Part shown: positions 1-47,727 of the stretch, piece by piece | Numbering within the stretch: the first letter of the stretch is position 1 | Layout of the letters: each line of letters begins with the position of its first letter | Assembly (NCBI GenBank): GCA_012518315.1 | Contig: JAAYSL010000031.1 | Span: 1 to 47,727, forward strand | Reading direction: 5' to 3' | DNA from: Bacillota bacterium | GTDB taxonomy: Bacteria > Bacillota > Limnochordia > DTU087 | Length of the DNA: 47,727 nucleotides | Made by a program: the position numbers and the translations under genes | The notes under the pieces: model-generated | The model's input: the letters and a program-made list of their open reading frames with translations, nothing else | What the model was told of the DNA's origin: nothing | The model's database searches: none

Positions 1-6
1 ACGAAG

Positions 7-378
7 ATGATTAGCCAAACTGTGCATATGGGTTTGCTCTTTGATTTCTATGGTCAGCTCTTGACTGATAAACAGCGCCTGTTCTTTTCCCTATACCATC
101 AGGATGATCTGTCTTTGGGCGAGATCGCCGAGCAGTATGGTGTAACCCGGCAGGCCGTCTATGATACTCTTCGTCGCTCGCAAAACACCCTCATGGATTT
201 CGAAGAGAAGCTCGGACTAATCAAACGATCGGGAAAACAACGGGTGCAGTTAGAGATGATTCAAACAAAGCTTGCGGATCTAGGGAAGATGTTGTCCCAC
301 GAGAAGGCAAGCGGGGCTTGGCAAGAGCAGCTGGCCGAGCTAGAGAATCTGGTGGCGCAAGTGATCGAGGATATATAG
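7..378 (+). CDS. ylxM: YlxM/UPF0122 family helix-turn-helix protein of the SRP operon
   Basis: Small DNA-binding-like protein of the YlxM (UPF0122) family, which is encoded next to ffh in Bacillota and is thought to modulate the signal recognition particle or its operon. The N-terminal half carries the family pattern: FDFYGQLLTDKQ, then SLGEIAEQYGVTRQAVYD, which is a sigma-region-4-like helix-turn-helix at about residues 36-60. The C-terminal half is predicted coiled coil. At 123 aa it is near the usual family length of about 110 aa. The first ATG is at 7, but the ATG at 28 (giving MGLLFDFYGQ) fits the family start as well, and the window begins too close upstream to judge the ribosome binding site. 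The neighbour ffh follows after 75 bases, the classical order. Family assignment is firm; the molecular role is not well established. Confidence 0.9.
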   Translation: MISQTVHMGLLFDFYGQLLTDKQRLFFSLYHQDDLSLGEIAEQYGVTRQAVYDTLRRSQNTLMDFEEKLGLIKRSGKQRVQLEMIQTKLADLGKMLSHEKASGAWQEQLAELENLVAQVIEDI

Positions 379-453
379 ATCTTCCACCTCTCGGATAGGA
401 AGCTGTGTGGGCGGGATCTGCCCCAAGTAGATTATGGTTAGGGAGGGCCCAGG

Positions 454-1803
454 ATGGCGGTTTTCGGTAATCTAGCAGACAAACTCCAAAGGACACTGGG
501 AAAGCTCCGGGGGAAGGGTAAGTTAACTGAACAAGATGTCAAAGAGGCCCTGCGAGAGGTGCGGTTGGCCCTTCTAGAGGCTGATGTAAACTTCAAAGTG
601 GTAGGGGAGTTTACGGCTCGGGTGCGTGAGCGAGCAGTGGGGCAGGAAGTTATGGCTTCACTGACACCGGCTCATCAGGTGATTAAGATCGTGCATGAGG
701 AGCTCACCGAGCTAATGGGAGGCACTCAAAGTAAGCTGGAATTGGCCTCTAAACCACCGACGGTTGTGATGTTGGTGGGATTGCAGGGGGCGGGAAAGAC
801 AACCAGCGCAGCTAAGCTCGCCAACCTACTGCGCAAACAAGGGCACCGTCCCCTTTTGGTGGCAGGAGACGTTTACAGGCCAGCAGCTATCAAGCAGCTC
901 CAGGTCTTGGGAGAGCAATTGCAGGCCCCAGTGTTCACTCTGGGGGATCAAGTAAGCCCTGTGGATATTGCTAAAGCCTCTGTGGAACACGCCAGGCGCC
1001 ATGCCAATGATATTGTGCTTTTGGATACTGCCGGTAGATTGCACATCAATGAGGAGCTCATGGCAGAGCTTGAGACCATTGATCAAGCTGTATCACCAAA
1101 ACAGGTGTTGTTGGTGGTAGATGCCATGACCGGTCAGGATGCTCTGAATGTTGCCAACAGTTTCAATGAAAACCTGGATATCGATGGAATCATTCTGACC
1201 AAACTAGATGGTGATGCTCGAGGCGGTGCAGCCTTATCTGTTAAGGCAGTTACTGGAAAACCGATTAAGTTTGCCGCTACTGGTGAAAAGCTTGATGCCT
1301 TAGAGCCATTTTACCCCGACCGAATGGCTTCTCGCATCTTGGGTATGGGAGATGTTCTGACCTTGATCGAAAGGGCTGAAGCCCAGATCGATGAGGAGAA
1401 GGCTCGGGAGATGGCAGACAAACTCCGGACTGCCGATTTCACCTTTGAAGATTTCCTTGATCAGCTTGAACAGGTAAGAAAGATGGGGCCACTAGATCAG
1501 CTTTTGGATATGCTGCCAGGAGTCCCAGGCATGAAGGGCCTGCAAGGGATGCAGGTAGATGAGAAACAGTTCAGCCAAGTGGAAGCCATCGTTAGATCAA
1601 TGACAGTAGAGGAGCGCTTGCGCCCGGAGATTATTGATGGCAGCCGGAAACGGCGCATCGCCAATGGCAGTGGTACCAAGGTGCAGGATGTAAACAGATT
1701 GCTTAAGCAATTTAGCCAAACCCGTCAGATGTTGCGACAATTGGGAGCCTTGGACAAGAAGGCGCGCCGCAAGCGGGGAGGCCCCTTTGGTCTGTTTCGT
1801 TAG
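454..1803 (+). CDS. ffh: Signal recognition particle protein Ffh (SRP54)
   Basis: SRP GTPase that binds 4.5S/scRNA and signal sequences of nascent chains and delivers ribosomes to FtsY at the membrane. Visible parts are the N domain (residues 1-100), the G domain with GLQGAGKTT at 109-117 (G1), DTAGR at 191-195 (G3) and TKLDGDARGGAA at 249-260 (G4 plus closing motif), and the methionine-rich M domain from about 325. The M domain contains the finger loop (MLPGVPGMKGLQGM) and the RNA-binding helix-turn-helix around SMTVEERLRPEIIDGSRKRR. The length of 449 aa is normal. The ATG at 454 is preceded by GGGAGGG. The gene stands directly downstream of ylxM, as in most Bacillota. Confidence 0.98.
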   Translation: MAVFGNLADKLQRTLGKLRGKGKLTEQDVKEALREVRLALLEADVNFKVVGEFTARVRERAVGQEVMASLTPAHQVIKIVHEELTELMGGTQSKLELASKPPTVVMLVGLQGAGKTTSAAKLANLLRKQGHRPLLVAGDVYRPAAIKQLQVLGEQLQAPVFTLGDQVSPVDIAKASVEHARRHANDIVLLDTAGRLHINEELMAELETIDQAVSPKQVLLVVDAMTGQDALNVANSFNENLDIDGIILTKLDGDARGGAALSVKAVTGKPIKFAATGEKLDALEPFYPDRMASRILGMGDVLTLIERAEAQIDEEKAREMADKLRTADFTFEDFLDQLEQVRKMGPLDQLLDMLPGVPGMKGLQGMQVDEKQFSQVEAIVRSMTVEERLRPEIIDGSRKRRIANGSGTKVQDVNRLLKQFSQTRQMLRQLGALDKKARRKRGGPFGLFR

Positions 1804-1943
1804 ACCAAGGCTATCCAGATGATAACCAAGGATCGCTACACGACCAGACAGGCGAGACTCGGTTAATCACTGAGCGGCAAAGGGAGTATGGCTCTCTGGG
1901 CCCTCAGCATAGACAAAACTAGGAAGGGAGGAGGTTCTACTTT

Positions 1944-2219
1944 ATGGCTGTAAGGATTCGTCTTAAGAGAATGGGTGCCAAAAAAAGGCCTTTTTATCGA
2001 CTGGTGGTAGCTGATTCACGAGCGGCCCGAGATGGTAGATTTATCGACACTTTGGGCTATTATGACCCCTTGGAAGAACCGGCGAAAATCGTGGTTGATG
2101 AAGAAAAGGCCATTGATTGGCTGCAAAAAGGTGCCCAGCCCTCGGATACCGCCAAGTACCTGCTTACCAAAGTGGGAGTCATGGACAAGTTCACGGCATT
2201 GCGCAAAGAGGCGCAGTAG
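1944..2219 (+). CDS. rpsP: 30S ribosomal protein S16
   Basis: Small-subunit ribosomal protein S16, an assembly protein of the 30S body. The N-terminus [19 protein letters not shown] followed by [22 protein letters not shown] is the family signature, and 91 aa is the usual length. The start ATG is preceded by an AGGAGG ribosome binding site. The 140 bases between ffh and this gene contain no gene or clear hairpin that I can see, and may hold a promoter or leader. It opens a compact rpsP-khpA-ylqD-rimM-trmD-rplS group. Confidence 0.98.
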
Positions 2220-2231
2220 GAGGGCATCAAA

Positions 2232-2462
2232 ATGAAGGAACTTGTTGAGTTTATTGCAAAAGCTCTGGTTGACGAGCCGGAGGCAGTTCAGGTGAGCCAA
2301 GTGGAAGGCGAGAGATCCTTGATTCTAGAGTTGCGGGTGGCACCAGATGATATGGGTAAAGTCATCGGCAAACAGGGGCGGATTGCCAAGGCCATTCGTA
2401 CAGTGGTAAAGGCGGCGGCCACTAAAGAAGGCAAAATGGTTCACGTGGAGATTATCGACTAG
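2232..2462 (+). CDS. khpA: KH-domain RNA-binding protein KhpA (YlqC)
   Basis: A small single-KH-domain protein of 76 aa. The GxxG loop is present as [13 protein letters not shown] (GKQG at residues 46-49), which contacts single-stranded RNA in KH folds. In Bacillota, KhpA pairs with KhpB and influences cell-division and cell-envelope gene expression through RNA binding; that role is from family knowledge. The gene lies 12 bases after rpsP and before ylqD and rimM, its conserved place, which suggests co-transcription with ribosomal genes. The start is supported by a GGAGGG site just upstream. Confidence 0.95.
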
Positions 2463-2523
2463 CTCGGTAGACTTTGTCCTCGGTGGGGTTTGCTGCTGCT
2501 ACTGGTTTCGGGGAGGTGATGGC

Positions 2524-2946
2524 ATGGACAAAATCACCATCAATCGACCAGTTGTTTGGAAAGCTGTGGTTACTGACCAGTTAAGAAAAGAGTTAGGTCA
2601 GGAATTGGAGCGGGCCATCAACCGTTTAGATATGGAGATTCAACAGTTAGAGTTTCAAGCTAAGCGGGTTCTTCCGGATCTAGAAAGGCAGAACCTAAAG
2701 CGAGCCATGGATATGCGCCAACAGCTCGAGGATGAGAAGCAGAAACGCCGTCAAGCCCGGGAACGTCTGGCTGAGCAGATGCAGGATGTAGCTAATCTGG
2801 AGACAGGTGAAGAGATAGCCCGAGGCACATTGGAGGGCTTAACGGATGTCTCTGTTGGAGATGACCTTACGAGAATACTCTATGCGGAGATAGTCACCAA
2901 AGATGGCATAGTAGTGGAACTTAGGGAAGGAAGACTCAAGCCGTGA
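2524..2946 (+). CDS. ylqD: YlqD family protein
   Basis: A member of the YlqD family (conserved in Bacillota, function unknown). It has an N-terminal segment (ITINRPVVWKAVVTDQLRKE), a long heptad-rich helix at about residues 25-95 that should form a coiled coil, and a small C-terminal beta region ending in DGIVVELREGRLKP. At 140 aa the length is typical. The ATG follows a strong GGGGAGGTGAT ribosome binding site. The stop codon overlaps the GTG start of rimM (GTGA), so translational coupling is likely. The coiled-coil shape and position hint at a role near ribosome maturation, but this is inference only. Confidence 0.88.
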   Translation: MDKITINRPVVWKAVVTDQLRKELGQELERAINRLDMEIQQLEFQAKRVLPDLERQNLKRAMDMRQQLEDEKQKRRQARERLAEQMQDVANLETGEEIARGTLEGLTDVSVGDDLTRILYAEIVTKDGIVVELREGRLKP

Positions 2947-3473
2947 AGGATGCAAGGGATTGGGTGGTCATTGGTGAGATCACCAGACCCCATGGCATCA
3001 AGGGTGCTGTGAGGGTGACCGTGCATACCGACTATCCAGAGCGCTTTGATTCTCTGTCCCAGGTGTATATCATGCCAGCAGGTGGTGGTTTGCCTCGGGA
3101 AGTGAGCTTTGCTCTAGTCGGACGCCACAAACAACAGCTGATTTGTTGCCTTGAAGACGTCTCGTCCCGGGAGGCGGCAGAAAAGCTTAGAGGAATGCTG
3201 CTAGTGATTCCCAGGGATGAAGCGATCAAGTTACCCCCAGACCACTATTATATCTTTGAACTTGTGGGCCTTGCTGTTTATACTGAAGATGGCAAACACC
3301 TGGGAAGGCTAAAAGAAGTGCTACAGCCTGGGGCCAATGACGTCTATATTGTAGAAGCCGAGGCTTTAGATCGTGAGATCTTACTACCGGCCATCAAAGA
3401 TGTGATCATCTCGGTAGACCTTGCCAAAGGCCAAATGTTGGTTAGGCTACTCCCGGGGTTATTGGATTTGTAG
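2943..3473 (+). CDS. rimM: 16S rRNA processing protein RimM
   Basis: Ribosome maturation factor that binds S19 and helps assemble the 30S head. Residues 7-95 form the RimM N-terminal barrel (WVVIGEITRPHGIKGAVRV, with the conserved G-x-HGIKG signature). Residues 100-172 form the PRC-barrel, with the family pattern PDHYYIFELVGLAVYTEDG and LLPAIKDVIISVDL. The length of 176 aa is typical. The gene starts with GTG overlapping the ylqD stop by four bases. trmD follows 17 bases later, the usual pair. Confidence 0.97.
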   Translation: MKDARDWVVIGEITRPHGIKGAVRVTVHTDYPERFDSLSQVYIMPAGGGLPREVSFALVGRHKQQLICCLEDVSSREAAEKLRGMLLVIPRDEAIKLPPDHYYIFELVGLAVYTEDGKHLGRLKEVLQPGANDVYIVEAEALDREILLPAIKDVIISVDLAKGQMLVRLLPGLLDL

Positions 3474-3490
3474 CGGGAGGTGCCAAACTA

Positions 3491-4243
3491 ATGCGGATTG
3501 ATGTACTCACATTGTTTCCGGAGATGTTTCAAGGTCCTTTAGAGACCAGTATCATTGGGCGGGCCCAAGCTGCTGGAATTGTCGATATACAGCTTTGGAA
3601 TATCCGGGATTTTGCAACTGACCGACACCGGCAAGTAGATGATTATCCCTTTGGTGGGGGAGCGGGCATGGTGATGAAGCCCGAACCGGTATTTCGGGCT
3701 GTTAGGCATGTGCTAGGCGAGGATGCGGCTCCGGTAATCCTCATGACACCCCAAGGTGAGGTGTTTAGCCATCAATTGGCAGAGAAGCTAGCTAAGGAGA
3801 AACGGTTGCTGCTGATTTGCGGCCACTATGAAGGGCTCGATGAACGGATCCGGGAGCATCTGGTGACTAAGCAGATCTCCATTGGTGACTACGTGTTAAC
3901 AGGAGGAGAGCTGCCAGCCATGGTAGTGATTGACGCCGTGGTGCGATTCCTGCCTGGGGCTTTGGGGGAGGCTACTGCGGTCTGGACAGATTCCTTTGCC
4001 CAGGGGCTTTTGGAATATCCCCAATATACGCGGCCCCGGGGTTTTGAAGGCATGGAGGTACCCGAAGTCCTGCTGAGCGGAGATCATCAGAGGATTGCCG
4101 ACTGGCGACGTCGGGAGTCATTGCGGAGAACTTGGCAACAACGTCCAGATCTCATTGCCAAGCTAGATCTTGACGAAAGAGATCGGGAGCTATTGGCAGC
4201 CATTCAACAAGAACAGAACAAATCTGATAATAGGTTGGACTAG
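3491..4243 (+). CDS. trmD: tRNA (guanine-37-N1)-methyltransferase TrmD
   Basis: SPOUT-class methyltransferase that makes m1G37 next to the anticodon, preventing +1 frameshifts, with S-adenosylmethionine as donor. The N-terminus [13 protein letters not shown] is the family start. The deep trefoil knot that binds the cofactor is seen as [11 protein letters not shown] (about 109-119) and [11 protein letters not shown] (130-140). The probable general base is Asp167 in WTDSF, followed by QYTRP and the C-terminal RNA-binding helices. The length of 250 aa is standard. It is an essential gene of the rimM-trmD-rplS group. Confidence 0.98.
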
Positions 4244-4269
4244 GCTGGAAAGAAGGGAGGCAGAAAGCC

Positions 4270-4617
4270 ATGGATATCCTACAAGTCATTGAGAATGAGC
4301 AGCTGAAGACGGATATTCCCGAATTCCGACCAGGAGATACCGTGAGAGTTCATGTTAAGGTCGTGGAAGCCGAGCGGGAACGGATTCAGGTTTTTGAAGG
4401 TGTCGTGATTGCCCGCTCCGGTGGTGGTGTAAGGGAAACCTTTACTGTGAGGAAGGTTACACAGGGAGTGGGTGTAGAAAGGACGTTCCCGTTACATTCA
4501 CCGCGGGTAGACAGAATCGAGGTCGTGCGCCGGGGTCGAGTGCGGCGGGCGAAGCTGTATTATTTGCGTCAGCGAGTGGGTAAGGCGGCTCGAATTAGGG
4601 AGAGGCGCAGTTGGTAA
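4270..4617 (+). CDS. rplS: 50S ribosomal protein L19
   Basis: Large-subunit protein at the 30S-50S interface. Family hallmarks are [22 protein letters not shown] near the start, [31 protein letters not shown], and the basic C-terminus [19 protein letters not shown]. The length of 115 aa is normal. It is the last gene of the rpsP-to-rplS group, since a strong intrinsic terminator follows 16 bases after the stop. Confidence 0.98.
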
Positions 4618-4632
4618 AATCGCTGCAGAAGG

Positions 4633-4661
4633 AAAAAAGGGACTAGGGTAGTCCCTTTTTT
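4633..4661 (+). terminator. Intrinsic terminator after rplS
   Basis: A perfect 13-bp inverted repeat with a three-base loop: AAAAAAGGGACTA at 4633-4645 pairs with TAGTCCCTTTTTT at 4649-4661. The right arm ends in six T residues. It should end the ribosomal-protein/tRNA-modification transcript before lepB. Confidence 0.93.
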
Positions 4662-4687
4662 CAGCAATTTACCGTTGAAGGGAGCAC

Positions 4688-5236
4688 ATGGAAATGGTTG
4701 CAGAGAAGTCAGAGCTGCGCGAATATCTAGAGGCCTTCGGTATCGCCATCGTTCTGGCCTTATTCATTATTACCTTTATCGCCCAATCGTTCGTAGTTCA
4801 GGGACGTTCCATGGAACCAACCCTACACAATGGTCAGCGGCTTTTGGTTGACAAACTAACCTATCGATTTCGACCTCCTGCCGCCGGAGAGATAGTGGTC
4901 TTCCGCTATCCTGCCGATCCCAGACGCAAGTTTATTAAGCGAATTATCGGAACACCTGGTGACGAAGTCATGATCAGGGATACCGTAGTTTATGTCAATG
5001 GCAAACCGCTGGATGAGCCCTATATTAATGCACCTACATATGGCGATTGGGGGCCACGTAAGGTTCCGGCGGGCCGATACTTTGTTCTGGGAGATAATCG
5101 CAATAACAGCGATGACAGTCGATTTCCCGATGTGGGTTTTGTTGATCGCAGCTTGCTGATGGGTAGAGCAATAGCTAGCTATTGGCCTGTAGGAACGATG
5201 GGGATTATTCGTGTACCAGAGTCTTTTGGTAGATAG
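4688..5236 (+). CDS. lepB: Signal peptidase I
   Basis: Type I signal peptidase (S26 family) that cleaves signal peptides of exported preproteins outside the membrane. It has a single N-terminal membrane segment (about residues 16-36), as in SipS-type enzymes of Gram-positive bacteria. The catalytic serine is Ser41 in QGRSMEPTL, and the general-base lysine is Lys84 in FIKRIIGTPGD. Box E, GDNRNNSDDSR, lies at 135-145. The length of 182 aa matches SipS. The gene begins 27 bases after the rplS terminator, so it must rely on readthrough or a nearby promoter I could not define. Confidence 0.96.
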   Translation: MEMVAEKSELREYLEAFGIAIVLALFIITFIAQSFVVQGRSMEPTLHNGQRLLVDKLTYRFRPPAAGEIVVFRYPADPRRKFIKRIIGTPGDEVMIRDTVVYVNGKPLDEPYINAPTYGDWGPRKVPAGRYFVLGDNRNNSDDSRFPDVGFVDRSLLMGRAIASYWPVGTMGIIRVPESFGR

Positions 5237-5268
5237 TCTGCAATGTAATACGTGGAAGGAATGCAAAG

Positions 5269-6129
5269 ATGATGCAGGTCAATATTCAGTGGTATCCCGG
5301 CCATATGGCCAAGACCAAACGGGAGCTACGGGAGAACCTAGCCGTAGTTGACATGGTCCTAGAGGTAAGGGATGCCCGCATCCCTTCAAGCAGCCATAAT
5401 ACCGATTTGGCTAAGCTAGTTGCAGGTAAGCCTGTGATCACTATCCTAGCTAAGGCAGATCTTGCCGTGCCAGAGCTTACCGCTGCCTGGCAACAAGCCC
5501 TGGAGAAAGAGAGACTGCCCACGGTGGCCATGGATCTAGGGTCCGGTCAGGGCCAGAGAGAACTGGAAAAAATGATCAGCTCCCAACATCAGGCAGTTAG
5601 CCAGCGGTTACAAAAACGAGGTAGGCAAAGGCGGAGCTTGCGTGGGTTAGTTGTTGGTGTGCCTAATGTAGGAAAATCCACTTTAATCAATCGCCTGGCT
5701 AAACGCCGAGTAGCCAGAACCGGTGCTGAGCCCGGTGTGACCCGGGGAAAGCAGTGGGTGCGAGTAGGTGATTGGCTGCAGCTGATGGATGTACCAGGAG
5801 TGCTTTGGCCCAAATTCGAAGATCCCCATACTGGCTTTTACCTAGCTATCACTGGGGCAATTAGTGATGATGTTTTTGATTATGTGAGGGTCAGCTGGCT
5901 GCTGGCGGAACTTATCGCTAAAGAGCGTCCTCGGGCTCTTCAAGATAGGTATGACCTAGATACCCTGCCCCAAGGTGGGGCAGCCACCTTGGAAGCTATT
6001 GGCAGGCGGCGAGGCTTTCTTTTGTCTGGTGGTCGCATTGACGGGGAGAAAGCCGCCTTGCTTCTGCTTAGGGAATTTCGTCAAGGCCTACTTGGCCCCT
6101 TCACCCTCGATTTGCCCCCGAATTTCTAG
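5269..6129 (+). CDS. rbgA: Ribosome biogenesis GTPase RbgA (YlqF)
   Basis: Circularly permuted GTPase needed for late assembly of the 50S subunit. The N-terminus has the family pattern QWYPGHMAKTKREL. Motifs occur in permuted order: the G4 position as AKADL at 61-65, then GVPNVGKST (G1) at 130-138, and DVPG (G3) at 174-177, followed by GVLWPKFED and the C-terminal AmiR/NasR-like domain. The length of 286 aa is typical. The odd point is G4: the usual Asn of NKxD is Ala (codon GCT), although Lys and Asp are kept. The start at 5269 has a second ATG immediately after it. The gene sits between lepB and rnhB as in Bacillus. Confidence 0.95.
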   Translation: MMQVNIQWYPGHMAKTKRELRENLAVVDMVLEVRDARIPSSSHNTDLAKLVAGKPVITILAKADLAVPELTAAWQQALEKERLPTVAMDLGSGQGQRELEKMISSQHQAVSQRLQKRGRQRRSLRGLVVGVPNVGKSTLINRLAKRRVARTGAEPGVTRGKQWVRVGDWLQLMDVPGVLWPKFEDPHTGFYLAITGAISDDVFDYVRVSWLLAELIAKERPRALQDRYDLDTLPQGGAATLEAIGRRRGFLLSGGRIDGEKAALLLLREFRQGLLGPFTLDLPPNF

Positions 6130-6136
6130 GAAATAC

Positions 6137-6178
6137 TTGACAATTTGTCACTTCCAGCAGGGAAGTGTTGGATATAAT
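6137..6178 (+). promoter_or_regulatory. Possible promoter/operator region upstream of rnhB
   Basis: A consensus TTGACA (6137-6142) and a consensus TATAAT (6173-6178) are separated by 30 bases, too far for an ordinary sigma-A promoter. TTGTCA at 6145-6150 gives a 22-base spacer. Between them is a perfect 7-bp inverted repeat, CACTTCC at 6149-6155 and GGAAGTG at 6161-6167. The layout could be an activator-dependent promoter or an operator, or two half-promoters by chance. Support is weak. Confidence 0.35.
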
Positions 6179-6212
6179 CGAATAGAAAAAAGGATGAGGA
6201 CAGTGTTGTCTT

Positions 6213-6923
6213 TTGGGTGATACAATGTTGGCTGAAGAAAGGTGGCAACAAGAAGCCGTTGCCCGAAGCAAGCGACTTTATCGGTTTAGGCGAGTACTGT
6301 ATAAGCGCGGCTACCACACCATAAGCGGCATCGATGAAGCAGGCAGGGGGCCTTTAGCTGGGCCGGTGGTGGCCGCGGCGGTGATACTCCCCCCAGGGGT
6401 CGCTCCTTTCGGTCTTAATGATTCGAAACAGCTGACCCAGATCCGTAGGGAAAAGCTTTACTCAAAGATTCAGGAAGAAGCTGTGGCTATTGGCGTTGGC
6501 ATGGCCGAGCCGCAGGAGATCGATAGCATGAATATCCACAAGGCCACCTTAGCGGCCATGTATCGAGCGGTGGCGGCATTATCACCACTACCGGATTTTT
6601 GTCTAGTGGATGGCAGGTTTGCCATTCCGGGACTGTCTAGCCCCCAACGGGCCATTGTGGCTGGTGACAGCCGCTCAGATGTAGTGGCTGCAGCCTCAAT
6701 CATCGCCAAGGTTACCCGGGATCGCCTGTTAGTGGAGCTAGACAGTACATATCCGCTTTATGGTTTTGCTAAACACAAAGGTTACCCAACTAAGCAGCAC
6801 TTGCAGGCACTGAAAGAGTACGGCCCTTGCCCTATACATCGGTATTCCTATGCCCCGGTGCGGCTGGCAGGGCTCGATGCTACTTTGGCAAGAGGTGATA
6901 GTCATAAAGATCGTACGGGTTGA
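6213..6923 (+). CDS. rnhB: Ribonuclease HII
   Basis: Type 2 RNase H that nicks RNA in RNA/DNA hybrids and starts removal of single ribonucleotides from DNA. The catalytic core is clear: GIDEAGRGPLAGPV with Asp41-Glu42, LVDG with Asp133, GDSRSDVVAAASIIAKVTRD, and HKGYPTKQH. About 38 residues precede the core, somewhat like the N-extended Bacillota enzymes. The longest reading starts with TTG at 6213; an in-frame ATG at 6225 is an alternative. The 3' end overlaps the beginning of the HD-GYP gene, which implies coupling. Confidence 0.95.
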   Translation: MGDTMLAEERWQQEAVARSKRLYRFRRVLYKRGYHTISGIDEAGRGPLAGPVVAAAVILPPGVAPFGLNDSKQLTQIRREKLYSKIQEEAVAIGVGMAEPQEIDSMNIHKATLAAMYRAVAALSPLPDFCLVDGRFAIPGLSSPQRAIVAGDSRSDVVAAASIIAKVTRDRLLVELDSTYPLYGFAKHKGYPTKQHLQALKEYGPCPIHRYSYAPVRLAGLDATLARGDSHKDRTG

Positions 6924-7953
6924 AAACCTTGAAGCCGGCATGCAGCTTGCCCAGGCGGTTTACAGCGCTGAAGGCAAGATCTTGCTCAATGCAGGAGTCA
7001 TTCTTAAAGATGCTTACATAGCCCGTCTGAAAGCCCTTGGCTTTCCCGCAGTTTATGTTGGCGATCCAAAAGAAGCGGAAGCCATTCCTGAGGTCATCTC
7101 CAGTAATACCAGGCGGCGAGCCATCACCCTGGTTAGAGAGAGCTTTACAGAGATAAAATTCGGTGGAACCCTAAACCTACAACCCATTCAAGAGGTAGTT
7201 AATACTATCGTAGATGAGGTTGTGCTTAGTCGTGAGGTGACCATCGCTCTGACTGATATTCGCCGTCATGATGATTACACTTTTGGCCATTCGGTTAATG
7301 TCTGTGTTCTATCTGTTATGATGGGGATAGCTCTAGAATTGGACGGCCTGACTCTCCGGGAACTGGCCATGGGAGCAATGCTTCATGATGTGGGCAAGAC
7401 CAGGATACCAGATCAGATATTGCTTAAGCCTGCCCGCCTAACACCTAGCGAATGGCAGGAGATGCAACAACATACCCGCTACGGGTTTGAGGTTCTACGG
7501 GGATGTGCCGAGCTATCCACCCGTGCTGCCCATGTGGCGTACCAGCACCATGAACGGATGAATGGTGCTGGCTATCCCCGGGGTCTGGAGGATGATGGTA
7601 TTCACCTGTTTGCTAGAATCGTGGCAGTGGCTGATACCTATGATGCCATGACTTCTGATCGGGTATATCGCAAGGGAGTCACTCCCTTTGAAGCGTTGAA
7701 AACCATTAAATCCTCAAGGACACGGGATCTTGATCCCGGCGTGGTAGACATTTTTTTGGCTAACGTGGTTCCCTATCCACCAGGGTGCAAGGTAAGACTG
7801 GATTCAGGTGAGGTAGGCATGGTTATCGGGTCAAAGGGCCAAGACTCACTGCTTGTCAAGGTCGAGTATGATGCCCTGGGTCGACAGCTTAGAAAACCAA
7901 CTGAGATCGAACTCCGTCGCCATGCAGGTCGGAGGATCACGCAGGTGCTTTAG
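6895..7953 (+). CDS. HD-GYP domain protein, probable cyclic-di-GMP phosphodiesterase
   Basis: Predicted to hydrolyse cyclic di-GMP. An N-terminal region (residues 1-95) with the DUF3391-like start VENLEAGMQLAQAVYS precedes an HD-GYP domain. The domain has His164-Asp165 in LHDVGK, then QHTRYGFEVL, YQHHERMNGAGYP (Gly226-Tyr227-Pro228) and VADTYDAMTSDR. A small C-terminal beta domain follows. I prefer the GTG at 6895, where homology-like sequence starts; it overlaps rnhB by 29 bases. Upstream in-frame ATG codons at 6850 and 6877 lie deeper inside rnhB. It is unusual company for rnhB and yraN. Given the c-di-GMP riboswitch before flgB, it may be one of the enzymes that set the signal level. Substrate preference is inferred. 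Confidence 0.88.
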   Translation: MIVIKIVRVENLEAGMQLAQAVYSAEGKILLNAGVILKDAYIARLKALGFPAVYVGDPKEAEAIPEVISSNTRRRAITLVRESFTEIKFGGTLNLQPIQEVVNTIVDEVVLSREVTIALTDIRRHDDYTFGHSVNVCVLSVMMGIALELDGLTLRELAMGAMLHDVGKTRIPDQILLKPARLTPSEWQEMQQHTRYGFEVLRGCAELSTRAAHVAYQHHERMNGAGYPRGLEDDGIHLFARIVAVADTYDAMTSDRVYRKGVTPFEALKTIKSSRTRDLDPGVVDIFLANVVPYPPGCKVRLDSGEVGMVIGSKGQDSLLVKVEYDALGRQLRKPTEIELRRHAGRRITQVL

Positions 7954-8065
7954 GTTCCTTCAGTGTAAGGTGGGATGCCAAGAAATAGCATGTAAGAGGG
8001 GGAGAAAGGGGGCGATAGACCGCTTCCTTAAGCCTCTGATTTACGGATTAGGTGGTTTGGTTTGC

Positions 8066-8431
8066 ATGAATTCTAGACAGAAAGGTGATCGGTATGAGTT
8101 GATTGCCACCCGTTACCTTTGTAGGCGCGGGTACAAGATCCTCACCCGCCAGTACCGCTGTCCCTATGGTGAAATTGATCTGGTCGCCATGGATGGCAAG
8201 GTTATAGTTTTTGTTGAGGTGAAAGGGCGCCAAAGCACAAGATATGGGCTTGCCCAAGAAGCAGTTGACCGAAGAAAGCAAAGACGTATCTGGCGCTCGG
8301 CCCAGCATTTCCTTTGGTCACAAGGAAAGTCTCAGTACCTTTGTCGTTTTGATGTGATTGCTATCCAGGAACCAATCTTGGGCCAACACGAGATCCAACA
8401 TATCGTGGGGGCCTTTGATGGGTGGGATTGA
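8066..8431 (+). CDS. yraN: YraN/UPF0102 family endonuclease-like protein
   Basis: A 121-aa protein of the UPF0102 family, which has a restriction-endonuclease-like fold and unclear function. The fold's acidic cluster is visible: GEIDLVAMDGKVIVFVEVKGR includes the conserved E-x-D and V-E-V-K pattern, with Q-A-V-D-R-R-K-Q downstream. The reading frame is open for 71 more codons upstream, but the ATG at 8066, giving MNSRQKGDRYE, matches where the family begins and has a GGTGG-type site before it. The 112 bases between the HD-GYP gene and this start show nothing I can identify. In Bacillota it commonly lies between rnhB and the comM-like gene, as here. Confidence 0.92.
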   Translation: MNSRQKGDRYELIATRYLCRRGYKILTRQYRCPYGEIDLVAMDGKVIVFVEVKGRQSTRYGLAQEAVDRRKQRRIWRSAQHFLWSQGKSQYLCRFDVIAIQEPILGQHEIQHIVGAFDGWD

Positions 8432-8532
8432 TAGAAGCCTTCTGGCAGGAATAGATGCTGCGTAAAGCGAACCATACAGTGTCACCGGTTCTTTGCCCCC
8501 AGAGGTAGGGTCAAGGAAAGGTGGCTTTTTTA

Positions 8533-9987
8533 ATGATTGCCCGAGTTAAGGCCGCCACGGTCTTAGGGATAGAAGGTTTCCTAGTTGATGTAGAGGTGGA
8601 TCTGTCTCGGGGGCTTCCGGGATTTGATATCGTCGGGCTACCAGATGTGGTAGTTCGGGAAAGTCGTCAACGAGTGAGGGCGGCACTGAAAAACTCAGGT
8701 TTTAGCTTTCCCCTGCAGCGTCTGACGGTGAATCTGGCTCCAGGTGACCTTCGCAAAATGGGTTCAGCTTTTGATCTGGCAATCGCCCTGGGTATTCTTG
8801 TCGCTTGTGGAGTCTTGGAACCAGAGCACATAGACGGTATTCTGGCCTTGGGAGAGTTATCTCTGGACGGAACCCTGCGGGGTGTGCCGGGAGTCCTACC
8901 TATGATCAGAGCCGCGGAGCGTGACGGGGTTTCTCGTATTCTAGTTCCTGTTGAGAACGAAGAAGCCGCCGGTCTGATAACTGGTGTCAAGATTGGCATT
9001 GTCAGTCACTTGCGAGATGCTGTCGCAGTACTTGAAGGGAGAAAAGAGTTTGTCCATCCCAAGCCAGTCCACTTTGATCTAGAACAGAAAGCAGATACAG
9101 ACTTAAGTGAAGTGCGTGGTCAGCATGCCGCCAAAAGGGCCTTGGAGATAGCGGCAGCCGGTCGCCACAACCTACTTTTGCTCGGGCCTCCAGGCTGTGG
9201 CAAGACACTTTTGGCCCGGTGCTTGCCTGGCATATTACCACCTTTGTCCCAAGATGAAGCGCTGGAGGTGGCCGAGATATACTCTGTGGCCACAGGACAG
9301 GCACAACTAAGACTAAGCCTAAACCGACCCTTTCGCAGCCCCCATCATTCTTCCACTATCGCTGGGATGATTGGAGGTGGGGCACAGCCGCTACCAGGTG
9401 AAGTGACCTTAGCCCATCAGGGTGTGTTGTTTCTGGATGAAGCCACTGAGTTTCCCCGCTCTGTTCTGGATGTCTTGCGGCAACCCTTAGAAGATGGTGT
9501 AATATCCTTAGTTCGCCATGGATATAGTATTGCCTACCCATCAAGTTGTCAGTTGGTATTGGCCGCTAATCCCTGCCCATGCGGTTTCTTAGGCTCCAAA
9601 GTAAAAGAATGCGTCTGTAGTGGACGTGAGCTTTCATCCTACCGTCGGAGGCTATCCGGGCCTTTGCTAGACCGAGTAGAGCTGCAGGTTTGGATGGGTG
9701 CTTTGGAAGCTAGTGATTATGCCACTTTTGGCGAACCTTCCCATGTAGTAAGAAAGCGGGTCAGGGGGGCATGGCGGCAGAATAGCGCTGCAGTCAGCAA
9801 GACGGAACAAACTATTTCAAAGAACGCAATAGCTGTGCTGGAGGCGGCCATCGAGAGATTCCAACTCTCAGCCAGGGCGGTGTCAAGGATCCGGCGAGTG
9901 GCTTGGACTATTGCCCGTTTAGATGGTCGAGACTCCACCCAGGCGGCCCATATGGCTGAAGCCTTAACTTATCGCCTTGCTCTTTAG
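8533..9987 (+). CDS. comM: YifB/ComM family AAA+ ATPase (Mg-chelatase-like)
   Basis: AAA+ ATPase of the YifB/ComM group. In naturally competent bacteria ComM is a helicase that promotes branch migration during transformation. It has an N-terminal ChlI-like domain (MIARVKAATVLGIEGFLVDVE, then PGFDIVGLPD), Walker A GPPGCGKT at 218-225, and Walker B VLFLDEA with Asp302-Glu303. A cysteine cluster, NPCPCGFLG, continues to CVCSG. The C-terminal Mg_chelatase_C helices contain LSARAVSRIRRVAWTIARL. I chose the ATG at 8533 because AGGTGG lies 8 bases before it; a GTG at 8521 is too close to the site. Its neighbour dprA is also a DNA-uptake protein, which supports a recombination role. Confidence 0.93.
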   Translation: MIARVKAATVLGIEGFLVDVEVDLSRGLPGFDIVGLPDVVVRESRQRVRAALKNSGFSFPLQRLTVNLAPGDLRKMGSAFDLAIALGILVACGVLEPEHIDGILALGELSLDGTLRGVPGVLPMIRAAERDGVSRILVPVENEEAAGLITGVKIGIVSHLRDAVAVLEGRKEFVHPKPVHFDLEQKADTDLSEVRGQHAAKRALEIAAAGRHNLLLLGPPGCGKTLLARCLPGILPPLSQDEALEVAEIYSVATGQAQLRLSLNRPFRSPHHSSTIAGMIGGGAQPLPGEVTLAHQGVLFLDEATEFPRSVLDVLRQPLEDGVISLVRHGYSIAYPSSCQLVLAANPCPCGFLGSKVKECVCSGRELSSYRRRLSGPLLDRVELQVWMGALEASDYATFGEPSHVVRKRVRGAWRQNSAAVSKTEQTISKNAIAVLEAAIERFQLSARAVSRIRRVAWTIARLDGRDSTQAAHMAEALTYRLAL

Positions 9988-10181
9988 TTGGAAGTTGGAA
10001 TCTGGGGGACTGTGTGTTGCTCCTGGTAGTTGATGACCGGGATATGAAGCCTAGCTTTAAGCCATGCTAAAGCAGACGGCAACCCTGCCAGAAGCAGCGC
10101 CTTCAGAAATGCATCTTGCAGATAAAGCCAGGTGGAGAAAGTGGTTGGAAGTGTCGCAACCCGGCGAAAGGGAGGACAACC

Positions 10182-10427
10182 TTGGGATATGACCAGAATT
10201 TAGGCAAGACCAAAATATATAGTTGCCCTATCTGTCAGGCCGATACTCCCCATTTGATTAAAGGACAGAAAGGTGAGACCTTCGCTCTGCTCTGCGGCAA
10301 TTGTGGTACAGGTTCATTGGTACAAAGTGATGAATTGAGCCTTTATCAGTTGCATTGGGAGGAAGAACTAAGGCAGATCCTGGGGAGTTTGGAACAGGGC
10401 TTAGATGATGAGCGGCATCCAGATTAG
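10182..10427 (+). CDS. Small zinc-ribbon protein, function unknown
   Basis: I do not recognise this 81-aa protein. It has two CxxC knuckles, CPIC and CGNC, about 25 residues apart, which should bind one zinc ion in a ribbon. An acidic helix follows (LSLYQLHWEEELRQ). The TTG at 10182 is chosen because GGAGG at 10171-10175 stands six bases upstream; the open frame extends 22 codons further without a good site. The roughly 195 bases between comM and this start show no other gene. It lies between comM and dprA and 20 bases before dprA, so it is probably co-transcribed. Nucleic-acid binding is possible but unproven. Confidence 0.7.
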   Translation: MGYDQNLGKTKIYSCPICQADTPHLIKGQKGETFALLCGNCGTGSLVQSDELSLYQLHWEEELRQILGSLEQGLDDERHPD

Positions 10428-10447
10428 ACAAGGGGAGGGGAGTGGGG

Positions 10448-11545
10448 ATGCTAGCACGGATGTATCTTTGGGGTCTAAGTATCTTGCCACATTTGGGCAG
10501 TGTTACTATTCGGCGTTTGGTAAAAGCCATGGGCAGTGAGGCAGCTGCTTTTCATGCCACCAGAGCAAAGCTTGGGGCATATGCCAATCTTGGTGCAACA
10601 CAGGTAGAGGCCATCGTCGAGGCCCGAGCTACGTTGGATCTTCGGTCTGAATGGGAAAAACTGCACAGACAAGGCAATGTAAGATTAGTCACATGGCTTG
10701 ATAGTGATTATCCCTCTCGGCTACAGGAGATCTATGATCCACCACCTGTGCTATACTATCGGGGAGAGCTAGCTTGCCTACAGCACCCTACGATAGCTAT
10801 AGTGGGACGCAGAAGGCCTACCCCCCGGGGGCTTGGTTGGGCTCGCCGACTAGGGCGGGATCTTGCGGCAAGTGGGATTACAGTTGTTAGTGGACTAGCT
10901 TTGGGAATCGATGCCGCCGCCCATGAGGGTAGCATGCAGACAGGCAAGACAGTGGCGGTATTGGGGACAGGCCTAGATATTACTTACCCTAGGAGCAATC
11001 GGGGGTTAGCTTTGGAGATCGCCCGTCAAGGTGTGCTGCTTACGCCATTTCCTCTAGGAACAATGCCCCGGCGAGGGAACTTCCCGGCCCGCAATCGGAT
11101 TATTAGTGGCTTGTCTATGGGTACTATCGTAGTGGAGGCAGGGGAGCGAAGTGGTGCCCTGATTACTGCCGCAATGGCAGTTGAACAAAATCGCGATGTC
11201 TATGCCATCCCCGGTGATCCTGGGGATGTAGGGGCACAAGGCCCCAATAGGCTGATTCAAGAAGGTGCCAAACTAATTAGGGGTGCCCAAGATGTACTAG
11301 ATGAGATGCAGCTTAGTCGTCAACTCATATTGCCTCTTCCGGAGCTGGATTCTGCAAAAAGCCATGTGGGCGTCAGTGATGTTTCTCGAAAGCTGCTGGA
11401 GCATCTATCAGAGCCACTGCATGTCGATGATTTGGTGGCAAGGACGGGAATTGCGGTTTCCTGTGTGAGTAGTTCACTACTACAGTTAGAACTAGCGGGG
11501 CTTGTGGAAAAGCTGGATGTAGGGGTGTTTCAGCGGGTTGGTTAG
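10448..11545 (+). CDS. dprA: DNA-processing protein DprA (Smf)
   Basis: Single-stranded-DNA-binding protein that loads RecA in transformation; it is widespread also in bacteria not known to be competent. An N-terminal helical region precedes the Rossmann-like core: IAIVGRRRPTPRG (Gly120), VVSGLALGIDAAAHEG, AVLGTGLDITYPRSN, FPARNRIISGLS, VVEAGERSGALITA and YAIPGD. The C-terminal winged-helix domain covers about the last 70 residues. The ATG at 10448 has GGGAGGGG just upstream; GTG at 10442 is the longer alternative. The length of 365 aa is typical. Small variation: the usual SEYP segment reads TPFPLG. Confidence 0.96.
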   Translation: MLARMYLWGLSILPHLGSVTIRRLVKAMGSEAAAFHATRAKLGAYANLGATQVEAIVEARATLDLRSEWEKLHRQGNVRLVTWLDSDYPSRLQEIYDPPPVLYYRGELACLQHPTIAIVGRRRPTPRGLGWARRLGRDLAASGITVVSGLALGIDAAAHEGSMQTGKTVAVLGTGLDITYPRSNRGLALEIARQGVLLTPFPLGTMPRRGNFPARNRIISGLSMGTIVVEAGERSGALITAAMAVEQNRDVYAIPGDPGDVGAQGPNRLIQEGAKLIRGAQDVLDEMQLSRQLILPLPELDSAKSHVGVSDVSRKLLEHLSEPLHVDDLVARTGIAVSCVSSSLLQLELAGLVEKLDVGVFQRVG

Positions 11546-11578
11546 GGGGTTATAGTTGCATAATCAAAGAGGATAATG

Positions 11579-11607
11579 TTTACAAGGTCTGTCCTAACGA
11601 ATATAAT
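11579..11607 (+). promoter_or_regulatory. Sigma-A promoter for smg-topA
   Basis: TTTACA at 11579-11584 and TATAAT at 11602-11607 are separated by exactly 17 bases. The predicted start site near 11614 lies before the AAGAGGGGG ribosome binding site and the TTG start at 11642. It overlaps the upstream part of the open frame, which argues against the ATG at 11576 as the real start. Confidence 0.72.
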
Positions 11608-11641
11608 AAAGGCAAATGTCCAAAGAAGAGGGGGCAGGCCA

Positions 11642-12121
11642 TTGCAGCGAGTCATAGGTATCATCCAAAAGCTAATCGCCAAAGTGATAGACACCGATGA
11701 AGAATCAATTAGTGGTCCGGAGCTGGTGGCGGTGTTGATGGCAGAAGGATATGATTCAGACGAAATAGAACAGGCCTTGGCCCTGATTTTCTCCTTGCCA
11801 GATATGATTCAGGCTGGAACTCGGGAGGTCAGTTACCCTGCCTGGAGCAATTCCATGCGGGTGTTTACACCCGAGGAAAGGGTTAAGTTGGATCTAGAGG
11901 CTCAGGGGTATCTGCTTGGCCTGGTCGGGGCTAAGTTGCTTGATCAGGTGGAGCTTGAAAATGTGTTGGAAGAAGCCGTGGCTCTACAGACGTCGGAGGT
12001 TGGTATTAGCGAACTCCAGTGGATTGTAGGGCGGGTTGTTGAAGATGATATCAGGTCATTCTTGTTATCCACCGCCCCCGTGGCCTCATCAGATAAGAAG
12101 GCGAGTAATTGGTGGAACTGA
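11642..12121 (+). CDS. smg: DUF494/Smg family protein
   Basis: About 159 aa, matching the DUF494 (Smg) family. Diagnostic parts are LVAVLMAEGYDSDEIEQAL near the N-terminus and MRVFTPEERVKLDLEAQG followed by YLLGLV in the middle. ISELQWIVGRVVEDD lies towards the end. Function is unknown. In Gammaproteobacteria smg sits beside dprA (smf) and a topA-like gene, and the same neighbours occur here. An upstream ATG at 11576 exists, but its purine site is only three bases away. TTG 11642 has AAGAGGGGG seven bases upstream and a consensus promoter before it, and the family usually begins near this point. Confidence 0.78.
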   Translation: MQRVIGIIQKLIAKVIDTDEESISGPELVAVLMAEGYDSDEIEQALALIFSLPDMIQAGTREVSYPAWSNSMRVFTPEERVKLDLEAQGYLLGLVGAKLLDQVELENVLEEAVALQTSEVGISELQWIVGRVVEDDIRSFLLSTAPVASSDKKASNWWN

Positions 12122-12178
12122 TCGGCAATGAGTGTAGGAAGGGTGGTACGCACAAGCCACCTCTATATTGTCTTGTGG

Positions 12179-12204
12179 GGGCTAACCAAGAGAGGGGTTA
12201 GCCC
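12179..12204 (+). terminator. Hairpin before topA, possible weak terminator or attenuator
   Basis: GGGCTAACC at 12179-12187 pairs perfectly with GGTTAGCCC at 12196-12204 around an 8-base loop. Only two T residues then TATGTT follow, so termination would be weak. It lies between smg and topA, 32 bases before the topA start, and could attenuate topA or protect a processed end. Confidence 0.5.
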
Positions 12205-12236
12205 TTATGTTGGATATCCTCAGGGAGGGCAGAAAT

Positions 12237-14348
12237 GTGGCTAAATCTTTGGTGATTGTGGAATCCCCGGCTAAGGCTAAGACAATTAGCAGATTTTTAG
12301 GAAGGAATTATACCGTAAAGGCCTCAGTAGGTCATGTGCGGGATCTCCCCAAGAGCCAGTTTGGAGTGGACATAGATAACGGGTTTCAGCCCAAGTATAT
12401 TACAATTAGGGGCAAAGGGCCCATCTTAAAAGAGCTAAGAGATGCCGCCAAAAAGTCGGACAGCGTCCTGTTTGCTACTGACCCTGATCGGGAAGGAGAG
12501 GCCATTTCCTGGCATCTGGCCGAGGCTTTGCAGGTGACTGGAGATGGAGCTTGCCGTGTCGAATTTCACGAGATTACCGAACAAGCTGTCAAGAAAGCTA
12601 TAAAGGAACCACGTCCTATCAATCAAGACTTGGTGAATGCACAACAAGCCCGCCGGATACTAGATCGGGTGGTTGGGTATAAGCTTAGTCCCTTGCTTTG
12701 GGCAAAGGTAAAAAAGGGGCTTAGTGCTGGGCGAGTGCAGTCGGTGGCTGTTAGGCTTATTTGTGATCGAGAGGCGGAAATCGATGCCTTCCAGCCTGAA
12801 GAGTATTGGTCCATTGTGGCCGATCTGCAGTCGGCAGGTGAGTCAGATCCGAAAAAAGGTGTTTTCACTGCCAAACTCCATCAGGTAGGCGGAAAGAAGG
12901 CAGAGATCAAGAATCAACAAGCAGCCGAAGCGATAGTAAAGAGTGCCGCCCAGGCAGAGTTTGCTGTCCAATCAGTGGAGCGAAGGGAGCGACGGAGAAA
13001 TCCAGCTGCACCCTTCACAACTAGTAGTCTACAACAGGAGGCTTCTCGAAAACTGGGTTTCACCGCCCGGCGTACCATGCGGGTGGCACAGCAACTCTAT
13101 GAAGGACTGGATGTAGGTTCTGAAGGAACCGTGGGTCTAGTCACCTATATCCGTACCGATGCTACGAGGGTGGCTCCCGAAGCCCAAGCGGCGGCGAGAA
13201 AGACCATTGAGGAGCTTTATGGCAAAGAATACCTCCCATCCAAACCGCCGGTATACAAAATGCGGGCCGGGGCCCAGGCTGCCCATGAAGCCATTCGTCC
13301 AACTTCCATGCAGAGACGACCAGAAGATGTCAAACAATTTCTTACCCGAGACCAGCAGCGTCTCTATCGCCTAATCTGGGAACGCTTCATCGCCAGTCAA
13401 ATGGCACCAGCCATTTACGATACAGTAACCGTCAATGTCAAGGCGGGACATTATCTGTTTCGAGCCAGTGGCAGAACAGTCAAGTTCCCAGGCTTCATGG
13501 CCCTTTATATCGAGAATACCGATGATGGCGAAAATACTAATGGGGAAGATGGAACTTTGCCAGAGTTGACCAAGGATGAGATCCTAAGGCTCTTAGAGCT
13601 AACCCCCAATCAGCACTTCACTCAACCTCCACCCCGGTACTCGGAAGCTATGCTGGTAAAAACCCTAGAGGAATTGGGGATTGGCCGACCGAGCACCTAT
13701 GCTCAGATCATTGATACCATCCGGCGGCGGGGCTATGTAGTGATTGAAGAAAAGCGCTTTTGGCCAACGGAATTAGGTTGTATTGTCGTAGAGCTTCTGA
13801 AGGAGCATTTTCCCAATATAATTGATGTAGAGTTCACTGCCAATATGGAAGGTCGCCTAGACCAGATCGAGGAAGGCCAAGAAGATTGGGTTCAGGTGCT
13901 TACGGAGTTTTGGGGGCCCTTTGAGGTAGAGTTGAAGCGAGCAGAGCTACACATGGAAGAAGTGGAGATCGCTGAGGAAGAGACAGACGAGGTCTGTGAG
14001 AAATGCGGTCGCAATATGGTGATCCGCCAAGGGCGCTACGGTCAGTTCCTTGCCTGTCCGGGATTTCCCGAGTGCCGCAACACTAAGCCATTGCTCAAGG
14101 AGATTGGGGTAGTTTGCCCCCAGTGTGGAGGTCAAGTAGTCGAGCGTACAACCCGGCGAGGAAGGACTTTTTATGGATGTGCCAACTACCCCAAGTGCGA
14201 GTTTACTAGCTGGCAGCGGCCAGTAGGCAAAGATTGCCCTCAGTGTGGTCAGTTTATGGTGCTTAAGGCACGGCGCAACCAAGACCCACAAGCTGTCTGT
14301 TCCAATAAGGAATGTGGTTATCAGGTGGAACTGGTGGAGGAAGCCTAG
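12237..14348 (+). CDS. topA: DNA topoisomerase I
   Basis: Type IA topoisomerase that relaxes negative supercoils. The TOPRIM domain is at the N-terminus ([14 protein letters not shown], later [14 protein letters not shown]). The catalytic tyrosine is Tyr304 in [12 protein letters not shown]-terminal tail carries three four-cysteine zinc ribbons (CEKCG...CPGFPEC, CPQCG...CANYPKC, CPQCG...CSNKEC) that bind single-stranded DNA. The length of 703 aa is normal. I place the start at GTG 12237, where GGGAGGG lies seven bases upstream and [11 protein letters not shown] follows; ATG 12207 falls right after the hairpin and has no clear site. hslV follows directly; trmFO and xerC, frequent neighbours in Bacillota, are not present. 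Confidence 0.97.
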
Positions 14349-14370
14349 ATTTCATCGGGAGGGAAAGCAC

Positions 14371-14907
14371 GTGGATATTCGATCGACCACGATTATCGGT
14401 GTGCTGCGAGACGGTAAAGGTGCCTTGGCCGGAGATGGTCAAGTAACCTTAGGCGAGAAAGTGGTCATGAAGCACGGGGCCAAGAAGATCAGGCGGCTCT
14501 ACCACGGACAAGTGTTGGTGGGGTTTGCCGGGGCTACTGCTGATGCCTTTACATTGTTTGAACGGTTTGAAAGTAAACTAGAGCAGTTTAGAGGGCAGCT
14601 AACCAGGGCTGCCGTGGAGCTTGCCAAGGAGTGGAGGACAGACCGGGTGTTAAGGCGTCTTGAAGCTTTGATGATCGTTATGGATAGCAAGCAGATGCTC
14701 GTCATTTCGGGGAATGGTGATATCATCGAGCCAGATGGCGATGTGGCAGCCATCGGCTCAGGTGGACCATATGCCCAAGCAGCTGCCAGCGCTCTTTTAC
14801 AGTTTACTGAGTTATCTGCTGCCCAAATCGCTCAAAATGCTTTATCAATAGCTGCTGAAATCTGTATTTTCACCAATGACAAGATCACCCTTGAGGAGAT
14901 CGGCTGA
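14371..14907 (+). CDS. hslV: ATP-dependent protease subunit HslV (ClpQ)
   Basis: Peptidase subunit of the HslUV (ClpYQ) proteasome-like complex. The N-terminal nucleophile threonine should be exposed after removal of a five-residue propeptide (VDIRS), leaving [10 protein letters not shown]. The conserved [31 protein letters not shown] and [17 protein letters not shown] segments follow. The protein is 178 aa with GTG start 14371 preceded by GGGAGGG seven bases away. The same frame is open further upstream inside topA, but that part is a shadow. hslU follows after 19 bases. Confidence 0.97.
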
Positions 14908-14926
14908 CAAGTGGGGGGCTTTTAGC

Positions 14927-16321
14927 ATGTCTGAGCTAACACCACGGGAGATAGTTAGTGAACTAGACAAGTACATCATAGGCCAGGATAAGGCCAAGCG
15001 GGCGGTTGCCATTGCGCTTCGCAACCGGTATCGCCGTAGGTGTTTACCGGAGGAGTTAAAAGAGGAATTGTTGCCCAAAAATATCTTAATGATCGGCCCT
15101 ACAGGTGTAGGCAAGACAGAAATTGCCAGACGCCTGGCTCGACTGGCAGATGCGCCTTTTATCAAAGTGGAAGCCACCAAGTTCACGGAAGTGGGCTATG
15201 TAGGCCGGGATGTAGAATCGATGATCCGTGAGCTAGTGGAGACTAGCGTCCGTATGGTGAAGGCGGAGCGGATGTTGGAGGTAGAAAGCCAAGCGGCCCA
15301 GGGTGTCGAAGATCGACTTGTGGATATCCTCATGCCACTGCCTAGCCGAGAGCATGCCTTTAACCCGCTGGAGATGCTGTTTGGTGCTAGAAGGCCCGAG
15401 GAGAGCAATGAAGTCGTGGAAGCAGCAGATAGAGAACGGATTCAGCAGGAAAGAAAGGCTGTACGCCGCCGCCTCCGCTCTGGGGAACTAGAGGATAAGA
15501 TGGTAGAAATTGAGGTTGAGGATAGCACTCCACCGATGCTAGAAGTATTTAGTGGATCCGGCATGGAGGAGATGGGCATCAATCTTCAGGATATGTTTGG
15601 TGGCATGTTTCCCAAACGAGTCAAAAGGCGCAAAGTAACCATCCGGGAAGCTAGACGCCTTTTGCACCAGGAGGAAGCCCAAAAACTCATTGACATGGAT
15701 GAGGTACAGGCGGAGGCCATTTCCCGGGCTGAAAATGATGGGATTATTTTCCTAGATGAAATTGATAAAATCGTGGCCAAAGAGGGAGGCCACGGCCCTG
15801 ATGTTTCCAGGGAGGGGGTACAACGGGACATTTTACCTATTGTTGAGGGCTCCACCGTAGTAACCAAGTATGGGCCTGTTAAGACAGATCATATGCTTTT
15901 TTTAGCGGCGGGAGCTTTTCATAGCAGCAAACCCTCTGACTTAATTCCTGAGCTCCAGGGGAGGTTCCCCATTAGGGTGGAACTATCAAGCCTAACCGAG
16001 TCAGACTTTCGTCGGATTTTGACCGAACCGAAAAATGCTCTGCTCAAGCAATACATCGGCCTTTTGGCGACAGAGAATGTTGGCCTGGAGTTTAGTGAAG
16101 GGGCTATCGATGAATTGGCTGCCCTGGCGGTACTGGTTAACGAGAGAACCGAGAATATCGGTGCCAGGCGGCTCCATACCGTTTTGGAGCGGGTTCTGGA
16201 GGAGATTTCCTTTGAGGCTCCTGAGCGAGCCGGTACCAAATTCGTCATCGATCGGGAATATGTCACAGAAAAGCTGGCGGAAGTGGTAGAGGATCGGGAT
16301 CTAAGTCGTTTTATCCTATAA
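14927..16321 (+). CDS. hslU: ATP-dependent protease ATPase subunit HslU (ClpY)
   Basis: AAA+ unfoldase that feeds substrates to HslV. It starts [20 protein letters not shown]. Walker A GPTGVGKT is at 57-64, the pore loop is GYVGRDVES, and Walker [11 protein letters not shown] has Asp277-Glu278. The inserted I domain spans roughly residues 105-230 and includes the family's AREAR-like TIREARRLL segment. The sensor/arginine-finger region is GRFPIRVEL, and [23 protein letters not shown] and the C-terminus DLSRFIL are also present. Length is 464 aa. The ATG at 14927 has GGGGGG eight bases before it. No codY gene follows; instead the c-di-GMP riboswitch and flgB come next. Confidence 0.98.
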
Positions 16322-16412
16322 CTAGGACTTTTGCTCCAGACCCTCGAAATTCCGCTATGAATTGGGAAGTTAAGGCAGGAATTCATAAGGGAATGTGGAA
16401 AAGACTACCTGA

Positions 16413-16512
16413 AAGACTATTGCCTAGGGCAAACCCATTGAAAGATGGGGACGCAAAGTCACGGGCCTAAAGCCACAAACAGTGGACATGGTAGCCGGAC
16501 CGCCAATAGACC
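16413..16512 (+). promoter_or_regulatory. Cyclic-di-GMP class I (GEMM-I) riboswitch aptamer
   Basis: The conserved class I pieces occur in order: AGGGCAAACC (16426-16435), a hairpin closed by GAAA (16440-16443), GGGGACGCAAAG (16447-16458), GGGCCTAAAG (16463-16472), a CCAC/GTGG hairpin, then ATGGTAGCCGG (16488-16498). A closing P1 helix can be drawn between CTATTG (16417-16422) and CAATAG (16504-16509). This RNA binds c-di-GMP in many Bacillota, including upstream of flagellar operons in Clostridioides. It is placed about 110 bases before flgB, with its expression platform immediately downstream. I could not define its promoter in the roughly 90 bases after hslU. Confidence 0.93.
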
Positions 16513-16529
16513 GAGAAGAGGTATATGCC

Positions 16530-16575
16530 GGGGTTCGGGTCTAGTGGTTAGAAGACATGACCTGGATCCCGTTTT
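16530..16575 (+). terminator. Riboswitch expression platform: terminator of an OFF switch
   Basis: GGGGTTCGGGTC (16530-16541) pairs with GACCTGGATCCC (16559-16570) over 12 positions, three of them G-U, around a 17-base loop. GTTTTG follows. The left arm also contains GGTCTA (16538-16543), which can pair instead with TAGACC (16507-16512). The latter overlaps the 3' strand of aptamer helix P1 (16504-16509). Ligand-stabilised P1 would therefore block the antiterminator and let the terminator form, so high c-di-GMP should reduce flagellar transcription. The U tract is short (four T). Confidence 0.72.
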
Positions 16576-16622
16576 GCTAGTATCAAGTGTTTGGATTCGT
16601 GTGGGTGAGGGGAGGGATGGTA

Positions 16623-17036
16623 GTGGTTAGACTAGATCTTTTGGGTAGGACAGGCAATTTGTTACATAAATCCTTAGATGCCGAAAGCCTGAGGTTTAAG
16701 GTAAGAGCCGACAATTTCGCCAATGTCAATACACCGGGATATAAGCGGCAGGATGTGGAGTTTGAAACCTTCCTGGCGGCCGAACTAGACAAGAAAAGTG
16801 GGCAAATGGAATTGAGGAAAACCCATACCCGCCATCTAGATGGTAAGGCAACTGGTTCATCTCCCCGGGTTGTGACAGACAATGCTTCTACCATGCGGTA
16901 TGATGGTAACAATGTAGATATGGAGCAGGAGATGGTGGCTCTAACAGAGACTGCTGTGCGCTACCAAGTACTGGCCGAGCAGCTGACGCGGCAGATTAGA
17001 CAGTTAAGGACAGCTATTAGTGAAAGAGTGGGGTAA
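16623..17036 (+). CDS. flgB: Flagellar basal-body rod protein FlgB
   Basis: Proximal rod subunit of the flagellar basal body. The conserved N-terminal block is RFKVRADNFANVNTPGYKRQDVEFE; the C-terminus has NNVDMEQEMVALTETAVRYQ. It is 137 aa from GTG 16623, which has GGAGGG six bases before it; an ATG at 16617 abuts the site and is unlikely. First gene of the flagellar cluster, directly after the c-di-GMP riboswitch, so its expression should be gated by that element. Confidence 0.95.
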   Translation: MVRLDLLGRTGNLLHKSLDAESLRFKVRADNFANVNTPGYKRQDVEFETFLAAELDKKSGQMELRKTHTRHLDGKATGSSPRVVTDNASTMRYDGNNVDMEQEMVALTETAVRYQVLAEQLTRQIRQLRTAISERVG

Positions 17037-17064
17037 CTAGGCCTATTTGACAGGAGGGATTCGA

Positions 17065-17487
17065 TTGAGCATTTTCCATGCTTTCCGCATCAGTGGATCT
17101 GCATTGACTGCTGAGCGGCTGAGAATGGACACTATAGCCAACAACTTGGCAAATGCCAATAGTACCCGCACTGAAGGTGGGGGGCCCTATCAGCGCCAAG
17201 TCCCGGTGTTTGCTGCCCAAGCAGCACAGCAGTCTCTGGGCAATGGTTTTCGAGGAGGCGGGGTACGGGTTGTGGGCATTTATGCTGATCCATCACCACC
17301 TCGATTGGTGTATGAGCCAGAGCACCCGGATGCCAACGAGGAAGGCTATGTGGAGTATCCGAATGTGAGTATTGTCACGGAAATGGTAGATATGATCAGT
17401 GCCACCAGGGCTTATGAGGCGAATATCACCATTCTCAATTCATCGCGGAACATGGCGCAGAAAGCACTGGAGATTGGTCGTGGTTAA
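17065..17487 (+). CDS. flgC: Flagellar basal-body rod protein FlgC
   Basis: Rod subunit next to FlgB. Family parts are FHAFRISGSALTAERLRMDTIANNLANANSTRTEGGGPYQRQ at the start (split here by motif: residues 3-45) and the C-terminal YVEYPNVSIVTEMVDMISA with ATRAYEANI. About 140 aa, the usual size. TTG at 17065 is chosen because AGGAGGG lies seven bases upstream; TTG 17047 has no site. It follows flgB after 28 bases. Confidence 0.95.
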   Translation: MSIFHAFRISGSALTAERLRMDTIANNLANANSTRTEGGGPYQRQVPVFAAQAAQQSLGNGFRGGGVRVVGIYADPSPPRLVYEPEHPDANEEGYVEYPNVSIVTEMVDMISATRAYEANITILNSSRNMAQKALEIGRG

Positions 17488-17553
17488 CCAGATGGAGCCT
17501 GACTTCTAGCGGTGTTAATGTCGAGTCACGTCGAAACACAGAGGTGGACAACC

Positions 17554-17850
17554 ATGAGAGTTTCAACCATAATCAGTCAATCGCCGATTTTCTTGCGGGA
17601 TCTGGCATCTCGTCCGAAAGATGAGGAATTAGCTTTTGCCGGAGCACTAAAGAAAGCACTAGACTCAGTGGACACCCTAGAAAAAGATGCTGAGCGATTG
17701 ACTGAAGCTTTGATTAGAGGAGAACCTTCGGTGGAGATTCATGATGTTGTATTGGCCGCTGAAAAAGCTCGCCTAGCCCTAGACTTGACGGTTTCCATCC
17801 GCAATAAGTTGGTGGAGGCGTATCAAGAGATCATGCGGATGCAGATTTGA
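17554..17850 (+). CDS. fliE: Flagellar hook-basal body protein FliE
   Basis: Small protein joining the MS-ring to the rod and an early export substrate. The family core is FAGALKKALDSVDTLEKDAERL, GEPSVEIHDVVLAAEKARLAL and the C-terminal VRNKLVEAYQEIMRMQI-like ending (here IRNKLVEAYQEIMRMQI). 98 aa, a normal size. ATG 17554 has GAGGTGG six bases upstream; an ATG at 17512 is upstream in frame but lacks a site. The order flgB-flgC-fliE-fliF is the standard one. Confidence 0.94.
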   Translation: MRVSTIISQSPIFLRDLASRPKDEELAFAGALKKALDSVDTLEKDAERLTEALIRGEPSVEIHDVVLAAEKARLALDLTVSIRNKLVEAYQEIMRMQI

Positions 17851-17914
17851 CGCAGCTCATGATGGTCGGCAGTTCCGCTAAATGAGGGCTGCTGGAATAG
17901 GGATGGTGGCGTGT

Positions 17915-19453
17915 GTGAAGGAGTTTTTCTCCAATCTAGAGGAACAGCTGAGCGATATTTGGAGAGGAATGGACAATTCTCGCCGTTGGTTGGTATTGGG
18001 CTTAACGGCGGGAGTCCTCTTTTTCCTCATCTTCGGAATCATACATCTGACAAGGGCAGACTATGTTCCGGTTTTCACCAAGATGCAAGCCGAGGATGCA
18101 GCTGAAGTTGTCTCTTTCCTAAAAGACCAGAGCATACCATACCAGATTGGTCAACAAGGTACCGCCGTTCTGGTTCCCCAAGGGAAGGTTCATGAGGTGA
18201 GGATGCAGCTAGCTAGTGAGGGTCTACCTCGGGGTGGTGTTGTTGGTCTTGAGCTTTGGGATCACACATCATTGACCGAGACGGATTTTGACCGGCGTAT
18301 TCGTCTTCTTAGGGCTCTACAAGGTGAATTAACCCGTACATTAATGGGTCTTGAGGCGATAGAAAACGCCCGGGTACATATAGTCCTGCCCGAAAACAGT
18401 CTTTTCATTGAAGCGCAGAATCCCGCTACTGCATCGGTTTTCTTGGTACTGAAGCAGGGGCGTATTCTGCAGGATAATCAGATTCGCGGTATAGCCCACC
18501 TTGTGGCTAGCAGTGTGGAGGGCTTACTCCCGGAGAATGTGACTATCATAGATAATCGTGGCAACGTACTATCTGATCGTTTGATGGTCAGTTCTGGAGC
18601 GGTCAATAGTGGGCAGATACTACAGCAGCTAGAGATCGAGCACAGCTATGAAACCGCTGTGGAACGCAGTATTCAGGCCATGCTGGAACGAGTCTTTGGC
18701 TTGGGTCGTGTTGTAGTACGGGTAAAGGCTGATCTCGATTTCAACTATGAGGAACTGCGAGAAAAACGCAGTGAGCCTGTGGTGGGTAGTAGAGGCGTAG
18801 TCATCAGTGAGGAAACCCGTAGTGAGACATATCGGGGAACCGGGGGAGGCGGGGTGCCTGGTGTAGCCACTAATGTGCCAGGCTACACATCGCCGGCGGT
18901 GACAGGTGAATCGGAGTATGAGAAGCAAGAAGTAACCCGCAATTACGAGATCAGTGTTAGCGAGAAATACAAGGTGAAACCTCCAGGTGAGGTGCGCAAC
19001 CTATCAGTGGCTGTCTGGGTCGATGGTGAACTCACCGAGGAGCAACGAGAAAGAGTGGTGGCGATGGTCTCCTCTGCTGCTGGACTCCAGCCAGAACGGG
19101 GAGACATAGTGCAGGTGGACAGTATGCCCTTTGCAGTTGAGGCCGCTCCTGCCATGGCTTCTGGTGCCTTAGGTAAGGCAGGGATCTGGGACTGGCGGCT
19201 GTTTTTGCTAGTGGCGATGGTGTTGCTTCTCTTGGTTCTTGTACTAAGGAGAAGAGCAAGACCAGTAGCCCCTGTGGATGAACCCATACCTGCTGTTGAT
19301 GTTTTGTTAGAGGATGAGGAAGAGATTCCAGATAGACCACTTTCACCCGAAGAGGAGCGGCGCCTCCGAGTAAGGCGTGAGATTGAGCGCATGGCAGAGC
19401 AAGATCCAGAGGGTCTGGCACGCTTAGTCAGGGCCTGGATGATGGAGGAATAG
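17915..19453 (+). CDS. fliF: Flagellar M-ring protein FliF
   Basis: Forms the MS-ring on which the export gate and C-ring assemble. From GTG 17915 (512 aa) it begins MKEFFSNLEEQL. Membrane segment 1 covers about residues 24-46, and the YscJ/FliF ring-building domains follow (YVPVFTKMQAEDAAEVVSFL, GLPRGGVVGLELWD, RVHIVLPENSLF). Membrane segment 2 is at about 425-444. The C-terminal tail RREIERMAEQDPEGLARLVR binds FliG. The GTG is preferred because GGTGG lies five bases before it; ATG codons at 17882 and 17903 lack spacing or a site. The periplasmic region carries a low-complexity glycine/threonine loop, as in many homologues. Confidence 0.95.
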   Translation: MKEFFSNLEEQLSDIWRGMDNSRRWLVLGLTAGVLFFLIFGIIHLTRADYVPVFTKMQAEDAAEVVSFLKDQSIPYQIGQQGTAVLVPQGKVHEVRMQLASEGLPRGGVVGLELWDHTSLTETDFDRRIRLLRALQGELTRTLMGLEAIENARVHIVLPENSLFIEAQNPATASVFLVLKQGRILQDNQIRGIAHLVASSVEGLLPENVTIIDNRGNVLSDRLMVSSGAVNSGQILQQLEIEHSYETAVERSIQAMLERVFGLGRVVVRVKADLDFNYEELREKRSEPVVGSRGVVISEETRSETYRGTGGGGVPGVATNVPGYTSPAVTGESEYEKQEVTRNYEISVSEKYKVKPPGEVRNLSVAVWVDGELTEEQRERVVAMVSSAAGLQPERGDIVQVDSMPFAVEAAPAMASGALGKAGIWDWRLFLLVAMVLLLLVLVLRRRARPVAPVDEPIPAVDVLLEDEEEIPDRPLSPEEERRLRVRREIERMAEQDPEGLARLVRAWMMEE

Positions 19454-19538
19454 TGCAGGGCTGTGTCGTGTACGGTGAGGAGGGAAAGGGCAAAACCCTT
19501 CAGGCTTTGCCAAGGGATTAAAGCCCAAAGGTATGTCA

Positions 19539-20546
19539 ATGAGGTTTTCAGATCTAACGGGAAAGCAAAAGGCAGCCATTCTGCTTATCACATTGGGCCC
19601 AGATGTATCTGCCCGGGTGTTTCGCCATCTTAGAGAAGATGAGATTGAGGATCTGACATTGGAGATTGCGGCTTTACCCCGAGTAGAGCCGGAATACAAA
19701 GATGCCATCCTAGGCGAGTTTCACGAGCTTTGTCTCGCCAGTGAGTACATGTCTCAAGGAGGCATCGAATACGCCAAAGAGGTATTGGAAAAGGCCTTGG
19801 GTGCTGAGCGTGCCCATGAAGTTATTACCAGGCTGACAGCATCACTGCAAGTGCGACCTTTTGATTTTGCCCGTAAAGCTGATCCGGGACAACTGCTTAA
19901 CTTCATTCAAAATGAGCACCCACAGACCATTGCTCTAATCATGGCTTATCTGCAGCCAGAACAGGCAGGCATAGTCCTTTCGGCATTGCCAGCAGAAAGA
20001 CAAGCTGATGTTGCCCGGCGGCTAGCTACTTTGGATCGAACCAGTCCCGATGTACTAAGGGAGATTGAGGGTACCTTGGAACGCAAGCTATCTTCCTTTA
20101 TGATTCAGGATTTTACAGCGGCTGGTGGTCTTGAGGCCACAGTAGAGGTTCTCAACCGGGTGGATAGAGTTACGGAAAGAACTATTATGGATACCTTGGA
20201 AGAAGAGGATCCAGAACTAGCCGATGAGATCCGCAAGCGGATGTTCTTGTTTGAGGATATCGTGAAACTTGATGACCGGGCTATCCAACAGGTGATCCGG
20301 GAAGTGGATACTAGAGACTGGGCTCTGGCCTTGAAAACAGCCAGTGAGGAAGTTTCAGGTCGCATCTACAAGAACATGTCCAAACGGGCCGGTGATATGC
20401 TGAGGGAAGACATCGAGTATATGGGCCCTGTGCGGTTACGGGATGTGGAGGAAGCGCAGCAAAGAGTTGTTTCTACGATTCGGCGCCTGGAGGAAACCGG
20501 CGAGATCATTATCTCCCGGGGTGGGGAGGATGAGGTAGTTGTCTAG
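19539..20546 (+). CDS. fliG: Flagellar motor switch protein FliG
   Basis: C-ring protein that contacts MotA and sets rotation direction. The N-domain (LTGKQKAAILLITLGPDVSARVFRHL) binds FliF. The middle domain has the EHPQTIALIMAYLQPEQAG (EHPQR-like) motif. The C-domain contains the charged torque helix (DDRAIQQVIREVDTRDWALAL) and DMLREDIEYMGPVRLRDVEEAQQ. 335 aa. ATG 19539 is favoured over ATG 19533, because AAAGG is seven rather than one base away. The stop overlaps the fliH start by eight bases. Confidence 0.97.
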   Translation: MRFSDLTGKQKAAILLITLGPDVSARVFRHLREDEIEDLTLEIAALPRVEPEYKDAILGEFHELCLASEYMSQGGIEYAKEVLEKALGAERAHEVITRLTASLQVRPFDFARKADPGQLLNFIQNEHPQTIALIMAYLQPEQAGIVLSALPAERQADVARRLATLDRTSPDVLREIEGTLERKLSSFMIQDFTAAGGLEATVEVLNRVDRVTERTIMDTLEEEDPELADEIRKRMFLFEDIVKLDDRAIQQVIREVDTRDWALALKTASEEVSGRIYKNMSKRAGDMLREDIEYMGPVRLRDVEEAQQRVVSTIRRLEETGEIIISRGGEDEVVV

Positions 20547-21336
20547 GATCATTAAGGCGAATTTTCGGCCCGTACTGACCGAAAATGGCTATAGTGAGCG
20601 ACAGATGAATAGGCAAGCATTCCTATCTCCTGAGCCAAATGGCAACCTGGACACTAACCCACGGGCAGCTATTGTTGATGCAGCAACGGTGATTCGTACT
20701 GCCCAAGATCGGGCAGTGAGATTGCTCAATCAGGCAGAGGAGCGGGTGGTGGAGCTGGTTTCGGCAGCAGAAGAACAGACCATCACCATCCAAGAAAAGG
20801 CACGGGAATCCGGCCTTGAGCAGGGTTACAGCCAGGGCTATGAGGATGGCTATGGCGCGGGTCTGGCCGCGGCCAAAGCAGCAGCAAAGGCGGAAATGCA
20901 ACAAGAAATGGCATTGATCAAACAAGTTGCCCGGGAATGTCAGGAGATCCGTAGTCATGCTATTGCTCAGGCAGAACGGGATGTTGTGGTACTGAGCTTG
21001 GCCATTGCCGAGAAAATCATTAAGCAAAAGGTTGAGGAACAGCCCGGGCTTACAGCTAACATAATCAAAGACGTTGCTCGGCGGGTGCAAGGTGAAGCAA
21101 ATGCGGTTATTCGAGTACACCCTACAGTGCTGGAGTCCCTCGGAGAATTGGTCACAGAAGATGAGCTGCCCGCCAATGCCGCGTCAGTCGGATGGGAGTT
21201 GGTGGGGGATGCCAGTGTTGAGCCTGGTGGATGCTTGTTAGAGACTGAATTTGGCAGAGTCGATGCTAGTCTAGAGACTAGATTTCTTAGTGTAAGTGAG
21301 TCTCTGCTCCAGCTACTGGAGGGCGAGGGAATTTGA
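20539..21336 (+). CDS. fliH: Flagellar assembly protein FliH
   Basis: Regulator and stator of the export ATPase FliI. It has an N-terminal variable stretch, a long helix with the GxxxG-like run LEQGYSQGYEDGYGAGLAAA at about residues 95-115, and a C-terminal domain starting VVLSLAIAEKIIKQKV with a VHPTVLESL segment. 265 aa, the usual size. It starts with TTG at 20539 inside the fliG 3' end, with GGAGG upstream, and ends overlapping fliI. Tight overlaps on both sides suggest translational coupling of fliG, fliH and fliI. Confidence 0.92.
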   Translation: MSRIIKANFRPVLTENGYSERQMNRQAFLSPEPNGNLDTNPRAAIVDAATVIRTAQDRAVRLLNQAEERVVELVSAAEEQTITIQEKARESGLEQGYSQGYEDGYGAGLAAAKAAAKAEMQQEMALIKQVARECQEIRSHAIAQAERDVVVLSLAIAEKIIKQKVEEQPGLTANIIKDVARRVQGEANAVIRVHPTVLESLGELVTEDELPANAASVGWELVGDASVEPGGCLLETEFGRVDASLETRFLSVSESLLQLLEGEGI

Positions 21337-22649
21337 AAAGTGGTTTCCCCTTGAAGCGCTACCTAAGAAGGGTTCAGCTCGCTGAGGATGTGAAGGAGTA
21401 TGGAGAGGTTACCCAGGTGATTGGGCTCACCATCGAAGCTAATGGTCCGAGAGCCAACATAGGAGAGATCTGTGAGGTTTTCGCCACCTCTGGAAAAGGG
21501 ATTCCCGCCGAAGTAGTAGGGTTTCGTGATCAGCGCCTGATTCTCATGCCCTTGGGGGACATTTCGGGAGTTGGTCCTGGCAGCCTGGTGCAGGCTGGTC
21601 GGGGAAGGTTAGTTGCTGAAGTAGGCCATAACCTTCTAGGTAGAGTCTTAGATGGCTTGGGAAGTCCCATGGATGGTAAAGGATCCCTTAAAGGTATTGG
21701 TCATTATCCATTGTATAGTCAACCGCCGGAACCACTGGAGCGGCAGCGGATCAAGGAACCTTTATCGGTAGGTGTTAGGGCAATTGACGGCCTGCTCACC
21801 TGTGGTAAGGGACAGCGTATTGGGATTTTTTCCGGTAGCGGTGTGGGCAAGAGTACCTTGCTGGGCATGATGGCTCGCAATACAGCTGCAGACATAAACG
21901 TGATTGCCCTGGTTGGTGAACGGGGCCGTGAAGTAAGGGAGTTTATCGAGCGGGATCTTGGCCAAGATGGTTTGGCCCGCTCAGTGGTGGTAGTAGCCAC
22001 TTCTGATCAGCCTGCTTTGATTCGGTTGAAAGGGGCATACACCGCAACCGCCATCGCTGAGTACTTTCGGGATGAAGGCTATGATGTGCTCTTTATGATG
22101 GATTCGGTTAGCCGATTTGCGGCGGCCCAAAGAGAAGTTGGCCTGGCTGTGGGCGAGCCACCGGCAACCCGTGGGTATCCACCTTCGGTGTTTGCCGTAC
22201 TGCCAAAGCTCCTTGAGCGAACCGGTCCAGGCAAGACAGGTACCATTACGGCTTTCTACACCGTTTTGGTTGAAGGTGATGACCTAAATGAACCAGTTTC
22301 TGATACCGTAAGGGGGATTTTGGATGGCCATATAGTCCTTACTCGGAAACTAGCTGATAGAGGACACTACCCAGCCATTGATGTATTGGCCAGTGTTAGC
22401 CGAGTCATGCCCGAGGTCGTCTCACAGGAGCACCAAAAGGTAGCCATCCAAGTGAAAGAGATGTTGGCCGCGTACCAGGAGATGGAGGATTTAATCAATA
22501 TTGGGGCGTATAGGAGTGGAAGTAATCCCCGGGTAGATCGGGCCATTAGTCTGATGGAACCAATCAGGAGCTATCTTCGGCAAAGTGTCCAGGAAAGGGC
22601 AGCATGGGATGCAGCCCTCACCGGTCTTTTGGAGCTGACAGATGACTGA
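21333..22649 (+). CDS. fliI: Flagellum-specific ATPase FliI
   Basis: ATPase of the flagellar type III export apparatus, related to F1 beta subunits. Walker A GSGVGKST is at residues 168-175; Walker B is VLFMMDSVSRFA. Other signatures are GLLTCGKGQRIGIFSGSG, GERGREVREFIE and the family stretch GEPPATRGYPPSVFA. 438 aa, standard. It starts TTG at 21333 in a TTGA overlap with the fliH stop. Acts with FliH and FliJ, which flank it. Confidence 0.97.
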   Translation: MKSGFPLKRYLRRVQLAEDVKEYGEVTQVIGLTIEANGPRANIGEICEVFATSGKGIPAEVVGFRDQRLILMPLGDISGVGPGSLVQAGRGRLVAEVGHNLLGRVLDGLGSPMDGKGSLKGIGHYPLYSQPPEPLERQRIKEPLSVGVRAIDGLLTCGKGQRIGIFSGSGVGKSTLLGMMARNTAADINVIALVGERGREVREFIERDLGQDGLARSVVVVATSDQPALIRLKGAYTATAIAEYFRDEGYDVLFMMDSVSRFAAAQREVGLAVGEPPATRGYPPSVFAVLPKLLERTGPGKTGTITAFYTVLVEGDDLNEPVSDTVRGILDGHIVLTRKLADRGHYPAIDVLASVSRVMPEVVSQEHQKVAIQVKEMLAAYQEMEDLINIGAYRSGSNPRVDRAISLMEPIRSYLRQSVQERAAWDAALTGLLELTDD

Positions 22650-22681
22650 TTGGTGACTAAGCGATTACAGGAGGACAGGGT

Positions 22682-23140
22682 TTGAGCTCGCATTTCCAGT
22701 TTAGTCTTCAGAGAGTACTCGAACTGCGGGAGCGCCTGGAAGAGCAGGCCGCTCAGGAACTTGGACACCTTCAGTCCTTGGAAATCGACGCCAGAAGGAC
22801 ACTTGCTCTACAGGACAGCCAGCGCGGACAACAGCTGAGTGCCTGGCGGGAGATAAGTCAAGGAGTATTGGATATTGGCGAGCTGGAGACTTATCAGCGC
22901 TACTTGGAGTTGCTTGATCAAGAGATAAACCAGCAGCGTGCTCTAGTCCAGGAGCTTGAGGCCTCGGTAAGACAGCAGACTGAAAAGTACTTGGCTGCCC
23001 GGCGCAAGCGTGAAATGCTGGAAAAGCTCAAGGAAAAGGAATATGCCGAGTATCACCGAGAGCTGTTGGGTAAAGAACAGCGAGAGCTAGATGATATAGC
23101 GGCCACAAGATTTATGCAGCGGGAGGCACCTTCCTCGTGA
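22682..23140 (+). CDS. fliJ: Flagellar export protein FliJ
   Basis: Coiled-coil stalk-like protein of the export ATPase complex. The N-terminus FQFSLQRVLELRERLEEQAA is characteristic, and the whole 152-aa chain is charged helix with heptads and no globular domain. TTG 22682 has AGGAGG seven bases upstream. It overlaps the start of the next gene by four bases. The family is poorly conserved; position after fliI and the helical pattern make the call. Confidence 0.9.
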   Translation: MSSHFQFSLQRVLELRERLEEQAAQELGHLQSLEIDARRTLALQDSQRGQQLSAWREISQGVLDIGELETYQRYLELLDQEINQQRALVQELEASVRQQTEKYLAARRKREMLEKLKEKEYAEYHRELLGKEQRELDDIAATRFMQREAPSS

Positions 23141-23715
23141 AAAGATGGATTCTTGCAATCTTAATATTACTTATGGCGATAGTCTCGGCTGCCATCATGC
23201 TGCAGGCCACTGGAGTCATTAATCTTAAGCCAATGGCGATCCAACGCATGGAAGCTATGCCGGCATTAGCTCCCCATCTACAGATATATCGAGTGGGACT
23301 TGCAGCTAGGCAGGAAATTGAGGAAATGGAAGCAAAGATTGACAGGGAAAAGGGAGAACTGATCCAACGGGAGCTAGAATTGGATACCAGGGCGGAAGCT
23401 CTGACAGCCAAAGAAAATGAGTTAGCGAGATCCCGAAGTGAATTTGAGCAAGAAAAAGAGGAACTAGTCAAGCTAAAGCAAGAGATAGATGCGGCTCGGG
23501 AAGGGTTTTTGGAGCTTGACCGGCTGCGAGCCATTTACTCAGAGATGAAAGGCAAGGATGCCGCCAAGATCATGAGTCAGCTCCGCCCAGAGATGGTGGC
23601 TTTCCTCTTGGCGGAGATGGATCCAGAGGTAGCGGGAGATATTCTCAGCAACCTTGATCCGAAAACGGCGGCGGAGATCACCCGTATGGCCCTGACTAAC
23701 AAGAAATTGCCTTGA
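23137..23715 (+). CDS. MotE/YlxF-like flagellar protein with MgtE_N-type C-terminal domain
   Basis: A 192-aa protein with one N-terminal membrane segment (about residues 5-27), a long coiled coil (about 60-130) and a C-terminal MgtE-N-like helical domain (MKGKDAAKIMSQLRPEMVAF, then MDPEVAGDILSNLDPKTAAEI). This architecture matches YlxF of Bacillus and MotE of alphaproteobacteria, the latter a chaperone of the stator protein MotC. The gene starts with GTG overlapping the fliJ stop. Its position between fliJ and fliK is the same as ylxF. Its exact role in Bacillota is not settled; it may guide stator or hook assembly. Confidence 0.85.
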   Translation: MKRWILAILILLMAIVSAAIMLQATGVINLKPMAIQRMEAMPALAPHLQIYRVGLAARQEIEEMEAKIDREKGELIQRELELDTRAEALTAKENELARSRSEFEQEKEELVKLKQEIDAAREGFLELDRLRAIYSEMKGKDAAKIMSQLRPEMVAFLLAEMDPEVAGDILSNLDPKTAAEITRMALTNKKLP

Positions 23716-23790
23716 CAGCAAGGGTACTAGACCCTTGATGGATAAGAGTAAGGCACAGACTAATGTGCCCGGAAGGGAGGTGATGAAAAG

Positions 23791-26028
23791 ATGCTAGCAG
23801 ATTTGGCGGTGAAGCCTAGCTTACAATCTCAGAATGAAGCTATGCTACCAAAGCAGCCAAGTTTGGGGGAAGGTGCACGTGGCGAAATCGTGTCCTTCAG
23901 TGCTGAGCTGGGAGAGGCCATGGGGTCAGGCAAGGGCTTGGCCAGAAGTGAATTGTCCGAGGGCCGGGAGAAATCCACGGTGACCGATAAGTCAGCTGCC
24001 CAGTGGAAGGATGACGAAGCCAGGCAAACGAGGCTCCGCCGGGCGAATAGCTTGGGTTATATCGAGCACCCGATCCCTCTAGGGATAATCGGCCAGCTAG
24101 CCAATGTGGTGGATCCCAATAGTAGTCTAGAAATGCTACTAACACAGGGCAAAGAACAGCTCGATGGTATGGGAGTGTCGGTGGCGCCGGAAACCCAACT
24201 TGGTAAGACAGAGCAGAGGGACGCTGTGGGAATGTGGGGCAATGAGGCAACTCAGATAGTGGTTGATGATGAGGAAACAAGATGTGTTCCAGATATGGAT
24301 GTGACTTTAACTGGAGACGATGCTTTGTCTCTACCCGGGCATCTCGCAGGTGCTGCAGATTGGGCAGTCTCACAAGCTGTGGGGACATTGAAGAACCCTA
24401 TTGGAGAAGCTGGGATCTCGACTAGTGGTGATGGGGATGCCATTAGAAGCTATACCGCGGAAAGAGTCATCACCGGCTTTCCTCTGCCGATAGGTTCCAC
24501 AGCAGACTTAGCGATAGGCTCGGTGCTGGAGGAAGACGCTCTCTTGGCCTTGCTACAAGAAGACCGGGACCCGCTGCAGACCAAGACGGATGATGGGACA
24601 GACTCCCATACCAACGGTGACATTGGGCTAGGTAGATCGTCTTTGCTTTCCCCAAAGGTAAGCCCAGCACCCTGGGGCCCGTTCATGGGAAAAGCTGGCG
24701 ATTCAAGACAATCTGGCAGACCTGTGGGGAGAGCAGGAGATGATGTAGACTTGCTTTCTACCCTATTGGGGCAAGATGCGGCACAGGAAGAAAGCCTAGC
24801 TGTCATCCCAAATCATTCGGAGCATCCAGGTGGGGCAGGTCTTGATGCACGGAAGGCCGTGAGCTTAGACAGAACTCAGGTCGAGGAGTGGCTACTTATC
24901 GACAAAGCAATGGTGGAGACCATTCCATCAGGAACGCCTTCACTTGAGGACGATGCCGTCATGTCGCGATTTACTTCCTACCAGTATGGACCAGAAGGTG
25001 GCTCAGGGAACTTGACCTTAGGGGTAGCTGCTAATGAGCCGGCTCGGGATGACTTAGGGCCTGGTGGCCAGGATGGTACCAGTGACGAGGTAGCCCTAGG
25101 GAGTATGAGAGAATCTGCATCCGTGGAACCAAAGGTGGTAGTAGGACAACACTTTGATGTCACAACCGAAGAGTTAGCAGCTCCTCTACAGCAGCAGGGA
25201 AGCCTTGAGGAGGTGGCTGGAATCCAGGCGAAGAACGAGAAGTCAAGGCCTACAGAGACCAGCTCGGAACCAAATCAGGGTTTGTCATCGTTGGCTTTTC
25301 GCCAGATACGTGTTTCAGTTGCTCCAAAGGGGGAACAGGACAACACCCAGGGTGAAGCACATGCCTTTGAGAATGGCTCAAACATGGCAGAACCAAATGA
25401 AGTGCAGTCAGGTCATGAAGTGACAGAGCTCACGCAGTTCCAGACTGCAGGTTTAGAGCGAACAGAGGGTACACCTGAGAAGACAAAGGATGCAACCTTC
25501 AATACCAAAGAAGTGACGCGGCTAGAAACCCTTTTGGGAACGTCTTTAGAGCAGTCGCCTTTGGTAGAGGAGGCAGGACGAGGACGCCCTAGCCCTAGTG
25601 TTCCTGTGACTGTTAGGCAAGTTGTGGATCAGATCGTCCAGAAGGTTGAGCTAGAGATGAAGGGTGAGTATGGAGAGATCCGCCTGCAGCTAAAGCCAGA
25701 GCACTTGGGAGAACTAGAGATTAAGATCGCCACCAACAATGGGGTAGTATCAGCGGCATTCTTAGCTGAGAGCAAAACGGTAAAGGGGCTAATCGAGGCA
25801 GGTTTACCCCACTTAAAACAGCAACTCATGCAGCAAGGCCTGAATATCCAGGATGTGTCAGTAGAGGTAGGTGGAGGCAATTCCCATGGGAGACAGTCAT
25901 ACACCGGAAGTGCAGATTCCAACTTATCCGGTGCCTGGTACCAGGGTGGTGCCGGTACTGATACTGTAGGTGTAACTGCCCGGCCGCAGCAATCCCTGTG
26001 GGGAAGCACCATCGATTACAGGGCATAG
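23791..26028 (+). CDS. fliK: Flagellar hook-length control protein FliK
   Basis: Secreted molecular ruler that also switches export specificity. The C-terminal Flg_hook domain at roughly residues 610-700 is recognised by EIRLQLKPEHLGELEIKI, then GVVSAAFLAESKTVKGLIEA and LPHLKQQLMQQGLNIQDVSV. The preceding ~600 residues are low-complexity, rich in Asp, Glu, Gly and Ser, as expected of a stretched ruler, and are not conserved. At 745 aa it is longer than the common 400-500 aa. ATG 23791 follows an almost perfect GGGAGGTGAT site. Length may reflect hook length; that is inference. Confidence 0.9.
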   Translation: MLADLAVKPSLQSQNEAMLPKQPSLGEGARGEIVSFSAELGEAMGSGKGLARSELSEGREKSTVTDKSAAQWKDDEARQTRLRRANSLGYIEHPIPLGIIGQLANVVDPNSSLEMLLTQGKEQLDGMGVSVAPETQLGKTEQRDAVGMWGNEATQIVVDDEETRCVPDMDVTLTGDDALSLPGHLAGAADWAVSQAVGTLKNPIGEAGISTSGDGDAIRSYTAERVITGFPLPIGSTADLAIGSVLEEDALLALLQEDRDPLQTKTDDGTDSHTNGDIGLGRSSLLSPKVSPAPWGPFMGKAGDSRQSGRPVGRAGDDVDLLSTLLGQDAAQEESLAVIPNHSEHPGGAGLDARKAVSLDRTQVEEWLLIDKAMVETIPSGTPSLEDDAVMSRFTSYQYGPEGGSGNLTLGVAANEPARDDLGPGGQDGTSDEVALGSMRESASVEPKVVVGQHFDVTTEELAAPLQQQGSLEEVAGIQAKNEKSRPTETSSEPNQGLSSLAFRQIRVSVAPKGEQDNTQGEAHAFENGSNMAEPNEVQSGHEVTELTQFQTAGLERTEGTPEKTKDATFNTKEVTRLETLLGTSLEQSPLVEEAGRGRPSPSVPVTVRQVVDQIVQKVELEMKGEYGEIRLQLKPEHLGELEIKIATNNGVVSAAFLAESKTVKGLIEAGLPHLKQQLMQQGLNIQDVSVEVGGGNSHGRQSYTGSADSNLSGAWYQGGAGTDTVGVTARPQQSLWGSTIDYRA

Positions 26029-26045
26029 ACTTAGGAGGTGAAGTA

Positions 26046-26474
26046 ATGTATGTAGCGAAGGCTGGTACATCACAGTACTATGGCGATGAGGTTAAGACAG
26101 CAACGGAACGCAATCAACTGGACAAGCATGATTTCCTAAGACTTCTGACCACACAGCTGAAGCATCAAGATCCTATGAACCCTATTAAGGATCAGGACTT
26201 TATCGCTCAATTGGCTCAGTTTACTGCATTAGAGCAGACTCAAAACCTTGCTCAGGTCATGGAGAAGTTCGTAACGAATCAAGAGCGTATGGGGCTCGTG
26301 GGCCAGGCAACTAGCCTTCTAGGCAAGGAGGTAGTAGTGATTAACTCCGACACCAACGAGGTGGCCCAGGGGTTGGTAAGTGCCATTCAATTCGCCGATG
26401 GGATGCCGCAACTGTATGTAAATGGAAAAGCCTATTTCCTCTGGGAGGTACAGGCCATCCAAACAGCAAGCTAA
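26046..26474 (+). CDS. flgD: Flagellar hook assembly protein FlgD (short form)
   Basis: Scaffold cap for hook growth. The conserved FlgD N-domain is visible as LDKHDFLRLLTTQLKHQDPMNP followed by FIAQLAQFTALEQ (split motif; residues 25-67). About 142 aa: the C-terminal FlgD Ig-like/Tudor part of proteobacterial proteins is absent or reduced to one small barrel (LLGKEVVVINSDTNEVAQG), as is common in Bacillota. ATG 26046 has AGGAGGTGA upstream; the frame is open 48 bases earlier inside fliK but with no site. Confidence 0.93.
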   Translation: MYVAKAGTSQYYGDEVKTATERNQLDKHDFLRLLTTQLKHQDPMNPIKDQDFIAQLAQFTALEQTQNLAQVMEKFVTNQERMGLVGQATSLLGKEVVVINSDTNEVAQGLVSAIQFADGMPQLYVNGKAYFLWEVQAIQTAS

Positions 26475-26506
26475 TGAGAACCATTGGGTGAAGGAAGGTG
26501 ATTGCC

Positions 26507-26899
26507 TTGACTGACAAGATACCGGGACTTAGGATACCAATCTCACCGCAACCCGTCACAGAACGACGGGCAGGGCAAGTTGCTCGCAAGCAAGTGGATA
26601 GCCCCGCATTTCAGGAGGTTCTCCAGCGAGAGCTAGCATCTTCCAAGCTGAAGTTCTCCGCTCACGCGGAAGCAAGACTCCGACTCCGCAGTGTTGAGCT
26701 AGGTGAGCAGCAGCTGGCCAAGCTAGAAGAGGCTGTGGAGAAAGCGGCAGCTAAAGGTGCCCGGGAATCTTTGATCGTGATGGAAGGCAATGTGTTTGTG
26801 GTAAGTGTAAGAAACCGCACAGTGATCACGGTAGTTGACCGAGCTTCAGCTAAAGAAAACGTGTTTACCCAGATTGATAGTGCGGTGTTGACAGATTGA
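26507..26899 (+). CDS. Flagellar operon protein, TIGR02530 (flg_new) type
   Basis: A roughly 130-aa protein matching the conserved flagellar-operon family TIGR02530. Its mark is FSAHAEARLRLRSVELGEQQ followed by LEEAVEKAAAKGARESLIVM and VSVRNRTVITVVDRA. Members sit between flgD and flgE in Bacillota. Function is unknown; a role in hook assembly is guessed from position. TTG 26507 is preferred, with GGAAGGTG six bases before it; GTG 26498 lies within that site. Confidence 0.83.
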   Translation: MTDKIPGLRIPISPQPVTERRAGQVARKQVDSPAFQEVLQRELASSKLKFSAHAEARLRLRSVELGEQQLAKLEEAVEKAAAKGARESLIVMEGNVFVVSVRNRTVITVVDRASAKENVFTQIDSAVLTD

Positions 26900-26918
26900 A
26901 TCAATCATTGTGATTAAC

Positions 26919-27004
26919 CATCCCGGGGAAAAGTGAAGGGGCTGGACCGGAGGGAGGCCTCTAGGGACTGTGGAACGATGGAAGCAGTTCCTACCCGGGG
27001 GATG
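26919..27004 (+). other. Structured intergenic element before flgE
   Basis: A long-range helix closes this 86-base stretch: CATCCC (26919-26924) pairs with GGGATG (26999-27004), continuing after a two-base bulge as GGG (26925-26927) with CCC (26994-26996). Inside, GGGACTG (26964-26970) pairs with CAGTTCC (26985-26991), seven positions with one G-U. It ends just before the flgE ribosome binding site. It does not fit any riboswitch I recognise. Confidence 0.4.
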
Positions 27005-27023
27005 AAAAGGAGTTGAGAGAGCC

Positions 27024-28565
27024 ATGATGCGATCCCTCTTTTCCGGTGTATCGGCTTTAAAGAATCACCAAGTTAGGATGGATGTTATTGGCAACAACAT
27101 TGCCAATGTGAATACTATCGGATTTAAGAGTAGTCGTGTCACCTTTAGGGATATCTTGAGCCAAACATTACAGGCTGCCAGTAGCCCTCAAGGGGGCAGG
27201 GGGGGCACAAACCCCATGCAAATTGGACTCGGTATGGCGCTTGGTGCCATTGAGACAGACCACACCCAAGGAAGTCCGGAAGTGACCGGTAGACAGACAG
27301 ACATGTCCATCGAGGGTAATGGGTTTTTCATTCTATCCGATGGACCCCGTCGGTTTTACACCAGGGCCGGTCTGTTTGGTGTAGATCGGGATGGAACTCT
27401 AATCAGCAGTGTCAATGACATGAAAGTCATGGGTTGGCCAGCAGTTAACGGTGTCATCGACACCAATAGGGATATAGGGACTTTGGAGATTCCCATGGGA
27501 AAGACTATTAACCCCATACCTACGACTACAGTCAAATTCGGAGGCAATCTGGATTCTAGGATGAAGGGTTTGTGGGAGCTGTCCAAGTCGGAGATTACGG
27601 TTGGTGGCGAGAAGTTTTCGGTGGAGATCACGGAAGGAGCCGACTTTGGTGAATGGACGCTTACTATCACATCCCAGACGGATCCTACACAAACAGGTTC
27701 AGTGACCCTGTCCTATGAGGATGATGGAAGCGGTAATCTGGTTTTGCAATCAGACTCTCAGACACTAGCAGTTGGTACACCAGGGGTTAGTTTTGATATA
27801 GAGGATGTGGTCGGTACTCCGACCACTGCTGGTGGATTGTCCATAAGAGAGACCGGGACTACGGGAACTCCGCTATCCACGGCCACACTCCAACCACCCC
27901 AAGTGACTCAAACAGTCGATGTCTTTGACTCTTTGGGCAATACCCATTCAGTCAATTTCGTCTTCACCAAGATCGATGTTGGCAATGACACCAGTACATG
28001 GAAGTGGGAAGCAAAAGGTGGCGGTGAAGAGACCAGTGGTGAAGTTACCTTCGATGCTAAAGGTAATCTAGTTAGCGTTTCTGGTGCACCTTTGCATTTT
28101 GAGCCCGCAGGGGCAAACCCAGTGGAGATTATGCCAGATTTCGCCGCTGTGGTGCAGAATGCCTCGGAGGGGACCTTGGTCTTTAAGAGCCAGGATGGGT
28201 ATCCCCAGGGGACGCTAATCGATTATAGTGTTGATGAATCTGGGATCATCATCGGAGAGTACTCCAATGGGTTAACTGAGAACTTGGGCCAGATTGCTAC
28301 CGCTGTTTTCAGTAACCCGGTGGGGCTATTGCGGGCAGGGGATACTACCTTTGTGGTATCGGCTAACTCAGGAGAACCGGAGGTGGGGCAGCCTGGCAGG
28401 GGTGCTAATGGGAAAGTCACTCCGGGGTCTTTGGAGATGAGCAACGTGGATCTGTCCCAACAGTTCACCGACATGATCATTACCCAAAGAGGGTTTCAGG
28501 CTAACTCTCGGATTATCACAACATCAGATGAGATGCTGCAGGAGCTGGTAAATCTGAAGCGTTAG
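27024..28565 (+). CDS. flgE: Flagellar hook protein FlgE
   Basis: Structural subunit of the flagellar hook. The N-terminal rod-like motif is LFSGVSALKNHQVRMDVIGN followed by NIANVNTIGFKSSRVTFRD. The domain with GNGFFILSDG is present. Two variable central domains lead to VNFVFTKIDVGNDTSTWKW, then GEVTFDAKGNL. The C-terminal helix reads SNVDLSQQFTDMIITQRGFQ and NSRIITTSDEMLQELVNLKR. 513 aa. The start is one of two adjacent ATGs (27024 or 27027) after AAAGGAG. The small flbD gene that usually follows flgE in Bacillota is not found downstream. Confidence 0.95.
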   Translation: MMRSLFSGVSALKNHQVRMDVIGNNIANVNTIGFKSSRVTFRDILSQTLQAASSPQGGRGGTNPMQIGLGMALGAIETDHTQGSPEVTGRQTDMSIEGNGFFILSDGPRRFYTRAGLFGVDRDGTLISSVNDMKVMGWPAVNGVIDTNRDIGTLEIPMGKTINPIPTTTVKFGGNLDSRMKGLWELSKSEITVGGEKFSVEITEGADFGEWTLTITSQTDPTQTGSVTLSYEDDGSGNLVLQSDSQTLAVGTPGVSFDIEDVVGTPTTAGGLSIRETGTTGTPLSTATLQPPQVTQTVDVFDSLGNTHSVNFVFTKIDVGNDTSTWKWEAKGGGEETSGEVTFDAKGNLVSVSGAPLHFEPAGANPVEIMPDFAAVVQNASEGTLVFKSQDGYPQGTLIDYSVDESGIIIGEYSNGLTENLGQIATAVFSNPVGLLRAGDTTFVVSANSGEPEVGQPGRGANGKVTPGSLEMSNVDLSQQFTDMIITQRGFQANSRIITTSDEMLQELVNLKR

Positions 28566-28598
28566 TGTATTGTCACAGCACGCCAGAGAATTTGGTCA

Positions 28599-28625
28599 TA
28601 GGGAGGGTTTAAATCTCCCTCCCTA
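28599..28625 (+). other. Perfect hairpin between flgE and motA (no U tract)
   Basis: TAGGGAGGG at 28599-28607 pairs with CCCTCCCTA at 28617-28625 around a nine-base loop. No run of T follows, so it is not a standard terminator. It may be a processing or stability element or a weak pause. Confidence 0.5.
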
Positions 28626-28653
28626 GGCCACCTTTAGTCGATAGTTAAGGGGC

Positions 28654-28682
28654 GTGTCATCATTGGCGGGGTATGATGTCAC
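28654..28682 (+). repeat. Imperfect palindrome upstream of motA
   Basis: GTGTCATCAT (28654-28663) and ATGATGTCAC (28673-28682) are inverted with one mismatch across a nine-base G-rich spacer. It lies about 55 bases before the motA start and might be an operator or a second RNA hairpin. Confidence 0.4.
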
Positions 28683-28737
28683 AAGGCTCCGCGTTAGGGA
28701 AGGGGGCATGGGCGGTGTTTAGATCCGTCCACAGGTT

Positions 28738-29562
28738 ATGGATCTAGCAACAGTCATAGGGATCGTTTCAGGAATTACTCTCTTGGTGGCCGCCATTGCA
28801 GCAGATGGAACCCTACGAGGTTTTTGGGATGTGCCATCTCTTCTCGTAGTATTTGGTGGCACGATAGCCGCTACCTTAGTCAATCATTCGCTTCCGGAAA
28901 TATCCAGAGTGTTTGGTATGGTGAGAGTAGCTTTTACGCAACGGAGCTATTCGGGCAGAGAGTTGATTGATCAGTTAGTAGCTTTGGCAGAGAAGGCCCG
29001 GCGGGAAGGGCTTTTGGCAATGGAAGAGGAGGCTGCACAGATTGAAGATAGCTTCCTTAGAAAGGGTATTCAACTTATCGTTGATGGCACCGATCCGGAT
29101 CTGGTGAGAAGTGTGCTAGAGATCGAACTGGCCTTTCAAGAAGAACGCCACCGGGCAGGCCAGGCCATCTTTGAAGACATGGGGGCATATGCCCCGGCAT
29201 TTGGTATGATTGGTACATTGATTGGCCTGATCAACATGCTAGCCGATATCGACGACGCCGAGAAAATCGCTCCGGGTATGGCTTTGGCCTTGATCACTAC
29301 TTTGTATGGTTCGGTTCTAGCTAATTTGGTGTTCTTGCCTATAGCGGGGAAACTTCGTAGCCGTAGTGATGAAGAGGTGTTGTACCGACAGATCATGTTA
29401 GAGGGCATCTTGTCAATCCAAGCTGGCGAGAATCCACGGTTAGTAGAAGAGAAGTTAACAGCCTTCTTGCCTCCACAACAGCGGAATAGGACACAGATGC
29501 CAACAGAAGAGGAAGACGCGGCAGGCCGGATGCAGGCACGGACGGTGAGATCGAATGTCTAG
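28738..29562 (+). CDS. motA: Flagellar motor stator protein MotA
   Basis: Proton- or sodium-conducting stator subunit. Four membrane helices are expected: about residues 3-22 and 32-50 at the N-terminus, then two late helices. The late helices include GAYAPAFGMIGTLIGLINML and GMALALITTLYGSVLANLVF. The MotA/TolQ/ExbB signature and the cytoplasmic charged loop (RRGLLAMEEEA-like, here REGLLAMEEEAAQIED) that meets FliG are present. 274 aa. It overlaps motB by eight bases. The ribosome binding site is weak, and a hairpin and a palindrome lie just upstream. Confidence 0.95.
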   Translation: MDLATVIGIVSGITLLVAAIAADGTLRGFWDVPSLLVVFGGTIAATLVNHSLPEISRVFGMVRVAFTQRSYSGRELIDQLVALAEKARREGLLAMEEEAAQIEDSFLRKGIQLIVDGTDPDLVRSVLEIELAFQEERHRAGQAIFEDMGAYAPAFGMIGTLIGLINMLADIDDAEKIAPGMALALITTLYGSVLANLVFLPIAGKLRSRSDEEVLYRQIMLEGILSIQAGENPRLVEEKLTAFLPPQQRNRTQMPTEEEDAAGRMQARTVRSNV

Positions 29563-30361
29563 CTATAGGCGCAAACCAAGACCAAAGCGTGGTGCCCCCG
29601 CGTGGATGACAACTTATGCAGATATGGTAACTCTGCTTCTGACTTTCTTTGTGCTTTTGTACTCTTTCTCCACCGTCGATGTACAGAAATTCAGGGCAAT
29701 TATCGCGGCGTTTCAAGGTACCCTAGGTGTTCTTGATGGCGGGAAAACAATTAGCACAGTGCCTGCTGTCAATGAAGGAACGTTGGATCTTGATACTGCT
29801 TTTGATATATCGCAAAAAGAGATCCAACAGATACAAGCTTTGTATGAGGAAGTCCAGTCTTTGATCGCGGAAGGCCAACTACCGGGTACCGTTGAGCTTA
29901 TTACAGAAGAGCGGGGCCTTGTGGTACGGTTTGCGGATCGGGCGTTTTTCGATCTTGGCAAAGCAGATATACGGGCAGATGCTTTACCCGTGCTGGAACA
30001 GGTCGCGGAGATTCTCAGGCCACTGCCTAATCATGTGCGGGTGGAGGGTCACACTGATAATCTACCCATCAAAACTGAACGATTTCCCTCTAATTGGGAG
30101 TTGTCTACTGCACGGGCAACTAACGTAATCCGATTCTTGATTGAAGAGGCTCATCTTGATCCAGAGCGGCTTTCTGCGGCGGGGTATGGTGAATACCGTC
30201 CCATCGACACTAATGAGACTATAGCTGGGAAAGCTCGCAATCGGAGAGTCGATCTAGTCATCCTGCGCTTGGGGCTCATTCATGCTGAACCACAGGCTCC
30301 CAAGGCAGGTGCCGGGGAGGCGGAAGCCGTGCCGGAAAAGAGTCAGGCGCCGATAGTTTAG
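29555..30361 (+). CDS. motB: Flagellar motor stator protein MotB
   Basis: Stator partner of MotA that anchors to peptidoglycan. The single membrane helix with the ion-binding aspartate is seen as TTYADMVTLLLTFFVLLYSF (Asp23). The plug region follows, and the C-terminal OmpA-like domain has VRVEGHTDNLPIKTERFPSN, WELSTARATNVIRFL and GKARNRRVDLVIL. 268 aa. ATG 29555 is inside the motA 3' end. Confidence 0.96.
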   Translation: MSSYRRKPRPKRGAPAWMTTYADMVTLLLTFFVLLYSFSTVDVQKFRAIIAAFQGTLGVLDGGKTISTVPAVNEGTLDLDTAFDISQKEIQQIQALYEEVQSLIAEGQLPGTVELITEERGLVVRFADRAFFDLGKADIRADALPVLEQVAEILRPLPNHVRVEGHTDNLPIKTERFPSNWELSTARATNVIRFLIEEAHLDPERLSAAGYGEYRPIDTNETIAGKARNRRVDLVILRLGLIHAEPQAPKAGAGEAEAVPEKSQAPIV

Positions 30362-30400
30362 CTAGCTTTAGCGTATTTTCTTATTGAGAGGATGTCCAGA

Positions 30401-30868
30401 GTGGCGGGGAAATTCGAGCTAGATCTTAAGGTTATCATTATGGCGGTGGCTCTTGTGATCATTGCTGCTGTGGGCAGTGCGTATATAACTTTCCTGGTCT
30501 TTTCCCGATCAACACCGGGTGTAGCAGCAGTAGCACAGGAGCAGGCCACCAGGAGCGAATTCGGGCCAGTACATAAGGTGGGAGAATTCACAGTCAATTT
30601 GATGGTTCCCCAGGGGTTCTCAACCAAATTCGTGCGCACCGGCTTAGTAGTAGAGGTGACCGATAAGAAATGTATTACTGAGCTACAGCGCAGAGACCCA
30701 CAGATCCGGGATGTGGTGATTAGTATCTTGAGGACAAAGACACAGGAGGACATCCAAGGGGCAGCAGGCATGGAAAGACTGCGCCTGGAACTGAGTAGTG
30801 CTATCTCGAGTCTTCTTTCCGAGGGTGATGTAGCCAATGTCTATTTCACCGAATTGGTAGTGCAATAG
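30401..30868 (+). CDS. fliL: Flagellar basal body-associated protein FliL
   Basis: Membrane protein around the stator that stabilises or activates it. One N-terminal membrane helix (VIIMAVALVIIAAVGSAYIT) precedes an extracytoplasmic domain of the FliL family (VGEFTVNLMVPQGFSTKFVR, RDPQIRDVVISILRTKTQED). About 155 aa from GTG 30401, which has GAGAGG nine bases upstream; ATG 30392 abuts that site. Stands between motB and the switch gene as usual. Confidence 0.92.
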   Translation: MAGKFELDLKVIIMAVALVIIAAVGSAYITFLVFSRSTPGVAAVAQEQATRSEFGPVHKVGEFTVNLMVPQGFSTKFVRTGLVVEVTDKKCITELQRRDPQIRDVVISILRTKTQEDIQGAAGMERLRLELSSAISSLLSEGDVANVYFTELVVQ

Positions 30869-30883
30869 ACGGGGGTGTAAACC

Positions 30884-31891
30884 ATGGTCAGATCGGCACT
30901 AGTGCAACCCGGTAGTGGGGATCATTTGAGAGTCTCCGAGGCCGTGATGCCTAATCACGATATTGCTGTTTTTAACGAACTGGCTAAGGCAGTCACTATG
31001 GCGGCTGAGCCTTGGCTAAGGGAGGCTTTGCGTCGAGAAGTTCTCGCTGATACTTCGGCACTGCGTTTTACAAAGGCTACTAGGGAAGATGACAAGCCTC
31101 AGCCGGTTCAATTATGGCGCACAGAGCTAGTGGGTGATATCGATGAAGTGCTGCTTTTGCAGGTACCTGAGGCCCATGCCCGTTATCTGGCAGGAGGCCA
31201 GGTTTCCGATGAAGCCAAGACCGCACTCACATCTGTTATGGCCGGATGGACTAGGGTCTGTCTGGCAACAGTTGCCCGGCTTGTAGACTGGCAGATAGAC
31301 ACCCACACTGTTTACCTGGAAGAGGCCTCGAAACTGCCCAAAGTAGAGCTGCCCTGGGGAGAACAAGAGGTAATTGCTATTCTTACCTGTGGATGGACCT
31401 TTGTCGATGGTGGTGTGATTTTTCTGGAGTACTGGATGCCAGTGGACTTGGTGCGGAGGATTGCCCAACGTCTGTGCCGGGTGGAAAAACGAGAACCTGG
31501 TGCTCCCCGCAGCTTGCGAGAGGGTGTGGTGCGCACCTACAGGCCGGAAAAAGCCGGTCGAACTGGTTATGCTCCGGTATTGCCGGTGGAGTTCCCACAG
31601 ATTCAGGAAACAGCAGCTGTCAGTGATGGCAACAAGATGGAGCTAGTCAAGGATGTAGTCCTTAGCATACAGGCAGAGTTGGCAAAAACAGAGCTTGAGA
31701 TCGGAGAACTCTTGCAGCTTAAGATCGGAGATGTAGTGAAGCTCGGTAAAATGGCTGGTGAGCCCATGGAGTTATCCCTGAATGGTCACTACATTGCCCG
31801 GGGTGAAGTGTTGGTTCTCGATGACCGTTTAGGTATCCGTATTAGTGAGATTATTAGTGCGGCCGATCGACTTGAGCGTGTCCAGGGATAA
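30884..31891 (+). CDS. fliN: Divergent flagellar motor switch protein with C-terminal SPOA (FliN/FliM) domain
   Basis: A 335-aa C-ring component at the place normally held by fliM plus fliN/fliY. Residues 256-324 form an SPOA domain (VLSIQAELAKTELEIGELLQ, KIGDVVKLGKMAGEPMELSL, GHYIARGEVLVLDDRLGIRI). Residues 85-200 resemble the CheC-like middle domain of FliM/FliY (LLLQVPEAHARYLAGG, VIAILTCGWTFVDGGVIFLE, MPVDLVRRIAQRL) but lack the E/N phosphatase residues. The N-terminal EIDALL CheY-binding motif of FliM and FliY is missing. It is probably a fused or reduced FliM/FliY-like protein; FliN is the nearest clear name for its C-terminus. No other fliM or fliN occurs in the cluster. Confidence 0.75.
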   Translation: MVRSALVQPGSGDHLRVSEAVMPNHDIAVFNELAKAVTMAAEPWLREALRREVLADTSALRFTKATREDDKPQPVQLWRTELVGDIDEVLLLQVPEAHARYLAGGQVSDEAKTALTSVMAGWTRVCLATVARLVDWQIDTHTVYLEEASKLPKVELPWGEQEVIAILTCGWTFVDGGVIFLEYWMPVDLVRRIAQRLCRVEKREPGAPRSLREGVVRTYRPEKAGRTGYAPVLPVEFPQIQETAAVSDGNKMELVKDVVLSIQAELAKTELEIGELLQLKIGDVVKLGKMAGEPMELSLNGHYIARGEVLVLDDRLGIRISEIISAADRLERVQG

Positions 31892-31905
31892 GGTGGTGTG
31901 GCAAG

Positions 31906-32301
31906 TTGGCAGAAGTTGAGCCCCTCGGCACCTGGGATATGCTTTGGTATGCATCCAAGGTGCTCCTGGCACTGATTGTGTTGATACCGCTTCTGTATTC
32001 TATATTGAAGTTGCTGGGACGCCGATTAACAGTCAGTCGGAGTGTTTATGGGAATATTGAGGTATTAGATATTCTGCCCTTAGGTGGAGGTAAGCAGCTG
32101 CTTCTGGTTAAGTTGGCAGGGCGTGTGCTGCTTTTATCTAGCAGCAAAGACAAGGTGATATTCTTGTGGGAAGTGCCTGATGATGAAGTGCTAGAGTGCC
32201 AGGCATTTCACTTGGAGGACAAGTCAGGATCAAGTATCAGGCAATGGTTAGGCAAGCGGCGGCACAAGCAGCAGGGAGATGGGCGGGGTGAAGGCAGTTA
32301 A
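31906..32301 (+). CDS. fliO: Flagellar biosynthesis protein FliO
   Basis: Small membrane protein that helps assemble the export-gate protein FliP. It has one membrane helix (about residues 16-38, [21 protein letters not shown]) and a small cytoplasmic beta domain with the FliO pattern [20 protein letters not shown] and [13 protein letters not shown]. 131 aa. It starts with TTG at 31906 after AAGGTGG and overlaps fliP by 23 bases. The family is weakly conserved; the position between switch gene and fliP supports the call. Confidence 0.86.
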
Positions 32302-33067
32302 GCAACAGATTGGCATCCTATGGCTGGTTTTGGGTATGGCGGTTTTCATGGCCTTACTGGGGACAGTGCCTGCCTTGGCCCAAGCGGCACCGATTGTACC
32401 AAGGATTACTGTTGGCGTAGATGCCGCGGAGAATCCTGAGGATGTGGCTCTTAGCCTGCAGATCCTCATACTGCTGACCATATTGTCTTTGGCACCGGCG
32501 ATTCTAGTAATGATGACCTCATTTACGCGGATAGTAGTGGTGCTTTCCTTTGTGCGCAATGCTTTGGCTACAAATCAGATGCCACCCAATCAGGTGCTGA
32601 TTGGCCTTGCACTATTTCTAACTTTTTTTGTTATGGCACCGACTTGGCAGACTGTGAATGAGACCGCACTCCAGCCTTATTTGCAGCGCGAGTTGCCTCA
32701 AAGAGAAGCCTTGGACAGAGGTATTGTGCCTATTCGGGAGTTTATGGTGAGAAATACCAGAGAAAAGGACCTAGAGCTGTTTGTGAGCTTGTCTAAAACA
32801 CCAAGGCCTGATAGTCCAACTGATGTGCCGACTCATGTTGTCGTACCAGCCTTTGTGATTAGTGAACTAAAAACAGCATTTCAGCTAGGCTTTATTATCT
32901 TCATACCATTCATTGTCATTGATATGATTGTAGCTAGTGTACTAATGTCCATGGGTATGCTGATGCTGCCGCCGGTAATGATTTCGCTACCTTTTAAGAT
33001 TCTATTGTTCGTCATGGTGGATGGCTGGCATCTTGTGGTTCGCTCTTTGCTTCTGAGTTACCGCTAA
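32279..33067 (+). CDS. fliP: Flagellar export-gate protein FliP
   Basis: Core of the FliPQR export channel. It begins with a cleavable signal sequence (about residues 10-35, ending near PALAQA). Membrane helices follow, with the signatures [40 protein letters not shown] and [20 protein letters not shown]. 262 aa. The ATG at 32279 is used; GTG at 32288 is an alternative. It overlaps the end of fliO. Confidence 0.97.
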
Positions 33068-33104
33068 ATGCAGTAGGATAGAGGGATAATGGGAGGGTTC
33101 ATTC

Positions 33105-33374
33105 TTGACAGAGCTCACGATAATCCAATTAGCTAGGGAAGCCCTGGCTACGGTACTACTGGTCGCCGGTCCTATTCTGGCCCTAAGCCTGATTGTCGGG
33201 TTAATCGTCAGTATCTTTCAAGCAACCACACAGATTCAAGAACAAACCCTAGCCTTTGTTCCGAAGATCTTGACTGTACTGGGGGCAACGGTTGTCTTAG
33301 GTCCCTGGATGCTGCGGGTAATGATAGATTTTGCTACACGTCTGCTTGCTAATATGAATCAGTTTATCGGGTAG
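33105..33374 (+). CDS. fliQ: Flagellar export-gate protein FliQ
   Basis: Two-helix export-gate protein of 89 aa. The pattern is VLLVAGPILALSLIVGLIVS, then IFQATTQIQEQTLAFVPKIL, with the second helix LGATVVLGPWMLRVMIDF. TTG 33105 has GGGAGGG about seven bases upstream. fliR follows after ten bases. Confidence 0.97.
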   Translation: MTELTIIQLAREALATVLLVAGPILALSLIVGLIVSIFQATTQIQEQTLAFVPKILTVLGATVVLGPWMLRVMIDFATRLLANMNQFIG

Positions 33375-33384
33375 GGTGTTGGCT

Positions 33385-34158
33385 ATGGATGAGCTTTTAG
33401 GATATGTCATCGGGTTTCTGCCGGTACTAGTCCGGGTCTCGGGCTTGGTCATGGCCTCCCCTATCTTTGGTGGTAGAGGGGTGCCAGCCCAAGTCAAAAT
33501 CGGCTTGTCTTTGGTTACAGCCATGGCACTTTACCCAATATTGCCTGACCATGTTTTATCCATGGAGAAGGTGGCCGCCTACTATGTGGTTATCTTAAGA
33601 GAGCTAATGGTGGGCATTGGCCTGGGCTTTGCGGTGACCGTAGTGTTTTCTGCTATATATCTGGCGGGGCAGCTAATTGACGTGCCGATGGGATTTGGTA
33701 TGGTAAACGTGGTTGATCCTCAAAGTGGGCTGCAAGTGCCGATTTTTGCTCAGTTTCAATACATTCTGGCAGCCTTGGTCTTTCTTTCAGTAAGGGGACA
33801 CCATGGGTTGTTTCAAGCCCTTTCCAGTAGCTTTACTCTGATTCCTATAGGGGGAAATCTGTCAGGGCGTAGCTGGCCGATGGCAGTGTTGGCTCTGTTT
33901 GCTAAGATGTTTTATCTGGGGGTCAAGCTCAGCCTTCCGTTGGTCATGGGGCTACTTCTGGCTGATATAGCCTTAGGGATTGTGGCTAGGGCTGTGCCAC
34001 AGATTAACATCTTCGTAGTCGGGTTTCCCGCCAAAATCTTGATCGGGATTTCGCTTTGTGTCTTTCTGATACCAGCATATGTGACACTTTTGGCACAAGT
34101 GTTTGGAGCCCAAGGAGAGCTAGGTGTGGCTCTCAAGAGTCTTTTAATGAGTTTTTGA
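33385..34158 (+). CDS. fliR: Flagellar export-gate protein FliR
   Basis: Multi-helix channel subunit that pairs with FliP and FlhB. It starts LLGYVIGFLPVLVRVSGLVM and ASPIFGGRGVPAQVKIGLSL, and has the conserved GQLIDVPMGFGMVNVVDPQS segment. About 257 aa from ATG 33385, with GGGTAGGG upstream; GTG 33376 is the longer alternative. The C-terminus precedes flhB by about 20 bases. Confidence 0.95.
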   Translation: MDELLGYVIGFLPVLVRVSGLVMASPIFGGRGVPAQVKIGLSLVTAMALYPILPDHVLSMEKVAAYYVVILRELMVGIGLGFAVTVVFSAIYLAGQLIDVPMGFGMVNVVDPQSGLQVPIFAQFQYILAALVFLSVRGHHGLFQALSSSFTLIPIGGNLSGRSWPMAVLALFAKMFYLGVKLSLPLVMGLLLADIALGIVARAVPQINIFVVGFPAKILIGISLCVFLIPAYVTLLAQVFGAQGELGVALKSLLMSF

Positions 34159-34177
34159 TCCAGTGGAGCGGGTACCA

Positions 34178-35275
34178 GTGAAACAAGTAGACATGTCCCC
34201 AGAATACAGACTCAACCTACAGCTGTTTGCTGATGGAAAGACTGAACCGGCCACGCCTCGCAGGCGGGAGGAGGCCAGAAAGAAGGGTCAGGTAGCCAAA
34301 AGCCAAGAGCTGAACATTGCCCTCATCCTCCTGGGAATGTCGGGGTTATTAGCCATGAGTGGCAAGTGGGCTTTAGGGCAAATGACGGCATTTACTAAAC
34401 AAGTACTTGGAGGCGGATTGGCTGGTGTAGAGTTCTCCCTTGGGGGGCTGCAAGCACTGCAAAGTCAGGCAGTTCTCTGTATATTGACGGTGGCTGGGCC
34501 AGTGATGGCGCTTGCTCTGATTCTCGGGGTTTTCGGTCAATTGCTGCAGGTGGGCTTTAATGTAACTTTCGAGCCGCTCAAGCCACAGCTTGCCCGGATG
34601 AACCCCATGGAGGGAGCCAAACGGATTTTCTCCAAGCGAGCTTTGGTAGAGCTCTTAAAGGCTTGCCTTAAGATTGGGATTGTTGCCTATGTGGCCTATG
34701 CGGCTGCCCGGGGTGATCTTGGTAGGTTGCCAGCTTTGCTCTGGATGGAACCTGTAGAGGCCATGGCCTTTACCAGTGGATTACTGGGAAAGATTGGACT
34801 TTGGGTTGGTTCTTCTCTTTTGACTGTAACCGCACTGGATTATTTATACCAGCGGTGGGAATATGAAGAAAGCATCAAAATGAGCATTCAGGATATCAAA
34901 GAGGAGTTTAAGCAAACTGAGGGAGACCCCCAGGTCAAAGCCGCTATCCGGGCTCGCCAAAGGCAGCTTGCCCAAAGTCGCATGATGCAAGCAGTGCCTA
35001 CCGCCAATGTAGTGATTACTAACCCCACACACGTGGCAGTAGCCCTGAAGTATGATGCCGCAAGTATGGCGGCGCCCATCGTTGTTGCCAAAGGTGCGGG
35101 ATATGTGGCCGCCCGCATTCGGGAGATTGCTTCGGAAAATCGTGTACCGATTGTGGAAAATCCACCCCTAGCCCGAACACTATATGATGCTGTCCAGGTG
35201 GGCCGAGAAATACCGGCAGATCTTTATCAGGCCGTGGCTGAAGTTCTAGCCTATGTTTACAGACTACATCGATAA
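34178..35275 (+). CDS. flhB: Flagellar export-switch protein FlhB
   Basis: Membrane protein that changes export specificity through autocleavage. The N-terminus NLQLFADGKTEPATPRRREE is family-typical for Bacillota. Four membrane helices follow, then the cytoplasmic linker (EESIKMSIQDIKEEFKQTEG) and the NPTH autocleavage site at residues 282-285 in VVITNPTHVAVALKYD. The C-terminus has IPADLYQAVAEVLAYVYRL. About 365 aa from GTG 34178 (GGAG nine bases before); GTG 34163 lacks a site. Confidence 0.96.
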   Translation: MKQVDMSPEYRLNLQLFADGKTEPATPRRREEARKKGQVAKSQELNIALILLGMSGLLAMSGKWALGQMTAFTKQVLGGGLAGVEFSLGGLQALQSQAVLCILTVAGPVMALALILGVFGQLLQVGFNVTFEPLKPQLARMNPMEGAKRIFSKRALVELLKACLKIGIVAYVAYAAARGDLGRLPALLWMEPVEAMAFTSGLLGKIGLWVGSSLLTVTALDYLYQRWEYEESIKMSIQDIKEEFKQTEGDPQVKAAIRARQRQLAQSRMMQAVPTANVVITNPTHVAVALKYDAASMAAPIVVAKGAGYVAARIREIASENRVPIVENPPLARTLYDAVQVGREIPADLYQAVAEVLAYVYRLHR

Positions 35276-35300
35276 AAGGCATTGGAAGGGAGGACATTAA

Positions 35301-37388
35301 GTGGCGACTAATATTCGACAGCAGAGTATTCTGGAACGATTCGTTGGTGGCAATGATCTGATTATCGTGCTAGGTGTCGTCTTGATCGTTGTCATGATGA
35401 TTCTGCCACTCCCCCCTTTGGTACTTGACCTTTTGCTAGCAGTCAATATTAGCTTGGCTTTGCTGGTTTTACTTTTGACTATGAGCATAACAGAGTCACT
35501 CCAGCTTTCGGTATTCCCATCATTGCTGCTGATTGCCACCCTCTTTCGCTTGGCACTGAATGTATCATCCACTCGTTTGATCTTGCTCCATGGTTTTGCA
35601 GGCCGCATCATCGAGGCCTTTGGTAATTTCGTCGTTGGGGGCAATTATGTCGTAGGCTTTGTTATCTTTCTTATTTTGGTTGTGATTCAGTTTGTAGTAA
35701 TCACCAAAGGTGCCGAGCGGGTGGCAGAGGTAGCAGCCCGGTTTACCCTCGATGCCATGCCAGGGAAGCAGATGAGCATTGATGCTGATCTCAATGCCGG
35801 TCTAATCACAGATACAGAAGCCCGGCGGCGGAGAAGGGAAATCGAAAGGGAAGCAGATTTCTATGGCTCCATGGATGGTGCCAGCAAGTTCGTTAAGGGA
35901 GATGCCATTGCGGGAATCATTATTACTGTGATCAACATCCTTGGAGGATTAGCCATCGGGATAGGACAACAGGGGATGGCTCTAGCTGAAGCACTACAAC
36001 GCTACACTCTCCTGACAGTAGGTGATGGATTAGTGTCACAGATTCCTGCCTTGCTTATCTCTACGGCAACAGGGATTATTATCACTCGGGCAGCCTCAGA
36101 TAAGAGTATGGGAGTAGAGCTAACAGAACAATTGTTCTCCGAACCTAAGGTGCTGCGGGTAGCGGCTGGTGTGCTCATCTTTTTTGCCTTTATTCCAGGC
36201 TTGCCAGTTCTACCTTTCTTTCTGCTAGGAGGGGCTACCGGTGGGCTTGCCCATGTGCTGCAGAAATGGCAGCTTAGCCAGGCCCAAAGCGAAAAACAGG
36301 AAGCAGAAAAGCGGGAATTAGAAGAAACCAAGCGACCTGAAAACGTACTGAATTACCTGCAGCTAGATCGCATCGAGCTGGAGATCGGATATGGCTTGAT
36401 CCCGTTAGTTGATGCCGATCAGAATGGTGACCTTCTAGAGAGAGTTACTATGATTCGCAGACAGATAGCCTTGGAGATGGGTTTGGTGATTCCTCCGGTA
36501 CGGATTCGAGATAATCTACAACTTACGCCGGGAGCTTATTCGATTAAAATCAAAGGGGTTGAAGTGGGACAGGGGGAGTTGATGCTAAACCACTACCTTT
36601 GTATGGATTCTGGTGGGGTAGTGGAACCTGTGCCAGGTATTGAGACCCGGGAACCTGCCTTTGGACTATCTGCCCTTTGGGTGCCTGCTGCCAGACGCCA
36701 AGAAGCTGAGGTAGCAGGGTATACCGTGGTGGATCCTCCGTCAGTCCTGGCAACTCATCTAACCGAAATTATTCGCCGGCACGCCCATGAACTAGTGGGG
36801 CGGCAAGAGGTGAAGCTCCTTCTAGATGGACTCAAAGAGGAGTATGGTGCAGTAGTGGATGAGCTGGTGCCAAGTCTTCTCACCTTGGGTGAGATTCAGA
36901 AAGTACTCCAGAATCTCTTGCGGGAAGGCATATCTATTCGCAATCTGGTCACCATTCTTGAATCCTTGGCTGATTATGCTCCCCTAACCAAGGATACTGA
37001 TCTATTGACAGAGTATGTGAGAGAGGCTTTAGCTAGGCAGATATCACAAGCATACACGGGCGACCAAGGCTTCATACCGGCGATTACATTAGATCCGGCC
37101 ATAGAGGATCTGATTTCTGAAGCTATTCAACATACCGAGCGAGGCACCTTTGTCAACCTAGACCCAAAAGATGCTGGTCGACTACTAGATGGGATAGCCA
37201 GGGCTTGGGAAAAGGCTTCGGCTGTTGGCCATCAGGCTGTAGTGCTTTGTTCGCCACCCAATAGGTTGGCACTAAGGCGGTTAACTGAGCGGGCTTTGCC
37301 ATCACTCCCGATTTTGTCTTATAACGAAATCGCAACTGATAGCTCGGTACAGGCGGTAGGGATGGTGACATGGAACCATGAGAGTTAA
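35301..37388 (+). CDS. flhA: Flagellar biosynthesis protein FlhA
   Basis: Large export-gate protein that forms the nonameric docking ring for chaperone-substrate complexes. The N-terminal ~320 residues carry about eight membrane helices and the FHIPEP signatures LFRLALNVSSTRLILLHG and GKQMSIDADLNAGLITDTEA, then GSMDGASKFVKGDAIAGIII. The C-terminal ~350 residues are the soluble domain (RIRDNLQLTPGAYSIKIKG; ILESLADYAPLTKDTDLLTE). 695 aa. GTG 35301 has GGGAGG seven bases upstream. It overlaps flhF by eleven bases. Confidence 0.98.
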   Translation: MATNIRQQSILERFVGGNDLIIVLGVVLIVVMMILPLPPLVLDLLLAVNISLALLVLLLTMSITESLQLSVFPSLLLIATLFRLALNVSSTRLILLHGFAGRIIEAFGNFVVGGNYVVGFVIFLILVVIQFVVITKGAERVAEVAARFTLDAMPGKQMSIDADLNAGLITDTEARRRRREIEREADFYGSMDGASKFVKGDAIAGIIITVINILGGLAIGIGQQGMALAEALQRYTLLTVGDGLVSQIPALLISTATGIIITRAASDKSMGVELTEQLFSEPKVLRVAAGVLIFFAFIPGLPVLPFFLLGGATGGLAHVLQKWQLSQAQSEKQEAEKRELEETKRPENVLNYLQLDRIELEIGYGLIPLVDADQNGDLLERVTMIRRQIALEMGLVIPPVRIRDNLQLTPGAYSIKIKGVEVGQGELMLNHYLCMDSGGVVEPVPGIETREPAFGLSALWVPAARRQEAEVAGYTVVDPPSVLATHLTEIIRRHAHELVGRQEVKLLLDGLKEEYGAVVDELVPSLLTLGEIQKVLQNLLREGISIRNLVTILESLADYAPLTKDTDLLTEYVREALARQISQAYTGDQGFIPAITLDPAIEDLISEAIQHTERGTFVNLDPKDAGRLLDGIARAWEKASAVGHQAVVLCSPPNRLALRRLTERALPSLPILSYNEIATDSSVQAVGMVTWNHES

Positions 37389-38583
37389 GAGATTCGTTGC
37401 CAATACAATGCAAGAAGCGGTGGCCCAAATGCGGGATGAATTTGGCCAAGAAGCGGTGATCCTAGATACCCGCCTCACCAAGCGGGGAGGTTTCTTGGGG
37501 CTATTTGGGAAGAAATATGTGGAAGTCACTGCTGCACTAGACACCAAAAGTACAGTTGAGCAAGATGAAAGAAATGTCAACCCGCCTCTCCACGAAAGTA
37601 GGCAAAAGGGTATGGGTGAGCAACTGTTGAAATCAGCTGGTCCGCCACCCCAAGAAGATTCGGGATTCGAGGAGCCCATGCCCATACCGGTCAAGATCGC
37701 CTGGCAGCTATACCAAGAAACCTTGAAAAGGGAAGACTCCGTGGTCAGCGGTACCGAGCCACATGAGACCATTAGGACAGTGCCAAAAGACCTGCCTTGG
37801 CCACCAATGGTGACAGACATCCAAAGACGAATGGTGGACAGCGAGGTGGATGAACGGCTAGCTAGTGCCATTGTCCAGTCGGTATGGCAGGAGGTCAAGG
37901 ACGAGCCAATTGATTCTGAGACGATGAACACAAAGGTCAAGGCACGAATAGCGGCCATGCTGCGCTGTGTGCCGCCATGGGACTTCTCCGGGCCGAAACC
38001 GAAAGTGGTAGCCTTAATTGGCCCCACCGGTGTGGGTAAGACTACGACTTTGGCGAAAATTGCCGCCAATTATAGTCTGATTGCGGGAGCAGATGTAGCT
38101 TTGGTCACTCTCGATACTTATCGGATTGCTGCCGTGGACCAGTTGCGCACCTATACCCAAATCATAGGAATACCTCTTAAGGTCGCAGAAACTCCCGAGG
38201 AAGTAAGAAGCAGTGTGGAGAGTTGGTCCCGCAAAGACTTGATACTAATCGATACTGCCGGGACAAGCCAACGGGATACAGAGCGGCTTCGGGAGGTCGC
38301 GGTTGCCCTAGAGCCCATTACTGGGGTTGAGCGGCACCTAGTCTTTAGTGTCACTACCCGCTATCGGGATTTGGCAGATATCATCCGCCGCTTTGATAGG
38401 ATCGGATTTGACCGCTTGATTGCTACCAAGCTAGATGAAACTAGTTGTCATGGTGCTTTACTGACAGCCTATGCTTTGGCTAGGCGACCATTCTCGTTCC
38501 TGACTGATGGTCAGGGGGTGCCTGAGTGCATTCAGGTGGCTGAAGCAAAGCTCATATCAGAACTCATATTGGGGGATGCTTGA
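37378..38583 (+). CDS. flhF: Flagellar SRP-like GTPase FlhF
   Basis: SRP-family GTPase that places flagella and pairs with FlhG. The N-terminal B domain (MRVKRFVANTMQEAVAQMRD, GGFLGLFGKKYVEV) is followed by a variable linker. The NG domain has GPTGVGKTT at 215-223, LDTYRIAAVDQLRTYTQ, DTAGTSQRD from Asp292 and ATKLDETSCHGALL. 401 aa. Starts inside the flhA 3' end; flhG follows with no gap. Confidence 0.97.
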   Translation: MRVKRFVANTMQEAVAQMRDEFGQEAVILDTRLTKRGGFLGLFGKKYVEVTAALDTKSTVEQDERNVNPPLHESRQKGMGEQLLKSAGPPPQEDSGFEEPMPIPVKIAWQLYQETLKREDSVVSGTEPHETIRTVPKDLPWPPMVTDIQRRMVDSEVDERLASAIVQSVWQEVKDEPIDSETMNTKVKARIAAMLRCVPPWDFSGPKPKVVALIGPTGVGKTTTLAKIAANYSLIAGADVALVTLDTYRIAAVDQLRTYTQIIGIPLKVAETPEEVRSSVESWSRKDLILIDTAGTSQRDTERLREVAVALEPITGVERHLVFSVTTRYRDLADIIRRFDRIGFDRLIATKLDETSCHGALLTAYALARRPFSFLTDGQGVPECIQVAEAKLISELILGDA

Positions 38584-39480
38584 ATGCCAAAAGACCAGGC
38601 GGCAACATTAAGGGATCTAGCGGCCAGGAAGGCATCCCAAAAAAGGCGTGCTCACCACAGCCGGGTGATGGTAGTGGCTAGTGGCAAAGGCGGAGTGGGG
38701 AAAACCAATATCGCAGTAAATCTTGGGATTGCCTTAGCCCAGCGAGGCTCTAATGTGGCTATCCTCGATGCAGATATGGGTCTGGCTAATGTGGATATTG
38801 TCCTCGGGCTCAATCCCCGCTATAATCTGTCACACGTGATCAATGGTGAGCGAACCCTTATGGAGATCATGACTAGGGGCCCTTCTGGCCTGGGCATTAT
38901 CGCGGGTGGCTCAGGAGTGGCGGAACTGGCAGATATTGGGCAAAGGCAGCTGGAAAGGTTTGTGGCGAGCCTGGAGGAGCTTGATAACGCCCTGGATATC
39001 TTGCTAATTGACACCGGGGCGGGAATATCTCGCACAGTACTCAGTTTTGCTTTAGCCAGTGATGAAGCCCTGGTGGTAGCTACACCGGACCCCACCTCTC
39101 TAGCTGATGCCTATGGCCTAATCAAGCTCTTGGCCATTCGTAATCCCCAAGCCCAACTGCGGGTCGTTGTGAATATGTGTGAAAATGAAAAAAGCGGCAA
39201 AGAAGTATTTGATAAACTCAATGGCGTAGCCATGCGGTTTCTTTCCCGCAAGCTAGACTATGCCGGTAGTATTCCCCGGGATGCCATGGTACAAAAAGCA
39301 GTACAGGAGTTCCAACCTTTCTATATTGCTTATCCGCGGTGCAAGGCGGCGATAGCGATTGGCCGCATGGCCGAAGGGTTGCTTGGGGATGAACTGGCTG
39401 GCAATGCAAGACAGGCCCAGGAGGGCCCAAGAGGTATAACCGGCCTTTTCCGCAAGGTCATGCATCTAGTGAAGCAATAG
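38584..39480 (+). CDS. flhG: Flagellar number regulator FlhG (MinD/ParA-like ATPase, YlxH)
   Basis: MinD-type ATPase that stimulates FlhF GTPase and limits flagellar number or pattern. The deviant Walker A KGGVGKT is at 35-41, followed by LDADMGLANVDIVLGLNP, IDTGAGISRTVLSFA and ATPDPTSLADAYGLIK. The N-terminal activator segment DQAATLRDLAARKASQKRR matches the FlhF-activating QxxxLR helix. It has a C-terminal amphipathic tail (TGLFRKVMHLVKQ) for membrane binding. 298 aa; it starts one base after the flhF stop. Confidence 0.96.
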   Translation: MPKDQAATLRDLAARKASQKRRAHHSRVMVVASGKGGVGKTNIAVNLGIALAQRGSNVAILDADMGLANVDIVLGLNPRYNLSHVINGERTLMEIMTRGPSGLGIIAGGSGVAELADIGQRQLERFVASLEELDNALDILLIDTGAGISRTVLSFALASDEALVVATPDPTSLADAYGLIKLLAIRNPQAQLRVVVNMCENEKSGKEVFDKLNGVAMRFLSRKLDYAGSIPRDAMVQKAVQEFQPFYIAYPRCKAAIAIGRMAEGLLGDELAGNARQAQEGPRGITGLFRKVMHLVKQ

Positions 39481-39541
39481 AACTCGTGAGGACGAACTAG
39501 ATTTAGTAGCGGTGCTCGGGTGACTGCCAGGGAGGGTGATG

Positions 39542-40330
39542 ATGGTGTTGGCGGAAGAGAGGCAGCTGGAGATCTGGTGGAGCCAGTACAAGAAGACTCA
39601 AGATAGTGATGCTCGGGAGCAGTTGGTTCTGGCATATCTTTATCTGGTCAAATATGTAGCTGGTAGAATGGCTGTCGGGCTGGCCAGCACTGTTGATTAC
39701 GATGATCTGGTTAGCTATGGCATTTTCGGTTTGCTGGATGCCATTGAAAAGTATGATCAGTCCCGAGGGGTCAAATTCGAATCATATGCATCGACCCGGG
39801 TTAGGGGAGCCATGCTTGATGGGTTGCGGGCGGCCGATTGGGTACCACGCTCAGTTCGGCGCAAGGCCAGGCACTTGTCCCAGACTATGGCCCAGTTAGA
39901 GAGTAAGTTGGGGAGGCCGGCCGAAGATGAAGAAGTGCAAAAAGTTATGGGTATTAGCCCCGACGAATATGCCCAGCTGCTCCAGGATGTTGCGGCTGGT
40001 ACATTGCTCTCCTTAGATGAACCCTGGTTGGACGGTGGGCCTGATGGGGAAAAACTGCGCCTAGCCGATATGGTGGCAGATGATAGCCACGAAGACCCGG
40101 CTAGTAGTGTTGCCAGAGAAGCTGTCTTAGAGGTTTTAGCAGAAGCCATTGATATGCTCCCTGAAAGAGAACGGATGGTAATCACCCTATATTACTATGA
40201 AGAGCTCACACTTAAGGAGATTGGCAAGATCCTGGATGTCTCAGAATCCCGTATTTCCCAACTTCATACCAAGGCCCTCAGTCGGTTACGGGGGAAGCTG
40301 GCCAGTCGGGAGGTGGGGTTGGCCGGTTAG
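39542..40330 (+). CDS. fliA: Flagellar sigma factor FliA (sigma-28/SigD)
   Basis: Sigma factor for late flagellar genes. Region 2 reads YVAGRMAVGLASTVDYDDLV, SYGIFGLLDAIEKYDQSRGV and KFESYASTRVRGAMLDGLRA, followed by DWVPRSVRRKAR (region 3). Region 4 has LPERERMVITLYYYEELTLK and GKILDVSESRISQLHTKAL. About 262 aa. Starts at one of a run of ATG codons after GGAGGG; ATG 39542 gives five-base spacing. In this cluster it is encoded directly after flhG with no che genes between, unlike Bacillus. FlgM is not in the window. Confidence 0.96.
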   Translation: MVLAEERQLEIWWSQYKKTQDSDAREQLVLAYLYLVKYVAGRMAVGLASTVDYDDLVSYGIFGLLDAIEKYDQSRGVKFESYASTRVRGAMLDGLRAADWVPRSVRRKARHLSQTMAQLESKLGRPAEDEEVQKVMGISPDEYAQLLQDVAAGTLLSLDEPWLDGGPDGEKLRLADMVADDSHEDPASSVAREAVLEVLAEAIDMLPERERMVITLYYYEELTLKEIGKILDVSESRISQLHTKALSRLRGKLASREVGLAG

Positions 40331-40354
40331 TATGCGAAGAAAGGGTGGGCGGCC

Positions 40355-40672
40355 TTGTCCATCAAGTTTCCGGATTTGCAGGTGTTATTTCCCCGGGCTC
40401 ATGATTCATCCCGGGCGGAGCAGCACAGTCAAAGACAAGTGGAGATCTCGCAAGCTCAAGTGGCAGCCCAAACTGGGGAGGAGACCACTGTGAGGCGTAG
40501 ACAGGTAGCTGGCACCGAAAAGCAGAGAGGTGGCCGCATAGATGAAAAAGATGCCCGAGGGCGCAGACAACTGACCCAACAAGACAACGAAAGAGAGCGG
40601 AAAAGCTCGGATGATGACAGTAATGATGTACCGCAAGGTGATCTAGGACGGAAGATCGACATTCGGATCTAG
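40355..40672 (+). CDS. Small charged hydrophilic protein of the flagellar cluster
   Basis: A 105-aa hydrophilic protein, not assigned by me to any named family. Residues 1-20 form a short beta-like pattern (SIKFPDLQVLFPRAHDSSRA). The middle is rich in Gln, Arg, Lys and Asp and predicted disordered or helical, and the end is a sharp GRKIDIRI motif. It lies between fliA and the swrB-like gene with 24- and 11-base gaps. Proteins of similar size with a comparable C-terminus occur at this place in other Bacillota, from memory. TTG 40355 has AAAGGGTGG upstream. Function unknown. Confidence 0.7.
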   Translation: MSIKFPDLQVLFPRAHDSSRAEQHSQRQVEISQAQVAAQTGEETTVRRRQVAGTEKQRGGRIDEKDARGRRQLTQQDNERERKSSDDDSNDVPQGDLGRKIDIRI

Positions 40673-40683
40673 GGGTGCGAGGG

Positions 40684-41097
40684 ATGATCTGGGTAGCAAT
40701 GGTTTTATCGATGGTGGCCTTGGGTATTGCCGTATGGCTCGGTTGGGAGGTAGCCGAGCTCAAACAGAGGTGGGCAAGGCTATATGGCCTGAGGGCGGCC
40801 ATGGTGGAAACAGAAGCAGCCCTCCAGGAGTTGATGGATGAACTAGATAAGTCGGGCCAAGCCCTTCTCGAAGAGCTGGACATCCGCGTACATAGTGCTC
40901 GGCTTTTGGATCAGGCAAGTGCCGCAGATGGAGGAGGGTCCAAGCCTTCGGCGGCAATAACAGACACCCAAGAGAAGCGAGTGGCGGTTATAGGTTTGAG
41001 TCAGCGAGGATACACTGTAGAGGAAATCGCCAGAGAGTTGGGTATTCCCAGGGGCGAGGTACAGCTAGTGCTAGATTTAGAACGCTTGCGGCAGTAA
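40684..41097 (+). CDS. SwrB/DUF6115-like membrane protein with C-terminal HTH-like region
   Basis: About 137 aa: an N-terminal membrane helix (IWVAMVLSMVALGIAVWLGW), a coiled coil (about residues 20-70), a short low-complexity linker and a C-terminal helix-turn-helix-like segment (RGYTVEEIARELGIPRGEVQ). This matches the DUF6115/SwrB-type layout, and in Bacillus swrB likewise follows sigD at the end of the flagellar operon. SwrB activates flagellar basal body assembly. Identity with SwrB is inferred from position and architecture. ATG 40684 is used; GTG 40675 is an alternative. Last gene of the cluster. Confidence 0.75.
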   Translation: MIWVAMVLSMVALGIAVWLGWEVAELKQRWARLYGLRAAMVETEAALQELMDELDKSGQALLEELDIRVHSARLLDQASAADGGGSKPSAAITDTQEKRVAVIGLSQRGYTVEEIARELGIPRGEVQLVLDLERLRQ

Positions 41098-41116
41098 GTG
41101 GGTAGAAAAACTTTTG

Positions 41117-41146
41117 TTGCACTTGTATGGTGGGATATGCTATAGT
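41117..41146 (+). promoter_or_regulatory. Sigma-A promoter with extended -10 before rpsB
   Basis: TTGCAC at 41117-41122 and TATAGT at 41141-41146 are 18 bases apart, with TGC (41138-41140) giving an extended -10. A start near 41153 would leave a leader of about 104 bases before rpsB. Confidence 0.7.
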
Positions 41147-41179
41147 TATTCATGGTGTAATCACACACGTATCTGGACT

Positions 41180-41233
41180 ACCTTTCCTGGTGCCCTAGTG
41201 GTGGAAAGGTGGAAAGATGGATGCGGAGGCATC
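41180..41233 (+). promoter_or_regulatory. Structured rpsB leader with two hairpins
   Basis: ACCTTTCC (41180-41187) pairs perfectly with GGAAAGGT (41203-41210), and GATGC (41220-41224) with GCATC (41229-41233) across a GGAG loop. It lies between the promoter and the rpsB ribosome binding site. An autoregulatory S2 leader is possible; I cannot match it to a known class. Confidence 0.45.
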
Positions 41234-41256
41234 AAACCGTGAGAGGAGGTGGGTAA

Positions 41257-42027
41257 GTGGCGATAGTATCGATGAAGCAGTTGCTGGAGGCCGGTGTTCA
41301 TTTTGGTCACCAGACTCGCCGCTGGAACCCCAAGATGAAGGAGTACATCTTCACAGAGCGCAATGGTATTTATATCATTGACCTGCAGAAGACAGTCCGC
41401 ATGATCGATACCGCTTACAGTTTCGTTAAGGAAGTTGTGGCGGGTGGCGATTCTGTGTTGTTTGTCGGGACGAAGAAACAGGCCTATGAGGCCATCCGTG
41501 AGGAAGCCCAGCGCTGTGGAATGTACCATGTGAATGAAAGATGGCTTGGTGGTATGCTGACGAACTTCAGCACCATTCGTAGCCGAGTCCAGCGCTTAAA
41601 GCAGCTGGAGAAAATGGAAGAAGACGGTGCCTTTGACCTTCTGCCTAAGAAAGAGGTCTTGGGGCTTCGCAAAGAACATGAGAAATTGGAGCGGTTCCTG
41701 GGTGGGATCAGGGACATGAACCGACTCCCTGGAGCCGTGTTTATCGTTGATCCCCGTAAAGAGCGCATCGCTGTAGCAGAGGCGAGAAAACTAAGGATCC
41801 CCATCATTGCCATAGTGGATACCAATTGTGACCCAGACGAAGTCGACTATGTGATTCCAGGTAATGACGATGCCATCAGGGCGATACGTCTATTGACCGG
41901 ACTCATGGCAGATGCAGTCATTGAAGGTAAAGAAGGACAACAGGGCATGGAAGCCGCCTTGGCCGATGAAGGGGTCGGGGATGAGCAAGACCTTGACCTG
42001 GATCTAGACGAAGATGATGAAGAGTAA
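41257..42027 (+). CDS. rpsB: 30S ribosomal protein S2
   Basis: Small-subunit protein S2. Hallmarks are [79 protein letters not shown] and [20 protein letters not shown]. 256 aa, with an acidic C-terminal tail typical of Bacillota. GTG 41257 follows GAGGAGGTGGG. A terminator hairpin follows before tsf, as in Bacillus. Confidence 0.98.
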
Positions 42028-42037
42028 TCACTAAGGG

Positions 42038-42079
42038 AAAGGGGAGGGGAGAGAGCTTGCGGCTACCTCCCCTTTTATT
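42038..42079 (+). terminator. Hairpin terminator between rpsB and tsf
   Basis: AAAGGGGAGG (42038-42047) pairs with CCTCCCCTTT (42066-42075), followed by TATTT. With an 18-base loop it is probably partial, so tsf would be expressed by readthrough below rpsB level. Confidence 0.75.
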
Positions 42080-42102
42080 TGAATTTGCAAGGAGGAGCAT
42101 CT

Positions 42103-42756
42103 ATGGCAGAGATTACTGCTGGTTTGATTAAAGAGCTGCGGGAACGCACAGGTGCCGGTATCATGGACTGCAAGAAAGCCTTGAAAGAGACTCAAGGTGA
42201 TATGGATGAAGCCATCGCTTACTTAAGAGAAAAAGGCTTAGCAGCCGCTGCCAAGAAGGCAGGACGTATTGCAGCAGAAGGCATCGTGGATGCCTATATA
42301 CATCTTGGAGGCCGAGTCGGAGTACTGATCGAGGTTAACTGCGAAACTGACTTTGTGGCGAAAACAGATGCCTTTAAGGACTTTACGAAAGATATGGCAA
42401 TGCAAGTAGCTGCTTCCAAGCCTGAGTATGTATCCAGAGAGGAAGTACCGGCGAGCGTCATCGAAGGTGAAAAAGAGATTTACCGGGCAGCAGCACTTAA
42501 TGAGGGCAAGCCAGAGAGAATCCTGGATCGAATCGTTGAGGGCCGCATAGAGAAATTCTTCCAAGAGGTTTGCCTACTGGATCAGCCCTTTATCAAGGAT
42601 CCAGATAAAACAGTACAGCAGGTTCTGCAAGAGCTAATTGCTCAGATAGGTGAGCAGATCAGCATCCGACGGTTCGCCCGCTTCGAACGGGGAGAGGGCA
42701 TTGAGAAGCGTAAGGATGACTGGACAGACGAGGTAATGGCGGAACTAAATAAATAG
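42103..42756 (+). CDS. tsf: Translation elongation factor Ts
   Basis: Guanine nucleotide exchange factor for EF-Tu. The N-terminal UBA-like domain has [20 protein letters not shown]. The core has [20 protein letters not shown] and [20 protein letters not shown], and the C-terminal part has [20 protein letters not shown]. 217 aa, the shorter form seen in many Bacillota rather than about 290 aa. ATG 42103 has AAGGAGG upstream. Confidence 0.97.
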
Positions 42757-42763
42757 ACTAGTC

Positions 42764-42791
42764 AGAGGACACCTTGGTGTTCTCTTTTTTT
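42764..42791 (+). terminator. Intrinsic terminator after tsf
   Basis: AGAGGACACC (42764-42773) and GGTGTTCTCT (42776-42785) form a stem with one G-U, followed by six further T residues. It separates the rpsB-tsf transcript from pyrH. Confidence 0.88.
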
Positions 42792-42813
42792 GCCCTGATC
42801 TCCCTTTCGCTGA

Positions 42814-43581
<768 letters not shown>

Positions 43582-43582
43582 A

Positions 43583-44140
43583 GTGACAAAGGAAGTGCTT
43601 AAAGATTGCGAACGGAAGATGCAGGGAGTCATCGAAGCGACCAAACAGAGTTTCTCCACTGTACGGACTGGTAGAGCTAATCCAGCGTTGCTCGATCGTA
43701 TACAGGTTGAGTACTATGGTACTTTGACTCCTTTGAATCAGTTATCTACTGTATCAGCACCGGAGGCTCGCCTGCTGCTAATCCAGCCCTGGGACAAAAA
43801 TGCCATTAAGGATATCGAAAGAGCTATTCTTAAGTCGGATCTGGGCCTGACTCCCAACTCGGATGGTTCAGTCATCCGGCTCTCCATTCCTGCTTTGACT
43901 GAGGAGCGTCGCAAAGACTTGGTGCGCCTGGTTCGCAAAGAAGCAGAGGATAAGCGCATTGGCGTTCGCAACATTCGTAGGGAAGCCAATGAGGTTCTCC
44001 GGGAGCTAGAAAAGGAAGGATCTGTATCTGAGGATGAACGGCATCGGTCAGAAGCAGACGTGCAGGAGCTGACGGATAGGTATATAGAGAAGATCAATGA
44101 GCTTTTGGAGGCAAAGGAAAACGAGGTCATGGAGGTATAG
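43583..44140 (+). CDS. frr: Ribosome recycling factor
   Basis: Splits post-termination ribosomes with EF-G. Conserved elements are VRTGRANPALLDRIQVEYYG, PLNQLSTVSAPEARLLLIQP and IPALTEERRKDLVRLVRKEA, followed by RNIRREANEVLRELEKEG. 185 aa, normal. GTG 43583 follows GGGAGG; pyrH ends two bases earlier. Confidence 0.98.
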   Translation: MTKEVLKDCERKMQGVIEATKQSFSTVRTGRANPALLDRIQVEYYGTLTPLNQLSTVSAPEARLLLIQPWDKNAIKDIERAILKSDLGLTPNSDGSVIRLSIPALTEERRKDLVRLVRKEAEDKRIGVRNIRREANEVLRELEKEGSVSEDERHRSEADVQELTDRYIEKINELLEAKENEVMEV

Positions 44141-44257
44141 CACATCGCCAAGCGACAAGGATCCCAACGGCTAGCTGGTGGTAGGTTGTTCTGGCTCGTG
44201 AGCACTGGTAGTGGTCATAACGCTATTGGGACCGGTGACGGATCACTGGGAAAGACA

Positions 44258-44288
44258 ACCCCCTCGGGATTGGAGGGGGTGCTTTTTT
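44258..44288 (+). terminator. Intrinsic terminator between frr and uppS
   Basis: ACCCCCTC (44258-44265) pairs with GAGGGGGT (44273-44280) around a seven-base loop, followed by GC and six T. The 147-base gap before uppS holds no gene. The terminator overlaps the longest upstream reading of uppS, which argues for the start at 44317. Confidence 0.9.
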
Positions 44289-44316
44289 GAGTATTGTAAT
44301 AGAAAGGGTAGACACA

Positions 44317-45117
44317 GTGTTGTGGAAGAAGATTGTGTTGCCCCGGTTATCCTGGAAGAGTCCAGGTATCAGGAAATCGCAAAGAGAAGGTGCTGCCCTC
44401 TCAATCGATGCGGGCGGGCGCTTGCCCAGGCATGTGGGCATAATCATGGATGGCAATGGACGCTGGGCCGAGGCTCGGGGATTACCGCGTTCGGCTGGGC
44501 ATCGCCAAGGTGTCCAGGCGCTGCGGGAAATTGTGAGGGTAAGTGGCAAACTGGGCATATCCGTGTTGACAGCGTATTGCTTTTCTACGGAGAACTGGCA
44601 GCGCCCCCAAGAAGAAGTGGATTTTCTCATGCAGCTGTTGCTAGAGGTTCTTTCCGATGAACTGGAAAGCCTCCATGAGGAAGGTGTGCGGATTGTTCCC
44701 ATAGGTAGACTAGAGGATCTACCTAAAGCTGTGCGAAAACAGGTGGAGCAAGCCGCCAAGTTGACGGCGCACAATCAACTGATCAAGCTAAACATGGCTA
44801 TCAGCTATGGAGGTAGACTGGAGATCATCACTGCCATCCAGCGACTCTTAGACGCAGCTAAGACAGACAACTCCCTAGTTCTTGATGAAGCGACCCTGGC
44901 ACAATATTTGTATACCGTCGGGGATCCGGATCTAGATCTAATCATCCGCACCGGAGGAGAGCAACGCCTAAGCAATTTCCTCCTGTGGCAGGGAGCCTAT
45001 GCCGAGTTGTACTTCTCGGATATCATGTGGCCGGACTTTACCGTTGAAGATTTCATGGAAGCAATCAGGGATTACCAGAGAAGAGAACGGAGATTTGGGA
45101 GAATACCAGGAAAGTAA
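44317..45117 (+). CDS. uppS: Undecaprenyl diphosphate synthase (isoprenyl transferase)
   Basis: Cis-prenyltransferase making the lipid carrier for cell wall synthesis from farnesyl diphosphate and isopentenyl diphosphate. HVGIIMDGNGRWAEARGLPR contains the catalytic Asp45; GHRQGVQALREIVR, YCFSTENWQRPQEEVDFLM and IIRTGGEQRLSNFLLWQGAY are also family blocks. About 266 aa with an N-terminal extension of about 35 residues. GTG 44317 has AGAAAGGG eight bases before it and lies after the terminator. cdsA follows after about 20 bases. Confidence 0.95.
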   Translation: MLWKKIVLPRLSWKSPGIRKSQREGAALSIDAGGRLPRHVGIIMDGNGRWAEARGLPRSAGHRQGVQALREIVRVSGKLGISVLTAYCFSTENWQRPQEEVDFLMQLLLEVLSDELESLHEEGVRIVPIGRLEDLPKAVRKQVEQAAKLTAHNQLIKLNMAISYGGRLEIITAIQRLLDAAKTDNSLVLDEATLAQYLYTVGDPDLDLIIRTGGEQRLSNFLLWQGAYAELYFSDIMWPDFTVEDFMEAIRDYQRRERRFGRIPGK

Positions 45118-45136
45118 GGGAGTTGGGTTAGGGCTT

Positions 45137-45925
45137 ATGTCTTCCTTGGCGAAACGGGTGCTAACGGCTGTAGTGTTCATCCCACTAGTTCTGGGGTGTC
45201 TGTATTGGGGTGGGTTGGCCTTTTTCCTATTGGTTTTGGCCGTGAGCCTGGTGGCTATGTTTGAACTGGGAGCCATGTTGGAGGAGATCGGCGGCCCCAT
45301 CGCCAAACCCCTTTTGTATGTCTTTAGTGTGAGCCTCTTAGTGGCTATTTACTGGCAGAAGGAACAAGTAATACCGGCTTTGGTGTTCATGGTTTTTCTC
45401 TTGATAGCCACAAGTGAACTTATTTCCCCTTCAGTACAGCCCTTTCGCAGGGGTGGGCTGATGCTATTTGCATTTTACTATGGAGCTTTTCTCCCGGGGC
45501 ATGTTCTTTTGCTTAGGTCAGAGCCACAGGGGCTTGCCTTACTCTTGCTGGTACTGTTGGGAACCTGGGCCACAGATACCGGTGCGTATTTTATCGGTGT
45601 ACGGTGGGGGCGACATCAATTGGCCCCACGGATCAGCCCCAACAAATCTGTGGAGGGGGCCTGCGCGGGCATCTTGCTCGCCGCATTGGTCACTCAATAT
45701 GTCAATAACCGGCTCCAGTTAGGGTTATTGCCCGGGTGGTTGATGGGCATAGGTATCGGGGTTGCCGCAGCCCTTGGCGATCTTTTTGAATCGGCCCTGA
45801 AGCGGGAAGCAGGTGTGAAAGACTCAGGCTGGATCCTACCGGGGCATGGTGGTGTGCTTGATCGCATTGATAGCCTTTTGTTCAGCGTCCCGGTAGTTTA
45901 CTATCTGGCCAGATGGATGGGATAG
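45137..45925 (+). CDS. cdsA: Phosphatidate cytidylyltransferase (CDP-diacylglycerol synthase)
   Basis: Integral membrane enzyme that makes CDP-diacylglycerol from phosphatidic acid and CTP. Several hydrophobic helices precede the signature SALKREAGVKDSGWILPGHG followed by GVLDRIDSLLF. 262 aa, typical. ATG 45137 begins MSSLAKRVLTAVVFIPLVLG; the same frame is open 138 bases further upstream inside uppS but that is not supported. Usually followed by dxr; here a YtvI-like gene intervenes. Confidence 0.96.
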   Translation: MSSLAKRVLTAVVFIPLVLGCLYWGGLAFFLLVLAVSLVAMFELGAMLEEIGGPIAKPLLYVFSVSLLVAIYWQKEQVIPALVFMVFLLIATSELISPSVQPFRRGGLMLFAFYYGAFLPGHVLLLRSEPQGLALLLLVLLGTWATDTGAYFIGVRWGRHQLAPRISPNKSVEGACAGILLAALVTQYVNNRLQLGLLPGWLMGIGIGVAAALGDLFESALKREAGVKDSGWILPGHGGVLDRIDSLLFSVPVVYYLARWMG

Positions 45926-46001
45926 GCGTTCTAGAGGCTAAGGGTAGGGAATATACTCAACTTCAGAGCTAAGAGAGACTAGTAGAAAGAGGTGAGCCAG
46001 C

Positions 46002-47051
46002 ATGCAAAGGCGCGTGAAGTTGGTTATAGCGGGTATCTCGGTGTTGGTAGGCACTATCCTAGCAACTAAGTATCTGGTTCACTATCTGAGTCCATTTCTT
46101 TTGGCATTATTAATTGCCGCCTTGATCGATCCTTTGGTAAATGTTGTAGAAAGAAGGCTGAAGATCTCCCGGGGAGTAGCTGTCCTTATCATCTTGCTTT
46201 TGTTCCTTGCCCTTGTGATCCTTGTCCTCACCTTGATGGTTACTAATTTGACAGCAGAGCTTACCCATCTTCTATCACTTTTGCCACGATATAGCAGCTA
46301 CTGGGAAGAATGGCTCAATAACATGCTTTTGTGGGTGGAAAACCTTTATATAATGCTATTTGCGGAAATACCGGCTCCCATTGCCGAAATAGTACGGCCG
46401 GATCTAGACCAGGTCATAGACACTGTGCGCATGCTGGTGGGTCGTCTGCTTGGTAGTTTGAGTAGGTTGCCAGCTTTCGGTTTCACCTTGATCATTGCTA
46501 GTATCGCTACGTTTTTTATTAGTCGTGATCGACGGCTATTTGCTGAGTTCTTCATGAGTTTGGTTCCGAAGCGCTGGCGTCCACAAGCCGAGCATATTAG
46601 AGAAGAAGTGGTCAACGGTATTTTCGGGTTTCTGCGGTCACAACTAATGCTAATCAGTTTATCAGGTTCCTTGGCAGTCATCGGTCTCACTGCACTGCGG
46701 ATTCGTTATGCCTGGTTACTTGGCCTTTTGGTTGCCGTTCTGGATTTCATTCCCATGACCGGGCCAAGTGGGGTTTTTGTGCCTTTAATCTTGTATCAGG
46801 TGATCATCGGGAATATCCCATATGCTGCTTGGTTGACTGTGATTTTGGGTATTATCTTGGTTACACGGCAGTTGGCAGAACCTCGAATTGTCGGAGCCCA
46901 ACTAGGTCTGCACCCTCTAACTTCACTAATTGCAGTTTATCTGGGTGCCAAGCTGTTGGGTGTTAGTGGGTTTGTTCTCGGGCCTTTGGTGATGGTGGCC
47001 CTTAAGGCTTTTATGGTTGTGATTTTTATCCCGGCCTGGCAGAAAGAATGA
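46002..47051 (+). CDS. ytvI: AI-2E/PerM family membrane protein, YtvI type
   Basis: About seven or eight membrane helices over 349 aa. The N-terminal hairpin (LLALLIAALIDPLVNVVERR) and the C-terminal GFVLGPLVMVALKAF are typical of the PerM/AI-2E family. The combination DFIPMTGPSGVFVPLILYQV, VTRQLAEPRIVGAQLGLHPL and TSLIAVYLGAKLLGVSGFVL matches the sporulation protein YtvI subgroup. ATG 46002 follows AGAGGTGAG. What it transports is not known. It sits between cdsA and dxr, an unusual place. Confidence 0.85.
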   Translation: MQRRVKLVIAGISVLVGTILATKYLVHYLSPFLLALLIAALIDPLVNVVERRLKISRGVAVLIILLLFLALVILVLTLMVTNLTAELTHLLSLLPRYSSYWEEWLNNMLLWVENLYIMLFAEIPAPIAEIVRPDLDQVIDTVRMLVGRLLGSLSRLPAFGFTLIIASIATFFISRDRRLFAEFFMSLVPKRWRPQAEHIREEVVNGIFGFLRSQLMLISLSGSLAVIGLTALRIRYAWLLGLLVAVLDFIPMTGPSGVFVPLILYQVIIGNIPYAAWLTVILGIILVTRQLAEPRIVGAQLGLHPLTSLIAVYLGAKLLGVSGFVLGPLVMVALKAFMVVIFIPAWQKE

Positions 47052-47092
47052 GTTTTCATTAGTGTTTGTTGGCTTTGAGTGAGGTGGAATAG

Positions 47093-47727
47093 TTGCAGTT
47101 AGGTATTGTGATTCTCGGTTCGACCGGCTCCATTGGCACACAAGCTCTGGACGTGATCAGCCGTATGCCGGATCGATTTCGGGTCGTAGGATTGGCGGCT
47201 GGCAGCAATGTGGGACTGTTGGCGGAACAGATCAACAAGTTTAGGCCAAAGGTGGCGAGTCTTGCCTCCAAGGAGGCCGCCTCGAGACTGCGGAACATGG
47301 CGATACCTGGTACCATGATCCTAGATAGTGATAGTCACCAGGGGCTAAAGGCTATGGTAGAGCGAGATGATGTCCAGCTGGTGCTCAACGCGATTGTGGG
47401 AGCAGCTGGTATCCTCCCAACCCTTGCGGCTATCGAGGCTGGTAAGGATGTTGCTTTGGCTAATAAGGAAACACTAGTCGCGGCAGGCAATGTAGTCATG
47501 GCAGCAATCCAGAAACACGAAGTACAGCTTCTGCCAGTTGATAGTGAGCATAGTGCGATTTTCCAATGCCTTCAGAGTGTGAATGGGCGATATCTGCATA
47601 GAGTAATCTTGACCGCTTCCGGCGGTCCCTTTCGCCAAAGGACCAAAAAAGAGCTGGAGAGGGCAACTATCAAGGAAGCTTTGGCTCATCCGACATGGGA
47701 GATGGGTGGCAAGATTACGATTGATTC
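47093..47727 (+). CDS. dxr: 1-deoxy-D-xylulose 5-phosphate reductoisomerase (5' part)
   Basis: NADPH-dependent enzyme of the non-mevalonate isoprenoid pathway. The N-terminus has the nucleotide-binding LGIVILGSTGSIGTQALDVI. Further blocks are VLNAIVGAAGILPTLAAIEA, DVALANKETLVAAG, LPVDSEHSAIFQCLQS and LTASGGPFRQRTKKEL. The frame runs off the window after 211 codons, of about 385 expected. Starts TTG 47093 with GAGGTGG five bases upstream. Confidence 0.94.
   Translation, partial: MQLGIVILGSTGSIGTQALDVISRMPDRFRVVGLAAGSNVGLLAEQINKFRPKVASLASKEAASRLRNMAIPGTMILDSDSHQGLKAMVERDDVQLVLNAIVGAAGILPTLAAIEAGKDVALANKETLVAAGNVVMAAIQKHEVQLLPVDSEHSAIFQCLQSVNGRYLHRVILTASGGPFRQRTKKELERATIKEALAHPTWEMGGKITID

Follow-up and report, generated by a model that had tools for sequence, protein, structure and literature searches.

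A probable class I c-di-GMP OFF attenuator behind a SigH-type promoter at the flgB-fliA operon of a Limnochordia bacterium

The closest described system is Cd1 of Clostridioides difficile, a class I c-di-GMP riboswitch that works as an OFF switch before the 29-gene flgB operon, in which sigD is included (PMC11477304, PMC5386303). Cd1 acts by early termination, with a product of 160 nt, and an invertible flagellar switch comes after it in a leader of ~500 nt (PMC5386303, PMC6366702, PMC11477304). The flgB start of C. difficile has been assigned to a SigA promoter, and SigH represses the flagellar genes in this organism (PMC5386303, PMC7438776).

The window analyzed here, a stretch of 47,727 nt from contig JAAYSL010000031.1 of a Bacillota bacterium (Limnochordia), shows a comparable arrangement, and its features are collected in Table 1. 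The genome is a MAG of 281 contigs, 97.7% complete and with 3% contamination. As in Cd1, the precedent from Clostridioides that an earlier note on this DNA had in mind, a class I aptamer is located before flgB and would switch the operon off by early termination, predicted here at about 165 nt. Both operons are large, early and carry the gene of the flagellar sigma factor. However, the promoter is of the SigH type here and not a SigA promoter, and flgB follows about 50 nt after the terminator. The riboswitch itself is a further case of the Cd1-like kind; the new part is the SigH-type promoter directly upstream, and the open-access literature that was searched gave no description of such a promoter combined with a c-di-GMP attenuator at flgB. 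Taken as a whole, it is very probable that the locus consists of a SigH-type promoter and a class I c-di-GMP OFF attenuator before flgB-fliA. The aptamer, the alternative helices, their conservation and the promoter boxes are the computed part of this explanation.

Table 1. Features of the flgB leader and the operon behind it, in positions of the window.
Feature	Positions	Strand	Details and basis
SigH-type promoter	16375..16403	+	-35 box GCAGGAATT 16375-16383, 11-nt spacer, -10 box GTGGAAAAG 16395-16403
Class I c-di-GMP aptamer	16417..16509	+	RF01051 74.2 bits; RF03167 64 bits; alignment of relatives
Antiterminator	16502..16548	+	Constrained folding; duplex versus shuffles; equivalent pairing in other genera
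Intrinsic terminator	16529..16575	+	Stem 16529-16541/16559-16571, then UUUU 16572-16575
flgB	16587..17036	+	Flg_bb_rod domain; start probably GTG 16623 behind GGGGAGGG 16609-16616
Rest of putative operon	17047..41097	+	Pfam and NCBIfam

Concerning the genes downstream, flgB is followed by flgC, fliE, fliF, fliG, fliH, fliI, fliJ, a gene for a FliG_M/MgtE_N-domain protein, fliK and flgD, then by a TIGR02530 gene, flgE, motA, motB, fliL, fliM, fliO, fliP, fliQ, fliR, flhB and flhA, and at last by flhF, flhG, fliA, one orf and the gene of a DUF6115 protein. These are 28 same-strand ORFs, close to the "about 27 genes including fliA" estimated in the earlier note, with fliA as the 26th (39536-40330); rpsB begins at 41257, after a gap of 159 nt. 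The gaps inside the operon are mostly short (the longest, 172 nt, precedes motA) and promoter-like matches inside it stay at chance level. A single long transcript from flgB to the DUF6115 gene would be expected. Regarding c-di-GMP turnover, the genome gave five matches to GGDEF proteins, and EAL domains were not found in it.

The earlier note began its reading at the riboswitch, which is real, and overlooked the SigH-type promoter at the head of the leader. SigH promoters follow the consensus RNAGGAWWW, a spacer of N11/12 and RNNGAATWW. The boxes of the window fit it except for G instead of W at the last base and A instead of T in GAAT, which leaves the -10 box GTGGAAAAG without the consensus T. 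The predicted transcription start lies at about 16409-16411, ~7 nt before the first helix of the aptamer (P1), and the -10 box ends 13 nt before P1. Ten family leaders are of sufficient length to show the element. In their alignment two boxes, GNAGGAAT and GTGGAA, stand at a fixed distance from each other upstream of the aptamer; the boxes and their 11-nt spacing are invariant in all 10, and no other part of this upstream stretch is as conserved. The strict SigH pattern matches once in the window (0.02 expected by chance) and eight times in the genome (0 in the backward control), and six of these eight matches, among them those at the flgB leader and at a second SigH-like sigma gene, are outside any long ORF and 0-186 nt before one.

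The same element was searched for in 80 flgC loci (L093-L172). It was found upstream of flgB with the 11-nt spacing in 42 of them, compared with 0.93 for shuffles and a single case on the opposite strand; other spacings gave 0-5 loci, a sharp optimum at 11 nt. These 42 loci occur with or, mostly, without a riboswitch, include Negativicutes and Fervidicola/Thermovorax, and form at least 8 groups, a lower bound only because coding sequence enters into the blast clusters of the upstream regions. The textbook SigH targets spo0A and spoIIAA were chosen as control genes because SpoVG is absent from the genomes of the organism and its relatives. Among the relatives, the element with a spacing of 11-12 nt precedes spo0A in 22 of 30 loci and spoIIAA in 12 of 29 (shuffles at 11 nt: 0.14 and 0.12, respectively). 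SigH is encoded in the genome (TIGR02859 equivalog, 377 bits; NF006148, 400 bits). Moreover, the element resembles the SigH promoters listed for C. difficile in having AGGAWWW, a spacer of about 11 nt (exactly 11 in fdhF) and GAA(T), although the flgB start was assigned to SigA there (PMC7438776, Table 3). The identity of the sigma factor rests on the boxes, their spacing and the control genes, from which use of the promoter by SigH is predicted.

It is unlikely that the boxes are no promoter and that the leader comes from hslU read-through or from an unrecognized SigA promoter. The hslU gene, which ends at 16321, is co-directional with the leader and no terminator is evident between it and the aptamer, which speaks for read-through, but this leaves aside the conservation of the boxes at their fixed spacing, their position 13 nt before P1 and their sharp recurrence at flgB loci. 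No SigA promoter was matched upstream of the leader, the sole nearby consensus match being inside flgB (16876) and at chance level; SigD matches in the window are at chance level too. At loci with a riboswitch the aptamer comes after the SigH-type element, which is found about 610-840 nt upstream of flgC; at loci without one the element is mostly about 440-580 nt upstream. This looks as though the riboswitch had been inserted between promoter and operon. One locus (L147) is an exception, where the element is found between the riboswitch terminator and flgB and the riboswitch would therefore be bypassed.

A second SigH-like sigma gene is present in the same genome (C212:18604-19185, 250 bits to TIGR02859, below the cut-off). 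A SigH-type element directly upstream of it (C212:18464-18490) suggests that this sigma factor may regulate itself.

Behind the SigH-type promoter, the leader can form three helices that share strands. P1 consists of CTATTG 16417-16422 and CAATAG 16504-16509, six exact pairs at the positions given in the earlier note. The terminator proposed there (16530-16541/16559-16570) is also correct and gains the pair C16529-G16571, which results in a 13-pair stem of -22.4 kcal/mol with TTTT directly after it. The U-tract is short, only four U, and none of 400 dinucleotide shuffles of 16510-16622 gave a hairpin with TTTT as stable as this one. The terminator and its U-tract are conserved in the family, and in 11 family members 5 of 15 pairs are changed on both sides (reached in 4 of 500 shuffles), with a covariation score of 0.255 against 0.185 in shuffles (observed score reached by 0 of 500). 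The antiterminator first proposed (16507-16512/16538-16543) is the core of a helix about twice as long. Constrained folding gives 13 pairs (16502-16505/16545-16548, 16507-16512/16538-16543 and 16513-16515/16534-16536), interrupted by an A16506/G16544 mismatch and a bulged G16537. This helix holds the entire P1 3' strand together with the pocket base C92 and uses 7 of the 13 bases of the terminator 5' arm, and the duplex that the P1 3' strand forms with the terminator hairpin is better than 500 of 500 hairpin shuffles and 95.6% of the P1-strand shuffles. Both constrained folding and the duplex comparison bear out the mutual exclusion of the three helices.

An equivalent pairing exists in other genera (G001, G004, G007 and G009). 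The duplex is reached by 0 to 2% of hairpin shuffles in genera g1, g2, g5 and g6; with the longer spacers of g3 and g4 it was not better than nearly all hairpin shuffles. An antiterminator that excludes both P1 and the terminator, as in the window, could not be recovered for G002, G003 and G006, three members of the family whose spacer differs. The terminator of two genomes (G023 and G034, f10) is another one, and there the P1 strand shows complementarity to its loop and 3' arm, which looks like the same exclusion in another construction.

In a plain MFE fold P1 is missing and AAGAC is paired with the U-tract, and for this reason constrained ensembles of transcripts of growing length were folded. 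With 3' ends from 16548 to 16566 the antiterminator state is ahead of the P1 state by 5-8 kcal/mol (-47.1 versus -39.4 kcal/mol at 16548; -50.7 versus -45.3 kcal/mol at 16566). At 16572 the terminator state (-57.7 kcal/mol) is better than the antiterminator (-50.9 kcal/mol) by ~7 kcal/mol. The ligand-free default is therefore the antiterminator until the terminator 3' arm is made. Even without ligand the terminator is still the more stable of the two at equilibrium, which requires kinetic control of the switch and may make it leaky.

A platform of another kind on a real class I aptamer, be it translational, an ON switch or non-functional like some class I switches of C. difficile and Bacillus, seems quite improbable. 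The regulatory direction cannot always be extrapolated (PMC6366702), and Bc1 of B. thuringiensis showed no c-di-GMP response in vitro or in vivo (PMC11218506). Nevertheless, the P1 3' strand is part of the very helix that is incompatible with the terminator, and OFF logic follows from this; the flgB Shine-Dalgarno pairs only locally and not with the aptamer, which makes a translational mode unlikely; and the terminator with its U-tract is conserved with covariation. Energies, shuffles and covariation agree in supporting a class I transcriptional OFF switch before flgB, as the earlier note had proposed, and the covariance match, the pocket and the family-wide conservation add to this support.

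Regarding the ligand, the earlier note had named a covariance search as a check of its class I c-di-GMP assignment. The search of the whole 2.7-Mb genome matched RF01051 (c-di-GMP-I) at 16418-16507 with an E-value of 1e-14 and 74.2 bits, far above the cut-off of 35 bits, and the pocket is intact. The Rfam alignment shows the three-helix junction P1/P2/P3 with the GAAA tetraloop of P2 at 16440-16443, and P1 pairing is kept despite unrelated sequence in four relatives (G042, G060, G014 and G023). The numbering takes G14-C93 as the top P1 pair (PMC3764141); G14 is 16422, and the contact bases are therefore G20 (16428), A47 (16455) and C92 (16503), with a G20-A47 distance of 27, equal to that of Bc1 (PMC11218506). 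In fold, tetraloop and pocket the aptamer resembles Vc2 and the other GEMM-I aptamers, and its pocket is, as judged from these bases, canonical as in Vc2; the difference lies in the platform, where the P1 3' strand would pair directly with the terminator 5' arm and loop. The ligand is expected to be c-di-GMP. An A at position 20 marks the c-AMP-GMP (GEMM-Ib) riboswitches, the Geobacter variants, and position 20 is G here, which rejects that identity. It is very improbable that the aptamer is a c-di-GMP-I-GGC riboswitch, a variant that might bind a ligand other than c-di-GMP. RF03167 does exceed its gathering score (59 bits) here and is the only family in the cmscan clan output, apparently through a comparison of E-values within the clan, but it scores below its sister family RF01051 on this stretch. 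Moreover, it has G47 in its consensus (GACGCGAAG), where A47 (GACGCAAAG) is read in the window and in the other flgB leaders of a 12-sequence alignment. In the GGTTCGGGTCTAGTGG stretch ARAGORN found neither a tRNA nor anything tRNA-like.

The only other class I aptamer of this genome (L001 452-552, contig C137, minus strand) lies before a small gene for a Flp/Tad-type pilin and is conserved in the family; a strong terminator, CCCGTTTGC...GCAAACGGG TTTTT, separates it from the pilin gene. Tandem class I aptamers occur in eight family members (L072, L079, L080, L081, L084, L087, L089 and L091), where a conserved secreted protein is encoded downstream of them, near Wzz-like genes; they were not found in the assembly studied here. 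A terminator follows the first aptamer of each pair and the P1 3' strand of the second runs into the Shine-Dalgarno (GCCAAAGGAGG), which looks like a double OFF switch, transcriptional and translational. Further class I aptamers with short platforms are present in G002 (L075), G003 (L076 and L077) and G006 (L082); in G003, one precedes a CheW-like gene (L076) and the other an unnamed long ORF (L077).

At the flgB-leader position upstream of flgC, RF01051 matches in 11 of 11 family members, whose agreement is not independent because they are related. Seven more genomes of the same class carry the aptamer there (G014, G023, G026, G034, G038, G042 and G060), and it was not found at this place in the rest of the 61 relatives. 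G060 has the same leader as a record named Limnochordia (L107), which assigns the window to this class. In the named records the aptamer is present in 17 of the 80 flgC loci, one of them (L143) with a partial match at the locus end, and the carriers include Moorella mulderi, M. stamsii, Limnochordia, Halobacteroidaceae and Thermoanaerobacterales MAGs.

According to the proposed mechanism, the SigH-type promoter would start a short leader whose 5' end is the canonical class I aptamer. At low c-di-GMP, the P1 3' strand would pair with the 5' arm and loop of the nascent terminator, and with this 13-pair antiterminator formed RNA polymerase could read into flgB-fliA. When c-di-GMP is high, ligand binding by the aptamer would lock P1, no antiterminator would form and the 13-pair terminator would fold, with termination, both in vitro and in vivo, expected about 165 nt from the start. 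SigH would have to be active and c-di-GMP low before the flagella and the sigma factor FliA are made.

These findings would extend the flgB switch of C. difficile to other classes of Bacillota with the same OFF logic. On balance, with modest confidence, we favor a broader picture in which SigH starts the early flagellar operon in a large part of Bacillota (Limnochordia, Moorella, Fervidicola/Thermovorax and some Negativicutes), and several lineages carry a c-di-GMP OFF riboswitch with a lineage-specific platform between promoter and flgB, a gate of SigH AND-NOT c-di-GMP. Flagellar synthesis would thereby be placed under the sigma factor of the transition phase and of sporulation entry, the reverse of what has been reported for C. 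difficile, and the control of the entire flagellar cassette could be read from about 200 bp.
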